57,674 nucleotides of DNA from a virus: the IMG/VR virus record IMGVR_UViG_3300020733_000019, positions 1-57,674 of that record; one strand, written 5' to 3'. Within the stretch, counting starts at the first letter, position 1. Each line of letters begins with the position of its first letter. The position numbers and the translations under genes were made by a program. This document shows positions 1-57,674 of this stretch, piece by piece. Under the pieces are notes generated by a model. It made no database searches. It saw only the letters and a program-made list of their open reading frames with translations, and was not told the origin of the DNA.

Positions 1-311
1 AATTTATTTTTACCCACACGCTCTAATATAGTTTGACTAGCAGGTTTAATTTCAATTAATTCAACATGCATCTTATTATTTTTATCTACATACTGGATAA
101 AAAAATCTGGTACATAAACTGTATGACGCTCTGTCAGCGGATCTACGTAAGGAATTTGTACAGCTTCGCTAGCCCATTTTGCAACATTTTCGTTAGTGTC
201 GCAAAAGTTCATAAAGCTCCATTCCCAGCTACTTCTATATGTCGGTGTTTTAGTTCCAACATATTTTTCGGGATGTTTCATAGTGAACTTGCCACGAGCA
301 AATTTAGACAT
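1..311 (-). CDS. 4: T4 gp4-like head-completion protein (C-terminus cut by window edge)
   Basis: The frame is open from an ATG at 311-309 down to base 1, so the 3' end lies outside the window. The visible 103 residues begin MSKFARGKFTMKHPEKYVG and carry the block YRSSWEWSFMNFCD, then WASEAVQIPY, VPDFFIQYVD and LIEIKPASQT. This order (YRSxWE, IPY, PDF, EIKP) matches the TnsA-like nuclease fold of T4 gp4/gp50-type head-completion proteins. E of YRSxWE, D of PDF and ExK of EIKP are the expected catalytic positions. In T4 the protein acts on packaged heads before tail joining. The start lies one base after the stop of the upstream gene (TAATATG), which suggests translational coupling. The identification is firm as to fold and fairly firm as to gp4. 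Confidence 0.8.
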   Translation of the reverse strand, partial: MSKFARGKFTMKHPEKYVGTKTPTYRSSWEWSFMNFCDTNENVAKWASEAVQIPYVDPLTERHTVYVPDFFIQYVDKNNKMHVELIEIKPASQTILERVGKNK

Positions 312-312
312 A

Positions 313-678
313 TTAGACTAGGATGTTGCGGGCTTCGAATGTATCAGTAGTAATAGCAGTTCTATAACCTAGTAAACTAGTTTTTTCTCTGTAAGAATTT
401 AGTACTTGCGTAATTACTTGACTAAGTTGTGTATCAGTTAATCCTTTTAGTTTATCTAATAAACTAAACACACTGACATTTTCAATCCTAGCTTGATTTA
501 ATAATATGATTGATGTAGAATTAGCACTACTTGTATCAAAACCTCGCTTAACAAAAAATGCCACAGTAGCATCTATTTCTGCCGCTGGAAAACTTACCTG
601 CTTGGTAAAATAATTGTCAAACACTACTTTTACATCAGTAGCATTACTCTGTGATAAAGGTAAATTTCCAGTAACCAT
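313..678 (-). CDS. small conserved T4-like phage protein, function unknown
   Basis: This gene encodes 121 residues with no signal peptide or membrane segment. The middle reads FPAAEIDATVAFFVKRGFD, then a helix-rich stretch (SVFSLLDKLKGLTDTQLSQV), and the C-terminus ends FEARNILV. I associate this pattern with a small conserved protein encoded beside gp4 in marine T4-like phages, but cannot attach a function. Its start overlaps the stop of the tail-tube-like gene by one base (TAATG), and its own stop is one base before the gp4 start, so the three are translated as a unit. Position among baseplate, tube and head-completion genes suggests a structural or assembly role, which is inference only. 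Confidence 0.7.
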   Translation of the reverse strand: MVTGNLPLSQSNATDVKVVFDNYFTKQVSFPAAEIDATVAFFVKRGFDTSSANSTSIILLNQARIENVSVFSLLDKLKGLTDTQLSQVITQVLNSYREKTSLLGYRTAITTDTFEARNILV

Positions 679-1688
679 TAATTGACCCTAATTCCTGAAG
701 TTGTAGCAGTTGTACTTGTGTCAGTATTATTTTGTGGAAAGGTGACCCCCGAAATTCCACCAGCTGATGACGATGTTGTTCCTGAATTTGTTAGCGGGGA
801 TGGAGATGTAGGATTTGCATCTATAGTGTTTTGAGCACTAGCAATCTGATCAACAACAGCGTTTAAAAATGATCCCTTGGCTGCTTCAACATCAAGAGCT
901 TGCACAAAACTTGGGTCAACTACTGATGGATCTGGATTTATACCTTGTAAGGGGCTTGGGAAATTATCGTACCATGCTTCGCTAAATCCTTCAACTCCAC
1001 CAGCAGTATCTAGCTCAGGATTGATTGCTCCAACATCATAGCTTACAGCTTCGTACATAATTTTCATATCAAATTCACGTGTCTTAGTATCAGCATAATC
1101 TACTCTGTTATGATTCCAACTGGTAATAATAGGATTTCTTAGGGTATATTTTACATATTCATGTCGTGCCATTTGGTAAATTGATATGTATCTAAAGAAT
1201 GGATCAGTGCTGCCATTATCTAATCCATAAGCTGTTGGAATATACTTAAATCTTTTTGTAGCATTTCTATTATATGCTTCGGTGGTTTTAGCTGACAACG
1301 GATCAGCATAGTAATAACTGTAATAGTTTTGCCATAGCTGATTTATTAAACCCATGTTGTCATCGTGGAATTTAATATCTATTTCGCCCGGTGTATGAAA
1401 ATACTGAACTACTTTTTTTCTATTGTATTGATTAAGTGTTTCTGTTTTAACAGTATAGTTAGGTAGTGCTACACTCTTTACCAGCAAGTTAATTTCTAAA
1501 CCATGACGCTGTAGAATATTAATGTTTTGTAGTGCTCCTGGATTAATACCAAATGCTACATGAAACTGAAATCCAAATTTAGGAGCTAGCCTAAACTGAT
1601 CCGAATTGAATAAAGTCGCGGCATGGCGCTGATCACGTAGAAACGTGGTCGAATCAGACTTTAAATGATTGTCGGCTGTAAATCCCAT
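678..1688 (-). CDS. tail-tube-like baseplate protein (gp19 fold; gp48/gp54-type candidate)
   Basis: This is a 336-residue protein. Residues about 35-115 hold the tail-tube signature KFGFQFHVAFG ... VKSVALPNYTVKTETLNQYN ... EIDIKFHDD, the same FxV / SVxLP / LNQYNRK / IxFHD pattern seen in T4 gp19. It is much longer than a tube monomer, and the last ~90 residues are Ser/Thr/Pro-rich and look disordered. A tube-like core with extra mass fits a baseplate protein that starts the tube (T4 gp54 or gp48, ~320-364 aa) rather than the tube subunit, which is the next gene. Upstream are a late-promoter match (AATAAATAC, 1694-1701) and a gp19 terminator, so it likely begins a new late transcript. The gp48 versus gp54 assignment is unresolved. 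Confidence 0.7.
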   Translation of the reverse strand: MGFTADNHLKSDSTTFLRDQRHAATLFNSDQFRLAPKFGFQFHVAFGINPGALQNINILQRHGLEINLLVKSVALPNYTVKTETLNQYNRKKVVQYFHTPGEIDIKFHDDNMGLINQLWQNYYSYYYADPLSAKTTEAYNRNATKRFKYIPTAYGLDNGSTDPFFRYISIYQMARHEYVKYTLRNPIITSWNHNRVDYADTKTREFDMKIMYEAVSYDVGAINPELDTAGGVEGFSEAWYDNFPSPLQGINPDPSVVDPSFVQALDVEAAKGSFLNAVVDQIASAQNTIDANPTSPSPLTNSGTTSSSAGGISGVTFPQNNTDTSTTATTSGIRVN

Positions 1689-1693
1689 AATAG

Positions 1694-1701
1694 TATTTAT
1701 T
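1694..1701 (-). promoter_or_regulatory. T4-type late promoter (AATAAATA)
   Basis: On the minus strand the sequence is AATAAATAC, one mismatch to the T4 late consensus TATAAATA. It lies only 6-13 bases upstream of the ATG of the tail-tube-like gene, so transcripts would have a very short leader. The same core with a following C recurs before the sheath gene, the 4,353-aa gene and other late genes in this window. Confidence 0.5.
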
Positions 1702-1739
1702 TAAAAGATAAAGTGCGCAGTTAATGATTAGTCATAATA

Positions 1740-1759
1740 AAACCCACCTAAGTGGGTTT
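1740..1759 (-). terminator. hairpin terminator after the gp19 tube gene
   Basis: A perfect 8-bp stem (AAACCCAC / GTGGGTTT) with a CTAA loop starts 4 bases past the gp19 stop codon. On the minus strand it is followed by TTTTATTATGAC, a fair U-tract. The flanks are AT-rich on both sides, so weak action on plus-strand transcripts is possible. It should reduce read-through from the sheath and tube genes into the baseplate gene, which has its own late promoter. Confidence 0.8.
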
Positions 1760-1763
1760 ATTA

Positions 1764-2390
1764 TTATGAACCTAATGCGTTTTTGCCTGGAGCTGCCATT
1801 ACAGGAGTTGGACTTCCAATAGCTGGAACTGGAGCAGTTTGTACAGCATTATCAAAGCGTATGCTTAGATCGATCATAGCTGGACCTTGCTCACTATATT
1901 TTAAATCTTGCCAGTTTGTAGATTCAACATAGCAACCATAACATTCCCATGTTTCGAGAACGTTAGGAGTTTGTGAACCATTACCACCATCGAGAATTTC
2001 AATACGCATTGTGAATTTGTAATCACCCGCCGCTGCCGCTGAACTTTGTTCAAAAAAGTCAAATTGTTTCTGATTCTGCTCACCAACTAGTTTAGATACT
2101 GCACCAGTTACATCATCACGCAATTTAATTGCGATTGGTTCCCAAGCCGGTTTGCCTGCATAGTGAATCTTGCTGTTATAAATTTCAATAATTTGATCAG
2201 TAAATTTAACTTGTGGACGAGCCGCTTCAGAAACTTGTTTTGTAAGTTCTGTTGTAGGAGTGCTTACACCAAAGTTTTCAAATGAAATACGGAATCTGTA
2301 TTTCAACTTTGGCATTAACATGCCTTGTGTTGCTGAGCTTTGGTTTGAAGCTAAGGGTACTGTAAAGTTTGATAGTGCCGCGATTGCCAT
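1764..2390 (-). CDS. 19: tail tube subunit (gp19-like)
   Basis: The protein has 208 residues. It begins MAIAALSNFTVPLASNQSS and then KLKYRFRISFENFG, TDQIIEIYNSKIHYAGKP, EPIAIKLRDDVTGAV, DYKFTMRIEILDG and LETWECYGCYVESTNWQDL. These follow the order of the T4 gp19 beta-barrel (YRFxxSFE, a short strand ending in the tube-stacking loop, then the W/Y-rich C-terminal strands). Length is close to T4 gp19 (163 aa) and to marine relatives. It should polymerise into the inner tube through which DNA passes. A strong ribosome site (AGGAG, 9 bases upstream) precedes the ATG. It follows the sheath gene by 14 bases and is followed by a terminator. Confidence 0.9.
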   Translation of the reverse strand: MAIAALSNFTVPLASNQSSATQGMLMPKLKYRFRISFENFGVSTPTTELTKQVSEAARPQVKFTDQIIEIYNSKIHYAGKPAWEPIAIKLRDDVTGAVSKLVGEQNQKQFDFFEQSSAAAAGDYKFTMRIEILDGGNGSQTPNVLETWECYGCYVESTNWQDLKYSEQGPAMIDLSIRFDNAVQTAPVPAIGSPTPVMAAPGKNALGS

Positions 2391-2404
2391 TTAATATCTC
2401 CTAA

Positions 2405-5400
2405 TTATTTGCTACCTAAACCAGCAATAGCGCCTGTGTTTTCTAAGCGTAGTGGAATGTAAATAAATTCAACTGCTTTAACTGGTTCAATTGCAATATC
2501 AACATGCAACTCGTTAGCATTGATTCTGCTTGGTGTGTTGTTTGAAGTATCGCACACTACTAGGTAGTCGTAAATACCGCGCTCACCAACTAAGTTGAGC
2601 AATAACTGTTCAACTTGGTTTCTCATTTCGTTACGAGTGATCGTATCGTTTGGTTCAAAAATGTATGGTTTAGCAATCGCATTTAATTGATAGCGTAAGT
2701 AAATCACTAAACGTGCTACGTTAATACGATTCAATGAGCTAGCCACTAATGAACGTGTGTACTGCCCATAAACTACTAGTCCTGTTCCACCAATGTAAGT
2801 AATTGGGTTAACTTGAACGTTGGCGAGTGTATTGCGCTGTCCAGTATTCAATGCTACTGGTAAGTATGTGCCAGTTTGTCCAACAACATAACCTACTGAG
2901 CTAGCATTTGTAACACCGCCACGACGTACACCAGCTGGTGCAAACCATGGGTAAGAAACATTATCACTTAGGGCGATTGTACGCAACATTACATGGCTTG
3001 GAGGAACAACAATATTGTTACCATACAAGTCTGTAGTATCTGCCCATGGGTAGTAAACTGCTGTGTTAGCATCTGTTGTTACTAGTCCTGCTTCGCCGTC
3101 ACCTGTTGCATTGTTAACATTTTTACCCCATGCGTTCAAGCTAGTCGCATCTGGTGTTAAACGTGCTGGAGCATCTGCTACGATAAATGATAACAATCCG
3201 CGTCCAGTGTTAAAGCTAACTAGTGAACTTAGCGTTTCGATGTATCCTGGGCAACTTAATAGTGTAAATGTAATGCTGTCTTCGTTGCGAATGTTTTGAT
3301 TAGATTGAATCAAACCGTTCAATGCCGCAACTACAACTGCACGTTGTGATTTACGTCCAAATTGTCCCACTCCTAAGTAATCATTAGGACTTGCTGTTAC
3401 CCAACGATCTGGATAGTAGTAAGTCATGTAAGGAGAACCAGACATAATTGTATTTTGAGCGGCTGTGTTAACATAGCCAGTTACATATTTCTTAACATTA
3501 AATCCTGAACGACGTGTGTTCCATAGCAACATACCTTTTGGATATAGTGCTGGATTAGGAGCATCAAAGTCAACAAAGTCGCTAGTAATCAATGTACCTG
3601 TTGTAGCACCTGCAATAGTCTGTGGAGTTGCGGCACCTGTTTTTGCACTAGCTGAGTTAGTGCTATCATCATACCAACGTGCATCAGCAAAAATAATACC
3701 ATTTTGTGTTGTATGGTCTGAGTTAACAACTAATACCCATGCCTTTGTCAATCCATTCCACTTGTACAATGTTGGCCATGCTTCAGTATTGCTTGAGTTT
3801 AACCATAAGTCACCGTGTTGTAGACTTGCGCCTGCTGAGTTTGTAGTTGGTTGAGTAGCAGAAATAATAGGACCATTAATATCTGTTGTAGTTGCGGCAT
3901 TAACATAGCCAACACCTTGGTTAACAACTACTTTACCTGCTGTTGAGCAATAACCTCTCCAGCGTGTGCCATCATTAATCAAAATGTCTAGATCAGTTAA
4001 AACTGTGTCATACCATAATGTACCATTTGCTGGCGTTGTTGTAGGAGCAGTAGCACTTGGAGTTACTAGTGCTGTTCCGCTTGTAACTGAAATTGTGTTT
4101 GCCCAGGCTGAAATCAAATACTTTCCATCGCTACCTGTTGAGCTTGGATCATTGTAAAAATTGCTTAAACCTAGTGTACCACCAGTAGTAAACGCTGCCT
4201 TAATAGGAGTGTTAGTACCGTCAGTTAAACGAATATCACCACCTTGTGTATGTGTGATAACAATTTGATTATTAGCATTAATACTTGCTAAAACGTTAGT
4301 TAGATTCTGTGCGGCAGCGTTAAATGCGGCAACAAATGCTTGTGCATCATTTATGGCGTTGCCAGTTGCAGTAAATGTAACAGCATTGCTACTAACTAAC
4401 GGTGCTGATGTTAATGTAGAACTACCAACTTGACTTGATGACAGTGCGGCAATTGTGTTAGAACCTGATGTAAATGTGCTGGCTGTAATAATATTGGAAG
4501 TAACTACAGTATTACCAGATGAAGTACGCTGATAAATCTTGTAGTTTGCCAGTGCTGGACTAGTTTCTGTGTCATTATACTTGATATAAACTTGCCCAAC
4601 TGGAATATTAGCACCACCACCTGTTGCATCCAAGGCAGCCATTGCTGATTGATTGTTAGCATATAACTGTGTAATCGGTTGTTGGATCCAGCTAGCAGTC
4701 GTACCGTTATAATATTGAATATTAAAGTTAGCACCTAGGTTAACTGTAGTTGTTTTGATCCACAAGCTACCTGTTGGATAACCACTAGTACCTGTGTAAG
4801 TACCGTTGCTGTAGTTGCCATATTGTGGAACTTGATAATGTGGAGCTATAGTTAGTGTCGGAGCTTGGTATGTACCAGCTGTGATACCTAATGTTGTTAA
4901 ATTCTGTGGGTTACCGCCACCTGATGCAATAACAACTGCTACACCTGTTGAATAGATGTTTAAGAAACCGTTTTGTACACTGGCTGTAACGCCAGCGATA
5001 CTTGCTCCGTTAATTGCTGTTGCTAGTGTTGCTAGTGTTGTACCTGCATTAGTAACAGTAATTGTGTTAATTAACATAGTACCACCGCTAGTTAGCGTTG
5101 GGCTAGCCGCTGTTGAAGTAACTGTTGGCCATGATTTAACCCAAGCTGTTGTACCAACTTGAACCCATGCGCTGTTACTTGCCGCAACAGTTGTACCGCC
5201 TGTACCATCATTGGCTGTGTTGTATGTCTTAAACCATAGGATGTTTGTGTTTGTAGCGGCTGAACATGCTACAACTGCGTAGTCGCCTGGACTACCGTAA
5301 CTGGCTAAAGGAGCATCATAAACATCAAGTCCGTCGTTACCTGTTGATGAACTCAAATACTGTGTAGTTGTAAGAACTGTTAAGTTATTAATTGACTGTT

Positions 5401-5896
5401 GTTCTTGGAATGTTTGTCCATTAGTTGTAGTAGCGGCACTACCATTCCACTGGAATACACCATAATTTGTTGCTGTAGTATTCCACCAGTATGTTCCAGC
5501 TGTTGGACTACCGATTGGAATTGTTGCTGAACCTGTTAGCTGTCCTAGATCAACATCTGCACGTACTACGTATGCTTGGCTTGAAACTCCTAAGAAACTG
5601 TAGGCAGCTTCTAATCCGTACTCATTAATTTCACCAGCATTAACTGGATTGTTTGAAGCATCAGTTTGGAAATATGGAACACCAAAGTTTGCACCCAAGT
5701 CTGCTTGACTTGTTAGCAAATATACATTGCCAGCATTTGCTGTAAGTGTTCCTGGAGCAATACCTGTTCCAGCTGAATTCATTTTGTTTGCTGCCGAAGC
5801 AACGATAATTAAAGGTACTGTACCCGGTGCGGCGGGTGTGTAATACGATTCGTTAACAACCGTTACGCTTACCCCTGCTGAACTTAATTGAGCCAT
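2405..5896 (-). CDS. 18: tail sheath protein (gp18-like) with a very large internal insertion
   Basis: The gene encodes 1,163 residues against 659 in T4. Residues ~1-125 are the usual N-terminal handle (AGVSVTVVNESYYTP, then GLEAAYSFLGVSSQAYVVRAD). Residues ~825-1163 form the conserved sheath core (YLGVGQFGRKSQRAVVVAAL, FTLLSCPGYIETLSSLVSF, FAPAGVRRGGVTNA, NPITYIGGTGLVVYGQYT, YLRYQLNAIAKPYIFEPND, KAVEFIYIPLRLENTG). Between them lie ~700 residues of Thr/Ser/Gly-rich sequence with about five copies of a short unit of the form G-x-LW-x-NT ... Y-x-WNG-x-x-W, plus two flagellin-like stretches. These are probably surface-exposed decoration domains on the outer face of the sheath. The start has GGAG 9 bases upstream and a late promoter ~33 bases upstream. 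Confidence 0.95.
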   Translation of the reverse strand: MAQLSSAGVSVTVVNESYYTPAAPGTVPLIIVASAANKMNSAGTGIAPGTLTANAGNVYLLTSQADLGANFGVPYFQTDASNNPVNAGEINEYGLEAAYSFLGVSSQAYVVRADVDLGQLTGSATIPIGSPTAGTYWWNTTATNYGVFQWNGSAATTTNGQTFQEQQSINNLTVLTTTQYLSSSTGNDGLDVYDAPLASYGSPGDYAVVACSAATNTNILWFKTYNTANDGTGGTTVAASNSAWVQVGTTAWVKSWPTVTSTAASPTLTSGGTMLINTITVTNAGTTLATLATAINGASIAGVTASVQNGFLNIYSTGVAVVIASGGGNPQNLTTLGITAGTYQAPTLTIAPHYQVPQYGNYSNGTYTGTSGYPTGSLWIKTTTVNLGANFNIQYYNGTTASWIQQPITQLYANNQSAMAALDATGGGANIPVGQVYIKYNDTETSPALANYKIYQRTSSGNTVVTSNIITASTFTSGSNTIAALSSSQVGSSTLTSAPLVSSNAVTFTATGNAINDAQAFVAAFNAAAQNLTNVLASINANNQIVITHTQGGDIRLTDGTNTPIKAAFTTGGTLGLSNFYNDPSSTGSDGKYLISAWANTISVTSGTALVTPSATAPTTTPANGTLWYDTVLTDLDILINDGTRWRGYCSTAGKVVVNQGVGYVNAATTTDINGPIISATQPTTNSAGASLQHGDLWLNSSNTEAWPTLYKWNGLTKAWVLVVNSDHTTQNGIIFADARWYDDSTNSASAKTGAATPQTIAGATTGTLITSDFVDFDAPNPALYPKGMLLWNTRRSGFNVKKYVTGYVNTAAQNTIMSGSPYMTYYYPDRWVTASPNDYLGVGQFGRKSQRAVVVAALNGLIQSNQNIRNEDSITFTLLSCPGYIETLSSLVSFNTGRGLLSFIVADAPARLTPDATSLNAWGKNVNNATGDGEAGLVTTDANTAVYYPWADTTDLYGNNIVVPPSHVMLRTIALSDNVSYPWFAPAGVRRGGVTNASSVGYVVGQTGTYLPVALNTGQRNTLANVQVNPITYIGGTGLVVYGQYTRSLVASSLNRINVARLVIYLRYQLNAIAKPYIFEPNDTITRNEMRNQVEQLLLNLVGERGIYDYLVVCDTSNNTPSRINANELHVDIAIEPVKAVEFIYIPLRLENTGAIAGLGSK

Positions 5897-5928
5897 TGTG
5901 TTATCTCCATGATGACATACTGTTAATG

Positions 5929-5936
5929 TATTTATG
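5929..5936 (-). promoter_or_regulatory. T4-type late promoter for sheath (CATAAATA)
   Basis: The minus strand reads CATAAATAC, one mismatch from TATAAATA, 33 bases upstream of the sheath ATG. A ribosome site GGAG lies between the two. Spacing and orientation are right for a sliding-clamp-coupled late promoter driving gp18-gp19. Confidence 0.6.
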
Positions 5937-6000
5937 GCATTTGGACTTTTTGGCGCAGTTATACTGTCTGAAAAAGGGGCGAAAAAGGCTTAAATATTCA

Positions 6001-6327
6001 ATGAGACCTTTATGTTTGTGTGGTTTAAGACCCGCCGCTATTAACTATCGTAAGAATGGGCGCATTTATTATCGAAGTAAATGCGAGCTATGTCTTGGAG
6101 GTAAAGGTATAGCCCGTTGGTATCGCTCAGGCTACCGAATGAAGAATTTATGCGACAAGTGCGGGTTTAAAAGTCCGCATCGAGAAGTGTTTGCTGTCTT
6201 CCATGTTGATGGCAACTTAGATCATTGTCATCCTAGCAATCTTAAAACTGTGTGCGCAAATTGTCAACGGGTTCTTCACAAAGAAGGTGTGAAATGGCGT
6301 CAAGGGGATCTTGTGCCGGATTTATAA
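6001..6327 (+). CDS. small HNH/zinc-ribbon nuclease-like protein
   Basis: This gene encodes 108 residues from the ATG at 6001. The open frame extends upstream to 5896, but I chose 6001 because the family-like sequence begins MRPLCLCGLRPAAINYRKNG. Four Cys-pair motifs are visible (CLC, CELC, CDKC, CANC), with a central FHVDGNLDHCHPSNLKTVC. H-x-DGN, followed ~14 residues later by N-L-x-T-x-C-x-x-C, is an HNH arrangement with zinc-binding cysteines. Similar small Cys-rich proteins are common in marine T4-like phages, sometimes annotated only as hypothetical. It could be a homing or debranching endonuclease or a nucleic-acid-binding protein. It is the only plus-strand gene in the first 7.8 kb, and its last 86 bases overlap the kinase gene on the other strand. 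Confidence 0.7.
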   Translation: MRPLCLCGLRPAAINYRKNGRIYYRSKCELCLGGKGIARWYRSGYRMKNLCDKCGFKSPHREVFAVFHVDGNLDHCHPSNLKTVCANCQRVLHKEGVKWRQGDLVPDL

Positions 6328-6946
6328 GTGCTTGAACTTGCTTATACAGATCATCAATAGTACTGTTATTTTCTAGTACAAAATCAAATTTAGTGCCAAC
6401 CCAAGCAGTCTCCGATGCATGGATTTTTCTAAGTTCCATACGTTTAGTAGCAAGAGCCCAATTCATGCACTTGTCTCCAGCATTAACATCAGCGGCATCT
6501 TTATACCATTCGGGCTCTGGACCACGTTTTACGCGAATAACAATGCCGCCTGCTTCTTTGATTGATTTAATTTCATTAGGGAAACGACAGTCACTAATAA
6601 CGATGTCGTCCTTGCTAGTACGCAGTTTGTTTTCTAGTGATGCAATCCACATATCGTCGTGGAATCCATTGCGGCAAACTTCAGTACCCCAGTATTGTAA
6701 AATGTATCGTGGAGTAAGATCGGGCATGTTCAAACGTTCTGCCCACCATGGATCTACTTGTTCGCGCCATTCGCGGGCTTGTTTTGTGCGTCCTTCTAAC
6801 ATAGTTCTGTCCCAGCCAAATACTGCTGACACAGCATCTTTTAAACTGTTGGCAAAACTTTCTCGTCTAAACCCATGGAAATTTGTTAGATAATCAGCAA
6901 TAGTATCTTTGCCAGAACCAATAAAACCGCACACACCAATAATCAT
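6242..6946 (-). CDS. 1: deoxynucleoside monophosphate kinase (T4 gp1-like)
   Basis: The protein has 234 residues. The P-loop is at residues 7-15 (GFIGSGKDT), followed by IADYL, FANSLKDAVSAVFGWDR, a lid-like region with RTKQAREWREQVDPWW, YILQYWGTEVCRNGFHDDMW and the strand DDIVISDCRFPNE. This order is the gp1/dNMP kinase pattern; T4 gp1 is 241 aa. The enzyme phosphorylates dNMPs, including the modified base precursor in T4, to supply DNA synthesis. An early gene among late structural genes is unusual, and it has its own sigma70-type promoter (6968-6996). The ATG is preceded by GGGGGC. The last ~28 residues are encoded opposite the HNH gene. Confidence 0.88.
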   Translation of the reverse strand: MIIGVCGFIGSGKDTIADYLTNFHGFRRESFANSLKDAVSAVFGWDRTMLEGRTKQAREWREQVDPWWAERLNMPDLTPRYILQYWGTEVCRNGFHDDMWIASLENKLRTSKDDIVISDCRFPNEIKSIKEAGGIVIRVKRGPEPEWYKDAADVNAGDKCMNWALATKRMELRKIHASETAWVGTKFDFVLENNSTIDDLYKQVQALINPAQDPLDAISHLLCEEPVDNLRTQF

Positions 6947-6967
6947 AGAGCCCCCTAAGTTAGCTCT

Positions 6968-6996
6968 AGTATATAACAGTTTTGTTACAGGGTCAA
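6968..6996 (-). promoter_or_regulatory. host sigma70-type promoter for the dNMP kinase
   Basis: On the minus strand TTGACC and TATACT are separated by exactly 17 bases; each matches the consensus at five of six positions. The expected start is about 15 bases before the kinase ATG. It stands between gp13 and the kinase and gives an early-type transcript in an otherwise late-promoter region. Confidence 0.75.
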
Positions 6997-7003
6997 GATA
7001 TTT

Positions 7004-7792
7004 TTAGCCAAGAACAAAATAATAACCAGTTCCGCCGGAGACTAGTGTTTCCAATTCTTTGTCTAATTTTTCCAATTCAGCTGTTGCGGCTGACAGGAGT
7101 GCAGTACCATTAAGTGTTACTGCTTGGCTTGGTCCGCTGATTGAACCAAATTTGCTACGAGCTTCGCCCAGTATACTTTTTACTGTTGCTAATGAATAAT
7201 CTCGTAACCATTGTTTAGCATATGGATCTTGTAATAAAACCCAGTCTGGACGATAGTTGTAGCTCTGCACAAGAATTTGTTCGCCTTGTGCAAATGGGCG
7301 TTGTAAAATATTTAAAATATGTGTAGTAGGCTTCCAAAGAAATTCTATGTAACTACCAAACATGCGTCCTACTAGCTTCTGATAACCAGCAAACGCATCA
7401 TATGTTGCTAGTCCGCCCATCATTGATCCTGACATCAAATATGTATTCGTATATGCCAAGTTAAAGGGTTCAAACAAAGTACCACCAGCACCGATACCAG
7501 TACGAGACCCAATCGCACGACGGAATACTTGGCGAACTGCAATAACTTCGTCGGGTAGTCTGTATTCATTTTGATCCTGTATTAATTCTAAAAACAAATA
7601 GCTTTCTTCCACAGCGTTAGGACTACGCTGGCGATAGCGATTTAACGCACGATCTAGGGCAGTTTCGTAGTGTACATCATCTAGCTCAATATCAATCATG
7701 CCGTCGCCCAGCATTTTTCTACAATACTCAAATACTTTATTGCGCTCTTCTGTAGATGTGCTTTGCGTTGTTGACGGTAAAGAATCTGCCAT
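7004..7792 (-). CDS. 13: neck protein (gp13-like)
   Basis: The protein has 262 residues (T4 gp13 is 309). It begins MADSLPSTTQSTSTEERNK, then EYCRKMLGDGMIDIELDD, ALDRALNRYRQRSPNAVEE, DQNEYRLPDEVIAVRQVFRR, YIEFLWKPTTHILNILQRP and QWLRDYSLATVKSILGEARSKF. The acidic N-terminal helix, the YRLPDEV strand and the LRDYSLAxxKxxLGxxRSKF helix are the hallmarks of gp13 in T4-like marine phages. In the virion it forms part of the neck that seals the filled head and joins the tail. Its partner gp14 is encoded immediately upstream but on the opposite strand, unlike the collinear 13-14-15 order of T4. A GAGGAC ribosome site precedes the ATG. Confidence 0.88.
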   Translation of the reverse strand: MADSLPSTTQSTSTEERNKVFEYCRKMLGDGMIDIELDDVHYETALDRALNRYRQRSPNAVEESYLFLELIQDQNEYRLPDEVIAVRQVFRRAIGSRTGIGAGGTLFEPFNLAYTNTYLMSGSMMGGLATYDAFAGYQKLVGRMFGSYIEFLWKPTTHILNILQRPFAQGEQILVQSYNYRPDWVLLQDPYAKQWLRDYSLATVKSILGEARSKFGSISGPSQAVTLNGTALLSAATAELEKLDKELETLVSGGTGYYFVLG

Positions 7793-7810
7793 ATTTTTGT
7801 CCTCGTAGTA

Positions 7811-7817
7811 TATTTAG
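7811..7817 (-). promoter_or_regulatory. late promoter for gp13 (CTAAATA)
   Basis: The minus strand reads CTAAATAT, 18 bases upstream of the gp13 ATG and just before its GAGGAC ribosome site. CTAAATA is one change from the ATAAATA core and recurs at 18751-18757 and 52357-52363 upstream of other late genes. Confidence 0.5.
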
Positions 7818-7822
7818 CTAGC

Positions 7823-7830
7823 GATAAATA
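7823..7830 (+). promoter_or_regulatory. late promoter for gp14-gp15 (GATAAATA)
   Basis: The plus strand reads GATAAATA, one mismatch to the T4 late consensus. It overlaps the first possible ATG of gp14 (7830), so transcription would start close to the second ATG (7839). It stands only 5 bases from the opposing gp13 promoter. Confidence 0.5.
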
Positions 7831-7838
7831 TGTTTACT

Positions 7839-9299
7839 ATGCCAAGATTAAGTCTATATAAACCAGAAAAAGGCAATGACTACAAGTTCATTGATCGCCA
7901 AGCCTCAGAAATGTTCACAGTGGGCGGCACCGACGTTTACTGGCACAAATATCTAGGAGCAAATACTGATGCCGCAGATGCTACTGCGGATAAGCCAAAC
8001 TATCCTAGTAATAATTTAACAAATATACAAGATTTGCTATTCTTAGAAAATCGTGATCGAACTTATGATAAAGAAATTTATCGTGGGCGCGGCATTTATA
8101 ATGTGCAAAATATAGATTTTAATATGAGTCAATTTGGGCTGTTTATCGAAAATGATACGCTTTATATGACTGTACATATTAATGATATTGTAAGACTAAT
8201 TGGGCGTAAACCTATCACAGGTGATGTTATAGAATTTCCTCACTTACGTGATGACTTTGCAATTAATTCTTATCACATGTCATTGCCTAGATACTATCAA
8301 GTGACTGATGTAGGGCGTGCCAGTGAAGGATTTTCAGTAACTTGGTTTCCACATCTGTATAGAATTAAACTCAAACGTATTATGAATCAACAGCAGTTTG
8401 CTGGTATTTTCAATCAACCTGCAACTGACATTAATGGAGATCCCGAGGTAGGTGCTAATACTACACTAGCAGATTTATTAAGCACATACAACAATGTATT
8501 AGGTGTTAACAATCAAGTTATTGCCCAAGCAGAAGCAGATGCGCCGATGAGCGGATATGAAACTCGTCAATTTTATACGTTAGCTGTTGACAGCAATGGC
8601 AAACCAGTGGTGCAAACTACAGACGAATCAGATTTAGACGCTAGTCAAATTGCTATATTAGCTAACGAAGATGCCGGAGTACCTAGTCGTACTGGATATA
8701 CTGGTTACTTGATCGGTGATGGTTTTCCTGTCAATGGGTATGCCTTTGGTCACGGTATACAATTTCCCGAATATCCCGGAGACAATGATTTCTTTTTGCG
8801 TACAGATTTTTTACCTAACAGACTATTTCGATTTGATACTGCGGGACAGTATTGGGTCAAAGTTGAAGATGCAGTACGTATGACTATGACACAAACTGAC
8901 ACAAGATCTACTTTAAAAACTGGATTTATTAACAACAACAATTACACATATAATAGTCAAGTGGCAACCGATGTTGTTGTATTAGCATCTGGTGCTACAA
9001 CAATATATACAAGAATATTATTTGCAACCGGACATACAGTTCCATATGCGGTAGTAAGCCAAGGTATTACCATGTTAGGTTATGCACTAAGCGATTATCC
9101 AACAACGTTGTACAGTACCTATACCTATACAAATCCAGCAGGCGTACAAAGTCAGTGCTTGCAAATTACATTGCCTGTGATTAATGGAACACAGCAAACC
9201 ATACCTAATGCAGGACAATGGACTGTAACACTATATAATACACGAGAAGCAGAACGATCAAGTTTATCTACTGCACTTAAACCTAAGGCGGATTTCTAA
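7839..9299 (+). CDS. 14: neck protein (gp14-like)
   Basis: The protein has 486 residues from the ATG at 7839, where the usual family start MPRLSLYKPEKGNDYKFID begins. An ATG three codons earlier (7830) is possible but lies inside the putative promoter. Conserved blocks are MFTVGGTDVYWHKYLG, NIQDLLFLENRDRTYDKEIY, GIYNVQNIDFNMSQFGLF, ITGDVIEFPHLRDDFAIN and YYQVTDVGRASEGFSVTWFP. These match gp14 of marine T4-like phages, which with gp13 forms the neck. It is far longer than T4 gp14 (256 aa); the extra ~200 residues in the C-terminal half (residues ~200-480) look beta-rich and exposed. No clear Shine-Dalgarno is present, so initiation may be leaderless or depend on the short leader. The stop shares a base with the gp15 ATG (TAATG). 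Confidence 0.88.
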   Translation: MPRLSLYKPEKGNDYKFIDRQASEMFTVGGTDVYWHKYLGANTDAADATADKPNYPSNNLTNIQDLLFLENRDRTYDKEIYRGRGIYNVQNIDFNMSQFGLFIENDTLYMTVHINDIVRLIGRKPITGDVIEFPHLRDDFAINSYHMSLPRYYQVTDVGRASEGFSVTWFPHLYRIKLKRIMNQQQFAGIFNQPATDINGDPEVGANTTLADLLSTYNNVLGVNNQVIAQAEADAPMSGYETRQFYTLAVDSNGKPVVQTTDESDLDASQIAILANEDAGVPSRTGYTGYLIGDGFPVNGYAFGHGIQFPEYPGDNDFFLRTDFLPNRLFRFDTAGQYWVKVEDAVRMTMTQTDTRSTLKTGFINNNNYTYNSQVATDVVVLASGATTIYTRILFATGHTVPYAVVSQGITMLGYALSDYPTTLYSTYTYTNPAGVQSQCLQITLPVINGTQQTIPNAGQWTVTLYNTREAERSSLSTALKPKADF

Positions 9300-10765
9300 T
9301 GCAATGGTTTTATGACGGACAAATAAGAAGATATCTTACACAAACAATTCGTATTTTTAGTAATTTTGTGGTAAAGTACGGTGACGGATCCTTGCATCAG
9401 ATTCCTGTATTATACGGTGATGCTGATCGTCAAGTTTCTAGTATTTTAAATCGTAATTCAGAAAACAGTATTAGTAATGTTCCTCGTATTTCTGTTTATA
9501 TTACTGGACTTGAATTAGATCGTAATAGATTAGCTGATCAAACTTACGTAGGTAAACTTAATTTTAGAGAACGTGATATTAATGGATCCGGTGCATACAC
9601 TTCGGCACAGGGTCGTAATTATACAGTAGAACGCTTGATGCCTACTCCGTATACACTAAAAATGAAATGTGATATTTGGGCATCAAGCACAGATCAAAAA
9701 TTGCAAATTCTTGAGCAGATACTAGTGTTGTTTAATCCTAGTCTAGAATTACAAACTACTGACAACTATATTGACTGGACCAGTTTAAGTGTATTAAACT
9801 TAACTGATGTCAGTTGGTCAAGCCGACAAGTTCCGCAGGGCACTGACACAGCTATTGATGTTGCTAGTCTTACATTAGATTCGCCAATATGGATCAGTCC
9901 TCCAGTTAAGGTTAAACATCTTGGTGTTATTACTAAAGTTATTACCAGCGTTTATGGATCAGAGGGAACATATCCAGCTGGCTACATTGATGGTTTAGGC
10001 ATTGATCCTGCACTACAAAGTGACGCTGGCAGTCCTAATTTTAGTGATCTATTGCTTACAGAAGCTACTACAATTACTGGATATACAATACAAGTCTATA
10101 ACGGACAAGCTAGACTATATCTAGCATCAGATGGTGTTGTGCCGATAGAGCCAACTCTGAGTATTCCAACTAGTACAGGGACTCCGCTAGATTGGAGTCA
10201 ACTATTTGCACAATATCCGGGGCAATATATAGCAGGGTCTAGTCAAGTTTATCTGCAACAACCTAGCGGTAATTATGTAATAGGTACTATTGCTGTTAAT
10301 AGTTTAGATCCTACACTATTACAAATTAATTATAATCCAGACACATACCCTAGCAACACAGGTATTGACAGCAACGGATTTTTAAGTACAGATACTCAAC
10401 ATTATAGTGCCTCAATTAGCTATCGTCCTAATAGCCCAGGCACATTTGATGCTATCATTAATCCACAGACCTACACACCTACCAATCCTACAGCAGGCAC
10501 ACGCTACCTTATAATAGAAGATGTAGGTAGTAGTACCAACGCTAACCCTTCAACTGTATGGGGAAGTTTAGTGGCTCACGCTAACGACATTATAGAATAT
10601 AGCGGTACTGCATGGCATGTTATCTTTAATAGTAATCAAGAACACGATACTATGATATGGCAGACGAATATATACACTGGAGTTCAATACAAATGGAACG
10701 GAGTTTCATGGGTAAAGAGCTTTGAAGGTGAATATACGTCTGACTTATGGAAAATAATACTGTAA
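9299..10765 (+). CDS. 15: tail sheath stabiliser / tail terminator (gp15-like) with C-terminal extension
   Basis: The protein has 488 residues against 272 in T4. The first ~200 carry the gp15 pattern: FYDGQIRRYLTQTIRIFSNF, HQIPVLYGDADR, VPRISVYITGLELDR, YTVERLMPTPYTLKMKCDIW, QKLQILEQILVLFNPSLELQ and SLTLDSPIWISPPV. T4 gp15 has the parallel FRRY, RVPITY, LPRINLHL, SPIKMIYELSIF, QIVEQILPYFQP and PPVDD blocks. It caps the tail tube and sheath and joins them to the neck. Residues ~225-488 are an extension ending in YSGTAWHVIF (~430) and YKWNGVSWVKSF (~463), the same WNG-x-x-W unit seen in the sheath insertion. The gene overlaps gp14 by one base and the Nudix gene by 19. Confidence 0.85.
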   Translation: MQWFYDGQIRRYLTQTIRIFSNFVVKYGDGSLHQIPVLYGDADRQVSSILNRNSENSISNVPRISVYITGLELDRNRLADQTYVGKLNFRERDINGSGAYTSAQGRNYTVERLMPTPYTLKMKCDIWASSTDQKLQILEQILVLFNPSLELQTTDNYIDWTSLSVLNLTDVSWSSRQVPQGTDTAIDVASLTLDSPIWISPPVKVKHLGVITKVITSVYGSEGTYPAGYIDGLGIDPALQSDAGSPNFSDLLLTEATTITGYTIQVYNGQARLYLASDGVVPIEPTLSIPTSTGTPLDWSQLFAQYPGQYIAGSSQVYLQQPSGNYVIGTIAVNSLDPTLLQINYNPDTYPSNTGIDSNGFLSTDTQHYSASISYRPNSPGTFDAIINPQTYTPTNPTAGTRYLIIEDVGSSTNANPSTVWGSLVAHANDIIEYSGTAWHVIFNSNQEHDTMIWQTNIYTGVQYKWNGVSWVKSFEGEYTSDLWKIIL

Positions 10766-11196
10766 AAGAACCTATAGTTTGTAGCGGAGCATTATTCTAC
10801 GCTAAATCTACACGACGTTTCCTACTATTACAGAAAGCACACGGCAAACACGAAGGTACCTGGGGGCTTGTAGGTGGGACCAATATCCAAGGCGAGACTC
10901 CTTGGCAGGGTTTACAACGTGAAATTACTGAAGAAATTGGTAGTCACCCAAAAATAATTAAGACAATTCCCCTTGAGACGTTTGTATCAAACGATCGTGT
11001 GTTTAATTTTCATACTTATCTGTGCGTAATAGAATCTGAATTTGTACCCGTGTTAAGTGACGAACACAATGGCTGGGCGTGGGCAGTCATTGACAGAGCT
11101 CCAAAACCTCTGCACCAGGGACTTAGAAATAGTTTTTCAAGTAAAACTATTCGTACAAAATTACAGACTGTATTTGACCTAGTTGATTTAATTTAA
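10747..11196 (+). CDS. Nudix hydrolase
   Basis: The protein has 149 residues. The Nudix box is complete: G-x5-E-x7-RE-I-x-EE-x-G is read in GTNIQGE ... REITEEIG at residues ~38-59, with the usual upstream strand FLLLQKAHGKHEGTWGLVGG. Nudix enzymes hydrolyse nucleoside diphosphates linked to another group; the specificity (NTP, ADP-ribose, CoA, NADH or RNA cap) cannot be read from the box. The start ATG lies 19 bases inside gp15 in another frame, and GroES follows after 11 bases. It and GroES stand between the virion genes and the tailoring cassette. Confidence 0.88.
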   Translation: MENNTVKEPIVCSGALFYAKSTRRFLLLQKAHGKHEGTWGLVGGTNIQGETPWQGLQREITEEIGSHPKIIKTIPLETFVSNDRVFNFHTYLCVIESEFVPVLSDEHNGWAWAVIDRAPKPLHQGLRNSFSSKTIRTKLQTVFDLVDLI

Positions 11197-11207
11197 AGGA
11201 GAAAAAA

Positions 11208-11543
11208 ATGCCAGTGTTAAGACCAGTTCATGATAGGTTACTTGTTAAAAGAATAGAACCAGAAAAAACTACAGCAGGCGGAATAGTAATTCCAGTTGCA
11301 TCGCAGGATGAAAAAACATCAAAGGGTGTGATTGTTGCGGCAGGGCCTGGAAAATATTCTGAAAAAACAGGAATATTAATCCCAATGTCTGTTAAAGTAG
11401 GTGACGAAATAATGTTTCATCCTGCTGCCGGATCAAAAATTACCGTAGGCGGTGAAGCATATTGGTGTATGCCTGAGAGTGATGCATGGTGTGTAATTGA
11501 TCCAGATGAGCCCGTTGGCCCTGTTGAATTTAAATTTGATTAA
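11208..11543 (+). CDS. groES: GroES-type co-chaperonin
   Basis: The protein has 111 residues. It starts MPVLRPVHDRLLVKRIEPEK, carries the mobile loop TTAGGIVIPVASQ and continues SKGVIVAAGPGK, VKVGDEIMFHPAAGSKITVG and PESDAWCVID. PVHDRLLVKR, the AGGIV(I/L)P loop hydrophobic triad that binds GroEL, and the KVGDxxxF turn are all canonical for cpn10. T4 uses an unrelated-looking co-chaperonin (gp31) to fold its capsid protein with host GroEL, and a direct GroES homologue probably does the same here. The roof loop appears extended (HPAAGSKI). A very strong ribosome site (AAAGGAG, 7 bases upstream) points to high expression. Confidence 0.95.
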   Translation: MPVLRPVHDRLLVKRIEPEKTTAGGIVIPVASQDEKTSKGVIVAAGPGKYSEKTGILIPMSVKVGDEIMFHPAAGSKITVGGEAYWCMPESDAWCVIDPDEPVGPVEFKFD

Positions 11544-11550
11544 TTTTTAA

Positions 11551-12108
11551 ATGACTAATAAAGATCTATTAGATGCTAATAACTATTTTGTAGTGAAAGA
11601 TTTTATCCATCCTGATGCATTAACTGTTATTTCAAAAGAATTTAAAAAACATTGTATTAATACTTTTGCAAAACCTGATGATCAAGTTCCGGGATCACCG
11701 GCAGTGTATGGACATCCGCTAGTAGATAAAATCCTAATTTCAAAAATATTTTATATGAATGATCTAATAGGTGAAAGATTATATCCAACCTATTGTTACG
11801 GACGGTGGTATAAAAAAGGTGCAGAATTGCCTGCACATTTAGATGCAGAAGCATGTGAAATAAGTGTTACACTTAATATTAGTGGAGATGCCTGGCCAAT
11901 TTTTATTAAGAAGCCAGATGGTACACCTGCTAGTATTACTCTATCACCCGGCGAAGCTATGATTTACAAGGGAATGACTGCCGAGCACTGGAGAGAAAAA
12001 TTTGAAGGGACTGAGTGCATACAAGTATTTTTACACTATGTTAAAATCTTTGGTGCTAATTATTTTCAAGCATTTGATTTGAGACGTAACCCGGCAGGTC
12101 CTATATGA
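11551..12108 (+). CDS. 2OG-Fe(II) oxygenase-like protein 1
   Basis: The protein has 185 residues. The double-stranded beta-helix core holds H96-L-D98 (PAHLDAEACEISVTLNIS) and a distal H146 (GMTAEHWREKF), the two-His-one-carboxylate iron set. The usual 2OG-binding Arg ~10 residues after the distal His is not in its normal place; R148 or K150 may substitute. YCYGRWYKKG and LSPGEAMIYKG are typical flanking strands. Such proteins hydroxylate protein or small-molecule substrates with 2OG and O2. It is the first gene of the cassette, 7 bases after GroES with a weak ribosome site, and overlaps the next gene by 4 bases (ATGA). Substrate unknown. Confidence 0.75.
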   Translation: MTNKDLLDANNYFVVKDFIHPDALTVISKEFKKHCINTFAKPDDQVPGSPAVYGHPLVDKILISKIFYMNDLIGERLYPTYCYGRWYKKGAELPAHLDAEACEISVTLNISGDAWPIFIKKPDGTPASITLSPGEAMIYKGMTAEHWREKFEGTECIQVFLHYVKIFGANYFQAFDLRRNPAGPI

Positions 12109-12701
12109 TACAATATCATTTTCCTACAGCAATTCTAACAGAATTTCATCCTATTACAGCCAAAGCTATGCTACCTGTAGCAAGGAAGTATCTAGATGAT
12201 TCAAAGATAGCTAGCACCAAATGGGGATATACTACAACCTATGGATTTGAAAATCCAGGAGGTATCGCTTATATGCCGGATGTAGAACCTTTTAGAATTC
12301 TTATAGAAAAAACAGGAAGAAAATATCTTCATGATTTAGGATATGATAGTAAAGGTATAGAATTTTTTTCATTTGTATTTGTAAGCGAGATGTTTGAAGG
12401 TGCCTCTCATGATGAACATACTCATCCCGAATCTATATTATCGGGTTTATTATACTTACAAGTACCGCCGGGATCTTCTTCATTAATATTAACTGATCCT
12501 AGACCATTTAGAGATTTTGTACACATACCAAAATTAGATAACAAACCAACTAGTACTAATGTTTCGGAATTGACAATAGAACCTAAAAATGGTTTGCTAT
12601 TAATGTGGGAATCATGGTTGCCGCACCTTGTACCTAAAACTAAAAATAAAGATAATGGCCGCATTACTATGGTTTTTAATATTTGTAGGAAATCAGCATG
12701 A
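12105..12701 (+). CDS. 2OG-Fe(II) oxygenase-like protein 2
   Basis: The protein has 198 residues. The motif SHDEHTHPES then ILSGLLYLQVPP is the pattern of phage and bacterial small 2OG oxygenases that I associate with PF13759/TIGR02466. Aligning the SGLxYL strand places the iron ligands at H107 and E109, with distal H174 in SWLPHLV and the 2OG-binding R186 in GRITMVFNI. Thus HxE replaces the commoner HxD. It is coupled to its neighbours by ATGA overlaps on both sides. No transit signal or membrane segment is present; the substrate cannot be inferred. Confidence 0.8.
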   Translation: MIQYHFPTAILTEFHPITAKAMLPVARKYLDDSKIASTKWGYTTTYGFENPGGIAYMPDVEPFRILIEKTGRKYLHDLGYDSKGIEFFSFVFVSEMFEGASHDEHTHPESILSGLLYLQVPPGSSSLILTDPRPFRDFVHIPKLDNKPTSTNVSELTIEPKNGLLLMWESWLPHLVPKTKNKDNGRITMVFNICRKSA

Positions 12702-13399
12702 GTAATTTTTTTAAATTTGATAAAGATAACCATCCCTTAGCTGGAACTATAGTATGTAAAAATGATTTCTTTAATAATCCTCAAAAAATTATTGAACTTT
12801 CTAAAAAACAAACATACAATGGGTCCGAAAGATGGCCGGGAAAAAGAACTGATAATTTATTAGAATCTGTAGATCCTGAAAGCAGAGATTTTGCTGTATT
12901 TTTTGCTAAAAAATTAGGCACTGAAGTATTTCCAGGCATTAGTAGATTTAACACTCATATTAGCTTTCACATAAATGATGTATACGACGACGAAGCTTCA
13001 AATGAAGGGTGGATACATAATGATGATGTTACTCTCGCTGGATTAGTTTATCTTACCCCCAACGAAGCCAATTTTAATAACGGAACCTCAATTTTTTTAA
13101 AAAAAGGTGAGCAAGATTTTAGAAATACTGATTATCGATCTAGAAAAGATTTTAATCTTACTAAGATCGCTACTGAGCAATATAAAAAAGATTTAGCTAT
13201 GAATCATAGAAATTTTGAAGAGACTGTGCGATTTGGAAATTTGTTTAATAGATTAATTGCATATGATTCAAATTTGTGGCATAGGCCCAATAACTATAAA
13301 ACTAATACAACTTTTCCTAGAACGACTTTATTATTCTTTATTGATTTTTATGAATATGAATTTCCTAGCCTGTCAGTTGCTAGCAAGTGGGTAGATTAA
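12698..13399 (+). CDS. 2OG-Fe(II) oxygenase-like protein 3
   Basis: The protein has 233 residues. The core reads GWIHNDDVTLAGLVYLTP with H107-N-D109, distal H195 in NLWHRPNNY, and R208 in PRTTLLFFIDF, a complete iron and 2OG set. The long loop between strands includes NNGTSIFLKKGEQD. The layout resembles DUF6445-like proteins found beside bacterial tryptophan-halogenase genes, a recollection that should be tested. It starts in an ATGA overlap and its stop is one base before the next ATG (TAATATG). Confidence 0.75.
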   Translation: MSNFFKFDKDNHPLAGTIVCKNDFFNNPQKIIELSKKQTYNGSERWPGKRTDNLLESVDPESRDFAVFFAKKLGTEVFPGISRFNTHISFHINDVYDDEASNEGWIHNDDVTLAGLVYLTPNEANFNNGTSIFLKKGEQDFRNTDYRSRKDFNLTKIATEQYKKDLAMNHRNFEETVRFGNLFNRLIAYDSNLWHRPNNYKTNTTFPRTTLLFFIDFYEYEFPSLSVASKWVD

Positions 13400-13400
13400 T

Positions 13401-14042
13401 ATGTCTGAAATTGTAAACATTCCATTATTTCCAGTGCCGTTATTTAAACTGAAAGTAACTAATCACGAAAAGATTAAAAAATATTTAATGGATACCATTC
13501 ATCCACATTTCTTAAAGAATGAAATAAACGACAAATATGCCAATGTATATACTGATTATATTCCAGGAGCAGTAAAAGCTCCTTGGAAAATGCTGAATAA
13601 ATTTTATGAAGAAGATATAGAAGAATTTTTAAAAGCCACAGGAATAGATTTTAGCAAAGGATGGAGTTATAAATTTACCTGCTGGTATGGTATGATGACT
13701 GAAACTAAAAATTCTTTAGTACACGATCACACAGGAGGTCCAAGCACTATACAATGGTCAGGAGTCCATTATGTAGTACTAGATACAGATAAAGACAGCG
13801 GCGGAACTATATTTAATAATCCAAATGCTCGCATGATGAAGGGTGTTATTCCTACAAAAAATACTAGCAAAATTCCAGACCTTTATCGACCAAATGATCA
13901 GCAATGCATAGTTGAAGAAGGAGATTTAGTAATGTTTCCATCTTGGTTAGACCATCGCACTCCTGATCATTCAGGCTCGTTACGAGTTATAGTTGCTATG
14001 AATATTATGTTAAAATATACTGGTGAGATTGAGGGATATTAA
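13401..14042 (+). CDS. 2OG-Fe(II) oxygenase-like protein 4 (paralogue pair, copy a)
   Basis: The protein has 213 residues. The motif SLVHDHTGGPSTIQWSGVHYV gives H108-D-H110 as candidate first ligands, followed by SWLDHRTP (H185) and SLRVIVAMNI (R195). There is no Asp or Glu two residues after either His: H108 is followed at +2 by H110, and H110 by G112. If H110 is the ligand, the motif is HxG, the signature of 2OG-dependent halogenases. If H108 is, it is an unusual HxH. The next gene is a clear paralogue (matching IPxFxxxxFKxK, NHxKIKKYLMD, VPWKMLxKFYE and HDHxGGP). Confidence 0.72.
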   Translation: MSEIVNIPLFPVPLFKLKVTNHEKIKKYLMDTIHPHFLKNEINDKYANVYTDYIPGAVKAPWKMLNKFYEEDIEEFLKATGIDFSKGWSYKFTCWYGMMTETKNSLVHDHTGGPSTIQWSGVHYVVLDTDKDSGGTIFNNPNARMMKGVIPTKNTSKIPDLYRPNDQQCIVEEGDLVMFPSWLDHRTPDHSGSLRVIVAMNIMLKYTGEIEGY

Positions 14043-14045
14043 CCT

Positions 14046-14672
14046 ATGATAGTAGTAGATCGTATACCTATTTTTAGTACAGATATTTTTAAAATTAAAT
14101 TATCTAACCACAATAAAATTAAAAAATACCTAATGGATAATGTATACCCTGGGTTTTTAAAAGACGGGCCTAATGATCCCGTACAAAATGTATATACAGA
14201 TTCATCGGTATTTAAACAATCATCAATAAAAGTTCCGTGGAAAATGTTATCTAAGTTTTATGAAGATGATGTTTGGGAAGTCTTAAAAACTATAGGAGTA
14301 ACAAAAGATGATTGGAGTCTTGATTTAGGGTGTTGGTACGGATTTACAACGGAAAGTCTTTCAGAATTTGTACATGATCATTCAGGCGGTCCTAATAATT
14401 ATCAATTTGGTGCTGTACATTATGTAACGCTTGATACCGAATCATCTGGTACTGTGTTTGTAGATCCGTGTTCTAAACAAATAAAATCAGCTTTACCAAC
14501 TAATAGCCCTTCTCTTTGCCCTGACTATTTTGCTCCAACTAAAAGAGCTCCGGCAGTACAGGAAGGTGATTTTATCATGTTTCCTGCATGGCTTGATCAT
14601 CATGTTCCTAAACATACTAACGGAACACTACGGGTAGTCGTAGTTATGAATATTATGATTCGAACTATTTAA
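14046..14672 (+). CDS. 2OG-Fe(II) oxygenase-like protein 5 (paralogue pair, copy b)
   Basis: The protein has 208 residues, a diverged tandem copy of the preceding gene along its whole length. It shares IPIFSTDIFKIKLSNHNKIK, VPWKMLSKFYEDD, GCWYGFTTE, HDHSGG and AWLDHHVP. Ligand candidates are H110-D-H112 (H112 followed by S113-G114), distal H185 and R196 in TLRVVVVMNIM. It has the same absence of the usual carboxylate. The copies differ at many positions but keep all putative active-site residues, which suggests that both are functional. It is followed by a 46-base gap, the first break in the tight packing of the cassette. Confidence 0.72.
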   Translation: MIVVDRIPIFSTDIFKIKLSNHNKIKKYLMDNVYPGFLKDGPNDPVQNVYTDSSVFKQSSIKVPWKMLSKFYEDDVWEVLKTIGVTKDDWSLDLGCWYGFTTESLSEFVHDHSGGPNNYQFGAVHYVTLDTESSGTVFVDPCSKQIKSALPTNSPSLCPDYFAPTKRAPAVQEGDFIMFPAWLDHHVPKHTNGTLRVVVVMNIMIRTI

Positions 14673-14718
14673 TAATCACTATTAAAATCTAAAAACTGTA
14701 GAAATTATAAGTATAAAC

Positions 14719-15393
14719 ATGTCAGCTGTCAATCTTCCAAATGTTGGTTTTTTAATTGAGGATTTGAATCCTTTTGTATTTCAGCGAATAAAAAAAGAGG
14801 TACTTGTACATAAACAAGACTTTGAAGCAACAGAATCATTAGAAACGTCAAAGGATCTTTTACGAGCGTTCCATAAAAGAAAATTAGGCTATACAAAAGA
14901 TTATCAACTTTCTCCAGAGACAGAAGCAGTGTTTATGAAGGAAGTTTTTAAATTTGTTGATTTATTTGATCAGAAGTTTGCCTACGCTGGCAAAATGTTT
15001 AATTATACAGTTAATGTAGAAAATGTAGAAACTACGTTAGAGCTAGAAAGAATTTGGTTAAATTTTCAACGGCCTGGAGAGTTTTTACCTTTACATAATC
15101 ATTCGGGATTATACAGTTTTGTACTTTGGGTTAATATACCATTTGATAATAAAAATGAAAAAGATAACGAACCAAATCCTACATTAATTAAAAATAGAAC
15201 TAGTAATTTTGAATTTGTATATATTGATGCTTTAGGAAAATTAAGCAATCACGCTCTATATGTGGATAAAAAATGGGAAGGTAGAATGGCTATTTTTCCA
15301 GCAGATTTATATCATCAAGTGTATCCATATTATTCTACAGATGATACTAGAATTTCCCTAGCTGGTAATTTAAGGTTAAAAATTGTATCATGA
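14719..15393 (+). CDS. 2OG-Fe(II) oxygenase-like protein 6
   Basis: The protein has 224 residues. The core reads RPGEFLPLHNHSGLYSFVLWVN, giving H126-N-H128 (followed by S129-G130), then FPADLYHQVYP (H199) and TRISLAGNLRLK (R211). RPGEFxPxHNHSGxYSFVxW is a pattern I recognise from cyanophage 2OG-type proteins. As in the two preceding proteins, the carboxylate is replaced by His or Gly. The 46-base upstream gap contains TATAAAC just before the ATG, too close to be a convincing promoter. It overlaps the next gene by 4 bases. Confidence 0.75.
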   Translation: MSAVNLPNVGFLIEDLNPFVFQRIKKEVLVHKQDFEATESLETSKDLLRAFHKRKLGYTKDYQLSPETEAVFMKEVFKFVDLFDQKFAYAGKMFNYTVNVENVETTLELERIWLNFQRPGEFLPLHNHSGLYSFVLWVNIPFDNKNEKDNEPNPTLIKNRTSNFEFVYIDALGKLSNHALYVDKKWEGRMAIFPADLYHQVYPYYSTDDTRISLAGNLRLKIVS

Positions 15394-15986
15394 ACTTTGA
15401 AAAATATGAGTTTATGGGATTTATTGGGGTATTTGAAAATTACTTTAAGAATTCTTATTTTCAAGAAGTAATTAATTACTACGACTCAATATCAAAAATG
15501 CCGTTGCATTCTCAGGATAACACTCCTAAACATTGGAAAGATGACGAGCAATTATATTTGTTAGATCCTAGAGTTATTGTTACATTAAATCCAGAATATG
15601 TAAATCATTTTTTAGAAATACTTTGGGGTAAAATATTTCCCCTGTATGCAGAAAAGTTTAGTATACTACAGGAAAAATCTTATAAAGTAGAACAGATCAA
15701 AATGAAAAGAATAGAGCCGGGTGGAGGATTTCATCAATGGCACTATGAAGCATTAGGACATGATTCTAGAAGACGGCTAGTAGTTCAGTTATATATGAAC
15801 GATATTTCTGATGCAGGCGAAACTGAATTTCTATACCAGAACACTAGAATTATACCAAAAAAGAACAAATTATTAATATGGCCAGCTGACTGGACTCATA
15901 CACATCGGGGTAACCCACCTATCGGGAATACTAACAAATATATTTTAACCACATGGCTGGTAGAAGCAGATGAAGATAAAATTTAA
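15390..15986 (+). CDS. 2OG-Fe(II) oxygenase-like protein 7
   Basis: The protein has 198 residues. The motif GGGFHQWHYEALGHDSRR followed by LVVQLYMND gives H118-Y-E120. The distal site is WTHTHRGNPP (H172), a signature seen in many phage 2OG oxygenases, and K183 may bind 2OG in place of Arg. KMKRIEPGGGFHxWH is the entrance strand. All expected elements are present with HxE rather than HxD. It overlaps the following DUF6065-like gene by 17 bases. Confidence 0.82.
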   Translation: MNFEKYEFMGFIGVFENYFKNSYFQEVINYYDSISKMPLHSQDNTPKHWKDDEQLYLLDPRVIVTLNPEYVNHFLEILWGKIFPLYAEKFSILQEKSYKVEQIKMKRIEPGGGFHQWHYEALGHDSRRRLVVQLYMNDISDAGETEFLYQNTRIIPKKNKLLIWPADWTHTHRGNPPIGNTNKYILTTWLVEADEDKI

Positions 15987-16722
15987 CATAGATGATGAAC
16001 TAGCTTTAAAGCATTGGCCGCCCGTGCCTGCCAAGGATTATCTGCCAGATTGGTATTCTAACATGCCAAAGGCTCAAGAAACTTATAGTTACGACGAGGC
16101 TGCTATAAAAAGTATTAGAGCATGTGTACCTGTAGAAGATTTTTTAACTGCTGGATATATTCTCAAAGCAACTTTTGAACATAGGGTTTCGGAAGCCGTA
16201 GTTGATTTTAAACCCCAGATGAGTATACAAACTGCTAGAAAAACTGAAGATGATCCTCGATTCGAAGAAAGAAAAAAGAAAGCAGGACCCGCAGAATCAT
16301 ATGGATTACATCCAGACGGGCCATTGGGAATCTACAGCGAAGCTATGTGCCCCATGCGTTCTCAAGGTAAAAAAACTCAGGGAAATTATTTTAGATTTGA
16401 ATCTCCTTGGTCGGTACGCACTCCTCCAGGATATAGTTGCTTAGTTATGCAACCTTATTACTTATTTGATCAAAATGTCAATATTATGCCTGCTATAATT
16501 GATACAGATAAATTTGACAAACGAATTCCTGTTGTAGGGTTTCTTACAGGTAAATCAAAAGAAGTAAGATTTTTCGCAGGAGATCCTTTACTGCAAATTA
16601 TTCCTTTTAAACGAGACGAATGGGAATCTGAATTTACCACTGGGCCAATACTTAATAAATCTAAATTCTTTTTATTCAATGCTTACAAACGTATTTTTCA
16701 TTCACCTAAGAGATTTAAATGA
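15970..16722 (+). CDS. DUF6065-like protein, copy 1
   Basis: The protein has 250 residues, the first of three adjacent paralogues. Shared landmarks are PPVPAKDYLPDWYSNMP near the N-terminus, SIRACVPVEDFLTAGYIL at ~50-67, SPWSVRTPPGYSCLVMQPYY at ~145 and FFAGDPLLQIIPFKRDEW near the C-terminus. The IIDTD and GDPLxQxIPFKRxxW strands suggest a compact beta-sandwich or cupin-like fold, but I see no H-x-D/E iron site. I recall a domain of unknown function (DUF6065) of this size and pattern, and that assignment is unverified. Placed between seven oxygenases and the halogenases, it may bind the substrate or be a non-redox partner of the pathway; that is inference. It overlaps both neighbours. Confidence 0.65.
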   Translation: MKIKFNIDDELALKHWPPVPAKDYLPDWYSNMPKAQETYSYDEAAIKSIRACVPVEDFLTAGYILKATFEHRVSEAVVDFKPQMSIQTARKTEDDPRFEERKKKAGPAESYGLHPDGPLGIYSEAMCPMRSQGKKTQGNYFRFESPWSVRTPPGYSCLVMQPYYLFDQNVNIMPAIIDTDKFDKRIPVVGFLTGKSKEVRFFAGDPLLQIIPFKRDEWESEFTTGPILNKSKFFLFNAYKRIFHSPKRFK

Positions 16723-17420
16723 CCAATTTAATAACATTTGCAACTAGTGATCGTGAAACATTAGAAATGTTTCCTGTATTACCTGCATCAAAACTAATTC
16801 CTGAATGGTTTAAAGACATGCCTGTAGAGGTAGATGCATATATGGACGTAGTAGTACCCCATACTCCGACTATAAAAAGATGTATGCCAGTATTAGATTA
16901 CTTGACTACTGGTTATATTATTCGTGCTTCACATGAAATACAAATTAAAAAAGAAGTAGACGAACATTTTTTTAATTCTTTTAGATTTCGTAGTCGAGAA
17001 AATCACAAAGTTGTAGCAAAACATCCTCACCAGCAAGCCCAATTTTCAGAAGATGGCGAAAAAAGTCACTATCTTAAAATTCATCAACCTTGGTATATTA
17101 AGACACCACCGGGATATAGTGTCATGATATTTGATCCATTTTATCATTTTAGAAAAGAATTTAAAATTTTTCCAGGAGTTGTTGACACTGACAAGCACGA
17201 CGAAGTAATAGGGCTCGTGGCATTAGTTAAAGAAAAAGAGTTTATTATTAAACCGGGTGATCCGCTAGTAGTAGTATTTCCTTTTAAACGAAATGATTGG
17301 ACTATGAACACAGAATTTCGAGATAATGAGTATGAAAAGTCTAGTTTTAAATATAGACTTAGTACATACTGGGCCGGATTATATGCCAATTTAATGCATT
17401 CTAAAAAAACTTATAGATAA
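16719..17420 (+). CDS. DUF6065-like protein, copy 2
   Basis: The protein has 233 residues and clear similarity to copy 1: FPVLPASKLIPEWFKDMP, TIKRCMPVLDYLTTGYII, QPWYIKTPPGYSVMIFDPFY, GVVDTDKHDEVIG and KPGDPLVVVFPFKRNDW. It lacks the ~20-residue middle region that copy 1 has before the TPPGYS motif. The TPPGYS loop and GDPL-PFKR strand are the most conserved parts and the likeliest functional surface. The ATG overlaps the stop of copy 1 (AATGA), and copy 3 follows one base after its stop. Confidence 0.65.
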   Translation: MTNLITFATSDRETLEMFPVLPASKLIPEWFKDMPVEVDAYMDVVVPHTPTIKRCMPVLDYLTTGYIIRASHEIQIKKEVDEHFFNSFRFRSRENHKVVAKHPHQQAQFSEDGEKSHYLKIHQPWYIKTPPGYSVMIFDPFYHFRKEFKIFPGVVDTDKHDEVIGLVALVKEKEFIIKPGDPLVVVFPFKRNDWTMNTEFRDNEYEKSSFKYRLSTYWAGLYANLMHSKKTYR

Positions 17421-17421
17421 T

Positions 17422-18114
17422 ATGTTTACATTTTTTAACAAAAAATCTAAAATTGTATTAGATTGTTTTACATTTGTACCGGAGATAGCAACTCTATTTC
17501 CAATAATACATGCAGAAGACCGTATTCCTCCGTTTTGGAAAAATTTGCCAACTGTTGTAAAACATTCCGGCATCAGTAGAGGCACTATGAGAACTTGCCC
17601 AGGGGTTAGTTCATTATTTAGAACTGGATTCATTTTACAAAACTGGTCAGATTGTTGGATTAGCACCGAGAATGATAAGTTAACATGGTTTCCCGAAAAT
17701 GCAGGCGAACAGCATAACCCTAAACAATGGGGAGAATATCTTAAAAATTATCATCACTTAAAACTAGTTAGCCCGTGGAGGATACAAGAAAAAAGTGGTG
17801 TTAATTTTCTTTATACAAACTGTTTTTGGCACGACGACAATTTCAAACCTTTTGTAGTTAACGGGATGGTTGAATACAAATATCAATCAACTACTAGCGT
17901 AAACATGCTAATTCCAAAAACAATGTTTCCAAAAGATTTAACTATTCCGGCCGGTCAAGAATTAGCTCATATAGTCCCAATGTCTGAAAAGGACATTGAG
18001 ATTAAAATGCATACTATATCTAGAACAGAATATGAAAATCTAGGATCGTACACATTCTCGTTTAATGGACAATACTTTAAACGCAAAAAGTTATTAAAAG
18101 AGCAGGGTCTATGA
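17422..18114 (+). CDS. DUF6065-like protein, copy 3 (divergent)
   Basis: The protein has 230 residues and is the most divergent of the three. FPIIHAEDRIPPFWKNLP, TMRTCPGVSSLFRTGFILQ, LVSPWRIQEKSGVNFLYTNC and IPAGQELAHIVPMSEKDIE occupy the same positions as the motifs in copies 1 and 2. However, TPPGY has become EKSGV and the GDPL-PFKR strand is only partly kept. It starts MFTFFNKKSKIVLDCFTFVP. The divergence suggests a changed binding role rather than decay, since the frame is intact and the spacing of motifs is preserved. It overlaps the next oxygenase gene by 4 bases. Confidence 0.6.
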   Translation: MFTFFNKKSKIVLDCFTFVPEIATLFPIIHAEDRIPPFWKNLPTVVKHSGISRGTMRTCPGVSSLFRTGFILQNWSDCWISTENDKLTWFPENAGEQHNPKQWGEYLKNYHHLKLVSPWRIQEKSGVNFLYTNCFWHDDNFKPFVVNGMVEYKYQSTTSVNMLIPKTMFPKDLTIPAGQELAHIVPMSEKDIEIKMHTISRTEYENLGSYTFSFNGQYFKRKKLLKEQGL

Positions 18115-18740
18115 AAATACATTCATTGTTCCCAATTCCACTTTACGAACATCAAGGAACACAACAAGAAATATTTCTAATCCAGGACGAGATTAAAAAA
18201 AAATTATTAGAAATAGAACAAAAAGATACGTTTGAAAATCCCCCAGGGTGGGGCGATGGTGTCCAAACTAATATCAAAGCCAGACACAACTCTATAGATG
18301 ACTTTGAATTAGTGCATCTAAAAAGATATATCGAGTTACATGTTAAAAAATATATAGATGCTACACAATCATGGCATCCAGTTCCGATAGCCCTAAGGCA
18401 CAGTTGGATTAATAAAACGGGAAAAGATCAAGGACAAGATTGGCATCAGCATCAAGATTCATTTATTTCAGGTACATATTATTACCAAACCTCAGGAACT
18501 GACGGGGTATTTAGTATAATGAATCCTGTACCATACATGCAACAAGAGCTATTTCCGTTCGGTAATTTATCATATAAGAGCCACGATATTGTGCCAGCAG
18601 TTGGTAAGTTACTATTATTTCCCGGTTGGTTGATGCATTCTGTGGAAAAAAATAAAACTGAAAATATTCGTATCTCAATATCTTTTAATTTCCATAGAAA
18701 TCATTGGAGCGGCATCGCTCAAGATTCTACCTATATCTAA
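18111..18740 (+). CDS. 2OG-Fe(II) oxygenase-like protein 8
   Basis: The protein has 209 residues. It follows the same small-oxygenase pattern as protein 2: LFPIPLYEH at the N-terminus, RHSWINKTGKDQGQDWHQH, then QDSFISGTYYYQTSG, FPGWLMHSV and NIRISISFNFH. Ligands by alignment are H114 and D116, distal H176 and 2OG-binding R187, a complete set. W-x-N/H-x-x-G ... W-H-x-H and FPGWLxHxVxxN ... RISISFNF are the family hallmarks. It ends 38 bases before the first halogenase gene, where a late-promoter match occurs. Confidence 0.82.
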   Translation: MKIHSLFPIPLYEHQGTQQEIFLIQDEIKKKLLEIEQKDTFENPPGWGDGVQTNIKARHNSIDDFELVHLKRYIELHVKKYIDATQSWHPVPIALRHSWINKTGKDQGQDWHQHQDSFISGTYYYQTSGTDGVFSIMNPVPYMQQELFPFGNLSYKSHDIVPAVGKLLLFPGWLMHSVEKNKTENIRISISFNFHRNHWSGIAQDSTYI

Positions 18741-18750
18741 AACTCGACCA

Positions 18751-18757
18751 CTAAATA
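18751..18757 (+). promoter_or_regulatory. late promoter for the halogenase genes (CTAAATA)
   Basis: The sequence CTAAATAT lies 28 bases upstream of the halogenase ATG, in the longest gap before these genes, and is followed by an AGAGGA ribosome site at 18767-18772. It resembles the CTAAATA matches before gp13 and the 351-aa fibre gene, and suggests late expression of at least the last four cassette genes. Confidence 0.5.
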
Positions 18758-18778
18758 TTGAACCAAAGAGGATCACAC

Positions 18779-20398
18779 ATGAAAAAACCCATTAAACGAA
18801 TTATTATAGCAGGGGGCGGAAGCTCAGGTTGGATGTCTGCTGCCATGTTGTCTAAACAATTTCCTGACATGGAGATAGCATTAATTGAAAGTCCGGACAT
18901 TCCTATCATCGGCGTAGGCGAATCTACTTTGGGGACAATTAATCAATATCTAGGATTGCTTGGGATCAAAGATGAGGATTGGATGGAATACTGTAATGCT
19001 ACCTATAAATTAGCAATTAAATTTACAGATTTTTACGAAAAAGGTAAAGCATTTTACTATCCGTTTGGTCTAAAGGATCTTCAAAATACACAACAGGGTG
19101 CTACAGATTGGTATGTAAAAAAGACACTATATCCCGAAACCGACAATAATGACTTTTATGAAAGTCTTTATAGTTCAATGCCTATGATTTATCAGAGTAA
19201 AATATTTGATAATAAAGAAGGGCAATTACCGGGATTCAGCTGGAGAAATGATAGTGCTTATCATATGGATGCTACATTATTTGGCGAATTCTTAAAAGAA
19301 AAAATTTGTATTCCAAATGGAGTTGTGCATATTAGTGCAACTATCGAAGGAGTATTGCAAGAAGAAGACGGTTACGTTGCAGGTCTTAAACTCAGTAACG
19401 GTGATATAGTCGATGCTGATTTATATATTGACTGCACTGGATTTAAAAGTATATTGTTAGAACAAACTATGGGAGTAGAATTTGAATCATATTCTCCGCA
19501 TCTCCCTAACAACTATGCTTGGGTAACACATATTCCTTATATACACAAAGAAAGAGAAATGGAAAATGTTACAAACTGTACTGCTATAGAAAACGGCTGG
19601 GTTTGGAATATTCCGCTTTATGATAGAATTGGTAGCGGATATGTATTTTGCGACAAATTTATTTCTAAAGAAGAAGCTCTAGAAGAATACAAAAGATATT
19701 TAAACAGTGATAAAATGGTTGTACATAATCCTGCTAGAAGTCAATTCTTAGAATTTAGGTTGATTGAAATTAAAAATGGTGTACATGATAAAGCATGGGA
19801 GAAAAATGTTGTAGGTGTAGGTCTCAGCTATGCATTTGTTGAGCCGTTAGAAAGTACAGGATTGCTAAGTGTTCAAGAAATGCTGTTAAAATTATGTGAA
19901 ACTTTGCATAATAAGCAAATAAACAAGATACATATTGATCATTTCAACTATATTACACACTATGTAATGGACAGTTTTAGAAATTTTGTAACTTATCATT
20001 ATGTATTTTCTTCAAGACGTGATACCCCATATTGGCAATATATCACTAGTCAAATTGAGATGGATCCATTGATGTTTGATCGTAAACTTAATGCAATACC
20101 TACAGCGGCTACCGATTTAGCTGTTAAATTATTGCAAACTCATCACATGCCCGGTGATCCAAGTATGGGTGGTATGCCTGATATACTAGTAGGAATGAAT
20201 GTTTTACCTACATCTAAAACACAATTAGATATTGTTCGTATGATCATGGATGCAAGACAAGGACAAAGTGTAGAATTTTATACTAGTCAAACACAGGATT
20301 ATTGGGATCAAAAGAAAGAGTATATCGAATCTTTAGTTGAAACAGCTCCGTCTCATTATCAATATCTAAAAGATAACATTTATCACGGAAGAGATTAA
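18779..20398 (+). CDS. flavin-dependent halogenase (tryptophan-halogenase family), copy 1
   Basis: The protein has 539 residues from the ATG at 18779. An in-frame TTG at 18758 is rejected because AGAGGA stands 7 bases before this ATG and MKKPIKRIII-AGGGSSGW matches the family start. The FAD site is GGGSSG (12-17), then IPIIGVGEST (~41-50). The catalytic Lys is K81 in YKLAIKF, corresponding to K79 of PrnA. The halogenase-specific WxWxIP is W274-V-W276-N-I-P279. The catalytic Glu is E358 in EPLESTG, corresponding to E346 of PrnA. With all four signatures it should use FADH2, O2 and halide to make HOX and halogenate a substrate, probably aromatic. It needs a flavin reductase, absent here and probably supplied by the host. 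The stop shares a base with the next ATG. Confidence 0.93.
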   Translation: MKKPIKRIIIAGGGSSGWMSAAMLSKQFPDMEIALIESPDIPIIGVGESTLGTINQYLGLLGIKDEDWMEYCNATYKLAIKFTDFYEKGKAFYYPFGLKDLQNTQQGATDWYVKKTLYPETDNNDFYESLYSSMPMIYQSKIFDNKEGQLPGFSWRNDSAYHMDATLFGEFLKEKICIPNGVVHISATIEGVLQEEDGYVAGLKLSNGDIVDADLYIDCTGFKSILLEQTMGVEFESYSPHLPNNYAWVTHIPYIHKEREMENVTNCTAIENGWVWNIPLYDRIGSGYVFCDKFISKEEALEEYKRYLNSDKMVVHNPARSQFLEFRLIEIKNGVHDKAWEKNVVGVGLSYAFVEPLESTGLLSVQEMLLKLCETLHNKQINKIHIDHFNYITHYVMDSFRNFVTYHYVFSSRRDTPYWQYITSQIEMDPLMFDRKLNAIPTAATDLAVKLLQTHHMPGDPSMGGMPDILVGMNVLPTSKTQLDIVRMIMDARQGQSVEFYTSQTQDYWDQKKEYIESLVETAPSHYQYLKDNIYHGRD

Positions 20399-20976
20399 TG
20401 ACTATGGAGTTTAAAAATGCTGATCGTAAAAAGACAGCACATAATTTGTATTGCGCTCCTATGCTTACTAAGGAGGAGTGCAATGAAATTATAAAAAACT
20501 CCAATAAATGGCTAGAAGGAACTGTTTTAAAATTTGGACAATTTATTAAAGTTAAAGAATATAGAAGTGTTCAGATTTGTAGAACTTCCGTCACAGAAGA
20601 GCTAGTAGATAAAATTTTTGTAACTGTTTTTAAAGTAAACACTGCAACATTTAGATTTCATTTAGACGGATATGACGAAAGAGATGTCCCAAATGTTTTA
20701 AAATATTCGGCAGATCGTGGGGATCATTATGTATGGCATACTGATTTAATTCCAGGTGATGCTGTTAGAAAATTATCGTTTACTATACAGTTGTCAGACC
20801 CATCCGAATATGACGGTGGTGATCTGGAATTTAGCCCTGGCACTACAGATCCAAATATAAGAAAACAAGGTATGATGACTATATTTCCGTCATATGCTAC
20901 TCATCGAGTTACTCCGGTTACTCGAGGAACAAGATATGCAATAGTAGGGTGGATTTATGGTCCCGAATTCAGGTAA
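20398..20976 (+). CDS. 2OG-Fe(II) oxygenase-like protein 9 (prolyl-hydroxylase-like)
   Basis: The protein has 192 residues and is the most canonical oxygenase of the cassette. YVWHTDLIPGDAVRKLSFTI gives H114 and D116; SDPSEYDGGDLEF is the GGxLxF strand typical of prolyl-4-hydroxylase-type enzymes; TIFPSYATHRVTPV gives H169, and RGTRYAIVGWIYG gives R179. The closest well-known pattern is the PKHD/P4Hc type, which hydroxylates proline or other residues in proteins or peptides. It sits between two flavoprotein genes, overlapping one base upstream and 20 bases downstream, so it is translated with the halogenases. Confidence 0.9.
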   Translation: MTMEFKNADRKKTAHNLYCAPMLTKEECNEIIKNSNKWLEGTVLKFGQFIKVKEYRSVQICRTSVTEELVDKIFVTVFKVNTATFRFHLDGYDERDVPNVLKYSADRGDHYVWHTDLIPGDAVRKLSFTIQLSDPSEYDGGDLEFSPGTTDPNIRKQGMMTIFPSYATHRVTPVTRGTRYAIVGWIYGPEFR

Positions 20977-22171
20977 AAAATTTAGATTAGGTGTTATTGG
21001 AGCAGGTACTGCTGGAATAGTTAGTATCTCTCATATAATTCCTTGGCTTTCTAATAGCTGGGACGTAGTATCTATATACGATCCTAGCACTCCTATACTA
21101 GGCATAGGAGAAAGTACAAACCCTAATTTTTTATCAACTTTAGAATTTGGAACTGGCTTTAGAGAAACTGAAGACATTGAAAAATTAGAAGGCACACTTA
21201 AATTTGGAACAAAATATATAGGGTGGCGATCAGAAGATTGGATTAATCCTTTATTCGGTGCTGGACACGCATTACATTTTAATAATTTTAAATTAAAAGA
21301 GTTTGCATTTGAAAGATTTAAACAAAAATGGCCTGACAAATTTAAAGTTATTGAGGGTGCAGTTACATCTGTTACTAATGAATTTCAGTGTGTGCATGTT
21401 ATAGTTAATAATACTATTGAAAAATTTGATTACATTATAGACTGTAGAGGATTTCCTGAAGATTATTCAGATTATGAAATTAGTAATTGTTCTCCTTTAA
21501 ATCGATGTTTTGTCTATAGTACGCCATCGCACGTAACAGACCAGTTTCCATGTACCGAACATATTGCTACAAAACATGGTTGGACTTTTGGAATACCATT
21601 GTCGACTAGGCACACCTATGGATATTTGTTTAACGATACGATTAGCACTGAAGATCAAGTTATAAAGGACATGTCTGAAATGTTTTCAACAGATTTAAAA
21701 AAAGATAATCTAGTTGACTATAAGTTTAAATCATACTACAGTAAAAAAATCTTAAACAAACGTATATTAAAAAATGGAAATAGAGCATTATTTTTTGAAC
21801 CGTTGAGTGCAAGTAGTATTTTTTGTTATGTTGAAATTGCTGAGCTTTTTTTACATCATTTAAATAAAAATGAAAAATACAATGAATTTTTTGTAAATAC
21901 TGAATTTATTAAATTAGCCAAATCATTAGAAGACATGCTGTCATTTTTATATCACGGGGGCACTAATTACGATACAGAATTCTGGAGATTTGCTAAAGCA
22001 AGGGCAGTTGATCGATTAAATAACAGTAACGCATTTTCAGAAATCATTGTTGAATATAAAAAAATGTTTAAAAATGGAACACCGTTAACTGGAAAAAGTT
22101 GGTTTTTCTTACCTCACAATTTAAGAATTATCGACGAACAAATGAATTATAACTATTTTAAAGAACTATGA
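20957..22171 (+). CDS. degenerate halogenase-like flavoprotein
   Basis: The protein has 404 residues, ~135 shorter than the neighbouring halogenases. The FAD signature is intact (GVIGAGTAG, then ILGIGEST), and the catalytic-Lys strand is kept as LKFGTKYIGW (K86). The WxWxIP motif is altered to GWTFGIPL. The catalytic Glu motif EPLESTG has become EPLSASS (281-287), placing Ser284 where Glu should be. IDCRGF matches the usual IDCTGF. It is therefore a true family member that keeps flavin binding and the Lys but has lost the Glu and part of the substrate domain. It may be a non-halogenating monooxygenase, a regulatory partner or a flavin-handling subunit. The frame is intact, so decay to a pseudogene is not indicated. 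It overlaps both neighbours. Confidence 0.82.
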   Translation: MVPNSGKKFRLGVIGAGTAGIVSISHIIPWLSNSWDVVSIYDPSTPILGIGESTNPNFLSTLEFGTGFRETEDIEKLEGTLKFGTKYIGWRSEDWINPLFGAGHALHFNNFKLKEFAFERFKQKWPDKFKVIEGAVTSVTNEFQCVHVIVNNTIEKFDYIIDCRGFPEDYSDYEISNCSPLNRCFVYSTPSHVTDQFPCTEHIATKHGWTFGIPLSTRHTYGYLFNDTISTEDQVIKDMSEMFSTDLKKDNLVDYKFKSYYSKKILNKRILKNGNRALFFEPLSASSIFCYVEIAELFLHHLNKNEKYNEFFVNTEFIKLAKSLEDMLSFLYHGGTNYDTEFWRFAKARAVDRLNNSNAFSEIIVEYKKMFKNGTPLTGKSWFFLPHNLRIIDEQMNYNYFKEL

Positions 22172-23793
22172 GAAAACCTATTGAAAAAATCGTAATAGTC
22201 GGTGGTGGTAGTGCTGGCTGGATGACAGCGGCATTGCTAACTAAGAAATTTCCAAATTTTAAATTTACATTAGTTGAAAGCCCCGATGTTCCAACTGTCG
22301 GTGTGGGCGAATCTACACTAGGTACATTAAATTTATTTTTACATTTATTAGACTTAGACGATAAAGAATGGATGGAATACTGTAACTGTACTTACAAGCT
22401 AAGTATAAAATTTACAGATTTTTATAAAGTAGGTGAAACATTTTACTATCCTTTTGGGCAAAAAGATAGAAAAACTACACTAGCCGGATTAACTGATTGG
22501 TATCACAAAAAATTATTGTACCCCGAGACTCCTTGGAATGATTTTTATGAGTGTGTATATAGCACAATGCCGTTAATCTATAACAACAAAATGTGCGACA
22601 ACATAACAACTCCTAAACTAGAAGGCTATAGTTTTAAAAATGATTCAGCATATCATATGGATGCCGCCTTATTGGCGCAATTTTTAAAAGAAAAGTATGC
22701 CATTCCTAGCGGGATGGAATATATACAACAACATGTAACTGACATTATTAAAGATGCAGACGGTTATTTAGATCACTTAGTATTAAAAAATGGTGAAACA
22801 GTAACTGGTGATTTGTTTATTGATTGTACAGGTTTTAAAAGTTTGTTGTTAGAACAAACTATGGGGGTGCCTTTTGAAAGTTTTAAAAAATGGCTTCCTA
22901 ATGACCATGCTTGGACATGCCATGTTCCGTATCACGATAAAGAACTCGAAATGGAAAATGTTACAAATTGCACAGCTTATAACAATGGTTGGGTATGGAA
23001 CATTCCATTATATCATCGTATTGGCAGCGGGTATGTTTTTAGTAGTGATTTTATTAGTATAGAAGATGCACTAGAAGAATATAAACAATATCTTAACAGT
23101 GATAAGATGACTTATCATGATTCGCACCGAGCTGATAATTTAGAATTTAGATTAGTCAAGATTAAAAACGGAACTCATAACAAGTGTTGGGAAAAGAATG
23201 TTGTAGGAGTAGGTTTAAGTTATGCGTTTATTGAACCTCTGGAAAGTACAGGCCTATTCAGTGTAACAGAAATATTAGAACTATTGTATCAGATTCTAGA
23301 CAACGAACAAATAACAAAAATGCACGAAGATTGGTTTAATCGCGAAGCTAATTTACTCATGCAGTCTTTTAAATGTTTTGTTACATACCATTATGTGTTA
23401 AGTTCTCGAAAAGATACACCTTATTGGAAACATGTTACTGAAAACATAGAAATGGATAAAAGACTAATTGATAAACAGTTGGCAGAACTACATACTATGA
23501 CAGCTGAACTAGGTAATAAATTGTTTAATGAACATGAACTTGGTGCAAATATGGGAGGTCTTCCTGATATATTTGTAGGAAATCATTTACTACCAGTTAA
23601 CAGAATGTCATTAGAAAAAATTAAATATGACGGACTATATACAATACCCGGGCAAAGTATGATTCCAGAAATTCTTAAAAAAGAAACACTTCAATACTGG
23701 GCTCAGAAAAAGATTAAAAATGAACTTGTGGCAGCTAAGTGTCCAAGTCATTATCAATATTTAAGACAAACATATCATAACGGTAAGGAATAA
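22168..23793 (+). CDS. flavin-dependent halogenase (tryptophan-halogenase family), copy 2
   Basis: The protein has 541 residues and is close to copy 1 throughout (shared EWMEYCNxTYKLxIKFTDFY, ENVTNCTA, RIGSGYVF, WEKNVVGVGLSYAF). It has the FAD site GGGSAG, GVGEST, catalytic K81 in YKLSIKF, WVWNIP at ~275-280, and E359 in EPLESTG. All catalytic residues are therefore intact. Differences between the copies cluster in residues 135-160 and the C-terminal 100 residues, the substrate-binding parts of this family, suggesting different substrates or regiochemistry. Its start overlaps the stop of the degenerate copy (ATGA). It is the last gene of the cassette and ends at a strong terminator. Confidence 0.93.
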   Translation: MRKPIEKIVIVGGGSAGWMTAALLTKKFPNFKFTLVESPDVPTVGVGESTLGTLNLFLHLLDLDDKEWMEYCNCTYKLSIKFTDFYKVGETFYYPFGQKDRKTTLAGLTDWYHKKLLYPETPWNDFYECVYSTMPLIYNNKMCDNITTPKLEGYSFKNDSAYHMDAALLAQFLKEKYAIPSGMEYIQQHVTDIIKDADGYLDHLVLKNGETVTGDLFIDCTGFKSLLLEQTMGVPFESFKKWLPNDHAWTCHVPYHDKELEMENVTNCTAYNNGWVWNIPLYHRIGSGYVFSSDFISIEDALEEYKQYLNSDKMTYHDSHRADNLEFRLVKIKNGTHNKCWEKNVVGVGLSYAFIEPLESTGLFSVTEILELLYQILDNEQITKMHEDWFNREANLLMQSFKCFVTYHYVLSSRKDTPYWKHVTENIEMDKRLIDKQLAELHTMTAELGNKLFNEHELGANMGGLPDIFVGNHLLPVNRMSLEKIKYDGLYTIPGQSMIPEILKKETLQYWAQKKIKNELVAAKCPSHYQYLRQTYHNGKE

Positions 23794-23818
23794 AAAAAGC
23801 ACCCTAGGGTGCTTTTTT
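23793..23818. terminator. bidirectional intrinsic terminator
   Basis: GCACCCTAGGGTGC (23799-23812) is a perfect palindrome flanked by an A-run on the left and six T on the right, so it makes a terminator hairpin on either strand. It sits exactly between the converging halogenase operon and the minus-strand fibre operon. Confidence 0.93.
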
Positions 23819-23819
23819 A

Positions 23820-24458
23820 TTATGGAGTATCTGTTCCTAAACTAGGATCAGCATGATGGTAATAAGTATGGAAGGGAACATGCTCTGGTATCCATGTTGG
23901 ATCTTGAGTAGATCTTAGTACCATTTCAGCTGTCACTTTACTAGTAAGTTCCATATGTTCTTTTACTGTTTTTAATTCTACTAATTCTAGTAGCTCTAAA
24001 GGATCTAAAGGGATTGGTTTAGTCCATGTAGGGTCTGCAAGTAATTCTTTAGTTATATAATCTGCTTTCTCTTTAATTGCAATTTGAGCACGTTCGACTA
24101 CCCAATCGTGTATGTGCTGATGTGGGTTTTCATATTCCCATTCTAAAACTTTAATTTCATCGTCTGACAATTCAAATGTAAATGTTTCACATTCTTGATC
24201 AGGCAAATCTCGATCAATTGGAGTCCAGTTAGGATCTTTTGGTGGTAAATTACCTGCCATAATAATTGAAGCTTTATCTTTAGGCATGTGGGTAGCACCA
24301 CCATCTTTTAATTGCTGGACTATTGTTGGTACTAAGTTATCTTCAACTAGTCGCACACGCCACTCAACTAGATTTCTAATCCAATCGTCGGGGTTCAATG
24401 CGGTATGATGAAGTAGTTCTGCTTCTTTTAGTGTTAATCTAATGGTAAATTGTGTCAT
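23820..24458 (-). CDS. duplicated-domain conserved phage protein, function unknown
   Basis: The protein has 212 residues. It contains an internal repeat: residues ~4-50 (FTIRLTLKEAELLHHTALNP, then WIRNLVEWRVRLVEDNLV) and ~93-140 (FTFELSDDEIKVLEWEYENP, then WVVERAQIAIKEKAD) have the same strand-helix-helix pattern. A short motif D-P-x-W-x-P recurs three times (DPNWTP, DPTWTKP, DPTWIP). I recall small helical proteins of this kind next to tail fibres in marine T4-like phages but know no function. Its position after the receptor-binding fibres makes a fibre assembly or chaperone role plausible. It has its own late promoter (24476-24483) and ends at the shared terminator. Confidence 0.6.
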   Translation of the reverse strand: MTQFTIRLTLKEAELLHHTALNPDDWIRNLVEWRVRLVEDNLVPTIVQQLKDGGATHMPKDKASIIMAGNLPPKDPNWTPIDRDLPDQECETFTFELSDDEIKVLEWEYENPHQHIHDWVVERAQIAIKEKADYITKELLADPTWTKPIPLDPLELLELVELKTVKEHMELTSKVTAEMVLRSTQDPTWIPEHVPFHTYYHHADPSLGTDTP

Positions 24459-24475
24459 TTTTTATCTCTCTGATG

Positions 24476-24483
24476 TATTTATG
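24476..24483 (-). promoter_or_regulatory. late promoter overlapping a stop codon (CATAAATA)
   Basis: The minus strand reads CATAAATAC, and the TAA inside it is the stop codon of the upstream fibre gene (24479-24481). It lies 18 bases before the ATG of the 212-aa gene, which has GAGAGA upstream. Confidence 0.55.
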
Positions 24484-25465
24484 CTATTAGATAGCCGTTA
24501 AAGAATGTATGTGATGAGTGGAATCGATTGTTGTTGCTAGTCCAGTTAGGAATAATACTAGCATAGTCGCCGGCTGAAAGATACAAATCACACTCCCAGC
24601 TAACACCGTGCGGATAAGGACTTCCATTACCGTGCGACCAAATACCATGCGGACAACGTCCGCTCCATGGTGATACAGCACCGTTTTTACCTAATGTCAT
24701 ATGCATATGACCGGTAGTACTGGTCCAACTAGTATCATTATGCTGATATGATAACCATTGGAAGTTATAATGCCCTGCTACCGGAGCTGTATATCGACCG
24801 TTGCTATAATTAAATCCAGATCCGTTGCGCTGATATCCTGTCCAGCCAAATCCGGTATTAAGTTCTTGCCAGCCTGTTCCGCTACCTAGTTGATTATTAT
24901 ACAACCAACCGTTTGTTCCATGGCTTTGAAACATAGGACTACCGTTAGTCGGAAATCCTGCTTGTGAACCCATTAAAAATCTTCCGCCTGAATCAAAACG
25001 AGCACGTTCACTTCCACCTGTAGCAATACGTACAGTATTATCATTATTAAAATAAATTCCCGTATTAGTGTTTCCAGATAATGCTACAGCAGGAGTTGCC
25101 GCACTAGCTTGAGTAGTTAGCAATGTTCCTGTCATGCTACTACCGCTTTTGTTTAGCGGTGTATATCCTAAATTAGTTGTTGCGGCACCACTAGCTAATG
25201 CGCCTGCCGCAATACCAGCACTACTACTAATATCTGAGTTAGTAATTGTTCTGTATGTAACAGTATTTGCGCCACCATTACTAAGGTCTAGTGTACTGGC
25301 AAGTTGGGAGGTGCCTACGGCATTGGTAGCTAATGTAGTGGCATTGACTGCACCTGGCGCAAGATTGCCGTTAGTAATAGAACCGGATCCAAAATCTGTA
25401 CTATTTAACGTATTTGCTACAAACGAATCAGTAGCAATTTTTTTAAAACTTGAGTAGGTTGCCAT
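24479..25465 (-). CDS. tail fibre / receptor-binding protein with C1q-like head, copy 1
   Basis: The protein has 328 residues, one of three tandem paralogues starting MATYSSFKKI. Residues 1-100 are a Thr/Ala/Ser-rich shaft; TPLNKSGSSMTGTL (~105) is the common phage-fibre motif (NKxGDxxTG); ALSGNTNTGIYFNNDNTVRI follows. From ~215 to the end is a C1q/TNF-like jelly roll: YTAPVAGHYNFQWLSYQHND, HMTLGKNG, WECDLYLSAGDYASIIPN, then HSSHTFFNGYLIA. C1q-like heads form trimers and bind receptors at fibre tips. The N-terminus likely docks to a shared baseplate or fibre protein. The stop codon is part of the promoter of the next gene. Confidence 0.8.
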   Translation of the reverse strand: MATYSSFKKIATDSFVANTLNSTDFGSGSITNGNLAPGAVNATTLATNAVGTSQLASTLDLSNGGANTVTYRTITNSDISSSAGIAAGALASGAATTNLGYTPLNKSGSSMTGTLLTTQASAATPAVALSGNTNTGIYFNNDNTVRIATGGSERARFDSGGRFLMGSQAGFPTNGSPMFQSHGTNGWLYNNQLGSGTGWQELNTGFGWTGYQRNGSGFNYSNGRYTAPVAGHYNFQWLSYQHNDTSWTSTTGHMHMTLGKNGAVSPWSGRCPHGIWSHGNGSPYPHGVSWECDLYLSAGDYASIIPNWTSNNNRFHSSHTFFNGYLIA

Positions 25466-25473
25466 TTATTCTA

Positions 25474-26430
25474 TTATCCTATTAAATATCCGCACCATAA
25501 TGAATGGTCACCGTGAATTCTTCCTGTGTTTCCGTTACCAAAATATGGTTGCGGAATAGTATAGTCACCCGAGTTTAGATAAATTTCTAAGCTGGCAAAC
25601 AACCCTGGAACATAGTTTGCACTAACTGTATGTCCGTACAATGTATGGGGAATACGCCCAGTAGTTCTGTCTGTAGCTTGTGTTCCATTATATCCAATAT
25701 TCCAGTGACAATAACCTTGACTGTTATTAGTGTCGTTATGCATAAATCCTTGAGAAAACAGACTGTACCAACCTGCTACAGGAGCAGTAAATCTACCGTT
25801 ACCCCCAACATTGCTTCCGCCTTTCTGTACAACTTGCCAGGTCCAGGGTGTAAGCTCTCGCCATGCACCGGGTCCTCCCCAAGATGGAGAATATGTCCAA
25901 CCTCCTTGTCCGCAAGCGTGAAACGCTGGTATATTTGGTTGTATGTGACTTATTGTAGAAGAACTATTTACAAAGTTACTAGCCAATGCTCCAGCAGTTG
26001 TAATACTAACTTGGCTTGATCCGGGAAAATAAACTCCTGTATTACTATTATTGCTAGCGGCTAATGAGGGAGAACTTGCTGAGCCTGCTGGCAAAATTAA
26101 ATTACCTGTTAATGAGTCGCCTGCTTTGTTTACAGTTGTATATCCAACATTTGTTGTAATTGCTCCGCTGGCCAATTGTGATCCGCTGATCGATGTCGCG
26201 GCAAAATCCGCGTTAACAAACGGGCGATAGGTCATTGTTTTACCACTAAAATCTAAAGTTGTTGCTAGTTGATTTGTACCAATACTTGCTGTAGCTATAT
26301 CCGAGGTTCTAACACTCGCTGAGGCAAATGCTGTACTGGGTACACCGCCCGGAGCAATATCCGCACTAGTAATTGCCGCGCTAAGAATAGCTTGATTGTC
26401 AATTTTCTTAAAACTTGAATATGTTGCCAT
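25474..26430 (-). CDS. tail fibre / receptor-binding protein with C1q-like head, copy 2
   Basis: The protein has 318 residues and the same MATYSSFKKI N-terminus and shaft as its neighbours, with the motif VNKAGDSLTGNLILPAGSAS near 110. The head (from ~210) begins RFTAPVAGWYSLFSQ and continues HNDTNNSQGYCHWNIGYNG, FASLEIYLNSGDY and HGDHSLWCGYLIG. The framework of the jelly roll matches the other two copies while the loops between strands differ strongly, as expected of a receptor-binding surface. It has an AGGATAA ribosome site and lies 8 bases from the next gene. Confidence 0.8.
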   Translation of the reverse strand: MATYSSFKKIDNQAILSAAITSADIAPGGVPSTAFASASVRTSDIATASIGTNQLATTLDFSGKTMTYRPFVNADFAATSISGSQLASGAITTNVGYTTVNKAGDSLTGNLILPAGSASSPSLAASNNSNTGVYFPGSSQVSITTAGALASNFVNSSSTISHIQPNIPAFHACGQGGWTYSPSWGGPGAWRELTPWTWQVVQKGGSNVGGNGRFTAPVAGWYSLFSQGFMHNDTNNSQGYCHWNIGYNGTQATDRTTGRIPHTLYGHTVSANYVPGLFASLEIYLNSGDYTIPQPYFGNGNTGRIHGDHSLWCGYLIG

Positions 26431-26432
26431 GA

Positions 26433-27377
26433 TTATCCTATTAAGTGTCCGCTAAACAAATGATGCCCTGAGTGCATCCTACTAGAGTTTCCATGATAAA
26501 CACAACCTAAACTACAATAATCTCCAGCTGCCATATCAATAACAGCAGTATGAGGATATCCGTCGTCATAACTGTTTGTATTCATGTGCATGGATATGAT
26601 GTAAGGACTTCGTCCGCCTGATGTCCAGCCTCTACTGTTGTTTTTTCTAAAGAAGAAATGCATGTAGTTAGGTGGAGTATTAGCATCGTTTAACAAATAC
26701 CACCAAGTATGGAATGTGTAATAACCTGCTACAGGAGCAGTAAATCTACCCGGTGCTCCTGCAAAGTTATTGCCGCCATATTGATGACTAGCAGTCCAGT
26801 TCCATATTGATCCAACTTCCCACTCTCCTGTGCCGCCAAATTGTGGAGCATAGTACCATCCGTTTTGTCCCACAGCAGAAAACATAGGATGATTAGGACG
26901 AGTAATATAACCATTACTATCAATATTAACCGCTGTTGCACCGCCTGCCACGATGGCGACGTTGTTAGTAGTAATATTAATTCCAGAATTGCTACTACTA
27001 GAATATTGGATGCTTGGACTACTTGCAGATCCTGCCGGTACTTGTAATTGACCTGATAGTGTGTCGCCTGCACGGTTTACAGGCGTAAATCCAATATTTG
27101 AAACGGCGGCCCCTGAAGCTAATGTAGTTCCTGTAATACCTGCACTACCGGATACGTCTGCATTTATAATTGGTCTATAAGTAACTGTTTTGCCGCTTAA
27201 ATCAATAGTTGTTGCTAAATTTGCAGATGTAACAACTCCACTCATAGCTGAACTAGGTACTGCACCAGCGGCAATATTAGTTGCCGTTACAGTATTGGCA
27301 GCTATATTGCCTGTTAAAATTGTATTAGCAATAAGTCCGTCTGCTGGTATTTGTTTAAAACTTGAATAAGTTGCCAT
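26433..27377 (-). CDS. tail fibre / receptor-binding protein with C1q-like head, copy 3
   Basis: The protein has 314 residues and begins MATYSSFKQIPADGLIANTI. The shaft contains VNRAGDTLSGQLQVPAGSAS (the fibre motif) and SSSSNSGINITTNNVAIV. The C1q-like head from ~205 reads RFTAPVAGYYTFHTWWYLLN, MHFFFRKNNSRGW, AVIDMAAGDYCSLGCVY and HSGHHLFSGHLIG. It is the first transcribed of the three fibre genes and sits 11 bases downstream of the 201-aa adaptor-like gene. All three have open, intact frames with good ribosome sites, so all could be expressed together. Confidence 0.8.
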   Translation of the reverse strand: MATYSSFKQIPADGLIANTILTGNIAANTVTATNIAAGAVPSSAMSGVVTSANLATTIDLSGKTVTYRPIINADVSGSAGITGTTLASGAAVSNIGFTPVNRAGDTLSGQLQVPAGSASSPSIQYSSSSNSGINITTNNVAIVAGGATAVNIDSNGYITRPNHPMFSAVGQNGWYYAPQFGGTGEWEVGSIWNWTASHQYGGNNFAGAPGRFTAPVAGYYTFHTWWYLLNDANTPPNYMHFFFRKNNSRGWTSGGRSPYIISMHMNTNSYDDGYPHTAVIDMAAGDYCSLGCVYHGNSSRMHSGHHLFSGHLIG

Positions 27378-27388
27378 CTGTCATTACC

Positions 27389-27994
27389 TTAAATTGTAAA
27401 GATTCTCCAACCGCGAGTGTTGTCATAATAAATCATATCAAATGCCGCACCTTGGGTCGCTACTGTCATGTTGGATACTGATCCCATAATTGGCAAACTA
27501 TTAGGATTAATTGTTAAGTTATTTGTGTTGAATGTGCTAGTAAGATCAACGATTCGAATAGTATCGCCTTGCTGTGGAGCAGACGGTAATGTTATTGTAA
27601 ATGCCGCACTCGATGTATTGCACCATAAAAACTGTTGTGCTGATGCTGTATATGTTCCGGTTACGGTTACGTTAACCATCTGTGCGCCAACTGTTCCTGT
27701 TACAATATAATTAGTACCATCACTAGTTAAAAATATTACACTATTATTAGCCATAGTGTAACTAGAAGAACTAGTATTTGTAAGAAAGTTAATGGTACCA
27801 CTAGGAGTTGATAATACAGCGGCACCACCAGTTGTATTCCAGAAACCTTGTGTTGACCCAGTACATGTACTTGGTGCGGCTAAGGTGACTGTTCCTGCTG
27901 AACCAGTGATAGTGGTAAATTGACCGTTTTGAGGAGTAGTTGCAACTCCGGTAGCAGTCGAGCTAGTTTGTAAAACTGTATTATATCTTGCCAT
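27389..27994 (-). CDS. small fibre-associated beta protein
   Basis: The protein has 201 residues, rich in Thr, Ser and Gly. It starts MARYNTVLQTSSTATGVATT. The second half, TASAQQFLWCNTSSAAFTIT, then LPSAPQQGDTIRIVDLTSTF, NLTINPNSLPIMG and AFDMIYYDNTRGWRIF, is the pattern of a phage-fibre beta domain (AFTITLPxAPxxGDxIxIxD ... NxLTIxxNGxxI ... FxxIYYDxxxGWRI) often found as the C-terminal or adaptor domain of tail fibres. It is placed directly before the three C1q fibres, so it may be a fibre-base or whisker component. Confidence 0.65.
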   Translation of the reverse strand: MARYNTVLQTSSTATGVATTPQNGQFTTITGSAGTVTLAAPSTCTGSTQGFWNTTGGAAVLSTPSGTINFLTNTSSSSYTMANNSVIFLTSDGTNYIVTGTVGAQMVNVTVTGTYTASAQQFLWCNTSSAAFTITLPSAPQQGDTIRIVDLTSTFNTNNLTINPNSLPIMGSVSNMTVATQGAAFDMIYYDNTRGWRIFTI

Positions 27995-28006
27995 GTTAAT
28001 CTCTTA

Positions 28007-28378
28007 TTATGATGTCGATGTTTCAATGCCGTAAATGTTCAAGTTTACTGCACCTGTTGATGTACCTGGTCCTCCTGCACCGCCAGTACTTCCTACAATA
28101 AAGTTTGTACCTGCGGCTGCTACAATACCTGTACGTTCAAAAACACCGCCAGCAACTATGTTTGTATTGTATTCAAAACATTCGCTAGCTACCGGTGCAC
28201 CGTTAGTACTTGCGCCAATATACAATCTAATTTGTTGTGCGGCGGTTGATGTGTTAGTAAACGAAATGTTGTAAACTCCGTAATAACCTGTTGGCACTGT
28301 ATAGTAGCTAGATTGCAATGTTGCAATGTTACCCGATGTAAGTGCTTGTGTAAATTTTATACCTGATCCTGCTGCCAT
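28007..28378 (-). CDS. small beta-sandwich virion protein
   Basis: The protein has 123 residues: MAAGSGIKFTQALTSGNIAT, YTVPTGYYGVYNISFTNTST, IRLYIGASTNG, FEYNTNIVAGGVFERTGIVA. The layout (short N-terminal strand, YxVPxGxYxVxxIxFxNTS, then a hydrophobic strand and xVxAGGxFxRxGIVxxAG) matches a small beta-sandwich that occurs repeatedly in phage fibre clusters. The 108-aa and 266-aa proteins downstream on this strand look related in fold. It is probably a decoration or fibre-base protein; the role is inferred from position. Confidence 0.6.
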   Translation of the reverse strand: MAAGSGIKFTQALTSGNIATLQSSYYTVPTGYYGVYNISFTNTSTAAQQIRLYIGASTNGAPVASECFEYNTNIVAGGVFERTGIVAAAGTNFIVGSTGGAGGPGTSTGAVNLNIYGIETSTS

Positions 28379-28397
28379 ATTAATTCTCCGTTATATG

Positions 28398-31300
28398 TTA
28401 TCTCTGACTGAAGAACGCCAGTGCAACTGGAGCTCCATCAATACCACCTGTAAACGTCATTTTGCTTGTTACTAAAATCTGATTACCTGTTGTATTACTT
28501 ATCGTATTGTTAGCAATGTAAATCTGTCCAGAAGTTATCGTATTTACGTTTAGTGAGCTTGAGCCTCCACCAATTTGGGCTGTAATATACGATTTAATTG
28601 CTTTTTGTGTCGGTACAACGTTATCACTGTTAGCTGTAAAGTACGGATCTGTTGAAAAGCTAGTAATAGTTGCTGAACCTGTACCAACTTGCAAGTTACC
28701 CAGTGTCAAACTCTGCAATCCGCTTAGAGCAAACGCACTAGCGTTCAATGTAGCAGTACCAGTTGACTGTTGAACTCCGAACAAGTTACCAACGTTAAAG
28801 TTACCGTCTTGGTCAGTACTTGTAAAGAATACACGACCACCGCCTGTAGCATATGACTGATTAGCTTGTATAGCATTGCTAGGAACTACGTTTGGATAGT
28901 TGGTTTGTGTTTGATTACCTGTACCAATGTACAAGAAATCGTGTCCTGTTAAACGTACTTGGCTATATTTCAAACGTGTAGTAATCAGTACATTATGTGC
29001 AGGAGCAAGTAATGTACTTAATGCTGGATTGATTTGGAATGTTGCTGTATAGTTACCAGCAATGCCTAAAATGTTTGAAACAGTAACTAATTTATACCAT
29101 TGGTTTGAACCGCCAATTGATGCAAATTGTACGTTAGCACCCGCTGTTGGAATAGCATAAATGTTAGATACGTTGATAAATGACGAATTTTGATATAAAT
29201 CAGCATATCCATCACCTGCTGTGTTTGCAGTAGCAGTAGCATTGTTCAATCCTCTATTAGTAAAACTTGGATTTGCTAATGCGCCGTCACCCATACGTAC
29301 ACGTAACGGTGCTGTATTAACCTTGTTAGGATCAATTTGTGTAACAACTGGGCCTGCTGTATAAATCATTCCTGTTGGACTTGTTGTAGACAATGTTACG
29401 GCTGTTGTACCACCTGCAGTTGCAGTCACTTGGAACGATGTATTAGTTACAATTGAAGAACCAATTATATAATAAGTAGTGTTGGTTGTTAAACCTCCAC
29501 TTGATGCACTAAATTCAACCGGTTGATTATTTGCAAGGCTTGTGCTTAGACCAGTAGTATCATCAACTGTAATTACGTTTGTGCTAGTTGTAGTAGCACT
29601 AACGTTACCTTTAGAGAAACCGCTACCTGGTTCGACCATACGTACTTCAGTAATCGCTCCACTAGCTACTTTCATACGCCCTTGTGGCTGTGTTCCTAAT
29701 CGTAAACTACCAGCGGCTGTTCCGCTTGTGCTACTTACAATGGCCCAAATTGGTTGGGCGCCGATTGCAGTAGTAGAAATATTACTTAAATTACCAAATG
29801 CAATCGCACTCCAGTTTGTACTAGACGGTAATGTACGTAGTGTCCATACTAGCCCGTCTGGACTAGTAGCCGCTACAGTACCTTGACTAATTGCAACAAA
29901 TTGTCCCTGGGCATAAGCAATCTTAGTCCAAGTATAAGCTGAACTTAATACGCTTGTAGTTGTTCCTAGACACGCCGGACTTGCGATCCAGTTAGTACCA
30001 TAGTTAACTGTGTATGCTACAGCTCCGTTAGATGCTAGTGCTACAAATCTGTTGTTACCATATGCAATACTAGTCCAGTTTTGTGTGCTTGGTAGTACAC
30101 CGCCTGCATTCCAGCTTGATCCATTATTTGAAATAGATGTTACTGTACCACCGTAGTTAATAGCAATAAATGTTCCACTTGCATTACCACCAGCACCATA
30201 TGCTACTGCTGAATAGTAACCAGCACTTAGCGCAGTTAATGTTCTAGAAATCCATCCGCTTGCGCTAATTGGATTAGAACTAGATGCGGCAGTTGCTGTT
30301 CCGCTTGCACCACCGACTGCTACGTAAGTTCCTGCACCATATGCTATTCCGTATAAGTTTAATACTGGTATGTATGCATTACCTGTTCCGTTACCAAGAA
30401 CAGTCCATGCTGAACTCAATGTACTTGGTAAATTGTAAGCAAAATATGTACCAGTAGACGAAGTAGTACTCATAGCCAAGAACACTGCACCAGTATCTAA
30501 AATAGTTACAGTTGGCACGCTAGTATATCCATAACCTGCTGTTGTGACTGCTATCGCAGTTACAGCACCATTACTAAATGTTGGTGTGCCACTTGCTTGG
30601 GTAGCAACATAGGTAAAATATGCTGTACCGTTTTGAATATTAGTATATCCACTAGCAGTTGTATAATCAAATGTAGGTACTGTACTACTTGTAGTTCCAG
30701 AAGTAACACACAAATAAATTCTACCAGCTGTAGTTTGATAGTAAGTTGTAGCTGTTGCTGAACCACTAATTGGATAAGCAGTTGGAGATAACCCTTGGGG
30801 TTGACTAAATGTTACTGACGGAGTACTATAGTAGTTTTTACCCCAAGTATTCATTGTTACACTCGAAACAATACTAGTGTTTGCTGTCACAGTCGGTGGT
30901 GCTGTGTAACCGCTACCATTAATAGTCATAGTTACTGATGTTATTGCACCATTTAAAACGGTACATGTTGCTGTTGCACCGCTTCCGCTTGAACTTACAA
31001 AAACAATAGTTGGAGGTGTTGTGTAGTTATATCCGCCGTTGACAATAGTTACGCTAACAACTTGGGTAGCACTTGTACCAGTACCAATCACAGCAGTTAA
31101 CACCGCTCCTGCACCGCCAAATCCACCAACTACTGCTGTAGCTGTAGCACCTTGCCCACCGCCGTAAATTACGTTATTCCATGTTTGACTGCTTGGCAAA
31201 ACACCACCTACACTCCACGAAGTACCATTAGTAGAATACTGGGTTGCAGTTCCGCTTGTAACTGTGGCTACAAATCTTCCTGCACCAAACCCTACTGCAC

Positions 31301-34300
31301 CATATGCTCCGCTTGTTACAGTTCTAGATGTTCCTAGATATCCAGGAGCACTGTAGTTAATACGAGGTTCAATGATGTAACCAGTTGTTAAGTCTAACTG
31401 ACTCTGTATAGCAGTTCCAGCAACTACATGATCCCATCCTGCGGCATATAGTGCTGTACCAATTGTGCCGGTTGAGCTTGCTGAACCAGTTGAAGTAATT
31501 GTTACAGTTGTTCCAACAAATGGTGTTGTACTAATTGCAAAAGCACTAGTTGTTAAATTAGTTGCATTTACAAAATATGTAGTGCCAGTGTCAACTCCGT
31601 TAAAACTTGAACTAAATGTCAATGTTTGACCAGCAGTTAACGTGTTAGTTGCCGTAATTAAATTGTTAACTGTGCTAACCGCTGTTACTGTTACGGTTGA
31701 AGTAGTAGTTGTAGTGACTACGGCAATGTTAGCATTGCTAGCCGTAATAGTTGCACCTGTTGCTAAACTAAATGTATTTGAAGTAGTTAAACCTTGTACA
31801 TAATAAGCAGATAATGCTGTTAACCCTGCAACTGTTGTGCCAAGGAATATTGGCATACCGTTATACATGTTTGCAGTACTTGATACTGTTAATGTATTTT
31901 GAGTAGCTGTGATAGTAGCTGAGTATTGTGACTGACTTGGGCTAATTGGCCAACTTGTTGCTGTTGTTGGTGTACCTGTAATAGTACCAAAACTTGTGGC
32001 AGTTAATGCGTATGTTCCTGCACCACCTGCTGTATATGCACTTGCTGAACCAGCCACTGCACCATATAGTGTATTACTTACTGTAATAATATTAGTTGTT
32101 ATATTAACTGCCGTAATAAATGTGTTAGCTGGTATACCACTGATTGGACCAATAAACTGTCCAACTGCTATAGTTGCAATACTACCTACGGTAAATGTAC
32201 TTAGAGTAATTGTATTTGTACCGCTTGTACCGGTAAATGTTGCAGTTGCTAATGCAGTTCCAGTTGCAGAGACTTGTCCTGCTACATAAGCTGGAGTAGA
32301 AACTGTAGCCAATGCCATGCCTGGTAACAAGTTGCTTGCGGCGCTTGCGGTTAATACTGCTTGAGTAATAGCTGTTACAGTACCAGCTGTTGGAGTTGTA
32401 CCGCCAACAACTGCATAGGTAAACACAGTTGAGCTAGTAATAGCTGTTACTGTTACGCTTGTTGGTGAACCGCCATACAATGTACCTGTACCAGATGTAG
32501 CAACAAATTGTCCTCCAACTACTAATGCGGCAGTTGTACCAGAAGTTAATGTGATTGTGGCTGCCCAAGGTGTTGCGGCACTTCCAGATCCGCTAATTGC
32601 GCTGATTGTTCCTGCCAATGATCCGCCGGTACTTGTAATGCTTGTTGTTGTTAATGTTGCACTATTAACTGTACCGGTGATATAAGTACCAGTAGTAATT
32701 GTACCAGAACTAGTTAAGAATTGTCCTGCGGCAAATGATCCAGTTTGTGTACCGGCCGGTGCTAGTACTGTTCCCCAATATGAGTTAGTAGTAATTACAC
32801 CGGCTGTATTATTAATACCAGTAGCATTAGTTGTAGCTGTAACTGCAAATGGTGCAATACTATCGCGAATTACTAGAGCAGTTTTTGTTGGATTAGAATA
32901 TGACAACATGTTTGCATATTGTCCAACACCTGTACCTGCAACAATTTGAACACGCATTCCGTTATATGCATTAGTCAATGCTGTATCTGTAGCGGCAATA
33001 ATTATAGAATAATTATTAGTTACAACTTGTCCAACGTTTGTTGCTGTAACATAACTACTACCGCCAACACCATTACCGTTGTTTAAATCAATTAATCGTG
33101 TTTCAAATAAAGCCGCGTCACGGAATTCGTCCTGGAAGGCAGAAGCATTATAACCAGATCCGCTAATAGATGGAACACTACTTGAATATCCACTACCTGC
33201 ATTTTCATATTCAAAACGTAATACTTGTGTTGTACCGTCTGTTACAACGTTTGTAATGTACGCTGGATTAGCACGGTTGTTTAAGTTACCGTATAAAGGA
33301 ACTTCAGTAGTATCTACACCTTCAGCAACAACACCATACACACCGTATGATGAGTTACCGTTAGTAGCACGAATACGTCCGCCTAGTTCTGCCATGTAAC
33401 CTGCATAACTGTAGTAGTTAAACACTGAAACAAGTTCTGATAAAGATCCTGCGCCAGTAGTCATCCAACCAATACCGTCACCAATAATACATGTATAGTC
33501 GTTAGCAACCATAGAATGATAACCACCAGAATGTAGTGCGCCGTCTACCTTAGCACCATAAACTGCATAACCAAACATTGTACAGTTTTGTACATAGCAA
33601 CTACGTGAATAAATCCATGCATTGCTGTCGTTTGGTCCAAATCCTGGATCTAAACTTGTATAGGCACCACCTGTTGGACGCTTAGTTCCAAATGCTACAC
33701 TAGCAGTTCCAAGGTAACCGGTTAAACCAGTCATAGTCATATTTCTAATACCGCTAGCATTTCTTACTAAGAAGAAATTACTTTGAGCAGATCCGTTTAT
33801 ACTATTCAATAAAACTTGAGCGTAGCGTAGACTTCTGTAATTACCTGTATACTGTAAATCATAAATGATAGCATTTAGATAATACTGTATATCATTTTGT
33901 GTTAATGCAGTTGGTGCGTAATATTGTACACTGAATGCAGGAGTTGATACTGTTGATAATGAAACAACTGTACCTGTTGTACCTGTATTAATGTTAGTAA
34001 ATCCTTCACTAGTTGTGACTGTAAATGTAGTTGTACTTGGAACACTAGCAACATAATAAGTTGTATTTGCACTTAGGTTGCCTGAAACAAATCCGGTGTA
34101 AGACACAGAACTAGAAGTACTTGCTACAGTTCCAGTAACAAATAATGCACCTCCAGGGCTTGCTGACGATACCGTTATTTGTCCACCAGTTGCTGTCAAT
34201 ACATAATATGTAGTTCCTGCAACAATATTACCAAAACTTGTACCAAATACTACGGAACCACCAACAACGATACCGGTTAATGAATTAAGAGTAATTTGAC

Positions 34301-37300
34301 TGCTTGAATTAGAGGCTGTTGCTGTTGTTGATGCGGTGGTTGGTATAAATTGTACCGGATCATTTACAACTAGTGCATGTGGATTATTAGTTGTAATTAT
34401 ATTAGTACTTGTAGCTGTTGATGCTACTGTATATGTGTATGTTGCCGCGTAGTATGCAGTAACTTCATTTTGTAAGAATGGAATATTAGCACGTAAAATT
34501 TCAGCACCTTCAATAATACCTAGAGTATTATTATAAGTTGTTGTACCATTCATTTGAGGTTGCACATACTGACTTGTACCAACATAACTGATAATTGTAT
34601 TAATATTAGTAGTAGCAGTTGTCAATGTTGCTGTATATGTTGATGCAGATAGTGTAGTTGCTACAAGTGTTTGTAGATAATTAAGCGCCGCAACAGTTAC
34701 AGTTAATTCGTAACCTTGTACTTTATAATCTTGTGTACGATTATAAGCACGACCTGCTTGAACAGTAGCAAAATTACTGCCTAACAATACATCTAAGAAC
34801 ATTGCTAGTGTAACGTTGAATACATCACGTTGTGTATATGATTGTAAGTAACTAAATGCAGTATAATTTGTATTAATATAACCTACAACACTAGCTTGGC
34901 TCACAGCCGAAACGCTTACACCAGTTACTGGTACTGCTTGTGTACCACTAGTAGCGGCAACACTCATTGTGTAAGTGCCAGTACCACCAGTACCAGTACC
35001 AAATGCTGTAATAGTAGCGCCGCCACCAATACCAGTACCAGTTATGCTCATCCCTAGAGCAATAGTACCCGATGCTACTGCTGTAACGTTTAGAGTTGTT
35101 GTACCGTTAATTGTAGCAGTAAATGCCGCAGTTGAACCAGATTGATATGTTGGAACGCTAGCACTTACCGCAATCCATGCAGATAGTGCTGTTGAATTAG
35201 TATTAGCTAAAGTTGGCATATTGATAGTTTGAACTGCTATCGATAAACCAGTACCATTAGTAAATGATGTTATTGCTGTTCCATTATAACTATTTGATAG
35301 CTGGAACTGAGTTGAAGTTAGTCCTGTACTAATTACATAATACGGAGTAACTGTAGAACCAATGATTGTTGAGGTTAATCCGTTAGTAGTCGACTGGGGA
35401 ATAATCATATCTCCTGCACTCAATCCATGGTTAGCTGTACCTACTGTAACTGCGCCGTTTGAAATAGCAGTTGAACCACCTGTAAATGTAATCACAGTAC
35501 CAGCGTAAACGTTAGCAAGCGAAGTTGATAATGTTACTGTTGTTGAACTTGTTGTAGTTGCGGCAACGTAGTATGTAGTAGTTGCGGCTAAACCCGAAGT
35601 AGTTGTAATCGAGCCACCAGTTAGAATAGGAGTACCTTGATTATAACTTGCGGCAGTTTGCAGAGTTACTGTAGTGCCGTTAGTATTAGTAATTGTATTA
35701 CTTAATGTACCAGTTGTAAATGTTGTACCACTAGCAATAGTTGTAATAATAGTTGTTGGAACTCCGCTTGTTAGACCATTATTTACAATATCAATTACAA
35801 CAAACATTAGAGTTTGCATACGTCCTGCATCACGTGCCGAACCAACAACCCCATTAGTTGTTTGTAATACTTGAGTCACAGTTGCTTGTAATGAACTACC
35901 ATAGCTTGTACCTGTTATTACATATGAATTCAACAACGTAGCAATATAGTTAAGTGTTGCCGCAAACGCAGTACCAAAACCTGCTGATATTTGTGTACCG
36001 TACAATGCTGAATAGTAAGCCATACCAGCATTTTGACTTGCCCAGTTACCACCGTAAGTCATATCATAGTGTAAAGCATCTAGGATATAACCCATGTCAC
36101 GTTGTGTTTTAGCTAGACTGTAGTTAGGATTGCTTGTTAATGAACTATAATTAGTTGTAAAATAGGCAACGGCTTCTGCAATTAGATACGCACGGTTAGC
36201 TTCCAACATACCAATTGCAGTTCCTGGATCAGAAACTGTTACATACTGAACACCACCCGAACTAACTTGTGTTACGTTAAGTGTAATATCATTTGTAGAG
36301 GTTACACCGCCAATTGATGCTCCGCTAATACGTAATTTACTACTTGTAGTATAGCTTGCGCCAGCAACTGTTGGAACAACAGTGTAAGAATAGTAACCAT
36401 TACCATTTGATAAACGTGTAATTGTAAATGCCGCTGTGCCGTCGCCACCACCTGTTACACTTAGAGCTGTTACACCTGTGTAAGTAGCTTGCGGTAATGC
36501 TTGTTGACTCCATGTAATTTGTGGAGGCGCCGCAGGACCACCTTGTAGATATGCTGTTAAATCGTCAATGGTTGTTTGAATTTGTGCAACAGCACCGCTG
36601 GCCGCAATCTGTTTCATCTTATAGTACATGAAGTTGATTGCACCAAGTGTTGGAGCTAGTTCGCCACTAGACGATGAACGTAAGTTTGTAGCACTTGTAT
36701 TAGCACGGTTGAATGCACGAGCAATTTGAATAGCATTAAAGTTTGATCCAAACACCATGTCGTATGCTGTGTATGTTGCAATTAATGTAGCATCACGATT
36801 AATTAAGTTTGGATTAACGTATGTAACGCCTTGATAATATTTGTAAGTCCAGTACTGTGCGTCACTGGCAATATTGCTGATTAAACCAGTAACTGTGTTA
36901 AATGCAGTCTGTAGTGCGACCGATTGAGCCCCAATATATGGTAATACTTGTGCATCTGGCGCTGTTGGGTTGTTAATCCAGTTAATAACGTTCTGAATAC
37001 GATCGCCTGCAAAGTTAGAGGCTGCTACGCCACCATCACCGCCTACTGTGACTTGTACAACGTTATTACCCGATGTTGCGCTAAAACCTGTTCCTCGTGC
37101 AACTGTAATGATTGCCGCTCTTAAGCGAGTTAGTGCGGCTGTATACGCGGCTGTTTGTGCCGCAGTAATTTGTAAAATATTTAACGAATAATAAGCCGCA
37201 CCTGCAATTAAACTTTGTGTGTTACCACCATAAGTTAAATCATATAGTACGCTGTCTAAAATGTAAGTAATATCACGAACACCTAATCCGTATTGTGTTG

Positions 37301-40300
37301 CATTACTTGTAGTAAATCCAGATGTTCCTGGGTTGTTAGCCAAATATTGTAGAGTTTCTGTAATTAAGAAATTATAATTTTGTTGGATTTGTGTAAATGC
37401 AGTTGCATAACCAGTAGTAGTACCAGTTGGATTACTGCCAGAAGTTGTTGCATAGGCTATGTTAGTTATGCTACCAGTACTGTATCCTGATGGTTGTGGC
37501 ATCTGAATCACAGGTGTACCATGCAATCCAGTGGCAACTAGTTCATATATGATATTAAAACTTGTTTGTAAATTAGTAATAGCCGTTGAACTACCTGTTG
37601 ACGCCGCTGGCAAACTTGTTACCTGCGCTGTAGTATTTCCAGTTGTCGGAGTGATAGCAGTATTGCTCATTAAGTTTGGAATTAATGTCTTAATTCTGTT
37701 TAGAGCCACTACTGCTTTAGGAACAACAGTAGCTAGTGTTACGTCTGCCGCAAATGGTTGTACCACTGTTGAACGAAGTTCATCACCAACAAGTGCTGTG
37801 TAAGCTGGAACGTTGATTGGAAGGACTTCATTATATGTACCTGTTTTAATACTAATAGTAGTAGCTGGATTGATAACAGCTGGTAATACGTTATTAGTTG
37901 TACCAGCTGATAAGCAACTTGTCAAATATCCGACAAGTGTTTGTGCTTTTGATAATACACCTGTTTCAACTGTATAATTTGTATTAATTTGTTGTTTGGC
38001 TTTTTCTGTTTGTACAGTACCTGCCACTGTTTGACTACCGGTGGTAGAACTTAAGAAACTAACACTTCCTGAACTACTTGCAGTAACTTGCCATGTACCG
38101 TTATAACCGGTTGGAGTTACGCCAGCAACTGTTACATAACTGCCTACAGTAAATGCTGATCCAGTGTATGTAATAGTAGCAACTGTACCAGTACCGCTTG
38201 CGCCAGTTGTTGCAATAGCAGGATTCAATGTTGATTGATAGTTCGTTCCAGGTGCTGTATTGGCTAATACGTTTGGTACTAGTGTGTTTGCAAGATAATT
38301 TAAACTTGAATTAAATGGAACTACATCATATGAATTAACACCGGAGGTAAATGTTGAGCCGTTTGATGTAAAATATGCCTGCACGTTAGTAGTTGTTTGA
38401 TAAGTACCGTTGTGAGTAATATCAAATATCAATCCTTGGATAACTAATCCAGCATCTCTTTCTGTTTTACTAGCAATATAATTGTAAGTACTAATGTTAG
38501 TAGATCCAGTACCTACTGTAAACAATGTTGGTACTTGTGAAAGAGCATAACTTGTAGCAATAGTAAATGTTGTTGAACTTGGAATAGTTGCAACATAATA
38601 AACAGTACCGGCAACAATATTACCACTTGAAGTGCTAAATGTAATTGGCATGCCAGAATACATATTAGATGTAGTTGTTTGAGCAACCGTACTTGTTCCG
38701 CCAACTGTAATTATTGTAGTTGCAGTTCCAGTTACGTTGAAACTATATGTATAGTTAAGATAGTTGCTAACTTCTTTCACTATAAACTGCTTGTTAGCAG
38801 TTAGTAAGAATTTAGCACTAGGATTTAGATAACCGTCTTCTACTTGTTGGCAAGCATATCGAATACTTTGCCATGGTTTATCAATAGTTGTACCTTGTCC
38901 ATTACCTACTACATCTGAACCAGCTGGTGATACATAAACTAAATTATTAATTTGTCCATAATATTGCCATGCTGGGGTTGTACCATTGACACGCAATACT
39001 TGTCCGTCTGTTCCAATTGGCAAACGTGTTGGACCATTAGCACCATAGTAAAACATATCACCTTGGGTAGTAAGAACAGCTTGTTCTGTACCGGATGCCA
39101 TTAAGTTCCAATATGTACCAGTTGTATCGTTATCTGGACGATTGCCACTGGCGCCTACGTGTGCTAACACACAAATGTAAGTACTTACACCCCATAAGAC
39201 TGTATCGCCAAGTACATAAGTTGCGCCACTGGCCCAAGTAACTGATATGCCAGTTGAAGTTACACCGCCTGACTGGATCACGCCGCCTGATACAGTACTA
39301 ACTGTAATGGTTAGATCGTTAGCTGGGCTTGCACCTCCTAGGCTTGTGCCTAGAATCTTCATAGTATTTGTTGCAGAGTAACCTGTACCTCCACTGGTTA
39401 CAGTTACAGTATAAGTTGTATTTTTTGCAAGTACTGTGAATTGTGCGCCTGTACCAGTACCAACAATGTTAGTAGCCGATAAACCGGTATATGTATTATA
39501 ACTAGGATTCCATTTAATACCTGAATTTAATTGCGCCCAATATGTTGTAAATGGAGGTTTAGGATTTGTAGTACCTACTGAAGATCCCGAGGCTGCTGAT
39601 AACAATACTGGTGCTCCTCCAACTGTAGTGTTTACAGTAAAAGTTGTACCTCCAGATAAAATATATCCAACATAGTATTGCTGAGATGTTGATAAACCGC
39701 CTAACGCTGTTCCAAATGTAATTGGAAGACCTGTTACAAGATTTGCAGTTGATGATACAGTAATTAAATTATTTGTTCCAGTAATAGTTGTACTACTAAT
39801 AGCTGTTCCTGTATAATTAGTAGTCCAACTTGTTCCGCTACCACCTGTAATATAATAGGTATTTGCTGTTAATCCGCCACCGCTTAGATACATGCCAATA
39901 GTAACTGTGCCAGTTACAGTACCGCCTATTGATAATGCGCCTGCAGAACTGATTGTAGTCAAGGGCATTGTTGCTGTTGGATTAGTTGTTGCTGTTGCTG
40001 TAACAGTTTGAACAGCATTGTCTGCAATAGCTAGATATGTATATCCGTCAACTGTTACAACATCGCCAATTCTATAACCAGTTTGTCCAGTCTGTATACC
40101 GCTAGGACTTGCACTCCATGCGCCTGCAAATGTCAAACCAGTAGTAAATGGTTGCCAATAGCTTGTTGCTGTGCTAGGTGTTTGTCCTGTATTATTTTGT
40201 AATGCAATATAAGTATAACCACCGTAACTTACTACATCTCCTTGAACATAACTTGTTCCAACTAACCAAGAATTTTGAAATTCAAATCCTGCAACAAATA

Positions 40301-41459
40301 AACTCCAGTTTGTTGCTCCACTAAATGTACTAGTTGAAGTATGTGCTAGTGTACAAATGTAAAGATTTGCACCATATGTAACTACATCGTTAACACGATA
40401 TCGTGTACTACTACCGCTCCAAGTACCTTGATAATAAATTCCTGCATTAAATGTTGACCATTTACTTTGATCATTTTCTAAACCTAGTGTTGCTGTGTTA
40501 GCCGAAACGTGTGCAGTATTACATACGTATGTGTATCCGCTATAACTTACTAAATCGTTTAATTTATATCTTGTATTAGTAGTCCATGCACCAATCCAAT
40601 TAATATTGCTTGAATAAGGAACCCAATATTCAACTACAAATGTTAAACCAGATGGGGTTCCTGCAGTCGTAGAGATTGCTGTGCCGCCTTGTGTAGCACT
40701 TAAAGTGAATCCCGTACCTAATCCATTTGTTGCAATGATATAATATGTACCATTGCCGCTAACAGTTCCGTTAATTGTACCTGATCCGCCATTTGTTCCG
40801 GAGATTACAACTGCCATACCTACGTTTAATGTAGTTGACGAACAAGTAAATGTTCCGTTAGCGCCAATTGCAGATACTGTAACTGTATTGTACTGACTAT
40901 TTTCTAATCCTAGTTGACTTGCGCCAGCTACTGTACCCATTACGGTACCAGTTAATGTTTGAGCAAGAGCATAACTTACTGTAGTAGTTGTACAAGCGGT
41001 AACTGTAAATGTTCCATTGAAGCCTGTTTGAGATGTAAAACCGGCAACTGTGATTGATGCGCCGACTAGATAAGGTTGTACTACTTGTTGGTTAAATGTA
41101 ATAGTTGCAGTAGAGCCATTAGCAGTTGCGGCTGTGGCAGTTAGTGTAGCAGTAGAACTTGTACTTGTGTGTGCAGTAGTACACTGATAAATTAATCCAC
41201 CATATAATGCTAGATCCCCAAGATTATATGTAGTAGCATTTACCCATGTTCCACGCCATTGGCTACCGTCTGCTATTAAATTCCATAATGTTGGATTAGC
41301 AGTTAAATCTGTATTAAACGAAGATGACGCAGTATTAGATACAACACAAATATATGTTTTTCCACCAACTGTGACAATATCGTCAACTACATATGAGCCG
41401 CCTGAAGCCCATGCTCCTTGATATACAGGTTTAATTCTACCTAGTTTATATTCTGCCAT
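28398..41459 (-). CDS. giant tail-fibre / adhesin protein (4,353 aa)
   Basis: This is a single intact frame of 13.1 kb. From the N-terminus: MAEYKLGRIKPVYQGAW and seven W-rich units (~28,000-da scale region in total; each has the form GxW-x-x-x-x-Y-x-x-x-D-x-V-x-Y-x-G-x-x-Y-x-C) that resemble carbohydrate-binding modules; a linker with QGDMFYYGANGPTRLPIGTD; a right-handed beta-helix start (IKTGTYNEVLPINVPAYTAL); helical units with YILDxxxYDxxYGGN; the conserved block GGRIRATNGNSSYGVYGVVA near 33,350; long Thr/Ser-rich tracts of inserted modules; Asp-box-like repeats (SPDGLVW, WTSIAYGNNRF) at ~29,700-31,330, suggesting a beta-propeller; and a conserved C-terminus (GHDFLYIGTGNQ, FFTSTDQDGNFNVGNLFGVQ, VVPTQKAIKSYI). 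It is likely a long adhesin reaching to the host surface. A perfect late promoter precedes it. Confidence 0.88.
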   Translation of the reverse strand: MAEYKLGRIKPVYQGAWASGGSYVVDDIVTVGGKTYICVVSNTASSSFNTDLTANPTLWNLIADGSQWRGTWVNATTYNLGDLALYGGLIYQCTTAHTSTSSTATLTATAATANGSTATITFNQQVVQPYLVGASITVAGFTSQTGFNGTFTVTACTTTTVSYALAQTLTGTVMGTVAGASQLGLENSQYNTVTVSAIGANGTFTCSSTTLNVGMAVVISGTNGGSGTINGTVSGNGTYYIIATNGLGTGFTLSATQGGTAISTTAGTPSGLTFVVEYWVPYSSNINWIGAWTTNTRYKLNDLVSYSGYTYVCNTAHVSANTATLGLENDQSKWSTFNAGIYYQGTWSGSSTRYRVNDVVTYGANLYICTLAHTSTSTFSGATNWSLFVAGFEFQNSWLVGTSYVQGDVVSYGGYTYIALQNNTGQTPSTATSYWQPFTTGLTFAGAWSASPSGIQTGQTGYRIGDVVTVDGYTYLAIADNAVQTVTATATTNPTATMPLTTISSAGALSIGGTVTGTVTIGMYLSGGGLTANTYYITGGSGTSWTTNYTGTAISSTTITGTNNLITVSSTANLVTGLPITFGTALGGLSTSQQYYVGYILSGGTTFTVNTTVGGAPVLLSAASGSSVGTTNPKPPFTTYWAQLNSGIKWNPSYNTYTGLSATNIVGTGTGAQFTVLAKNTTYTVTVTSGGTGYSATNTMKILGTSLGGASPANDLTITVSTVSGGVIQSGGVTSTGISVTWASGATYVLGDTVLWGVSTYICVLAHVGASGNRPDNDTTGTYWNLMASGTEQAVLTTQGDMFYYGANGPTRLPIGTDGQVLRVNGTTPAWQYYGQINNLVYVSPAGSDVVGNGQGTTIDKPWQSIRYACQQVEDGYLNPSAKFLLTANKQFIVKEVSNYLNYTYSFNVTGTATTIITVGGTSTVAQTTTSNMYSGMPITFSTSSGNIVAGTVYYVATIPSSTTFTIATSYALSQVPTLFTVGTGSTNISTYNYIASKTERDAGLVIQGLIFDITHNGTYQTTTNVQAYFTSNGSTFTSGVNSYDVVPFNSSLNYLANTLVPNVLANTAPGTNYQSTLNPAIATTGASGTGTVATITYTGSAFTVGSYVTVAGVTPTGYNGTWQVTASSSGSVSFLSSTTGSQTVAGTVQTEKAKQQINTNYTVETGVLSKAQTLVGYLTSCLSAGTTNNVLPAVINPATTISIKTGTYNEVLPINVPAYTALVGDELRSTVVQPFAADVTLATVVPKAVVALNRIKTLIPNLMSNTAITPTTGNTTAQVTSLPAASTGSSTAITNLQTSFNIIYELVATGLHGTPVIQMPQPSGYSTGSITNIAYATTSGSNPTGTTTGYATAFTQIQQNYNFLITETLQYLANNPGTSGFTTSNATQYGLGVRDITYILDSVLYDLTYGGNTQSLIAGAAYYSLNILQITAAQTAAYTAALTRLRAAIITVARGTGFSATSGNNVVQVTVGGDGGVAASNFAGDRIQNVINWINNPTAPDAQVLPYIGAQSVALQTAFNTVTGLISNIASDAQYWTYKYYQGVTYVNPNLINRDATLIATYTAYDMVFGSNFNAIQIARAFNRANTSATNLRSSSSGELAPTLGAINFMYYKMKQIAASGAVAQIQTTIDDLTAYLQGGPAAPPQITWSQQALPQATYTGVTALSVTGGGDGTAAFTITRLSNGNGYYSYTVVPTVAGASYTTSSKLRISGASIGGVTSTNDITLNVTQVSSGGVQYVTVSDPGTAIGMLEANRAYLIAEAVAYFTTNYSSLTSNPNYSLAKTQRDMGYILDALHYDMTYGGNWASQNAGMAYYSALYGTQISAGFGTAFAATLNYIATLLNSYVITGTSYGSSLQATVTQVLQTTNGVVGSARDAGRMQTLMFVVIDIVNNGLTSGVPTTIITTIASGTTFTTGTLSNTITNTNGTTVTLQTAASYNQGTPILTGGSITTTSGLAATTTYYVAATTTSSTTVTLSTSLANVYAGTVITFTGGSTAISNGAVTVGTANHGLSAGDMIIPQSTTNGLTSTIIGSTVTPYYVISTGLTSTQFQLSNSYNGTAITSFTNGTGLSIAVQTINMPTLANTNSTALSAWIAVSASVPTYQSGSTAAFTATINGTTTLNVTAVASGTIALGMSITGTGIGGGATITAFGTGTGGTGTYTMSVAATSGTQAVPVTGVSVSAVSQASVVGYINTNYTAFSYLQSYTQRDVFNVTLAMFLDVLLGSNFATVQAGRAYNRTQDYKVQGYELTVTVAALNYLQTLVATTLSASTYTATLTTATTNINTIISYVGTSQYVQPQMNGTTTYNNTLGIIEGAEILRANIPFLQNEVTAYYAATYTYTVASTATSTNIITTNNPHALVVNDPVQFIPTTASTTATASNSSSQITLNSLTGIVVGGSVVFGTSFGNIVAGTTYYVLTATGGQITVSSASPGGALFVTGTVASTSSSVSYTGFVSGNLSANTTYYVASVPSTTTFTVTTSEGFTNINTGTTGTVVSLSTVSTPAFSVQYYAPTALTQNDIQYYLNAIIYDLQYTGNYRSLRYAQVLLNSINGSAQSNFFLVRNASGIRNMTMTGLTGYLGTASVAFGTKRPTGGAYTSLDPGFGPNDSNAWIYSRSCYVQNCTMFGYAVYGAKVDGALHSGGYHSMVANDYTCIIGDGIGWMTTGAGSLSELVSVFNYYSYAGYMAELGGRIRATNGNSSYGVYGVVAEGVDTTEVPLYGNLNNRANPAYITNVVTDGTTQVLRFEYENAGSGYSSSVPSISGSGYNASAFQDEFRDAALFETRLIDLNNGNGVGGSSYVTATNVGQVVTNNYSIIIAATDTALTNAYNGMRVQIVAGTGVGQYANMLSYSNPTKTALVIRDSIAPFAVTATTNATGINNTAGVITTNSYWGTVLAPAGTQTGSFAAGQFLTSSGTITTGTYITGTVNSATLTTTSITSTGGSLAGTISAISGSGSAATPWAATITLTSGTTAALVVGGQFVATSGTGTLYGGSPTSVTVTAITSSTVFTYAVVGGTTPTAGTVTAITQAVLTASAASNLLPGMALATVSTPAYVAGQVSATGTALATATFTGTSGTNTITLSTFTVGSIATIAVGQFIGPISGIPANTFITAVNITTNIITVSNTLYGAVAGSASAYTAGGAGTYALTATSFGTITGTPTTATSWPISPSQSQYSATITATQNTLTVSSTANMYNGMPIFLGTTVAGLTALSAYYVQGLTTSNTFSLATGATITASNANIAVVTTTTTSTVTVTAVSTVNNLITATNTLTAGQTLTFSSSFNGVDTGTTYFVNATNLTTSAFAISTTPFVGTTVTITSTGSASSTGTIGTALYAAGWDHVVAGTAIQSQLDLTTGYIIEPRINYSAPGYLGTSRTVTSGAYGAVGFGAGRFVATVTSGTATQYSTNGTSWSVGGVLPSSQTWNNVIYGGGQGATATAVVGGFGGAGAVLTAVIGTGTSATQVVSVTIVNGGYNYTTPPTIVFVSSSGSGATATCTVLNGAITSVTMTINGSGYTAPPTVTANTSIVSSVTMNTWGKNYYSTPSVTFSQPQGLSPTAYPISGSATATTYYQTTAGRIYLCVTSGTTSSTVPTFDYTTASGYTNIQNGTAYFTYVATQASGTPTFSNGAVTAIAVTTAGYGYTSVPTVTILDTGAVFLAMSTTSSTGTYFAYNLPSTLSSAWTVLGNGTGNAYIPVLNLYGIAYGAGTYVAVGGASGTATAASSSNPISASGWISRTLTALSAGYYSAVAYGAGGNASGTFIAINYGGTVTSISNNGSSWNAGGVLPSTQNWTSIAYGNNRFVALASNGAVAYTVNYGTNWIASPACLGTTTSVLSSAYTWTKIAYAQGQFVAISQGTVAATSPDGLVWTLRTLPSSTNWSAIAFGNLSNISTTAIGAQPIWAIVSSTSGTAAGSLRLGTQPQGRMKVASGAITEVRMVEPGSGFSKGNVSATTTSTNVITVDDTTGLSTSLANNQPVEFSASSGGLTTNTTYYIIGSSIVTNTSFQVTATAGGTTAVTLSTTSPTGMIYTAGPVVTQIDPNKVNTAPLRVRMGDGALANPSFTNRGLNNATATANTAGDGYADLYQNSSFINVSNIYAIPTAGANVQFASIGGSNQWYKLVTVSNILGIAGNYTATFQINPALSTLLAPAHNVLITTRLKYSQVRLTGHDFLYIGTGNQTQTNYPNVVPSNAIQANQSYATGGGRVFFTSTDQDGNFNVGNLFGVQQSTGTATLNASAFALSGLQSLTLGNLQVGTGSATITSFSTDPYFTANSDNVVPTQKAIKSYITAQIGGGSSSLNVNTITSGQIYIANNTISNTTGNQILVTSKMTFTGGIDGAPVALAFFSQR
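34935..35106 (-). repeat. module C, copy in the 4,353-aa gene
   Basis: TTLNVTAVASGTIALGMSIT, GATITAFGTGTGGTGTYTMS. The counterpart at 54315-54472 is recognisably similar at nucleotide level. Confidence 0.75.
36236..36474 (-). repeat. module D, second copy in the 4,353-aa gene
   Basis: VTGGGDGTAAFTITRLSNG, then KLRISGASIGGVTSTND and ITLNVTQVSSGG. It lies between helical units of the host protein. Confidence 0.65.
38012..38195 (-). repeat. module B, second copy in the 4,353-aa gene
   Basis: VATITYTGSAFTVGSYVTVA then TPTGYNGTWQVTAS and TGSQTVAGTV; the host protein resumes with a helix (EKAKQQINTNYTVETGVL). Confidence 0.7.
39268..39480 (-). repeat. module D, first copy in the 4,353-aa gene
   Basis: Pattern GTGTGAxFTVxxxxxxYTV-x-GGTGYxxxxxxxILGTxLGGxxxxNDLxITV. 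It separates two W-rich N-terminal units. Other copies: 36236-36474, 45930-46160, and 47034-47403 (interrupted). Confidence 0.7.
40633..40885 (-). repeat. module A, copy in the 4,353-aa gene
   Basis: About 84 residues of the pattern xVTxxGxxxCSSTTLxVGxxVxISGTxxGxGxI ... TYYIIATNGxxTxFTLSxxxGGTxxxTTxGTPxGLTF. Copies with clear nucleotide similarity lie at 50843-51095, 53695-53938 and 56042-56290 in three other genes. Confidence 0.8.
40925..41120 (-). repeat. module B, first copy in the 4,353-aa gene
   Basis: About 65 residues of the form xATITFxxQxxxPYxVGxxIxVAGFxxxxxxNGTFTVTAxTxxxVSYxxxxTGxxxxxGTV. Related copies are at 38012-38195, 43112-43326, 50659-50842 and 54017-54210. Confidence 0.75.
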
Positions 41460-41479
41460 TTTTTATCATCCTCTGATAG

Positions 41480-41487
41480 TATTTATA
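41480..41487 (-). promoter_or_regulatory. perfect T4-type late promoter (TATAAATA)
   Basis: The minus strand reads TATAAATAC, an exact match to the T4 late consensus, 20 bases upstream of the 4,353-aa gene. GAGGATGA lies between it and the ATG as a ribosome site. It is the best match in the window. Confidence 0.8.
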
Positions 41488-41507
41488 TAAATTGCTTTTA
41501 ATGATTT

Positions 41508-44500
41508 TTAACTGTTTCTGCGGAACGAATTTCTTGCAAAAAAGCTCAAAGCTGCCATATTTCCGTCTACGCCTATATTAACTAATCCCGCATTTAATAC
41601 TTGTCCAAAATAAATTTTTGATGTCATTTTTATATTTGAACCAGTAGTTCCGTTTGGAATAGTTGATTTTATAAAATTAGGCCCGCCAACAACTACAGTA
41701 CCCGCTGTTAATTGTCCTGTAAATGTGTTTGCACCACCTTGACTTAATCGACTTGTTAGATAAGTTCTAATTGCTTTTTGTGTCGGTACAACACTATCGC
41801 TATTAGCTGAGAATGTGCTATCAGTACTGAATTGTTGAATAACAACACTTGATCCACCAATACTAATACCGCCTAAACTTAAAGTTGTTAGGCCTGTTAA
41901 ACCAAATTGGCTAGCACTTAAGGTTACAATACCGGTCGCTTGCTGAACTCCAAATAGACTACCGACTTTAAAGTTACCATCTTGGTCGGTTGATGTATAG
42001 AACACACGACCATAGTTGGCTTCAATAGTTTGATTATTAGGATATGCAAGCGCATTGCTAGTTGCAGGATATTGAGAATTTATTAAATCTCCAGAACCAA
42101 TATATAAGAAATCGTGATTTGTTAATCTTGCCTGACTATATTTTGTACGAATACTTACTACAGTTCCATTAGCAGTTGCATTTGCATTTGTAATAGCTGG
42201 ACTAACTGATACGTTAGCTTCTAAGTTAGGAGCTGTAGTTCCGTACACTGCATAAGCACTTGTAACTTTATAAATTTGACTTACTCCGGTAATTGTTAAG
42301 TTATCTCCCGGGCTAGGCAAGCGTGTTAAGTTATTGAGAATAACAGTTAGTCCTGTTTGATATTGATCAGCATATCCTGATCCAGTTACTAACACAACAG
42401 TTGAATTACTATTATATCCGTTACCTTTATTATAAAATGAAGGACTACTTAAAACACCGTTACTAATTCTAGCAGTTACTTGAACGTTTGTTGTAACATT
42501 TGGATCTGTAACTATTACTGAAGGGGATGCAAATGATGTGCTACCACTAGACATTATATATCCACCTCCTGGTTCCCATTCACTAACACTAGTAATAATC
42601 CCAGAACTAACAGATGCTCGTCCTTTAGTTCTGCAACCTGCGTTAACAATACTTCCTGCGTTTTGTGAAGAAAGCGTTGCAATAACTCCATAATTTGTAG
42701 TTGTAAAACCAAATGCTGTTGCTCCGCTGTATGATTGAGATGCAACTGTTTGTTGATTCCATTGCAAACAATCCTCGCTAGTATATGCAGTAGTACTAGT
42801 TCCACTAAGTGCTGTAAATACTCCCTGTCCATATGTAACTGCGGTTGCTACAACTGCAATATTACTACTGTACCATGTGCTACCATTTTGTGTATATATC
42901 GGTGTAATAGAAGTACTCGATACTACAACAAATGTTTGTTGTCCATACGCAATACTCGTCCATGTCGAACTTGCTGGTAATGTACTTGCATACCATGTTT
43001 GTCCATTAAAGCTATAAGCGGCTGCGGTGCTTCCGCTAGAAATAGCAACAAATAATCCGTTACCGTATGCTATTCCAGACCATGCACTAGAAGTTGGTAA
43101 TCCTGTTCTAATACCAGTCACAGAACCTAATATGCTAACAGTATAAGTTCCTGTTAATGCAAATTGTACTTGCGAAGTAGTACAAGCAGTAACCGTAAAT
43201 GTTGTGTTGATAGTATTAACTGTTCCACTTGTTTGTAATGGACTAAATCCAGTTAGGGTAACTGTTCCGCCAATTGTAAATGGTGCTATAGATTGTGTTG
43301 CATAAGTTAAAGTCGCTGTGCCTCCACTAACTGTAAATCCTGTAGCGGTTAAAGTACTCGATGTTTGGCATGCAGTCCATGTTGTACCATAATTTGTACT
43401 ATATACACCGGTACTTGTACCAGATGCAAATGTTACAAAAGTTCCATTTCCATAAGCAATATTAGACCATGTTGTACTTGATGGTAGAGTACTAGTTCTC
43501 CATCCTTGGCCATTAGATTTACTTACTGCCGCAGTAGCTGATCCAGAAGCTACTGCAACCCAATAACCATTACCATAGGCAATGCTACTCCAGGACTGTG
43601 CAGACGGTAAAGTAATACTAGACCATGTTTGCCCATCGGATGACCCTGCGGCTGTTTGTCCTGTATTTGGCAAGGCAATCCAGTACTTTTGTCCATAGGC
43701 CATTGTAGTCCAAGATGCACCGGCAGATAATGAAACACCACTAGTATAAGTTGTTTGTCCAAATGTAGGTGTACTATATGTTAATCGAGGTTCTATGTAG
43801 TATACACTAGAATTATCTAGAACAGCCTGAATAGGAGTTCCTGGATTAATATGATCCCACCCGACCGAGGCTATGTTCATCGATCCAGTTTTTGTTACTA
43901 GTGATATTGGAGTAGCTGTAGTTGAACTACCAGATACTGTACCTTGTGCTAATGATACTGCAAAAGTTGTTCCAGTAGTTGACGGTATTGATTGGACATA
44001 ATAAGTTTGCCCAATGGTTACGGCCGATCCTCCGAACAAACTAGTAGAGAATGTTGCAGTCATACTTCCTGATGGGCTCAGAGTTAATGTTTTAACAGCA
44101 TTGGTACTTGCACCGCTCATAGTGCCAGTTGAGCCAGCAAGAGTAAATGATGCTGGGCAAGTTCTAGCTGTCATAATACCGCTGCCGCCTGCCATCGTAA
44201 TTGCCGCTCCGCCTGGTGTTTGACTTATCGTAAATGATGTTAAGTTGTTAATCGCTTGAATATAATAAACAGTTCCAGATATGATATTAGTTTCCCAACT
44301 TGTTCCAACAAAATTTACTGGTTGATTAGATACAAATCCGGTTGTAGAAGCCACTGTAAGTAAGTTTGTACCATTAGCAGTAGCAGTCATACTAGTTGTA
44401 ATTAATGAGCCGGCTACTGTAAATTGTGTTGAATTAATAATACTAGAAATATAGTATTTTGTGCTATCAACAATATTATCAAATACATTTGTAAACACAA

Positions 44501-47500
44501 TCGGATTCAATGGTACTAAAGCAGAAGTCCCTCCAACTGATGAAACTGTTAGTGCGTTAGTACCAACTGTTGTTGTAGATACTGTTATTGAAACTAGTGT
44601 TGTAGATATTGTAAAATTATTAATATCAATAATATCACTAATATAATACACAGTACTGTCTGTAACTCCGCCTAGTGCTGTTCCAGTGAACTGGACTGGA
44701 TAGTTAACAACCATGTTAGTAGTACTAGCTTGCAAATAGTTTGTATTAGCAATATAGTTCATGATCATAGTTCCAGTACCACTGTTTAACGCATAAGTTG
44801 TTCCAGCAAAGTTGGCACTGATTTGGACTGTAGTTGGGCCTAAAATTGCAGAAACATAATATGTATAACCTGTAACTACGTTACTAAAAATTGAATAGCC
44901 AATAGGTGCAGTAAATGTAACGCCCATGTTAACAGTTAAACCAACAGTGCTTGACACAGTAAAATAATTACTAGTTCCGCCAGTAGCTTGAGTTACTGTT
45001 GTTTGTGCTAAATTAGTAGAAATGACAGTTGTTGTAAAATATGTTGGAATAAACTGCACTGGCTGATTTAAATATAGTGTGCTAACATTAAGATTATTTT
45101 GTAATGTAAACAGTCCGGTCCCAGAATTTGTACTAATTATCTGTAGACTACTGAACGATTCTTTTAGTACCCATGCATATTTTGGAGTAGAGCCAGTTGT
45201 TCGACTATCAAAATAACTTATGTATCCATATTGTCCCGCGCCTGTACCGCTGTTAATAAACACACGCATACCGGTATAATTAGCATTTGTATTAGTGTCA
45301 GATAATGATAATTGCACAAATTGATTAGTTCCAGCTTGTGCGTTATTGCTAGCTGTTAAATATCCTGCACCACCAGTAATACCATTAGTGTCGGTTGTTA
45401 CGTATGTTTGGAATATGCTGGCACTTCGTAATTCATCTGCAATAGTAACAACACCAGTACCTGAACCGGTTATATTAAGATTAGCATAAGCTGTATATTT
45501 TGAAGTTGATACTACTTCAAGGTAGAAATTAGGTTTGTATGCACTGTTTGATAATTCAAGTTGACTACCGTAAACATATGAATACTGTCCTGCTGTTCCG
45601 TTATAACCTCTAGGATATAGTCTAAATTGTAAATTTGTATTTAGGCCAGTAGTGTCATTAATAGTCATCCATAATCTATACCATCCAAGAGTAGGACCGC
45701 TTGTAGAAATTGCTTGACTAATAGCTCCGTATTGATTTGGTAAAAATCCCCCTCCTGAACTTCCTGGCGTAACTGTTCCAGTAGCAAAGTTATAATTGAG
45801 AGTACTAGTTACAGTACTACTTCCAGAAAATATACCATATAAATCTATACTAGTAGCAGTACCTTTTTTAATATAAATGCTCAAAGTATAATTTAGAGCA
45901 CTGTTAATTGGAACAGTTCCCGAACTTGTTACTGTTAAAATTGAAGCGAGAGATCCGGTTGATGCAACTGTGATAACACAGTCATTAACGCTATTAACTC
46001 CGCCTAGTTGGCCACCAGCAACAAATAATTGATTACCACTAACATAACCGGTTCCGCCACTAGTTGGAACAACAATGTAACTTGTACTAGTAACTGTGAT
46101 TGTGAATAATGCACTAGTTCCAGATCCACTAACATTAACCGCACTCACGTTTGTATATGTAGTACCGGCGGATGGTATTGCTACATTCTGATAAACATAA
46201 CTACCATCTGGCCCTGCTGTTAATCCTTGTAAACTCCAAGCTTCACCGTTTCCAGTTGGTGCTATCGTATTTTTTGCAAATACAACATTACCATCCGAAC
46301 TCCAATTTCCGCCAAGGAAGTTGTTACTATAGTTTAACATATTTGTAGTTGGAGTATAGTAAGCAGATCCTGCATTAGCATAATTTAATCTTAATAATTG
46401 TGCCGAACTACCGTAAGCACTTTGTACTGTTGCTTGTATTTGAGTAGATTGATTAAAAACACTACCGGTAGCAGGAGTTTCTGTAACATCATAACCTGTT
46501 GCAATAACACCGTATACACCATATGATGAGTTACCGTTGGTAGCACGAATACGCCCACCAGCTTCTGCCATATATCCAGAATATCCATAGTATGAGAACA
46601 CTGATACCGCCTCAGTTAGTGCTCCAGGTCCTGTACACCATATACCAATACCATCGTTAACAATGTGAGTAAAATCATTACACACAATAGATTTATTTCC
46701 GCCGTTATGTAATGTACCGTCAATCTTAAGAGCTGTACAACCGTTACCAAATGCTGTAACGTTTTGTACATAAGGACTACGTCTATAGATCCAGGCGGTC
46801 GTATCATTAGGTCCTAAGCCTGGATCTAAACATGCATAACTTCCGCCAGTTGGGCGTTGTAAGAGATATGTATCTACAGCACCAAGCGTTCCTAATAGTC
46901 CAACTAATGTCATATTGCGCAGTCCAGTACCGTTACGCAGACGGAACATATCTTTTAATGCATCGCCAGCATACATTGACATGTTACCATTTGTATATGT
47001 TAAAAGTTGAATAATTGTAGATCCAGTATTGGCAATTCCGGTTATACCGCCAGATGCTGATGTTGTAAGTACAGTAATATTAACATCGTTAACTGATAAA
47101 TTAACAGTACCTGTTCCAGATAATGCTACTCCGTTGTAAGTAAATGATGTACCTACAGTATTTGCACTTGCGCCGCTTGTAATAAAATTTGTATTGCCAA
47201 CTGTAACAATAGTATAAACTAAACCATTAGTTAATGCAGTTGCAGAGGTAGTTGGTGCACCAACAGTAGCGCCAACTATTCTTAGAGTATCACCGCTTGA
47301 ATAGCTACTACCACTGTAACTATTTAAAACTGTATATTTTCCATTGCTTGCGGCACTTACTGTAAATGTTGCACCAGTTCCGGCACTTGAGACGTTAGTA
47401 GCTGTTAGATAAGTGTATGTACCAGTAGTACCGGTTATACCAAACTGATTAGTTGATGTATTAATAGTTGAGCCAACTGCATAATATTTTTGCCCGGTAT

Positions 47501-49970
47501 TAACTCCACCAAATCCAGTATAAGTTGTACCTATCGCACTTAGAATATTTGGAGCGGCAAACATAACAGGCATTTGATCAGTTAGTTGACTAATATTGTT
47601 AGCTGTAAATGTATTTGTCACTGCATTACTAGAAGTTACAGTAGTGGTTATACTAACCGCAGGCTCTACAATAACTCCTCTTAATTCGTCACCAAAAATT
47701 GCTGTATTTGCTGGCACTGTAATTGGCAATGGTTCTGCATACGTGCCTGTTTTAACAAAGATAGTAATAGTTACACCGGTATTAGGTGCCGGTAATGCTT
47801 GTGTGCTTTGAGTTGATAATGCTGTAGTAATATATCCAACTAGTGTTGAAATAATACCTGTACTAGTAACACTTAGTTCGGCTGCCGTTAAGCCAGTTGT
47901 TTGATAAATGACCGGACTAATATTATTAAGAATTTGATAACTAGCTACCGGGCTTGGGGTTTGCTGACTTATTGCGGCATTTATTAAACTAAGCAATTGA
48001 TTCAACATTGGAAGATAGTAAGGTACATCGGCTGCTACTGCACTATTATAAAATATAGTACTTTGATTAAATGCAAAGAAGCTTAATGCGGCTGCAATGG
48101 TCTGGCTATTACCTCCACGACCGAGATCATATGCTATCGCATCAATAATATAGCCGGCATCTCTTGAGGCTTTGATTGGATCTAATGTATAACCTGAATA
48201 CAAATAATTGTATGATCCGTTAGAATTATTAATCTGATAATTTGTCCATTGGATCATTTCAGCTAGGATCCAAGATTTATTAGCAACAAGCAAAGCTACG
48301 CTATATGGATTTTGTGTGCCATTAGATACATAGTTACATGCATAGGCAATTGATTTAAATGGTCTGTCCCAAGTACTACCATATCCTGCGGCGTTTTGTC
48401 CTGTAGATGAACATACATAGAAAACATTTGTAACTGTATTAATATTAGTCCATGTGGGAGTATTATTAGTGTCTCTTAGTACATAAGAAGTTGATCCAAT
48501 CGGTAATGCTGTATATCCTAAAGTAGAACTAGAATAATATTCTAAATCACCTAACGTATTCATCGCATTTTTTCTAGCATGGGTAACATATATTACCCAA
48601 TAAGTATTGCTGGTATCTACATCAGGTCTATTATTAAGAATACTGTTTCCGCCTGAGTATTGTGCTGTGTGATTTTGTATACAAACATACGTTGTATTTT
48701 GCCATACTGCAATGTCGCCGATTGTGTAATTAGTTCCAATAATCCATGTTTTAGTCCATGCAGTACCTGGGATTAATAAATTCCAATAGGCATAATTTAT
48801 ACCAACAAAATTTAAATTTTGTCCGTCGACTAGAGTTGCTGTACTATCAGGAGATGCACTTAATATTACAGTTGTTCCAGATGCGCTGACAACTGTTTGT
48901 CCTTGCGAAAATCCTGTGCCGATAACATACATTCCAGGAGTTATTCCAGAAATTGATCCAACTTTTAAAGTCGTTCCTGAACTTCCAGATGCTGTATAAG
49001 TAGTTGTTACACTAAAAGCCGCTGGATCTTGATTAATGTTATTAGCAGATACTGAATATAATCTACCATGTCTATGAACAATATCTCCAACTACGTAATT
49101 TGCATTTTTATCCCATTCTCCTAAAAAGGCAAATCCTTGTGTAAACAGTGTCCAGAAGCTTGGAGATGAGCTAGGTATATTACCACTGTTGTTAGTAGTT
49201 TTGCTAATGTAGGTATATCCGCCATACTCTATCGTATCACCTACTTGATAGGTTGTACCGTTACTCCATGGATTAGAAGGTGCATATTCTTGTCCAGGCA
49301 ACCATAGTGACCAATTAGCAGGAGTGAATGAGCTGTCACTATTATATGTTGTACATTGATAAATGTTAGGACCTTGTTTTACAAGATCATTAACTTTATA
49401 TCTTGTATTACTAGTCCAATTACCAGTATATGTTACACTACTATAGAATACTTTCCACGAACTTTGATTAGCTTCAAGCCCTAGTGCTGTTGTCGCGGCG
49501 CTAGTATGATTTGCTGTACATTGATATATAATGCCACCATATTTAACAACATCACCTATGCCGTAAACTGTATTAATAGTCCAACTAATATGCCAATTGG
49601 CGAATTGTGTGTATAATGCCCAATAGCTAGTTTGACTTGCAAATGCAGTAGAAGTATGTTGAGTAGTACAGTAATATATTTGTCCGCCAAATATGGCAAT
49701 GTTACCTAAATTATAAAATGTTCCGTTAGTCCATGCGCCTGTAAATGTTTTGCCGTCAATGATTAAATTCCAATAAGGAGTACTTGCACCCGAAGGTGTT
49801 ATATGATTTAAATCGTTGTAAAAATTTGAAGCATCGCTAGTGTTAGCAATTAAACAAACATAAGTTTTACCTTGGTAACTTACAATCGCGTCTTTGATAT
49901 AGGTAGTATTAGGTGTCCACGGACCTAACCACGTAAAGCGTAATCTACCAATTTTAAATTCTGCTGCCAT
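41508..49970 (-). CDS. giant tail-fibre / adhesin protein (2,820 aa)
   Basis: This is a paralogue of the 4,353-aa protein with the same order of parts. MAAEFKIGRLRFTWLGPW leads into seven W-rich units (e.g. TRYKVNDLVKQGPNIYQC). Then come LGDLEYYSSSTLGYTALPIG, one YIIDAIAYDLGRGGN helical unit, the beta-helix start VKTGTYAEPLPITVPANTAI, GGRIRATNGNSSYGVYGVIA near 46,550, and a lectin-like jelly roll (NYSNNFLGGNWSSDGN ... YTLSIYIKKGTATSIDLYG ... LGWYRLW) at ~45,500-46,350. Inserted modules, Asp-box repeats at ~42,740-43,720 (SSDGQTWSSITLPS, WSNIAYGNGTFV) and the conserved C-terminus (RLTNHDFLYIGSG, VFYTSTDQDGNFKVGSLFGV) follow. The jelly roll is absent from the larger paralogue. It has probable surface binding, possibly a glycan target. 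Confidence 0.88.
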   Translation of the reverse strand: MAAEFKIGRLRFTWLGPWTPNTTYIKDAIVSYQGKTYVCLIANTSDASNFYNDLNHITPSGASTPYWNLIIDGKTFTGAWTNGTFYNLGNIAIFGGQIYYCTTQHTSTAFASQTSYWALYTQFANWHISWTINTVYGIGDVVKYGGIIYQCTANHTSAATTALGLEANQSSWKVFYSSVTYTGNWTSNTRYKVNDLVKQGPNIYQCTTYNSDSSFTPANWSLWLPGQEYAPSNPWSNGTTYQVGDTIEYGGYTYISKTTNNSGNIPSSSPSFWTLFTQGFAFLGEWDKNANYVVGDIVHRHGRLYSVSANNINQDPAAFSVTTTYTASGSSGTTLKVGSISGITPGMYVIGTGFSQGQTVVSASGTTVILSASPDSTATLVDGQNLNFVGINYAYWNLLIPGTAWTKTWIIGTNYTIGDIAVWQNTTYVCIQNHTAQYSGGNSILNNRPDVDTSNTYWVIYVTHARKNAMNTLGDLEYYSSSTLGYTALPIGSTSYVLRDTNNTPTWTNINTVTNVFYVCSSTGQNAAGYGSTWDRPFKSIAYACNYVSNGTQNPYSVALLVANKSWILAEMIQWTNYQINNSNGSYNYLYSGYTLDPIKASRDAGYIIDAIAYDLGRGGNSQTIAAALSFFAFNQSTIFYNSAVAADVPYYLPMLNQLLSLINAAISQQTPSPVASYQILNNISPVIYQTTGLTAAELSVTSTGIISTLVGYITTALSTQSTQALPAPNTGVTITIFVKTGTYAEPLPITVPANTAIFGDELRGVIVEPAVSITTTVTSSNAVTNTFTANNISQLTDQMPVMFAAPNILSAIGTTYTGFGGVNTGQKYYAVGSTINTSTNQFGITGTTGTYTYLTATNVSSAGTGATFTVSAASNGKYTVLNSYSGSSYSSGDTLRIVGATVGAPTTSATALTNGLVYTIVTVGNTNFITSGASANTVGTSFTYNGVALSGTGTVNLSVNDVNITVLTTSASGGITGIANTGSTIIQLLTYTNGNMSMYAGDALKDMFRLRNGTGLRNMTLVGLLGTLGAVDTYLLQRPTGGSYACLDPGLGPNDTTAWIYRRSPYVQNVTAFGNGCTALKIDGTLHNGGNKSIVCNDFTHIVNDGIGIWCTGPGALTEAVSVFSYYGYSGYMAEAGGRIRATNGNSSYGVYGVIATGYDVTETPATGSVFNQSTQIQATVQSAYGSSAQLLRLNYANAGSAYYTPTTNMLNYSNNFLGGNWSSDGNVVFAKNTIAPTGNGEAWSLQGLTAGPDGSYVYQNVAIPSAGTTYTNVSAVNVSGSGTSALFTITVTSTSYIVVPTSGGTGYVSGNQLFVAGGQLGGVNSVNDCVITVASTGSLASILTVTSSGTVPINSALNYTLSIYIKKGTATSIDLYGIFSGSSTVTSTLNYNFATGTVTPGSSGGGFLPNQYGAISQAISTSGPTLGWYRLWMTINDTTGLNTNLQFRLYPRGYNGTAGQYSYVYGSQLELSNSAYKPNFYLEVVSTSKYTAYANLNITGSGTGVVTIADELRSASIFQTYVTTDTNGITGGAGYLTASNNAQAGTNQFVQLSLSDTNTNANYTGMRVFINSGTGAGQYGYISYFDSRTTGSTPKYAWVLKESFSSLQIISTNSGTGLFTLQNNLNVSTLYLNQPVQFIPTYFTTTVISTNLAQTTVTQATGGTSNYFTVSSTVGLTVNMGVTFTAPIGYSIFSNVVTGYTYYVSAILGPTTVQISANFAGTTYALNSGTGTMIMNYIANTNYLQASTTNMVVNYPVQFTGTALGGVTDSTVYYISDIIDINNFTISTTLVSITVSTTTVGTNALTVSSVGGTSALVPLNPIVFTNVFDNIVDSTKYYISSIINSTQFTVAGSLITTSMTATANGTNLLTVASTTGFVSNQPVNFVGTSWETNIISGTVYYIQAINNLTSFTISQTPGGAAITMAGGSGIMTARTCPASFTLAGSTGTMSGASTNAVKTLTLSPSGSMTATFSTSLFGGSAVTIGQTYYVQSIPSTTGTTFAVSLAQGTVSGSSTTATPISLVTKTGSMNIASVGWDHINPGTPIQAVLDNSSVYYIEPRLTYSTPTFGQTTYTSGVSLSAGASWTTMAYGQKYWIALPNTGQTAAGSSDGQTWSSITLPSAQSWSSIAYGNGYWVAVASGSATAAVSKSNGQGWRTSTLPSSTTWSNIAYGNGTFVTFASGTSTGVYSTNYGTTWTACQTSSTLTATGFTVSGGTATLTYATQSIAPFTIGGTVTLTGFSPLQTSGTVNTINTTFTVTACTTSQVQFALTGTYTVSILGSVTGIRTGLPTSSAWSGIAYGNGLFVAISSGSTAAAYSFNGQTWYASTLPASSTWTSIAYGQQTFVVVSSTSITPIYTQNGSTWYSSNIAVVATAVTYGQGVFTALSGTSTTAYTSEDCLQWNQQTVASQSYSGATAFGFTTTNYGVIATLSSQNAGSIVNAGCRTKGRASVSSGIITSVSEWEPGGGYIMSSGSTSFASPSVIVTDPNVTTNVQVTARISNGVLSSPSFYNKGNGYNSNSTVVLVTGSGYADQYQTGLTVILNNLTRLPSPGDNLTITGVSQIYKVTSAYAVYGTTAPNLEANVSVSPAITNANATANGTVVSIRTKYSQARLTNHDFLYIGSGDLINSQYPATSNALAYPNNQTIEANYGRVFYTSTDQDGNFKVGSLFGVQQATGIVTLSASQFGLTGLTTLSLGGISIGGSSVVIQQFSTDSTFSANSDSVVPTQKAIRTYLTSRLSQGGANTFTGQLTAGTVVVGGPNFIKSTIPNGTTGSNIKMTSKIYFGQVLNAGLVNIGVDGNMAALSFFARNSFRRNS
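43112..43326 (-). repeat. module B, copy in the 2,820-aa gene
   Basis: TATLTYATQSIAPFTIGGTV then GFSPLQTSGTV, FTVTACTTSQVQFALTG and ILGSVTG. It interrupts the Asp-box repeat series between two WSxIAYGN units. Confidence 0.7.
45930..46160 (-). repeat. module D, uninterrupted copy in the 2,820-aa gene
   Basis: VSGSGTSALFTITVTSTSY, PTSGGTGYVSGNQLFVAGGQ and LGGVNSVNDCVITVAS. It splits a lectin-like jelly roll between VYQNVAIPSAG and NYTLSIYIKKG. Confidence 0.7.
47034..47403 (-). repeat. module D interrupted by a further module, 2,820-aa gene
   Basis: VSSAGTGATFTVSAASNGK and YSSGDTLRIVGATVGA form the front half of module D, and VNDVNITVLTTSASGGI the back half. Between them about 52 residues (47100-47255; LTNGLVYTIVTVGNTNFITS, SGASANTVGTSFTYNG) are foreign. 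Confidence 0.7.
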
Positions 49971-49985
49971 GTTATTCTTTTCCTA

Positions 49986-50366
49986 TTAAGTTGCTGACAC
50001 TGTCTGCAACGCAGTATATGTGTATGGTTGGTTAATTCTTACAACTAATTGTCCTTGATTATCGATATAATAATAACAATTTTTACTATCCCATCGATAT
50101 TGATCAAATACTAAATTTGGATATGGTCGAGTATGAGTAACTGCATTACGTCCATCAAAATAATCAACACCGTATTCAAAATTTTCAAAGTTATTAGCAC
50201 TTGAGCCAGCTACATTTACTTGTATAGATGCTGAGCTTGTTATTTGATCAACTTTATAAAAATAAAGTGTGCCATCATCTTGTCGTTGTAAGCCGTAGAA
50301 GTATCTAGGATTGCCTTCACCTAATAAATCATTTGAATTGTATTCGTTACCAACATAATATGTCAT
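49986..50366 (-). CDS. small fibre-cluster protein, function unknown
   Basis: The protein has 126 residues: MTYYVGNEYNSNDLLGEGNP, RYFYGLQRQDDGTLYFYKVD, FENFEYGVDYFDGRNAVTH, PYPNLVFDQYRWDSKNCYYY and QLVVRINQPYTY. It is Tyr/Asn/Asp-rich with no low-complexity tracts. I recall proteins with NFEYGxDYFDGR and QYRWDxKxxYYYID blocks as conserved parts of marine T4-like fibre clusters, without function. It sits between the 2,820-aa protein and the 266-aa protein and is probably co-assembled with them. It has an ATATCC-type weak ribosome site. Confidence 0.65.
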   Translation of the reverse strand: MTYYVGNEYNSNDLLGEGNPRYFYGLQRQDDGTLYFYKVDQITSSASIQVNVAGSSANNFENFEYGVDYFDGRNAVTHTRPYPNLVFDQYRWDSKNCYYYIDNQGQLVVRINQPYTYTALQTVSAT

Positions 50367-50375
50367 AATATATCC

Positions 50376-51176
50376 TTAGCTTATCTCAACATAACTTAGC
50401 ACAACATCCATTGTACTAGCTTGATTGGACCAAAGTAGTACACTTGTACTAGGGCCTAGAACTAATCTTTCACCGCCGTTAATAATTCTTGCACTTGTAT
50501 TTGGCGGTATTACAATATTTTGTATAAAATAAGCCGCAGTGTTAGCAATGGTATCTTGCAACTGAACACTTGCTACAATGATGCTACCGGTAGTGTTTGA
50601 TAAACTTAGACCAATTACTGTTGTAGTTGCACTTGAACTACTGATTAATACGCAAGGTGTAATAGTACCAGCAGTAGTCATAGTACCAGTACCTGTGCTA
50701 GCAAAAACTACTTGACTTGCAGTAGCACTAATAACATAAAATGTTCCATTATAAGTTGTTGGTACCATGCCAGATACACTAATATAACTACCTACTTGAT
50801 ATGGAGTAGCAATCTGAGTAGCAAATGTTAGTGTAGATGTGTTTAGTGTATAGGTTAATCCAGTTGGAGTGCCTGTTGTTGTTACAACACCGGTGCCGCC
50901 TTGAGTAGTTGATAATGTAAATGTTGTTGATCCGTTGGTTGCAATAATATAATAAGTTGTAGGATTGGTATAACCTGTAATAGTTACACCGCCCAATGTT
51001 CCACTAATTACTACAGATTGCCCTACAGCTAAATTACTATTGCTTGTGCATTGAAATTGTCCGCCAATGCCTGTGACAGTTACTCCACTAAGTGTAGTAC
51101 TAGTTCCGGATGCCGCAGTTGGAGTTATCTGTGTGCCCACTCCTGCTAATAATTTATTTTTAAATACGGTTGTCAT
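50376..51176 (-). CDS. small beta-sandwich virion protein interrupted by two inserted modules
   Basis: The protein has 266 residues. The two ends, MTTVFKNKLLAGVGTQITPT and residues ~170-266 (ATTTVIGLSLSNTTGSIIVA, FIQNIVIPPNTSARIINGGE, RLVLGPSTSVLLWSN, VVLSYVEIS), read together as one ~110-residue beta-sandwich protein of a kind frequent in marine T4-like fibre clusters. Residues ~27-172 between them are two foreign modules, A then B, that also occur in other fibre genes here. The interruption is in frame, and the host domain continues cleanly after it. It is likely a fibre-base or decoration protein enlarged by insertion. Confidence 0.72.
   Translation of the reverse strand: MTTVFKNKLLAGVGTQITPTAASGTSTTLSGVTVTGIGGQFQCTSNSNLAVGQSVVISGTLGGVTITGYTNPTTYYIIATNGSTTFTLSTTQGGTGVVTTTGTPTGLTYTLNTSTLTFATQIATPYQVGSYISVSGMVPTTYNGTFYVISATASQVVFASTGTGTMTTAGTITPCVLISSSSATTTVIGLSLSNTTGSIIVASVQLQDTIANTAAYFIQNIVIPPNTSARIINGGERLVLGPSTSVLLWSNQASTMDVVLSYVEIS
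50659..50842 (-). repeat. module B, copy in the 266-aa gene
   Basis: STLTFATQIATPYQVGSYIS then PTTYNGTFYVISAT and TGTMTTAGTI, directly after module A. Confidence 0.75.
50843..51095 (-). repeat. module A, copy in the 266-aa gene
   Basis: Same unit as at 40633-40885. It follows the N-terminal 30 residues of the host protein and is joined directly to module B. The order here is A then B, the reverse of that in the 4,353-aa and 585-aa genes. Confidence 0.8.
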
Positions 51177-51179
51177 TGA

Positions 51180-52235
51180 TTATCCTAAAGTCAGTGCTGT
51201 TTGTACACCAATATCTTGTGCTGTACTTGAAGTTACACCACTACTGGTTCCTGCAACACTTCCCCATGTTGTTCCATTATATACTTCAACATATCCTGCA
51301 TCGGTGTTAAATCGAATCATACCAGTAGTTTCGTATTGAGTAGCTGGACGATTTGAGCTGTTACCAACAGGAATTACAACACCGTAAGTTCCTGTAAATT
51401 GAAAATATCCGCTACCTGTGTTTACAAACTGTGTTACAGAATTACTAACTGTATTGGTTAGTGTATTAGTAGTAAATCTTAAATTACCTAATACAACACC
51501 TGCAGTACCTGTGGTATTAAAAACAATATCGGTGTTGGAATTAATAGCACTGATTGAATTACCAGTTAGCGTTAGTCCGCTAGTATTTGCAGTTGTAGCA
51601 TTTACTGTAGTGGCATTTACTGTAGTAGAAGTTAGTGTATTTGAATATACTGTTGCCCATTGTAAACTATTTGAACCTAATGTATATGTATTTGTCACTG
51701 ATGGCAAAATATTACTGTTAACTTCACCAGTAAATGTAATAGTATCATTACTAGCGGCACCTAATTGAATATTTCCGTCAGCTGTAATATTACCAGTAGC
51801 ATGTAAGTTACCTGTTACTAAAACATTATTGTTTAAATTAATTACACCTGTGCCGTTAGCATTAATGTTAACAGCACCGTTTGCGTTTGTTGAACTTAGA
51901 GTATTTCCAGTTAGGCTTAAATTTCCAACTAGTGCAGTACCTTGATAGACAGTTGCATTTGTTCCCTGAGGACTAAATGTAATTGTTGAGTCGTTAGTTG
52001 AAATTGTGCTACCTGAAAAGGTTAGCAATCCTAGTGTTGCTGATCCACTAGTGTATAAATTTGTTGTTCGGGTAGTTCCATTAACTGAAAGATCGTTCGT
52101 TGGACTAGAAGTATTAATACCCACTCGGCTATTAACAACATCTAAATAGAGAAGGTTCGTCTCGAAGGCTAAATTTTGCCCATTACGGAGCAAATTATCC
52201 TTTAAGAGCGGACCGGAAATTCGACCAACAGCCAT
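51180..52235 (-). CDS. tail-fibre-like structural protein, paralogue a
   Basis: The protein has 351 residues. The N-terminus GRISGPLLKDNLLRNGQNLA, with FETNLLYLDVVNSRVGINTS, is matched by the next upstream gene. The middle is a repeated collagen-like shaft of short beta units (NLHATGNITADGNIQLG, TNTYTLGSNSLQWATVYSN). The C-terminus has GMIRFNTDAGYVEVYNGTTW, a common fibre-tip motif. GxLLxxNLLRNGxNLAF is the typical start of cyanophage fibre-like proteins. It has a strong AAGGAG site. The 151-base leader is the longest gene-free stretch in the minus-strand fibre region and is listed separately. Confidence 0.78.
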   Translation of the reverse strand: MAVGRISGPLLKDNLLRNGQNLAFETNLLYLDVVNSRVGINTSSPTNDLSVNGTTRTTNLYTSGSATLGLLTFSGSTISTNDSTITFSPQGTNATVYQGTALVGNLSLTGNTLSSTNANGAVNINANGTGVINLNNNVLVTGNLHATGNITADGNIQLGAASNDTITFTGEVNSNILPSVTNTYTLGSNSLQWATVYSNTLTSTTVNATTVNATTANTSGLTLTGNSISAINSNTDIVFNTTGTAGVVLGNLRFTTNTLTNTVSNSVTQFVNTGSGYFQFTGTYGVVIPVGNSSNRPATQYETTGMIRFNTDAGYVEVYNGTTWGSVAGTSSGVTSSTAQDIGVQTALTLG

Positions 52236-52356
52236 GAGCTCTCCTTGTACCCCCGTGTTTCACGGATAACCACCTTTTCATCCCTTGTTGTAAGGGCTCT
52301 TTGCGGGTTTACCACAGTCGGATATCGTAATGCTTGGTCAAGCACTACAGTATTAG
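52236..52356 (-). promoter_or_regulatory. structured 5' leader of the 351-aa fibre gene
   Basis: This ~120-base leader lies downstream of a late promoter. It contains three hairpins on the transcript strand: CCGTG / CACGG (52253-52265), CCCTT / AAGGG (52282-52296) and TGCTT / AAGCA (52331-52344). The last hairpin before the gene ends 7 bases from the AAGGAG ribosome site (52241-52246). It is visibly richer in GC than its surroundings. Other fibre genes here have gaps of 3-50 bases, so this is unusual. It could be a translation-control element or a processed leader; I cannot assign it to a known riboswitch class. Confidence 0.5.
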
Positions 52357-52363
52357 TATTTAG
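52357..52363 (-). promoter_or_regulatory. late promoter for the 351-aa fibre gene (CTAAATA)
   Basis: The minus strand reads GCTAAATACTAATAC. CTAAATAC matches the variant seen before gp13. Transcription from here would include the whole hairpin-rich leader. Confidence 0.5.
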
Positions 52364-52386
52364 CTGTTTTGATTTTTAAGGGTTGA

Positions 52387-53469
52387 TTACCCTAAAATTA
52401 AGTCCCAAGCCCACATAACATCGTTGACTTGATTTTGAGTTAGTACCGCTGAAGTACCTCCTACTGGATTCCAACTTGTTCCATTATAAACTTCACTGTA
52501 TCCTAGTGTTGAATTATAACGCAACTGTCCTTGTACAGGACTTGGTGGGTAATTACTGCTAGTTCCTGCTGGAAATACAACACCGTTATTACCGGTAAAC
52601 TGCATGTAACCATTATTAATATTATTAAATGTTACTATAGCTGAAGGAAATGTTATAGTGTTTGCAGTATTAAAATAATAGCTACCATCAAAGTTAACAG
52701 CACCCGTTCCAGATGTTATAAAACTAATGTCATTGCCTGCACTGTTGGCAATAGTATTTGTAGTTAAAGCAATATTGCCGCCATTAAGTGTTGTAGCATT
52801 TAGGATTGTATTAGCAGTAGAACCAAATGTAGTTGCTGAATAAGTGTTTGTATAGATATTATTCCATAATAAACTATTTGATCCCAAGTTATAAGTATAA
52901 GTTGTGCTAGGTAAAATATTGCTATTAACGTCGGCACTAAATGTAATAAGATCCGTAACTTGATCACCAAGTGTAACATTTCCATCCCAGGTAATATTAC
53001 CTGTAGCATGTAAACCACCATTTACTGTAACTTGTACACTACCGTTACCGTTAGTAAAGTTAATACTGCCTGTGCCGTTAGGTGTAATATTGATACTGTC
53101 ATTTAGAACAGTGTCGCTAAGTGTATTACCATAGGCATATAAATTGCTAGTGCTTAATCCGGGAGTTGAAATATATGCTGTTCCAGCAAGTGCGCTGGGA
53201 GCAATAGTTACAGTTGTTAGTACTTGTTGAATAGTACTACCGCTGACTACAAAGTTTCCAATATCTGCTGTTGTATCAACTATTAAGTTAACTGAATCAA
53301 TGGCATTGGGAGTGTATAAATCGTTAACAGGTGCATTATTATTAGCACCGATACGTTTATTAACTACGTCAACATATAAAACTTTGTTGTCAAATGCTAG
53401 GTTTGATCCATTACGTAGTAAATTATTTGCTAGTAATGGGCCGCCTATTCTACCTTGTTGGACGGACAT
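52387..53469 (-). CDS. tail-fibre-like structural protein, paralogue b
   Basis: The protein has 360 residues and is a full-length paralogue of the 351-aa protein: GRIGGPLLANNLLRNGSNLA, FDNKVLYVDVVNKRIGANNN, GGLHATGNITWDGNVTLGDQ, TYNLGSNSLLWNNIYTN, and the C-terminus QLRYNSTLGYSEVYNGTSW ending in WDLILG. Shaft repeats correspond one to one with the other copy. Such paired fibre proteins may form a heteromer or alternate along a fibre. It has a very strong AAGGAGG ribosome site that includes the stop codon region of the upstream 585-aa gene. A late promoter and hairpin leader separate it from paralogue a. Confidence 0.78.
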   Translation of the reverse strand: MSVQQGRIGGPLLANNLLRNGSNLAFDNKVLYVDVVNKRIGANNNAPVNDLYTPNAIDSVNLIVDTTADIGNFVVSGSTIQQVLTTVTIAPSALAGTAYISTPGLSTSNLYAYGNTLSDTVLNDSINITPNGTGSINFTNGNGSVQVTVNGGLHATGNITWDGNVTLGDQVTDLITFSADVNSNILPSTTYTYNLGSNSLLWNNIYTNTYSATTFGSTANTILNATTLNGGNIALTTNTIANSAGNDISFITSGTGAVNFDGSYYFNTANTITFPSAIVTFNNINNGYMQFTGNNGVVFPAGTSSNYPPSPVQGQLRYNSTLGYSEVYNGTSWNPVGGTSAVLTQNQVNDVMWAWDLILG

Positions 53470-53480
53470 TGCGACCCTCC

Positions 53481-55238
53481 TTAGGCGTCAAAACCTAATA
53501 GTGCTGTAACTACTTTACCTAATGGAACAGGGCTAGTAAATTGTAAATAGTTACCTGTGTAAGTAACTGAAGGTTCAGTGATTGTCACTGAGGTAGTGGC
53601 AGTTATACTAGAAGTTATAGTATTTTTGCTAAGTCCAATATTTAACAATGCATCAGTATTAGGATCTGTTTGATAACTTAATACACAAGTTGGTAGTGTA
53701 AATGTTAATCCGCTTGGACTTCCTGCTGTAGTTGTTATTCCTGTTGTTGCTCCAGGAAATGCACCTAGAGTAAATGTAGTTGAACTATTGGTTGTAATAA
53801 TATAATATGTTCCATTAGCCACTGAACCTGAACCAATATTAGATCCTGTGATTGTAACTGCTTGGTTAACAGCTAGGGTAGTTGATGAACAACTGAACGC
53901 ACCTGCATTACTTGTAATTGTTACACCCGACAATGTAGTCGATGACGGTATCTGAGCAGGTCCACTTACTACTGCACCTAAAATATTAACTGCTGGATAA
54001 ACTGCTGTTGTACTAGAAATTGTTCCTGCGGTTATCATTGATCCAGTAGCTGGACTTGTGTAACTTACGCTTGATGTTGTTGGGGCTGGACTTGCTAGTA
54101 CAGTAAATTTACCATTGTAGGCACTTGGTGAAAATCCTGCAACAACGATTGTATCGCCTGCGGCAAATGGTACTCCAGATTGTGTAGCAAATGTCAATGT
54201 AGCTGTTTGTCCTTGAGCTTGCATACTTACACTAGCAGTAGATTGGCTGATACTTACTGTGTAACTTGTACCAGTTAAACTGCCTGGGCTACCACTTGTA
54301 TAACTTGCCACTGATTGACTTTGACTTAGAGTGTATGTACCTACACCGCCTGTACCAGTTCCAAATGCACTGATATAACTTCCAGCTGTCATGTTGCCGC
54401 CAGTTATTATCATACCCAATGCAATAGCACTTGATGTCACTGCGGTAACGTTGAGTGTTGTTGAACTTGATGTTGTATAACCAGTAAATGCCGCTGAGTT
54501 TACAGCTACAATAGTTGTTCCAGCTGTTGCGCCACTAGTAATTGTTTGTCCGCTTATTGGAGCACTACCACTTTGTACTGTTAGTGTTGTTCCAGCTGTA
54601 CCCGATGGTGCTGATCCATTTGAAATAAAACCAGTAAATGATGTAGTTCCACTAGAGCTTGTACCAGTTCCTAATAAACTTGTGCTAAAATATAATGTAG
54701 AAGAACCAACTGTAGCTGTTTGACTAACTGTAGGTGTGTATGTTTCTCCTGGAACTGATTGTCCGTTTACTACGGTATAGTTATATCCATTCAGTTGAAG
54801 CACGTTTTCAACAACTACTAACACGTTCTGTCCACCATACTGTCCGGCAGCGGCACCGCCTGATTGTGGAATATCGCTTGAATAATTAAGTTGATTCGGT
54901 GCGTATGCCGAATTCAAAGGACCAAACATTGTGTTTGAACCATCTCCTGCACCTAAGTTTTGTTGGATAATTGCTGTAGGTTCTTTGAAACGTAAACTTC
55001 TCCAGTTGGCTGTTCCACCTCCCGTTGACCCTTGATATACTTCAACTTCATTAGTTTGAGTATTGTATCGCATAGCACCTAAATATGTGCCGTTGCGTTG
55101 TGCAGTAGTACCGTTAGGCAATACAAGACTTCCAAGTCCTGTTGGGCTTACGAACACATTATTATTTGATGTATCTGAATACAGAGTAGTATCAAATATT
55201 GCTCGACGACTAAGTGTTTGTTGTTTAAGGTATCTCAT
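53481..55238 (-). CDS. fibre-base structural protein with inserted modules (585 aa)
   Basis: The N-terminal ~160 residues (MRYLKQQTLSRRAIFDTTLY, GAMRYNTQTNEVEVYQG, NWRSLRFKEPTAIIQQNLG, NVLVVVENVLQLNGYNYTVV) and the last ~30 residues (YLQFTSPVPLGKVVTALLGF) are recognisable parts of one conserved marine T4-like structural protein of about 200-250 aa. Between them are ~380 residues of Thr/Ser/Gly-rich inserted modules: C (54315-54472), B (54017-54210) and A (53695-53938), plus related strands. All insertions are in frame. The protein probably sits at the fibre or baseplate junction. Its start overlaps the upstream stop by one base (TAATG). Confidence 0.75.
   Translation of the reverse strand: MRYLKQQTLSRRAIFDTTLYSDTSNNNVFVSPTGLGSLVLPNGTTAQRNGTYLGAMRYNTQTNEVEVYQGSTGGGTANWRSLRFKEPTAIIQQNLGAGDGSNTMFGPLNSAYAPNQLNYSSDIPQSGGAAAGQYGGQNVLVVVENVLQLNGYNYTVVNGQSVPGETYTPTVSQTATVGSSTLYFSTSLLGTGTSSSGTTSFTGFISNGSAPSGTAGTTLTVQSGSAPISGQTITSGATAGTTIVAVNSAAFTGYTTSSSTTLNVTAVTSSAIALGMIITGGNMTAGSYISAFGTGTGGVGTYTLSQSQSVASYTSGSPGSLTGTSYTVSISQSTASVSMQAQGQTATLTFATQSGVPFAAGDTIVVAGFSPSAYNGKFTVLASPAPTTSSVSYTSPATGSMITAGTISSTTAVYPAVNILGAVVSGPAQIPSSTTLSGVTITSNAGAFSCSSTTLAVNQAVTITGSNIGSGSVANGTYYIITTNSSTTFTLGAFPGATTGITTTAGSPSGLTFTLPTCVLSYQTDPNTDALLNIGLSKNTITSSITATTSVTITEPSVTYTGNYLQFTSPVPLGKVVTALLGFDA
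53695..53938 (-). repeat. module A, copy in the 585-aa gene
   Basis: Unit of ~81 residues (SGVTITSNAG ... TTFTLGAFPG ... PSGLTFTLP), lying after a copy of module B and before the conserved C-terminus of the host protein. Confidence 0.8.
54017..54210 (-). repeat. module B, copy in the 585-aa gene
   Basis: TATLTFATQSGVPFAAGDTI then FSPSAYNGKFTVLAS and ATGSMITAGTI, upstream of module A in the same protein. Confidence 0.75.
54315..54472 (-). repeat. module C, copy in the 585-aa gene
   Basis: TTLNVTAVTSSAIALGMIIT, SYISAFGTGTGGVGTYTLSQ. It occurs in a protein unrelated to the 4,353-aa protein outside the modules. Confidence 0.75.
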
Positions 55239-55564
55239 TATACTGGTAGTGTGCTTACGACAATTGACAATGCAGTTGATGATGTTTTTGCACTAACATA
55301 AATTGCATCACCTGATCCTAATACTAATTTTTCTTGATCTAAACTTACAGTTTCACCTGCTGGTACTGCTAGCTGATATACTATGATGTTAGTATTACTA
55401 TTTGAAAATCCGCTAGGAACTGCCCAAATAGATATGTTATCCAATGCTCCTGAATAATTGCAAATCATCATAGAAGTAATAGCATTACCTGTACTAGGAG
55501 CTGTTACTGTTGGTAATGAAAGTGCTGTTGGTGTAGTTGTGACTGCGTATGCTGTTAATGCCAT
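55238..55564 (-). CDS. small beta-sandwich virion protein (108 aa)
   Basis: The protein begins MALTAYAVTTTPTALSLPTV; then come AITSMMICNYSGALDNISIW, IIVYQLAVPAGETVSLDQEK and LVLGSGDAIYVSAKTSST. The arrangement, NxS-x-x-x-x-xISIWxVP followed by IPAGExVxLxxEKLVLxxGDxIxVxA, is the uninterrupted form of the fold seen at the ends of the 266-aa protein. It is therefore a good reference for what that protein looked like before insertion. It is probably a small decoration or fibre-joining subunit. It is coupled to the 585-aa gene by a TAATG overlap. Confidence 0.7.
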   Translation of the reverse strand: MALTAYAVTTTPTALSLPTVTAPSTGNAITSMMICNYSGALDNISIWAVPSGFSNSNTNIIVYQLAVPAGETVSLDQEKLVLGSGDAIYVSAKTSSTALSIVVSTLPV

Positions 55565-55573
55565 GTTCTTTCC

Positions 55574-57007
55574 TTATAGTAAAATACTTAGCAGTACTGC
55601 TCTGTTTCTACTTATTAATTCATCTGGTGTTGTACTTGCAGAATTTACAAAGTATATACCAGTTTTTCCCGGACCATATGTAACAGTTCCTGATCCGCCA
55701 GTTGTGCCATATGAATATATTTTAGTTGCTCCGCCTGTTGCAGATGCACTCGATGTTTGATTGTCTAACTGAGTGTACGCATTAATTTCTACTGCACCTG
55801 AACTTGATGTTAATTTTAAATTAGTTGAACCACCGGAAATGTCATTAATAGTATCACCGTAGATACGAACACTACCTACTGTTAAACTTCCGTTGGCACT
55901 AGTAGTAGTTCCACTAGAAGTAGTTCCTGTTACTGCGGCAAAATATCCAATTGGATTAGTGATAACTGGATTGTTAACATTAAATTGTAATTGTCCAGTA
56001 GCAGGTGTTGTACCACTAGCTGTTATGCTGGCAAATATACCAACTGTAAATGTTAAACCAGTAGTTGTTCCTGCGGTAGTAGTTATTGCTACACTACCTA
56101 AAGTTTGTAGTGTGAATGTACTGTATCCGTTAGTAGCTGAAATTTTATATGTAGTTGGATTTGAATATCCAGTAATAGATCCAGTTCCAGATCCAGTTCC
56201 ACTAACTGTAATTTGCATGCCGACAAATAAAATTGTACTGCTACATGAAAACTGTCCGGCTATTCCAGTAATTAGTACGTTTGAAATTGTTGAACTATTT
56301 GGATATTGTACTGTGTTCACAATAGCTTGTCCAATACCTGATCCTGCATAGGTACTAGCAACATAGTTATTTAAATATTGAATATTTGGTATATGCCAAG
56401 TACTTAAACCTAGATTTGCATATGATTGTGCGCTAGTTGCCAGTGTATTAGTTGCACCGTCATAAACTGCGCCTGAGTTAACAATAGCAAGTGCATGTGA
56501 TCCGCCTTGCAGATCAAAACTTAAATCAGCATTAGTATCACTGCTAATTGTTCTTAATTGTAATGCATTTAAAACTTGTGTACCATCTGTGATACCAGTT
56601 CTTAATACAAATGTTCCTCGCCCTGTTGGAGGATTTGATGTTCCACTTTCGCCTGGAACTGATGCGTCATAAAATTTAAGATTCTCGTTGTAGATTAATT
56701 GTGCTGCCGCTGCCGCACCTCTATCAATTTGAAATCCAGCTTCGTAAGGTGAAGTTGTAATACCGTTTGCTGTGGCCGCTGAGCCAGAAGCTTTGTTGAT
56801 TTCAAAAATTATATCAGTAACTTGTGTAGTTGTTGATTCAATTTGTGTAGTAGTACCTATAACATCTAAGTTTCCATACACTGTAATTTTACCAGTTGCA
56901 CCGGCACCTCTACCTGCGGCTGTACCTGTGGTGTCAAATATAATGTTACCACCTGCTTTTACCTGTAGACTATAGTCGCCGTTACTAACTTTTACAATTT
57001 TTGACAT
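55574..57007 (-). CDS. tail-fibre-like structural protein with one inserted module (477 aa)
   Basis: The N-terminus MSKIVKVSNGDYSLQVKAGG leads into IIFDTTG, ITVYGNLDVIGTTTQIESTT and TQVTDIIFEINKASG. The GNLDVxGTTTxIxSTTTxVxD block is standard in T4-like marine phage fibre or structural proteins. FQIDRGAAAAAQLIYNENLK and TWHIPNIQYLNNYVAS follow. Residues ~240-322 are the inserted module A (56042-56290). The C-terminal part resumes normal fibre sequence (GSLTVGSVRIYGDTINDISG, LELxS-type strands, then RNRAVLLSILL). It has an AGGATAA ribosome site. A GC hairpin lies just upstream. Confidence 0.75.
   Translation of the reverse strand: MSKIVKVSNGDYSLQVKAGGNIIFDTTGTAAGRGAGATGKITVYGNLDVIGTTTQIESTTTQVTDIIFEINKASGSAATANGITTSPYEAGFQIDRGAAAAAQLIYNENLKFYDASVPGESGTSNPPTGRGTFVLRTGITDGTQVLNALQLRTISSDTNADLSFDLQGGSHALAIVNSGAVYDGATNTLATSAQSYANLGLSTWHIPNIQYLNNYVASTYAGSGIGQAIVNTVQYPNSSTISNVLITGIAGQFSCSSTILFVGMQITVSGTGSGTGSITGYSNPTTYKISATNGYSTFTLQTLGSVAITTTAGTTTGLTFTVGIFASITASGTTPATGQLQFNVNNPVITNPIGYFAAVTGTTSSGTTTSANGSLTVGSVRIYGDTINDISGGSTNLKLTSSSGAVEINAYTQLDNQTSSASATGGATKIYSYGTTGGSGTVTYGPGKTGIYFVNSASTTPDELISRNRAVLLSILL
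56042..56290 (-). repeat. module A, copy in the 477-aa gene
   Basis: Unit of ~83 residues (SNVLITGIAG ... SNPTTYKISATNG ... TTTGLTFTVG). Module B is absent here, so A moves independently of B. Confidence 0.8.
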
Positions 57008-57028
57008 CTGTTATCCTGTAAGGTTAAT

Positions 57029-57045
57029 GGGAGGAGTTGCCTCCC
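57029..57045 (-). other. GC-rich hairpin in the intergenic gap
   Basis: A 6-bp stem GGGAGG / CCTCCC with an AGTTG-type loop lies in the 51-base gap between the last two minus-strand genes. It has no T-run after it on the minus strand, so a classic terminator is unlikely. It may mark a processing site or a weak attenuator before the 477-aa fibre gene. Confidence 0.45.
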
Positions 57046-57058
57046 CCCAAATTAACTA

Positions 57059-57674
57059 TTAAGCGTTATCTAGTGTTACTGAAACGTTAGCGGTCGGAGT
57101 TGTTAAATTCCATTGTGCCGCTTGTCCAGTAGTCCATTGTGTACCTGAAATTGGAGTTAAGTATGCCTTACGGTTTGTTAACTTAGATACAGCATAGACA
57201 CCACCAGCACTGTCAGTAGCAATGATTGCCATCTGTCCAGCTGATAAACTGCTTTCACTAACTGCTGTTAGCTTGCACAATGTACCTGGGTATGTACCAC
57301 CTTGTTGGATAACACGGTATGTACGTGAACCTTCTTGCTTGATGATATCACAATCAGTGTACAATGTTCCACCAATGTTAGCGTTAGCAATAATCTGCTC
57401 GTAACGTCCTGTGTAGCCACTTGTTACTTGAGCAGCCAATGTAGCTGTAGCTGTAGCTGAACCAGAACTTACTGTTACAACTGGAGTATAACCAGCGATT
57501 GTAACTGAATCGCTAACTGTGTATGTAAATGTCAAACTACCAAATCCGTTACCAGCAACGATTGTCAATGCACTTGTTCCTGCAATAGCATTTGCTTGGG
57601 TTGCATATAGTGAACCGCCAGTAGTTGTTACTGTTCCACCGATGTAATATACTGTACCAACTGTTGGAACTGAT
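57059..57674 (-). CDS. virion structural protein, N-terminus outside the window
   Basis: The frame is open to the right edge of the window, so the real start lies beyond it; a TTG at 57568 is not needed. The visible 205 residues run from VPTVGTVYYIGGTVTTTGGS through LYATQANAIAGTSALTIVAG and FTYTVSDSVTIAGYTPVVTV to ADSAGGVYAVSKLTNRKAYL and TVSVTLDNA. The pattern is beta-rich with YxxxNAxIGGTLYTDCDIIKQEGSRTY-like strands (TDCDIIKQEGSRTYRV), which I recall from structural proteins upstream of fibre genes in marine T4-like phages, but no function is known. It is probably the first gene visible of the late fibre operon. Confidence 0.65.
   Translation of the reverse strand, partial: SVPTVGTVYYIGGTVTTTGGSLYATQANAIAGTSALTIVAGNGFGSLTFTYTVSDSVTIAGYTPVVTVSSGSATATATLAAQVTSGYTGRYEQIIANANIGGTLYTDCDIIKQEGSRTYRVIQQGGTYPGTLCKLTAVSESSLSAGQMAIIATDSAGGVYAVSKLTNRKAYLTPISGTQWTTGQAAQWNLTTPTANVSVTLDNA

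Follow-up and report, generated by a model that had tools for sequence, protein, structure and literature searches.

A halogenase and 2OG-oxygenase cassette next to tandem fibre tips in a jumbo myophage, with a possible role in tip tailoring

Known enzyme clusters and the locus in the window

For more than a decade the 'tryptophan halogenases' and the many 2OG oxygenases of cyanophages have been labelled auxiliary metabolic genes, and auxiliary metabolism is the published view of PrnA and the 2OG genes (PMC9964418, PMC3037559, PMC2984593). S-CREM1 contains ten 2OG genes plus PrnA (PMC9964418), and S-SCSM1 contains 24 2OG genes as cited in PMC9964418. These cyanomyovirus clusters are described without a link to fibre tips (PMC9964418), and our literature search on tryptophan halogenase and tail fiber in cyanophage found no connection drawn between the two. 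The halogenase VirX1 of Syn10 (PDB 6qgm) has an open active site and accepts large substrates (PMC8407142), and a review lists no biosynthetic context for it. A flavin brominase working on structured polypeptides also exists (SrpI, PMC10858898).

The DNA analysed here (the window) is the 57,674 nt of IMGVR_UViG_3300020733_000019, positions 1 to 57,674, and the cassette occupies 11551-23793. Two of its halogenases share the fold family, the catalytic Lys and Glu and the WxWxIP motif with VirX1, at about 40% identity. The first-pass annotation regarded VirX1 as a lone viral halogenase and knew of no phage cluster of this size and mixture. Both statements need revision. In Syn10, VirX1 comes directly after another halogenase, and behind it lie a DUF6065-like gene and then a series of 2OG-type genes; its own locus is a tip-associated cassette. 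Homologous clusters, mostly annotated as hypothetical, occur in S-RIM44, S-CREM1, P-TIM40 and P-RSM6 as well, and 34 loci (near-duplicates included) hold at least two halogenases and at least three 2OG-type genes. Related cassettes accompany fibre tips in hundreds of other phage sequences. In cyanomyoviruses such as S-CREM1, as in the window, PF13759/PF13640 paralogue strings adjoin a halogenase and lie in the interval that separates fibre tips from neck genes. The window differs from the VirX1 locus in that a single operon of a jumbo phage combines three halogenases with three DUF6065 genes, and in its C1q-like tips, whereas the tips beside VirX1 are Gly-rich.

Two other systems are comparable. 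Like the RiPP cluster of SrpI, the window would place an encoded polypeptide substrate beside a flavin halogenase; in contrast to that cluster, the cassette lacks a precursor peptide, a leader and an export gene, and would act on a structural virion protein instead of a ribosomal peptide. Like the hyperplastic region of cyanomyoviruses (PMC2984593), the locus carries variable cargo within a structural module, but its slot has the fibre tips on one side and the neck/gp15 genes on the other, rather than lying between g15 and g18.

Organisation of the cassette

The window is a piece of a jumbo myophage genome. Its gp15, compared over the full length, is most similar to those of jumbo phages of 286-490 kb, with Phosso, the PA5oct group and Atu_ph07, all jumbo phages, as best isolate matches; by this core structural gene the closest relatives are not Kyanoviridae (cyanomyoviruses). 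The genes from the neck region to the end of the cassette are as follows.

7830..9299, + strand, neck-like virion protein (gp13/14 region), phrog_11591, first gene of the putative late operon
9299..10765, + strand, gp15-like tail sheath stabiliser, phrog_11196
10747..11196, + strand, NUDIX hydrolase adjoining gp15, PF00293
11208..11543, + strand, GroES-like co-chaperonin, PF00166
11551..12108, + strand, 2OG-oxygenase-like protein, phrog_2954, invariant HxD...H...R
12105..12701, + strand, 2OG-Fe(II) oxygenase, PF13759 (E 5e-19), HxH...H invariant, R 98%
12698..13399, + strand, DUF6445-type 2OG protein (E 1e-7), HxD...H...R
13401..14042, + strand, 2OG-Fe(II) oxygenase, PF13759 (E 4e-11)
14046..14672, + strand, 2OG-Fe(II) oxygenase, PF13759 (E 2e-7)
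14719..15393, + strand, 2OG-Fe(II) oxygenase, PF13759 (E 6e-10)
15390..15986, + strand, 2OG-Fe(II) oxygenase, PF13640 (E 8e-10)
15970..16722, + strand, DUF6065-like paralogue 1, PF19541 (26.1 bits), phrog_7084 (E 1e-32)
16719..17420, + strand, DUF6065-like paralogue 2, phrog_7084 (E 2e-48), predicted dUTPase-like fold
17422..18114, + strand, DUF6065-like paralogue 3, most divergent, phrog_7084 (E 5e-18)
18111..18740, + strand, 2OG-Fe(II) oxygenase, PF13759 (E 2e-19)
18779..20398, + strand, predicted flavin-dependent halogenase 1, VirX1-like, PF04820 (Trp_halogenase; E 1e-108)
20398..20976, + strand, 2OG-Fe(II) oxygenase, PF13640 (E 9e-16)
20957..22171, + strand, predicted flavin-dependent halogenase 2, shorter and divergent, PF04820 (E 3e-29)
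22168..23793, + strand, predicted flavin-dependent halogenase 3, VirX1-like, PF04820 (E 8e-109)
23793-23818, no strand, palindromic terminator-like hairpin with T-runs between converging operons, closing the cassette operon

The cassette is real, intact and non-chimeric. All 15 + strand ORFs were confirmed, with spacings of -20 to +46 nt, and comprise nine 2OG-oxygenase-type genes, three DUF6065-like paralogues and three flavin halogenases (two VirX1-like). The operon-like oxidative and halogenating cassette of the first-pass annotation, closed by a single terminator, is thus borne out. A chimera of phage and bacterial DNA, or an assembly error, is excluded because independent contigs share the same junctions. 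Contig L096, from a different metagenome, is identical to the window across the aligned 2 kb; L097, L099, L103 and L105 share the gene run from the neck or gp15 to the end of the cassette, and L005, L018, L019 and L022 share the part that leads from the cassette on to the fibre genes. The same virus and syntenic relatives are present in other metagenomes. Occurrence as scattered singletons only is likewise excluded for close relatives, whereas some distant jumbo phages have dispersed 2OG and DUF6065 genes. Compared with L097, all 15 cassette genes are under purifying selection (dN 0.12-0.45); only the low dN was used for this reading because dS is large or saturated. A ready-made bacterial operon was rejected as origin, since 80 bacterial/archaeal DUF6065 loci had no nearby halogenase and only 1/80 had 2OG genes.

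The cassette fills a cargo slot flanked by gp13-15 and the fibre genes and is co-directional with the neck/gp15 operon. The gp15-NUDIX order is conserved across most loci compared, and a GroES-like gene adjoins the cassette in 10 loci. An ATAAATA motif at 7824 precedes the neck-like gene, each of the window's five ATAAATA sites is followed within 60 nt by a gene start on the same strand, and a CTAAATA motif is found 28 nt upstream of halogenase 1, for which ATG 18779 (GAGGATC in front) is preferred over TTG 18758 as start. This motif layout suggests late expression of the cassette together with the neck genes. No precursor peptide, reductase or transporter was seen in the cassette, as first annotated; gaps of at most 46 nt leave no room for a RiPP precursor inside it, to which the search was limited.

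The 2OG-type proteins carry the metal triad and the 2OG-binding Arg of the superfamily. HxD...H...R is present at 11551, 12698 and 20398 and HxE...H at 15390, while PF13759 members have an invariant HxH...H...R instead of HxD/E. The 'ferrochelatase' label of phrog_2954 is a misannotation for 11551..12108. The HxG-like look of 13401, 14046 and 14719 raised Fe/2OG-dependent halogenases as candidates; this reading was dropped because HxH...H is invariant in the whole PF13759 group. In L005, a fourth halogenase stands in the place of 14046..14672.

Halogenases 1 and 3, aligned with 14 phage relatives, keep the GxGxxG flavin site, the catalytic Lys and Glu and WxWxIP, and are predicted flavin-dependent halogenases (PF04820, variant A). 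The top PDB match of halogenase 3 is VirX1 6qgm (370 bits). Halogenase 2, aligned to RebH, matches at Lys and Glu, and WTFGIP replaces WxWxIP.

All three DUF6065-like paralogues match phrog_7084, but stay below the curated Pfam cut-off of PF19541 (26.6), with scores of 26.1, 17.9 and no hit. The AlphaFold model of 16719-17420 (pLDDT 89) has a predicted dUTPase fold of the dUTPase / dCTP deaminase superfamily; its best 50 PDB matches listed are all dUTPases (Z 10.6-12.3). By eye, GVVDTD is similar to dUTPase motif 3, and it is absent from paralogue 3.

Fibre tips as partners of the cassette

The fibre block converges on the cassette from the other strand.

23820..24458, - strand, small acidic protein, tip-side end of the fibre block, kept beside tips, CATAAATA upstream
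24479..25465, - strand, fibre-tip paralogue 1, C-terminal C1q/TNF-like domain on a structure model, proposed substrate
25474..26430, - strand, fibre-tip paralogue 2, proposed substrate
26433..27377, - strand, fibre-tip paralogue 3, proposed substrate
28398..41459, - strand, giant fibre protein of 4353 aa, TATAAATA upstream
41508..49970, - strand, giant tail fibre protein of 2820 aa, phrog_9851 (E 5e-125)

Residues 172-328 of the paralogue 1 model match C1q domains (Z 15.5, 127 residues), consistent with a C1q/TNF-like receptor-binding tip, and the model also matches the phi812 spike and the cyanophage A-1(L) cell-binding domain. Its composition is 5.5% Trp, 6.1% His and 6.1% Tyr, with a C-terminal domain rich in these residues. 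The small acidic protein, which is two separate ORFs in some relatives, is possibly a fibre chaperone. The C1q-like tip (tblastn) and the tail protein at 53481-55238 had no match in isolate phages, and the Gly-rich tip had none in the PDB by sequence.

Searches were anchored on the tip only, with no enzyme in the query, and complete loci were counted. A halogenase and at least three tandem tips were found in 46/46 complete loci with Gly/His/Tyr-rich tips, 41 of which also had a 2OG gene, and the cassette was found in 30/30 loci with window-type C1q-like tips and enough flank. No enzyme-free tip occurred among these 76 loci, which are related and hence not independent counts. Fifteen whole contigs (48-354 kb) have three tips each, with the nearest halogenase 52-3554 nt away. 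All 20 isolate records with the Gly/His/Tyr-rich tip are among the best 40 of 66 halogenase matches listed, and their halogenase is 0.5-3.5 kb away. Each of two unrelated tip folds, Gly/His-rich and C1q-like, is found only with such enzymes. The constant partner of the cassette, three tandem fibre tips, appears to be a new observation. Tip C-termini adjoining a cassette contain more of the halogenatable residues His (5.1 versus 1.7%, p 2e-5) and Trp (3.6 versus 0.9%, p 3e-4) than those that do not (26 versus 13 loci).

Two S-RIM44 isolates differ by this unit. KX349291 has three Gly/His/Tyr-rich tips, two halogenases, and DUF6065 and 2OG genes, whereas KX349297 carries one tip, unrelated to these, together with one 2OG gene. 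Their adjoining DNA is 95-96% identical, and fibre, tips and cassette are swapped as one block.

A tip-tailoring role and its alternatives

The first-pass annotation named the phage's own fibre and sheath among possible substrates, on grounds of position. Tip-anchored co-occurrence and the within-species block swap make the fibre the best supported substrate; nothing points to the sheath. We consider it somewhat likely that the cassette is a dedicated module halogenating and hydroxylating the phage's own receptor-binding tips. The His- and Trp-rich tip C-termini, the open active site of VirX1 and the brominase that works on structured polypeptides favour this reading as well. Expressed late with the neck/gp15 genes, the halogenases would halogenate the tips post-translationally on Trp, Tyr or His side chains, using reduced flavin from the host, and the 2OG enzymes would hydroxylate further tip residues. 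GroES and the small tip-end protein may aid folding, and the finished tips would serve receptor binding, or resistance to damage or escape. The weakest step is the role of the DUF6065-like proteins. Known dUTPases are trimeric, and given the dUTPase-like fold, the three paralogues might form one heterotrimer handling cofactor, nucleotide or substrate.

Several observations count against tip tailoring. The slot of jumbo phage Phosso holds NAD salvage genes, a non-tailoring cargo; 8 of 26 complete halogenase-anchored loci have no recognised fibre gene; in S-B64 and S-SSM5 halogenases sit among replication or other genes; and the dispersal in distant jumbo phages also speaks against it. Nor does tip tailoring account for a set of nine oxygenases. 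Since the slot accepts other cargo, position alone was rejected as proof of a fibre link. In some relatives the slot is empty. Two further observations speak for tip tailoring. Cassette-free relatives carry carbamoyltransferases, DUF4422, sugar-nucleotide enzymes, FkbM methyltransferases, APS kinase/sulfotransferase or radical SAM genes downstream of gp15, and almost no such decorating enzymes in the upstream control region; the density of cassette-type genes per 10 kb is 2.73 downstream of gp15 and 0.05 upstream of it.

These sugar-decorating enzymes would suit modification of the host receptor or surface seen by the tip, for example against progeny re-adsorption or superinfection. A shared specificity for one receptor would then keep tip and cassette together, which accounts for coupling and block swap as well as tip tailoring does. 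However, the cassette proteins all look cytosolic, as strongly hydrophobic segments are absent from them (the highest mean over 19 residues is 1.85), flavin halogenase substrates are generally electron-rich aromatics and not glycans, and the suggested late expression would shut off the receptor late. This explanation is unlikely. Auxiliary metabolism, in which the cassette would produce or modify a small metabolite of the host or draw on 2-oxoglutarate (nitrogen-stress model), has the published view, the Phosso cargo and the fibre-distant halogenases on its side, but does not predict obligate tip coupling or a joint swap, and the cassette has no reductase, transporter or scaffold-building enzyme; we regard it as distinctly unlikely.

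A fibre-side recombination hot-spot might also exchange tips and cargo without functional link, as the hyperplastic regions of T4-like phages (PMC2984593) and the empty or variously filled slots would allow. Free exchange predicts many enzyme-free tips, in contrast to the count above, and the association persists for tips of two folds, in cyanomyoviruses as well as jumbo phages and despite differing gene orientation, so that mere neighbourhood is improbable. Nucleotide or nucleic-acid modification, in which a dUTPase-like DUF6065 enzyme would work alongside base-modifying 2OG enzymes, would fit the predicted fold and a halovirus homologue adjoining thymidylate synthase, but it is highly improbable: DNA-modification genes are absent from the cassette, flavin halogenases are not generally known to act on nucleobases, and the tips are left unexplained.

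Tip tailoring may extend beyond this phage. It is possible, if less assured, that many aquatic myophages finish their tips with a tip-specific halogenase/hydroxylase set, that tips and set are inherited and exchanged as one unit, and that virion proteins are halogenated. The coupling of halogenase and tip offers a specific, testable substrate for phage halogenases. If this is true, halogenation and hydroxylation would join the known alterations of phage virions, host range would be tied to chemistry besides sequence, with tip plus chemistry as the host-range unit, and a family of protein-acting halogenases would be on offer.

Gene content, conservation and predicted expression of the cassette

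The 57,674 bases of the window are the complete IMG/VR record. Its gp15-like gene finds its closest full-length matches in jumbo myophages of 286–490 kb (among them Phosso, the PA5oct group and Atu_ph07), and the window is therefore most likely part of a larger, jumbo-phage genome. The cassette encodes nine 2OG-oxygenase-type proteins, three DUF6065-like paralogues and three flavin halogenases (15 genes). It ends a single plus-strand run from the neck through gp15, NUDIX and GroES, in which neighbouring genes are spaced by −20 to +46 nt. The fibre genes are on the opposite strand and converge on this run; those nearest the cassette are three tandem tip paralogues.

Features of the window
7830–23793, + strand: neck, gp15, NUDIX, GroES and the 15 cassette genes (cassette, 11551–23793)
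23793–23818: palindromic terminator closing the run
23820–24458: acidic protein, conserved but in no known family, on the tip side of the fibre block, a candidate fibre chaperone; single ORF here, two ORFs in relatives
24479–27377, − strand: three fibre-tip paralogues (first, 24479–25465)
7824, 41486, 24482, 5935, 1700: ATAAATA sites, each just upstream of a gene start

Independent contigs with the same sequence and gene order rule out an assembly artefact. A second contig (L096) is identical to the window across the 2 kb aligned, the order from neck or gp15 through NUDIX and GroES to the cassette is kept in five related loci (L097, L099, L100, L103 and L105), and the stretch from cassette to fibres is kept in four (L005, L018, L019 and L022). 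Local gene turnover also occurs, as in L005, where the gene at window position 14046 is replaced by a fourth halogenase. Comparison with L097 shows purifying selection on every gene, and the neck and gp15 are less conserved than the three tips and most of the cassette, although dS values are large or saturated.

ATAAATA is the core of the T4 late promoter. Each of the five ATAAATA sites in the window is followed within 60 nt by the start of a gene on the same strand (expected 0.11), and the sites are probable T4-type late promoters. One of them heads the neck operon, and CTAAATA lies 28 nt ahead of the first halogenase, which suggests that the cassette would be expressed late.

Homologous clusters, mostly annotated as hypothetical, exist in the isolates Syn10, S-RIM44, P-TIM40, P-RSM6, S-CREM1 and S-WAM1. 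Syn10 has two adjacent halogenases, the second being VirX1. The ten 2OG genes and PrnA of S-CREM1 were published as auxiliary metabolic genes (PMC9964418), and cyanophage 2OG and PrnA genes were already listed in 2010 (PMC3037559). Two distant jumbo phages (G005, 353 kb contig; G009, 268 kb contig) carry 2OG and DUF6065 genes dispersed across several sites.

Enzyme families of the cassette

Both long halogenases of the window retain the catalytic Lys, Glu and WxWxIP, and the closest solved structure to the last halogenase is VirX1. The oxygenase families retain their metal- and 2OG-binding residues. The phrog_2954 family (window 11551–12108) has an invariant HxD...H...R signature of 2OG oxygenases, and its ferrochelatase label is probably wrong. 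The phage PF13759 proteins (e.g. window 12105 and 18111) have an invariant HxH...H...R instead of the usual HxD/E...H, pointing to an atypical metal site. For the DUF6065-like model (pLDDT 89), all 50 matches listed were dUTPases (Z up to 12.3). The homologue in halovirus HSTV-2 (L377:5896–6765) adjoins thymidylate synthase and DNA polymerase, so DUF6065 may have had a nucleotide-related ancestral role.

Coupling of the cassette to the fibre tips

Residues 172–328 of the first tip matched C1q domains (Z 15.5) and phage spike or cell-binding domains (Z 12.7–13.6). Trp, His and Tyr are enriched in the C-termini of the window tips, unlike in other fibre proteins. The tips of other phages are collar-domain proteins or belong to a Gly/His/Tyr-rich family (phrog_863, Gly_rich_2) unrelated to the C1q-like tips. 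Between 26 cassette-bearing and 13 cassette-free loci, which are related to one another, tip His (p 2e-5) and Trp (p 3e-4) contents differed. Tips nearly always occur as three tandem paralogues (L384–L454), and the group to which the window belongs likewise has three DUF6065 genes, a pattern that may reflect assemblies of three parts.

When the Gly-rich tip alone was the query, 71 loci were found, and all 46 with enough flank contained a halogenase and at least three tips. Separate searches of 15 whole contigs, one for the halogenase family and one for the tip profile, gave three tips in each contig, with a halogenase 52–3554 nt away. The Gly-rich tip was present in 20 of 50,697 phage records, all 20 among the halogenase matches listed. 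With the C1q-like tip of the window as query, 30 of 30 loci had a cassette. The converse failed: 8 of 26 complete halogenase-anchored loci were without a recognised fibre gene.

In two isolates of S-RIM44, one species, the DNA flanking the locus is 95–96% identical on both sides, whereas the fibre proteins have diverged (64–70%). In one isolate the locus encodes two halogenases, a DUF6065-like protein and 2OG-type proteins, together with three Gly/His-rich tips and a small chaperone-like protein. The same position in the other isolate is taken by a single 2OG-like gene, a gene for a small protein and one for an unrelated tip. Fibre, tips and enzymes thus change together, as a unit.

The slot downstream of gp15 and the role of the cassette

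In loci fetched with gp15, the density of cassette-type genes was 2.73 per 10 kb downstream of gp15 versus 0.05 upstream. Some relatives have an empty slot, with about 430 nt between gp15 and the fibre genes. In 30 cassette-free relatives, genes downstream of gp15 encode carbamoyltransferases, sugar-nucleotide enzymes, FkbM methyltransferases and DUF4422 proteins, as well as APS kinase and sulfotransferase and, in one case, a radical SAM protein; the upstream stretch, taken as a control, has mainly nucleotide kinases and structural domains. This content fits a decoration slot. However, the slot of Phosso (L381:15429–23116) carries NAD synthetase, NAPRT and NMNAT genes before the minor tail and fibre genes, so the position alone does not prove a decoration role. 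In one cassette-free relative (L179:3496–5491, − strand), a radical SAM protein (PF04055, E 4e-9) adjoins a 173-aa Cys/Asn-rich protein, possibly another enzyme–substrate pair for virion modification.

The strongest rival explanation is that the cassette modifies the receptor. The best-supported reading, to which we give slightly better than even odds, is that its enzymes form a module for tailoring the receptor-binding tips of the phage itself. The data show the gene content, its conservation, the coupling and the exchange as a block, whereas the substrate, the chemistry on the tip, the timing and the benefit are inferred. Chemical precedents are the open active site of VirX1 (PMC8407142) and a flavin brominase that takes structured polypeptides as substrate (PMC10858898).

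Follow-up and report, generated by a model that had tools for sequence, protein, structure and literature searches.

A compact halogenase-like flavoprotein from a phage oxygenase cassette groups with phage proteins that carry no glutamate at the catalytic position

In the tryptophan halogenase Thal, any substitution of the catalytic lysine abolishes the halogenation of tryptophan, while the hydroperoxyflavin and HOX are still formed (PMC7948982). The lysine is also essential in PltM (PMC6424973) and RadH (PMC5637929). Exchange of the catalytic glutamate for glutamine in PrnA makes the enzyme about 100-fold slower, but not dead, and this glutamate of the tryptophan halogenases is reported to be absent from the phenol halogenases, e.g. 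RadH, PltM and Rdc2 (PMC8407142, PMC5637929, PMC6424973). QhpG, which takes part in tryptophylquinone biogenesis, was reported to resemble FAD-dependent halogenases in its structure, and it shows that this fold can be used for the dihydroxylation of a protein-bound tryptophan (PMC7876137). Among phages, a structure is available for VirX1 of cyanophage Syn10 (PDB 6QGM), and a comparison of T4-like cyanophages from 2010 placed genes of two size classes, long (1437-1593 nt) and short (1104-1167 nt), in a single PrnA cluster, GC 212 (PMC3037559). The short forms listed there, such as those of S-SSM5 and S-ShM2, retain the glutamate (EPIEAF, EPMEAT). The protein described here, designated MID, is of the same branch and length class as these short forms, but belongs to a clade without this residue.

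The window, i.e. the whole stretch of 57,674 nucleotides that was analysed, contains four genes on the + strand that adjoin or overlap by at most 20 bases. The first, FDH1 (18779..20398), encodes a VirX1-type flavin-dependent halogenase of 539 aa with the motifs GGGSSG and GWVWNIP, the lysine K77 and the glutamate E358 in EPLESTG (PF04820, 1.3e-108; best PDB match VirX1, 6qgm, with 408 bits over nearly the full length). It is followed by OG8 (20398..20976), which encodes a 2OG-Fe(II) oxygenase of the PKHD type with 192 aa (PF13640, 9e-16; phrog_61; the PKHD-type NCBIfam models score below their cut-off) and shares 20 bases with the 5' end of MID. MID (20957..22171) encodes a compact halogenase-like flavoprotein of 404 aa (PF04820, 2.9e-29), and FDH2 (22168..23793) a second VirX1-type halogenase of 541 aa with K77, GWVWNIP and E359 (PF04820, 7.9e-109). 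Both FDH1 and FDH2 possess the lysine, the glutamate and WxWxIP and resemble VirX1 over its full length; FDH2 shares 39-40% identical amino acids with cyanophage halogenases including that of Syn10 (39% to the Syn10 locus). A preliminary description, made from the sequence alone, had recognised two intact halogenases flanking an oxygenase and a halogenase relative, and the open reading frames, their coordinates and the PF04820 and PF13640 matches agree with it, as do E358, E359 and WxWxIP in the two halogenases and EPLSASS and GWTFGIP in MID.

Upstream of FDH1, also on the + strand, further oxygenase genes are located. Five 2OG-Fe(II) oxygenase genes in series (starting at 12105, 13401, 14046, 14719 and 15390) and one DUF6445 gene (12698) occupy positions 12105..15986, and OG7 (18111..18740; PF13759, 2.4e-19), another 2OG-Fe(II) oxygenase gene, lies immediately 5' of FDH1. 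Between them, three tandem phrog_7084 / DUF6065-like genes without an assigned function are found (15970..18114); a structure model of a phrog_7084 protein reached a pLDDT of 60 and was too poor for use. At the beginning of the series, OG1 (11551..12108) encodes a phrog_2954 protein with an HxD...HWR motif, for which PHROGs gives the label ferrochelatase. Tail-fibre genes adjoin the cassette, and no flavin reductase was recognised within the window.

MID scored 102.7 bits against PF04820 (Trp_halogenase; curated cut-off 21). FDH1 and FDH2 cover nearly the whole profile, whereas MID matches its N-terminal and C-terminal stretches and the middle is absent. The protein is 135-137 residues shorter than FDH1 and FDH2, in line with the approximately 135 residues noted previously, and in the alignment it has no counterparts of residues 99-156 and 481-523 of FDH1. 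These segments of 58 and 43 residues presumably belong to the substrate-binding half of the enzyme. The FAD site was described as intact, and G15, G17 and G20 of the GxGxxG motif (GAGTAG in MID) are indeed invariant in the clade alignment, alongside E52 and the catalytic lysine. An AF2 model of MID, built from a 45-row alignment, had a mean pLDDT of 93.3 and matched tryptophan halogenases over the full length (Foldseek, VIA-align; Z 40.5 for SttH, 37 for RebH, 37 for PrnA and 30 for VirX1), with 384 residues of the range 8-404 aligned to SttH at an rmsd of 3.1. According to this model, MID has the complete fold of a halogenase (Z about 40).

With the group of PrnA, RebH, Thal and SttH, MID thus has in common the whole-length fold (Z 32-40), the FAD motif, the lysine and the EP of the glutamate motif, but it differs by a serine (S284 in E281-P-L-S284) that occupies the position of the catalytic glutamate in the alignment, by phenylalanine in place of the second tryptophan of WxWxIP, by the two absent segments and by the replaced glycine of EPLESTG. 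VirX1 shares the fold and the lysine with MID, which is about 130 aa shorter, has Ser in place of Glu and WxF in place of WxW, and shows 17% identity in the structural alignment.

The catalytic lysine had been given as K81, K81 and K86 for FDH1, FDH2 and MID, which is wrong by four residues. RebH K79 is located in ASYK79VAIK83F, and the equivalent residues are therefore K77 (FDH1), K77 (FDH2) and K82 (MID). The K82 position is a lysine in 48/48 Glu-free, 44/44 short Glu-type and 43/43 full-length proteins, whereas the K86 position is a lysine in only 28 of the 48 members of the Glu-free clade. The glutamate that had been described as lost is truly absent, and this throughout the clade; the lysine is retained.

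Relatives of MID were found by tblastn in 66 phage records, mostly annotated as tryptophan halogenase, with the best matches in the cyanophages S-MS29 and S-SSM5 (36-38% identity). Scans of IMG/VR yielded more than 100 further loci, some of which are overlapping fetches of one contig. The compact proteins mostly comprise 360-430 aa, and GWxF occurs in all 92 core compact proteins, while most full-length halogenases possess GWxW. Judged by these sequences, the short length and the exchange of tryptophan for phenylalanine are traits of the compact branch and not peculiar to MID. The preliminary description had treated the losses as private to this locus, relative to its neighbours; that does not hold, as MID lies in a separate branch in which shortness and the W-to-F exchange are general.

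Within the compact core, two clades can be distinguished by the catalytic column. In the Glu clade (n = 44), 43 proteins have E and one has D; the motif of this sister clade is EP[LIM]EALSG. In the Glu-free clade (n = 48), 27 proteins have S, ten F, five I, five V and one A, so that no acid occurs at the position of the tryptophan-type glutamate (E346/E357) in any of the 48 members. The closest relatives of MID (63-80% identity) all have serine here. Since these relatives agree and lie within the 48-member clade, the glutamate was not lost by chance. In a maximum likelihood tree calculated without the motif columns, the 43 Glu-free rows included were separated from the remainder by a branch that had a support of 100/99 and occurred in 200/200 bootstrap trees, and two quick trees agree on this grouping. 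With the full-length halogenases as root, the tree indicates a single loss of the glutamate, in the ancestor of the Glu-free clade. Homologues carrying the standard glutamate had been named in advance as evidence against the loss. They exist in the sister clade, but are read as the other side of this single loss, and the finding stands. Outside of the compact core, glutamine is found at this position separately in S-SSM7, P-TIM40, CP21, L071 and a full-length Syn1 protein.

Further shifts are seen in the Glu-free clade, namely G to I/L at position 288, L to N/T/S at 286, W to Y at 221 and G to T/S at 220. At position 63, 42/48 Glu-free proteins carry E or Q (33 E, 9 Q), which is noteworthy but no strict acid, and 41/44 proteins of the Glu clade carry F, Y or W. 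From the alignment, these clade-specific changes appear as a coherent remodelling. A substitute carboxylate was sought by comparison of the columns, but none of the acids that are strictly conserved among the Glu-free proteins is absent from the Glu clade. Altogether, the comparisons place MID in a large, old, well-defined and widespread phage side branch of an already known superfamily, that of the halogenases; since MID served as the seed of the sampling, the sizes of the clades are not abundances. In the literature searched, no published account or function of the Glu-free clade was found.

It could be supposed that MID is an ordinary halogenase of the tryptophan or indole type, otherwise unchanged, with the role of the glutamate taken over by Ser or water. 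The fold and the lysine are identical in kind, and the PrnA exchange mentioned above slowed that enzyme by two orders of magnitude and did not inactivate it (PMC8407142). The sister clade nevertheless keeps E or D in 44/44 proteins, so the glutamate matters where that chemistry persists, and MID has no counterparts of the two FDH1 segments. We regard this as the least probable of the explanations considered.

The frame of MID was described as intact, which is confirmed, and it is constrained, with dN/dS values of about 0.09-0.24 in comparison to three relatives, which are rough since synonymous sites are near saturation. The values are slightly higher than those of FDH1 and FDH2 and similar to those of other cassette genes. 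MID and its clade are under purifying selection. Decay to a pseudogene is ruled out by the intact frames and by dN/dS well below 1 (with synonymous sites near saturation), and an error of sequencing or assembly as the source of the serine by its presence in independent contigs. As the frame is constrained, the glutamate absent and this absence common to the whole clade, it is fair to infer that the chemistry or the substrate has changed. MID is probably not a broken copy, but an active enzyme whose chemistry has been altered.

The order OG5, OG6, three phrog_7084 genes, OG7, FDH1, OG8, MID, FDH2 and fibre genes is kept in three relatives (L001, L003 and L023), but not in more distant ones. The position of MID between FDH1 and FDH2, with a gene order kept in four close relatives, would fit a protein without catalytic activity that acts as partner or regulator of one of the two halogenases, and a partner subunit was one of the new roles suggested in the preliminary description. 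A dead subunit would have no need of the invariant FAD motif, E52 and lysine. Furthermore, 14 phage records that carry a Glu-free copy were examined, and in 7 of them (one with 223 kb; records may be fragments) no other PF04820 protein was found, and the Glu-free copy was the sole PF04820 protein detected in at least six of ten bacterial draft genomes, which may be incomplete. Since Glu-free copies are also found where no other member of the family is detected, an obligate role as halogenase partner is unlikely, and a dead partner in this cassette is very improbable.

The bacterial copies were detected at ten chromosomal loci in draft genomes labelled as Vampirovibrio, Vampirovibrionales, cyanobacterium, Eremiobacterota, Myxococcaceae, Polyangiaceae and unnamed bacteria. 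They share 38-44% identity with MID and read EPLVANS or EPLIANS. Nine of them form a single group in the maximum likelihood tree (100/100), and in a quick tree the copies are nested among the phage Glu-free proteins. Where flanking genes could be identified, they are of ordinary chromosomal kinds (Mg chelatase ChlI-type, sulfate permease, Na/H exchanger, PilZ, OmpA), and no common neighbourhood was found beyond a PilZ-type gene near three copies. The copies are rare (4/97 and 5/98 sampled genomes, mostly the seeds), and this sporadic distribution suggests horizontal transfer.

A recurrent association exists with 2OG-Fe(II) oxygenases. Of the genes immediately upstream of 29 Glu-free loci, ten match PF13640 and eight match PF13759, two sets that may overlap; related oxygenase families are likewise frequent upstream of Glu clade genes. 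Two independent phage contigs, L114 and L116, encode the Glu-free protein as a fusion with a phrog_2954 domain, and the two fusion proteins are 58.5% identical. The fused domain conserves the HxD...HWR also present in OG1, which is of the same family. HxD...HWR is the pattern known from 2OG-Fe(II) oxygenases, and phrog_2954 is considered 2OG-Fe-like on this basis; the label ferrochelatase looks wrong.

MID very likely functions as an enzyme, of whatever kind. Which chemistry it performs can be stated only tentatively. We lean towards an active FAD-dependent compact enzyme that depends on the lysine, but not on the glutamate, and that is predicted to perform halogenase-type chemistry; catalysis, halogenation and the kind of substrate are what we infer. 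The front half of the reaction would be standard, with reduced FAD and O2 giving the C4a-hydroperoxyflavin. A halide would then be converted to hypohalous acid and delivered past the invariant Lys82, and no glutamate would be needed, unlike in tryptophan halogenases and as reported for the phenol halogenases. The pocket would be reached without the 58- and 43-residue segments of the full-length enzymes, the substrate would probably be electron-rich, phenol-like or macromolecular, and MID would work beside the 2OG-Fe(II) oxygenases of its cassette. A clade with the lysine fixed and the glutamate freed is therefore what would be expected of halogenases that need no glutamate and act on electron-rich substrates. 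E281, which like K82 is invariant in the Glu-free clade, may, as judged by the motif, stand at the position of the essential D325 of RadH. By sequence and fold, MID instead falls into the branch of the tryptophan halogenases.

The motifs of active halogenases are in part against this assignment. FX[DE]PX[EFL] permits F or L at the glutamate position (PMC8407142), and one Glu-free subclade (L121, L124, L128 and others) has exactly FxEPxF, but MID reads FFEPLS. The motif Fx.Px.Sx.G is said to mark all active halogenases (PMC8407142), and MID deviates from it by A285 for Ser and S287/I288 for Gly, if the motif is spaced as we read it. WxWxIP, suggested to prevent mono-oxygenation (PMC8407142), is altered to GWTFGIP with Phe for the second Trp, which also counts against halogenation, yet the same exchange is found in the Glu-type sister clade. 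Moreover, we know of no activity for any compact member, and a flavin reductase was not recognised in the window; both points also weaken the explanation favoured here.

These deviations are also what makes hydroxylation the main rival. Like QhpG, MID might be a flavin mono-oxygenase on a halogenase fold; the OH of the hydroperoxyflavin would then pass directly to a protein or a small aromatic compound, and no use would be made of halide. The resemblance of QhpG to halogenases (PMC7876137), the loss of the second tryptophan, the two deviating halogenase motifs and the surrounding oxygenase genes would all be consistent with it. On the other hand, the lysine is kept absolutely, and in Thal the halogenation step requires it, while the hydroperoxyflavin is formed without it (PMC7948982). 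The W-to-F exchange is conservative and not confined to the Glu-free clade. A search of the NCBIfam equivalogs gave no match for MID, including none to a QhpG or LodB model (FDH1 reached only 30 bits against the QhpG model, cut-off 240). Hydroxylation is held to be the less probable of the two, with halogenase-type chemistry ranked somewhat above it. More speculative, and in our view unlikely, is that the Glu-free clade represents a new type of enzyme that, in a pair or a fusion with a 2OG-Fe(II) oxygenase, modifies aromatic residues of phage virion proteins, as the cassette adjoins the tail-fibre genes; if true, this would be a phage system for post-translational modification built on the halogenase fold.

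Many phage proteins are annotated as tryptophan halogenase, and a large, well-defined subset of them does not possess the catalytic glutamate. The two sister clades, with E or D in 44/44 versus 0/48 proteins and the lysine fixed in both, represent a natural experiment on the role of the glutamate and also bear on the boundary between halogenation and hydroxylation, and the fusion with a 2OG domain suggests a route to the substrate. The annotation as PF04820 or phrog_2928 may conceal more than one kind of enzyme.

The set of 2OG-Fe(II)-type oxygenase genes in the window is unusually dense: eight such genes and one DUF6445 gene were detected in about 9.5 kb (11551-18740 and 20398-20976). At the head of this halogenase and oxygenase cassette, genes for a NUDIX hydrolase (10747-11196) and a GroES-like co-chaperonin (11208-11543) were found. 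Furthermore, three tandem phrog_7084 / DUF6065-like genes (15970-18114) are present, which are diverged from each other (pairwise identity 22-30%) and the order of which is kept in relatives.

The phrog_2954 gene of the cassette (11551-12108) carries the PHROGs label ferrochelatase, as does phrog_3531. This label is likely a misannotation, since the sequences of both families possess an HxD...H pattern resembling that of 2OG-Fe(II) oxygenases. A flavoprotein of the Glu-free clade, which lacks the catalytic glutamate and includes the compact halogenase-like flavoprotein MID of the window, carries a C-terminally fused phrog_2954 domain containing the HxD...HWR pattern in two phage contigs that are independent of each other (L114:4980-6917 and L116:4752-6719).

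At position 63 in MID numbering (window about 21143-21145), 42 of the 48 Glu-free proteins possess E or Q, whereas an aromatic residue occurs in 41 of the 44 proteins of the Glu-type sister clade, which keeps E/D at the catalytic position. Tandem pairs of compact Glu-type genes were observed in two loci (L055:7001-9423 and L061:5796-8215), in both cases with an adjoining carbamoyltransferase gene. In six further loci (L030, L029, L026, L034, L033 and L111), the Glu-free gene is directly preceded by a gene for a protein of 540-569 amino acids, for which no family match was obtained in Pfam (L030 copy) or in Pfam and PHROGs (L026 copy).

Beside the cassette, two giant tail-fibre-like genes are present (28398-41459 and 41508-49970, minus strand; 4353 and 2820 amino acids), the first product containing five CBM_5_12 stretches. 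The tail sheath protein of 1163 amino acids (2405-5896, minus strand) showed its best phage matches to PA5oct-like and Phosso phages, with lengths of 285-469 kb, and IMGVR_UViG_3300020733_000019 may therefore represent a fragment of a large phage.
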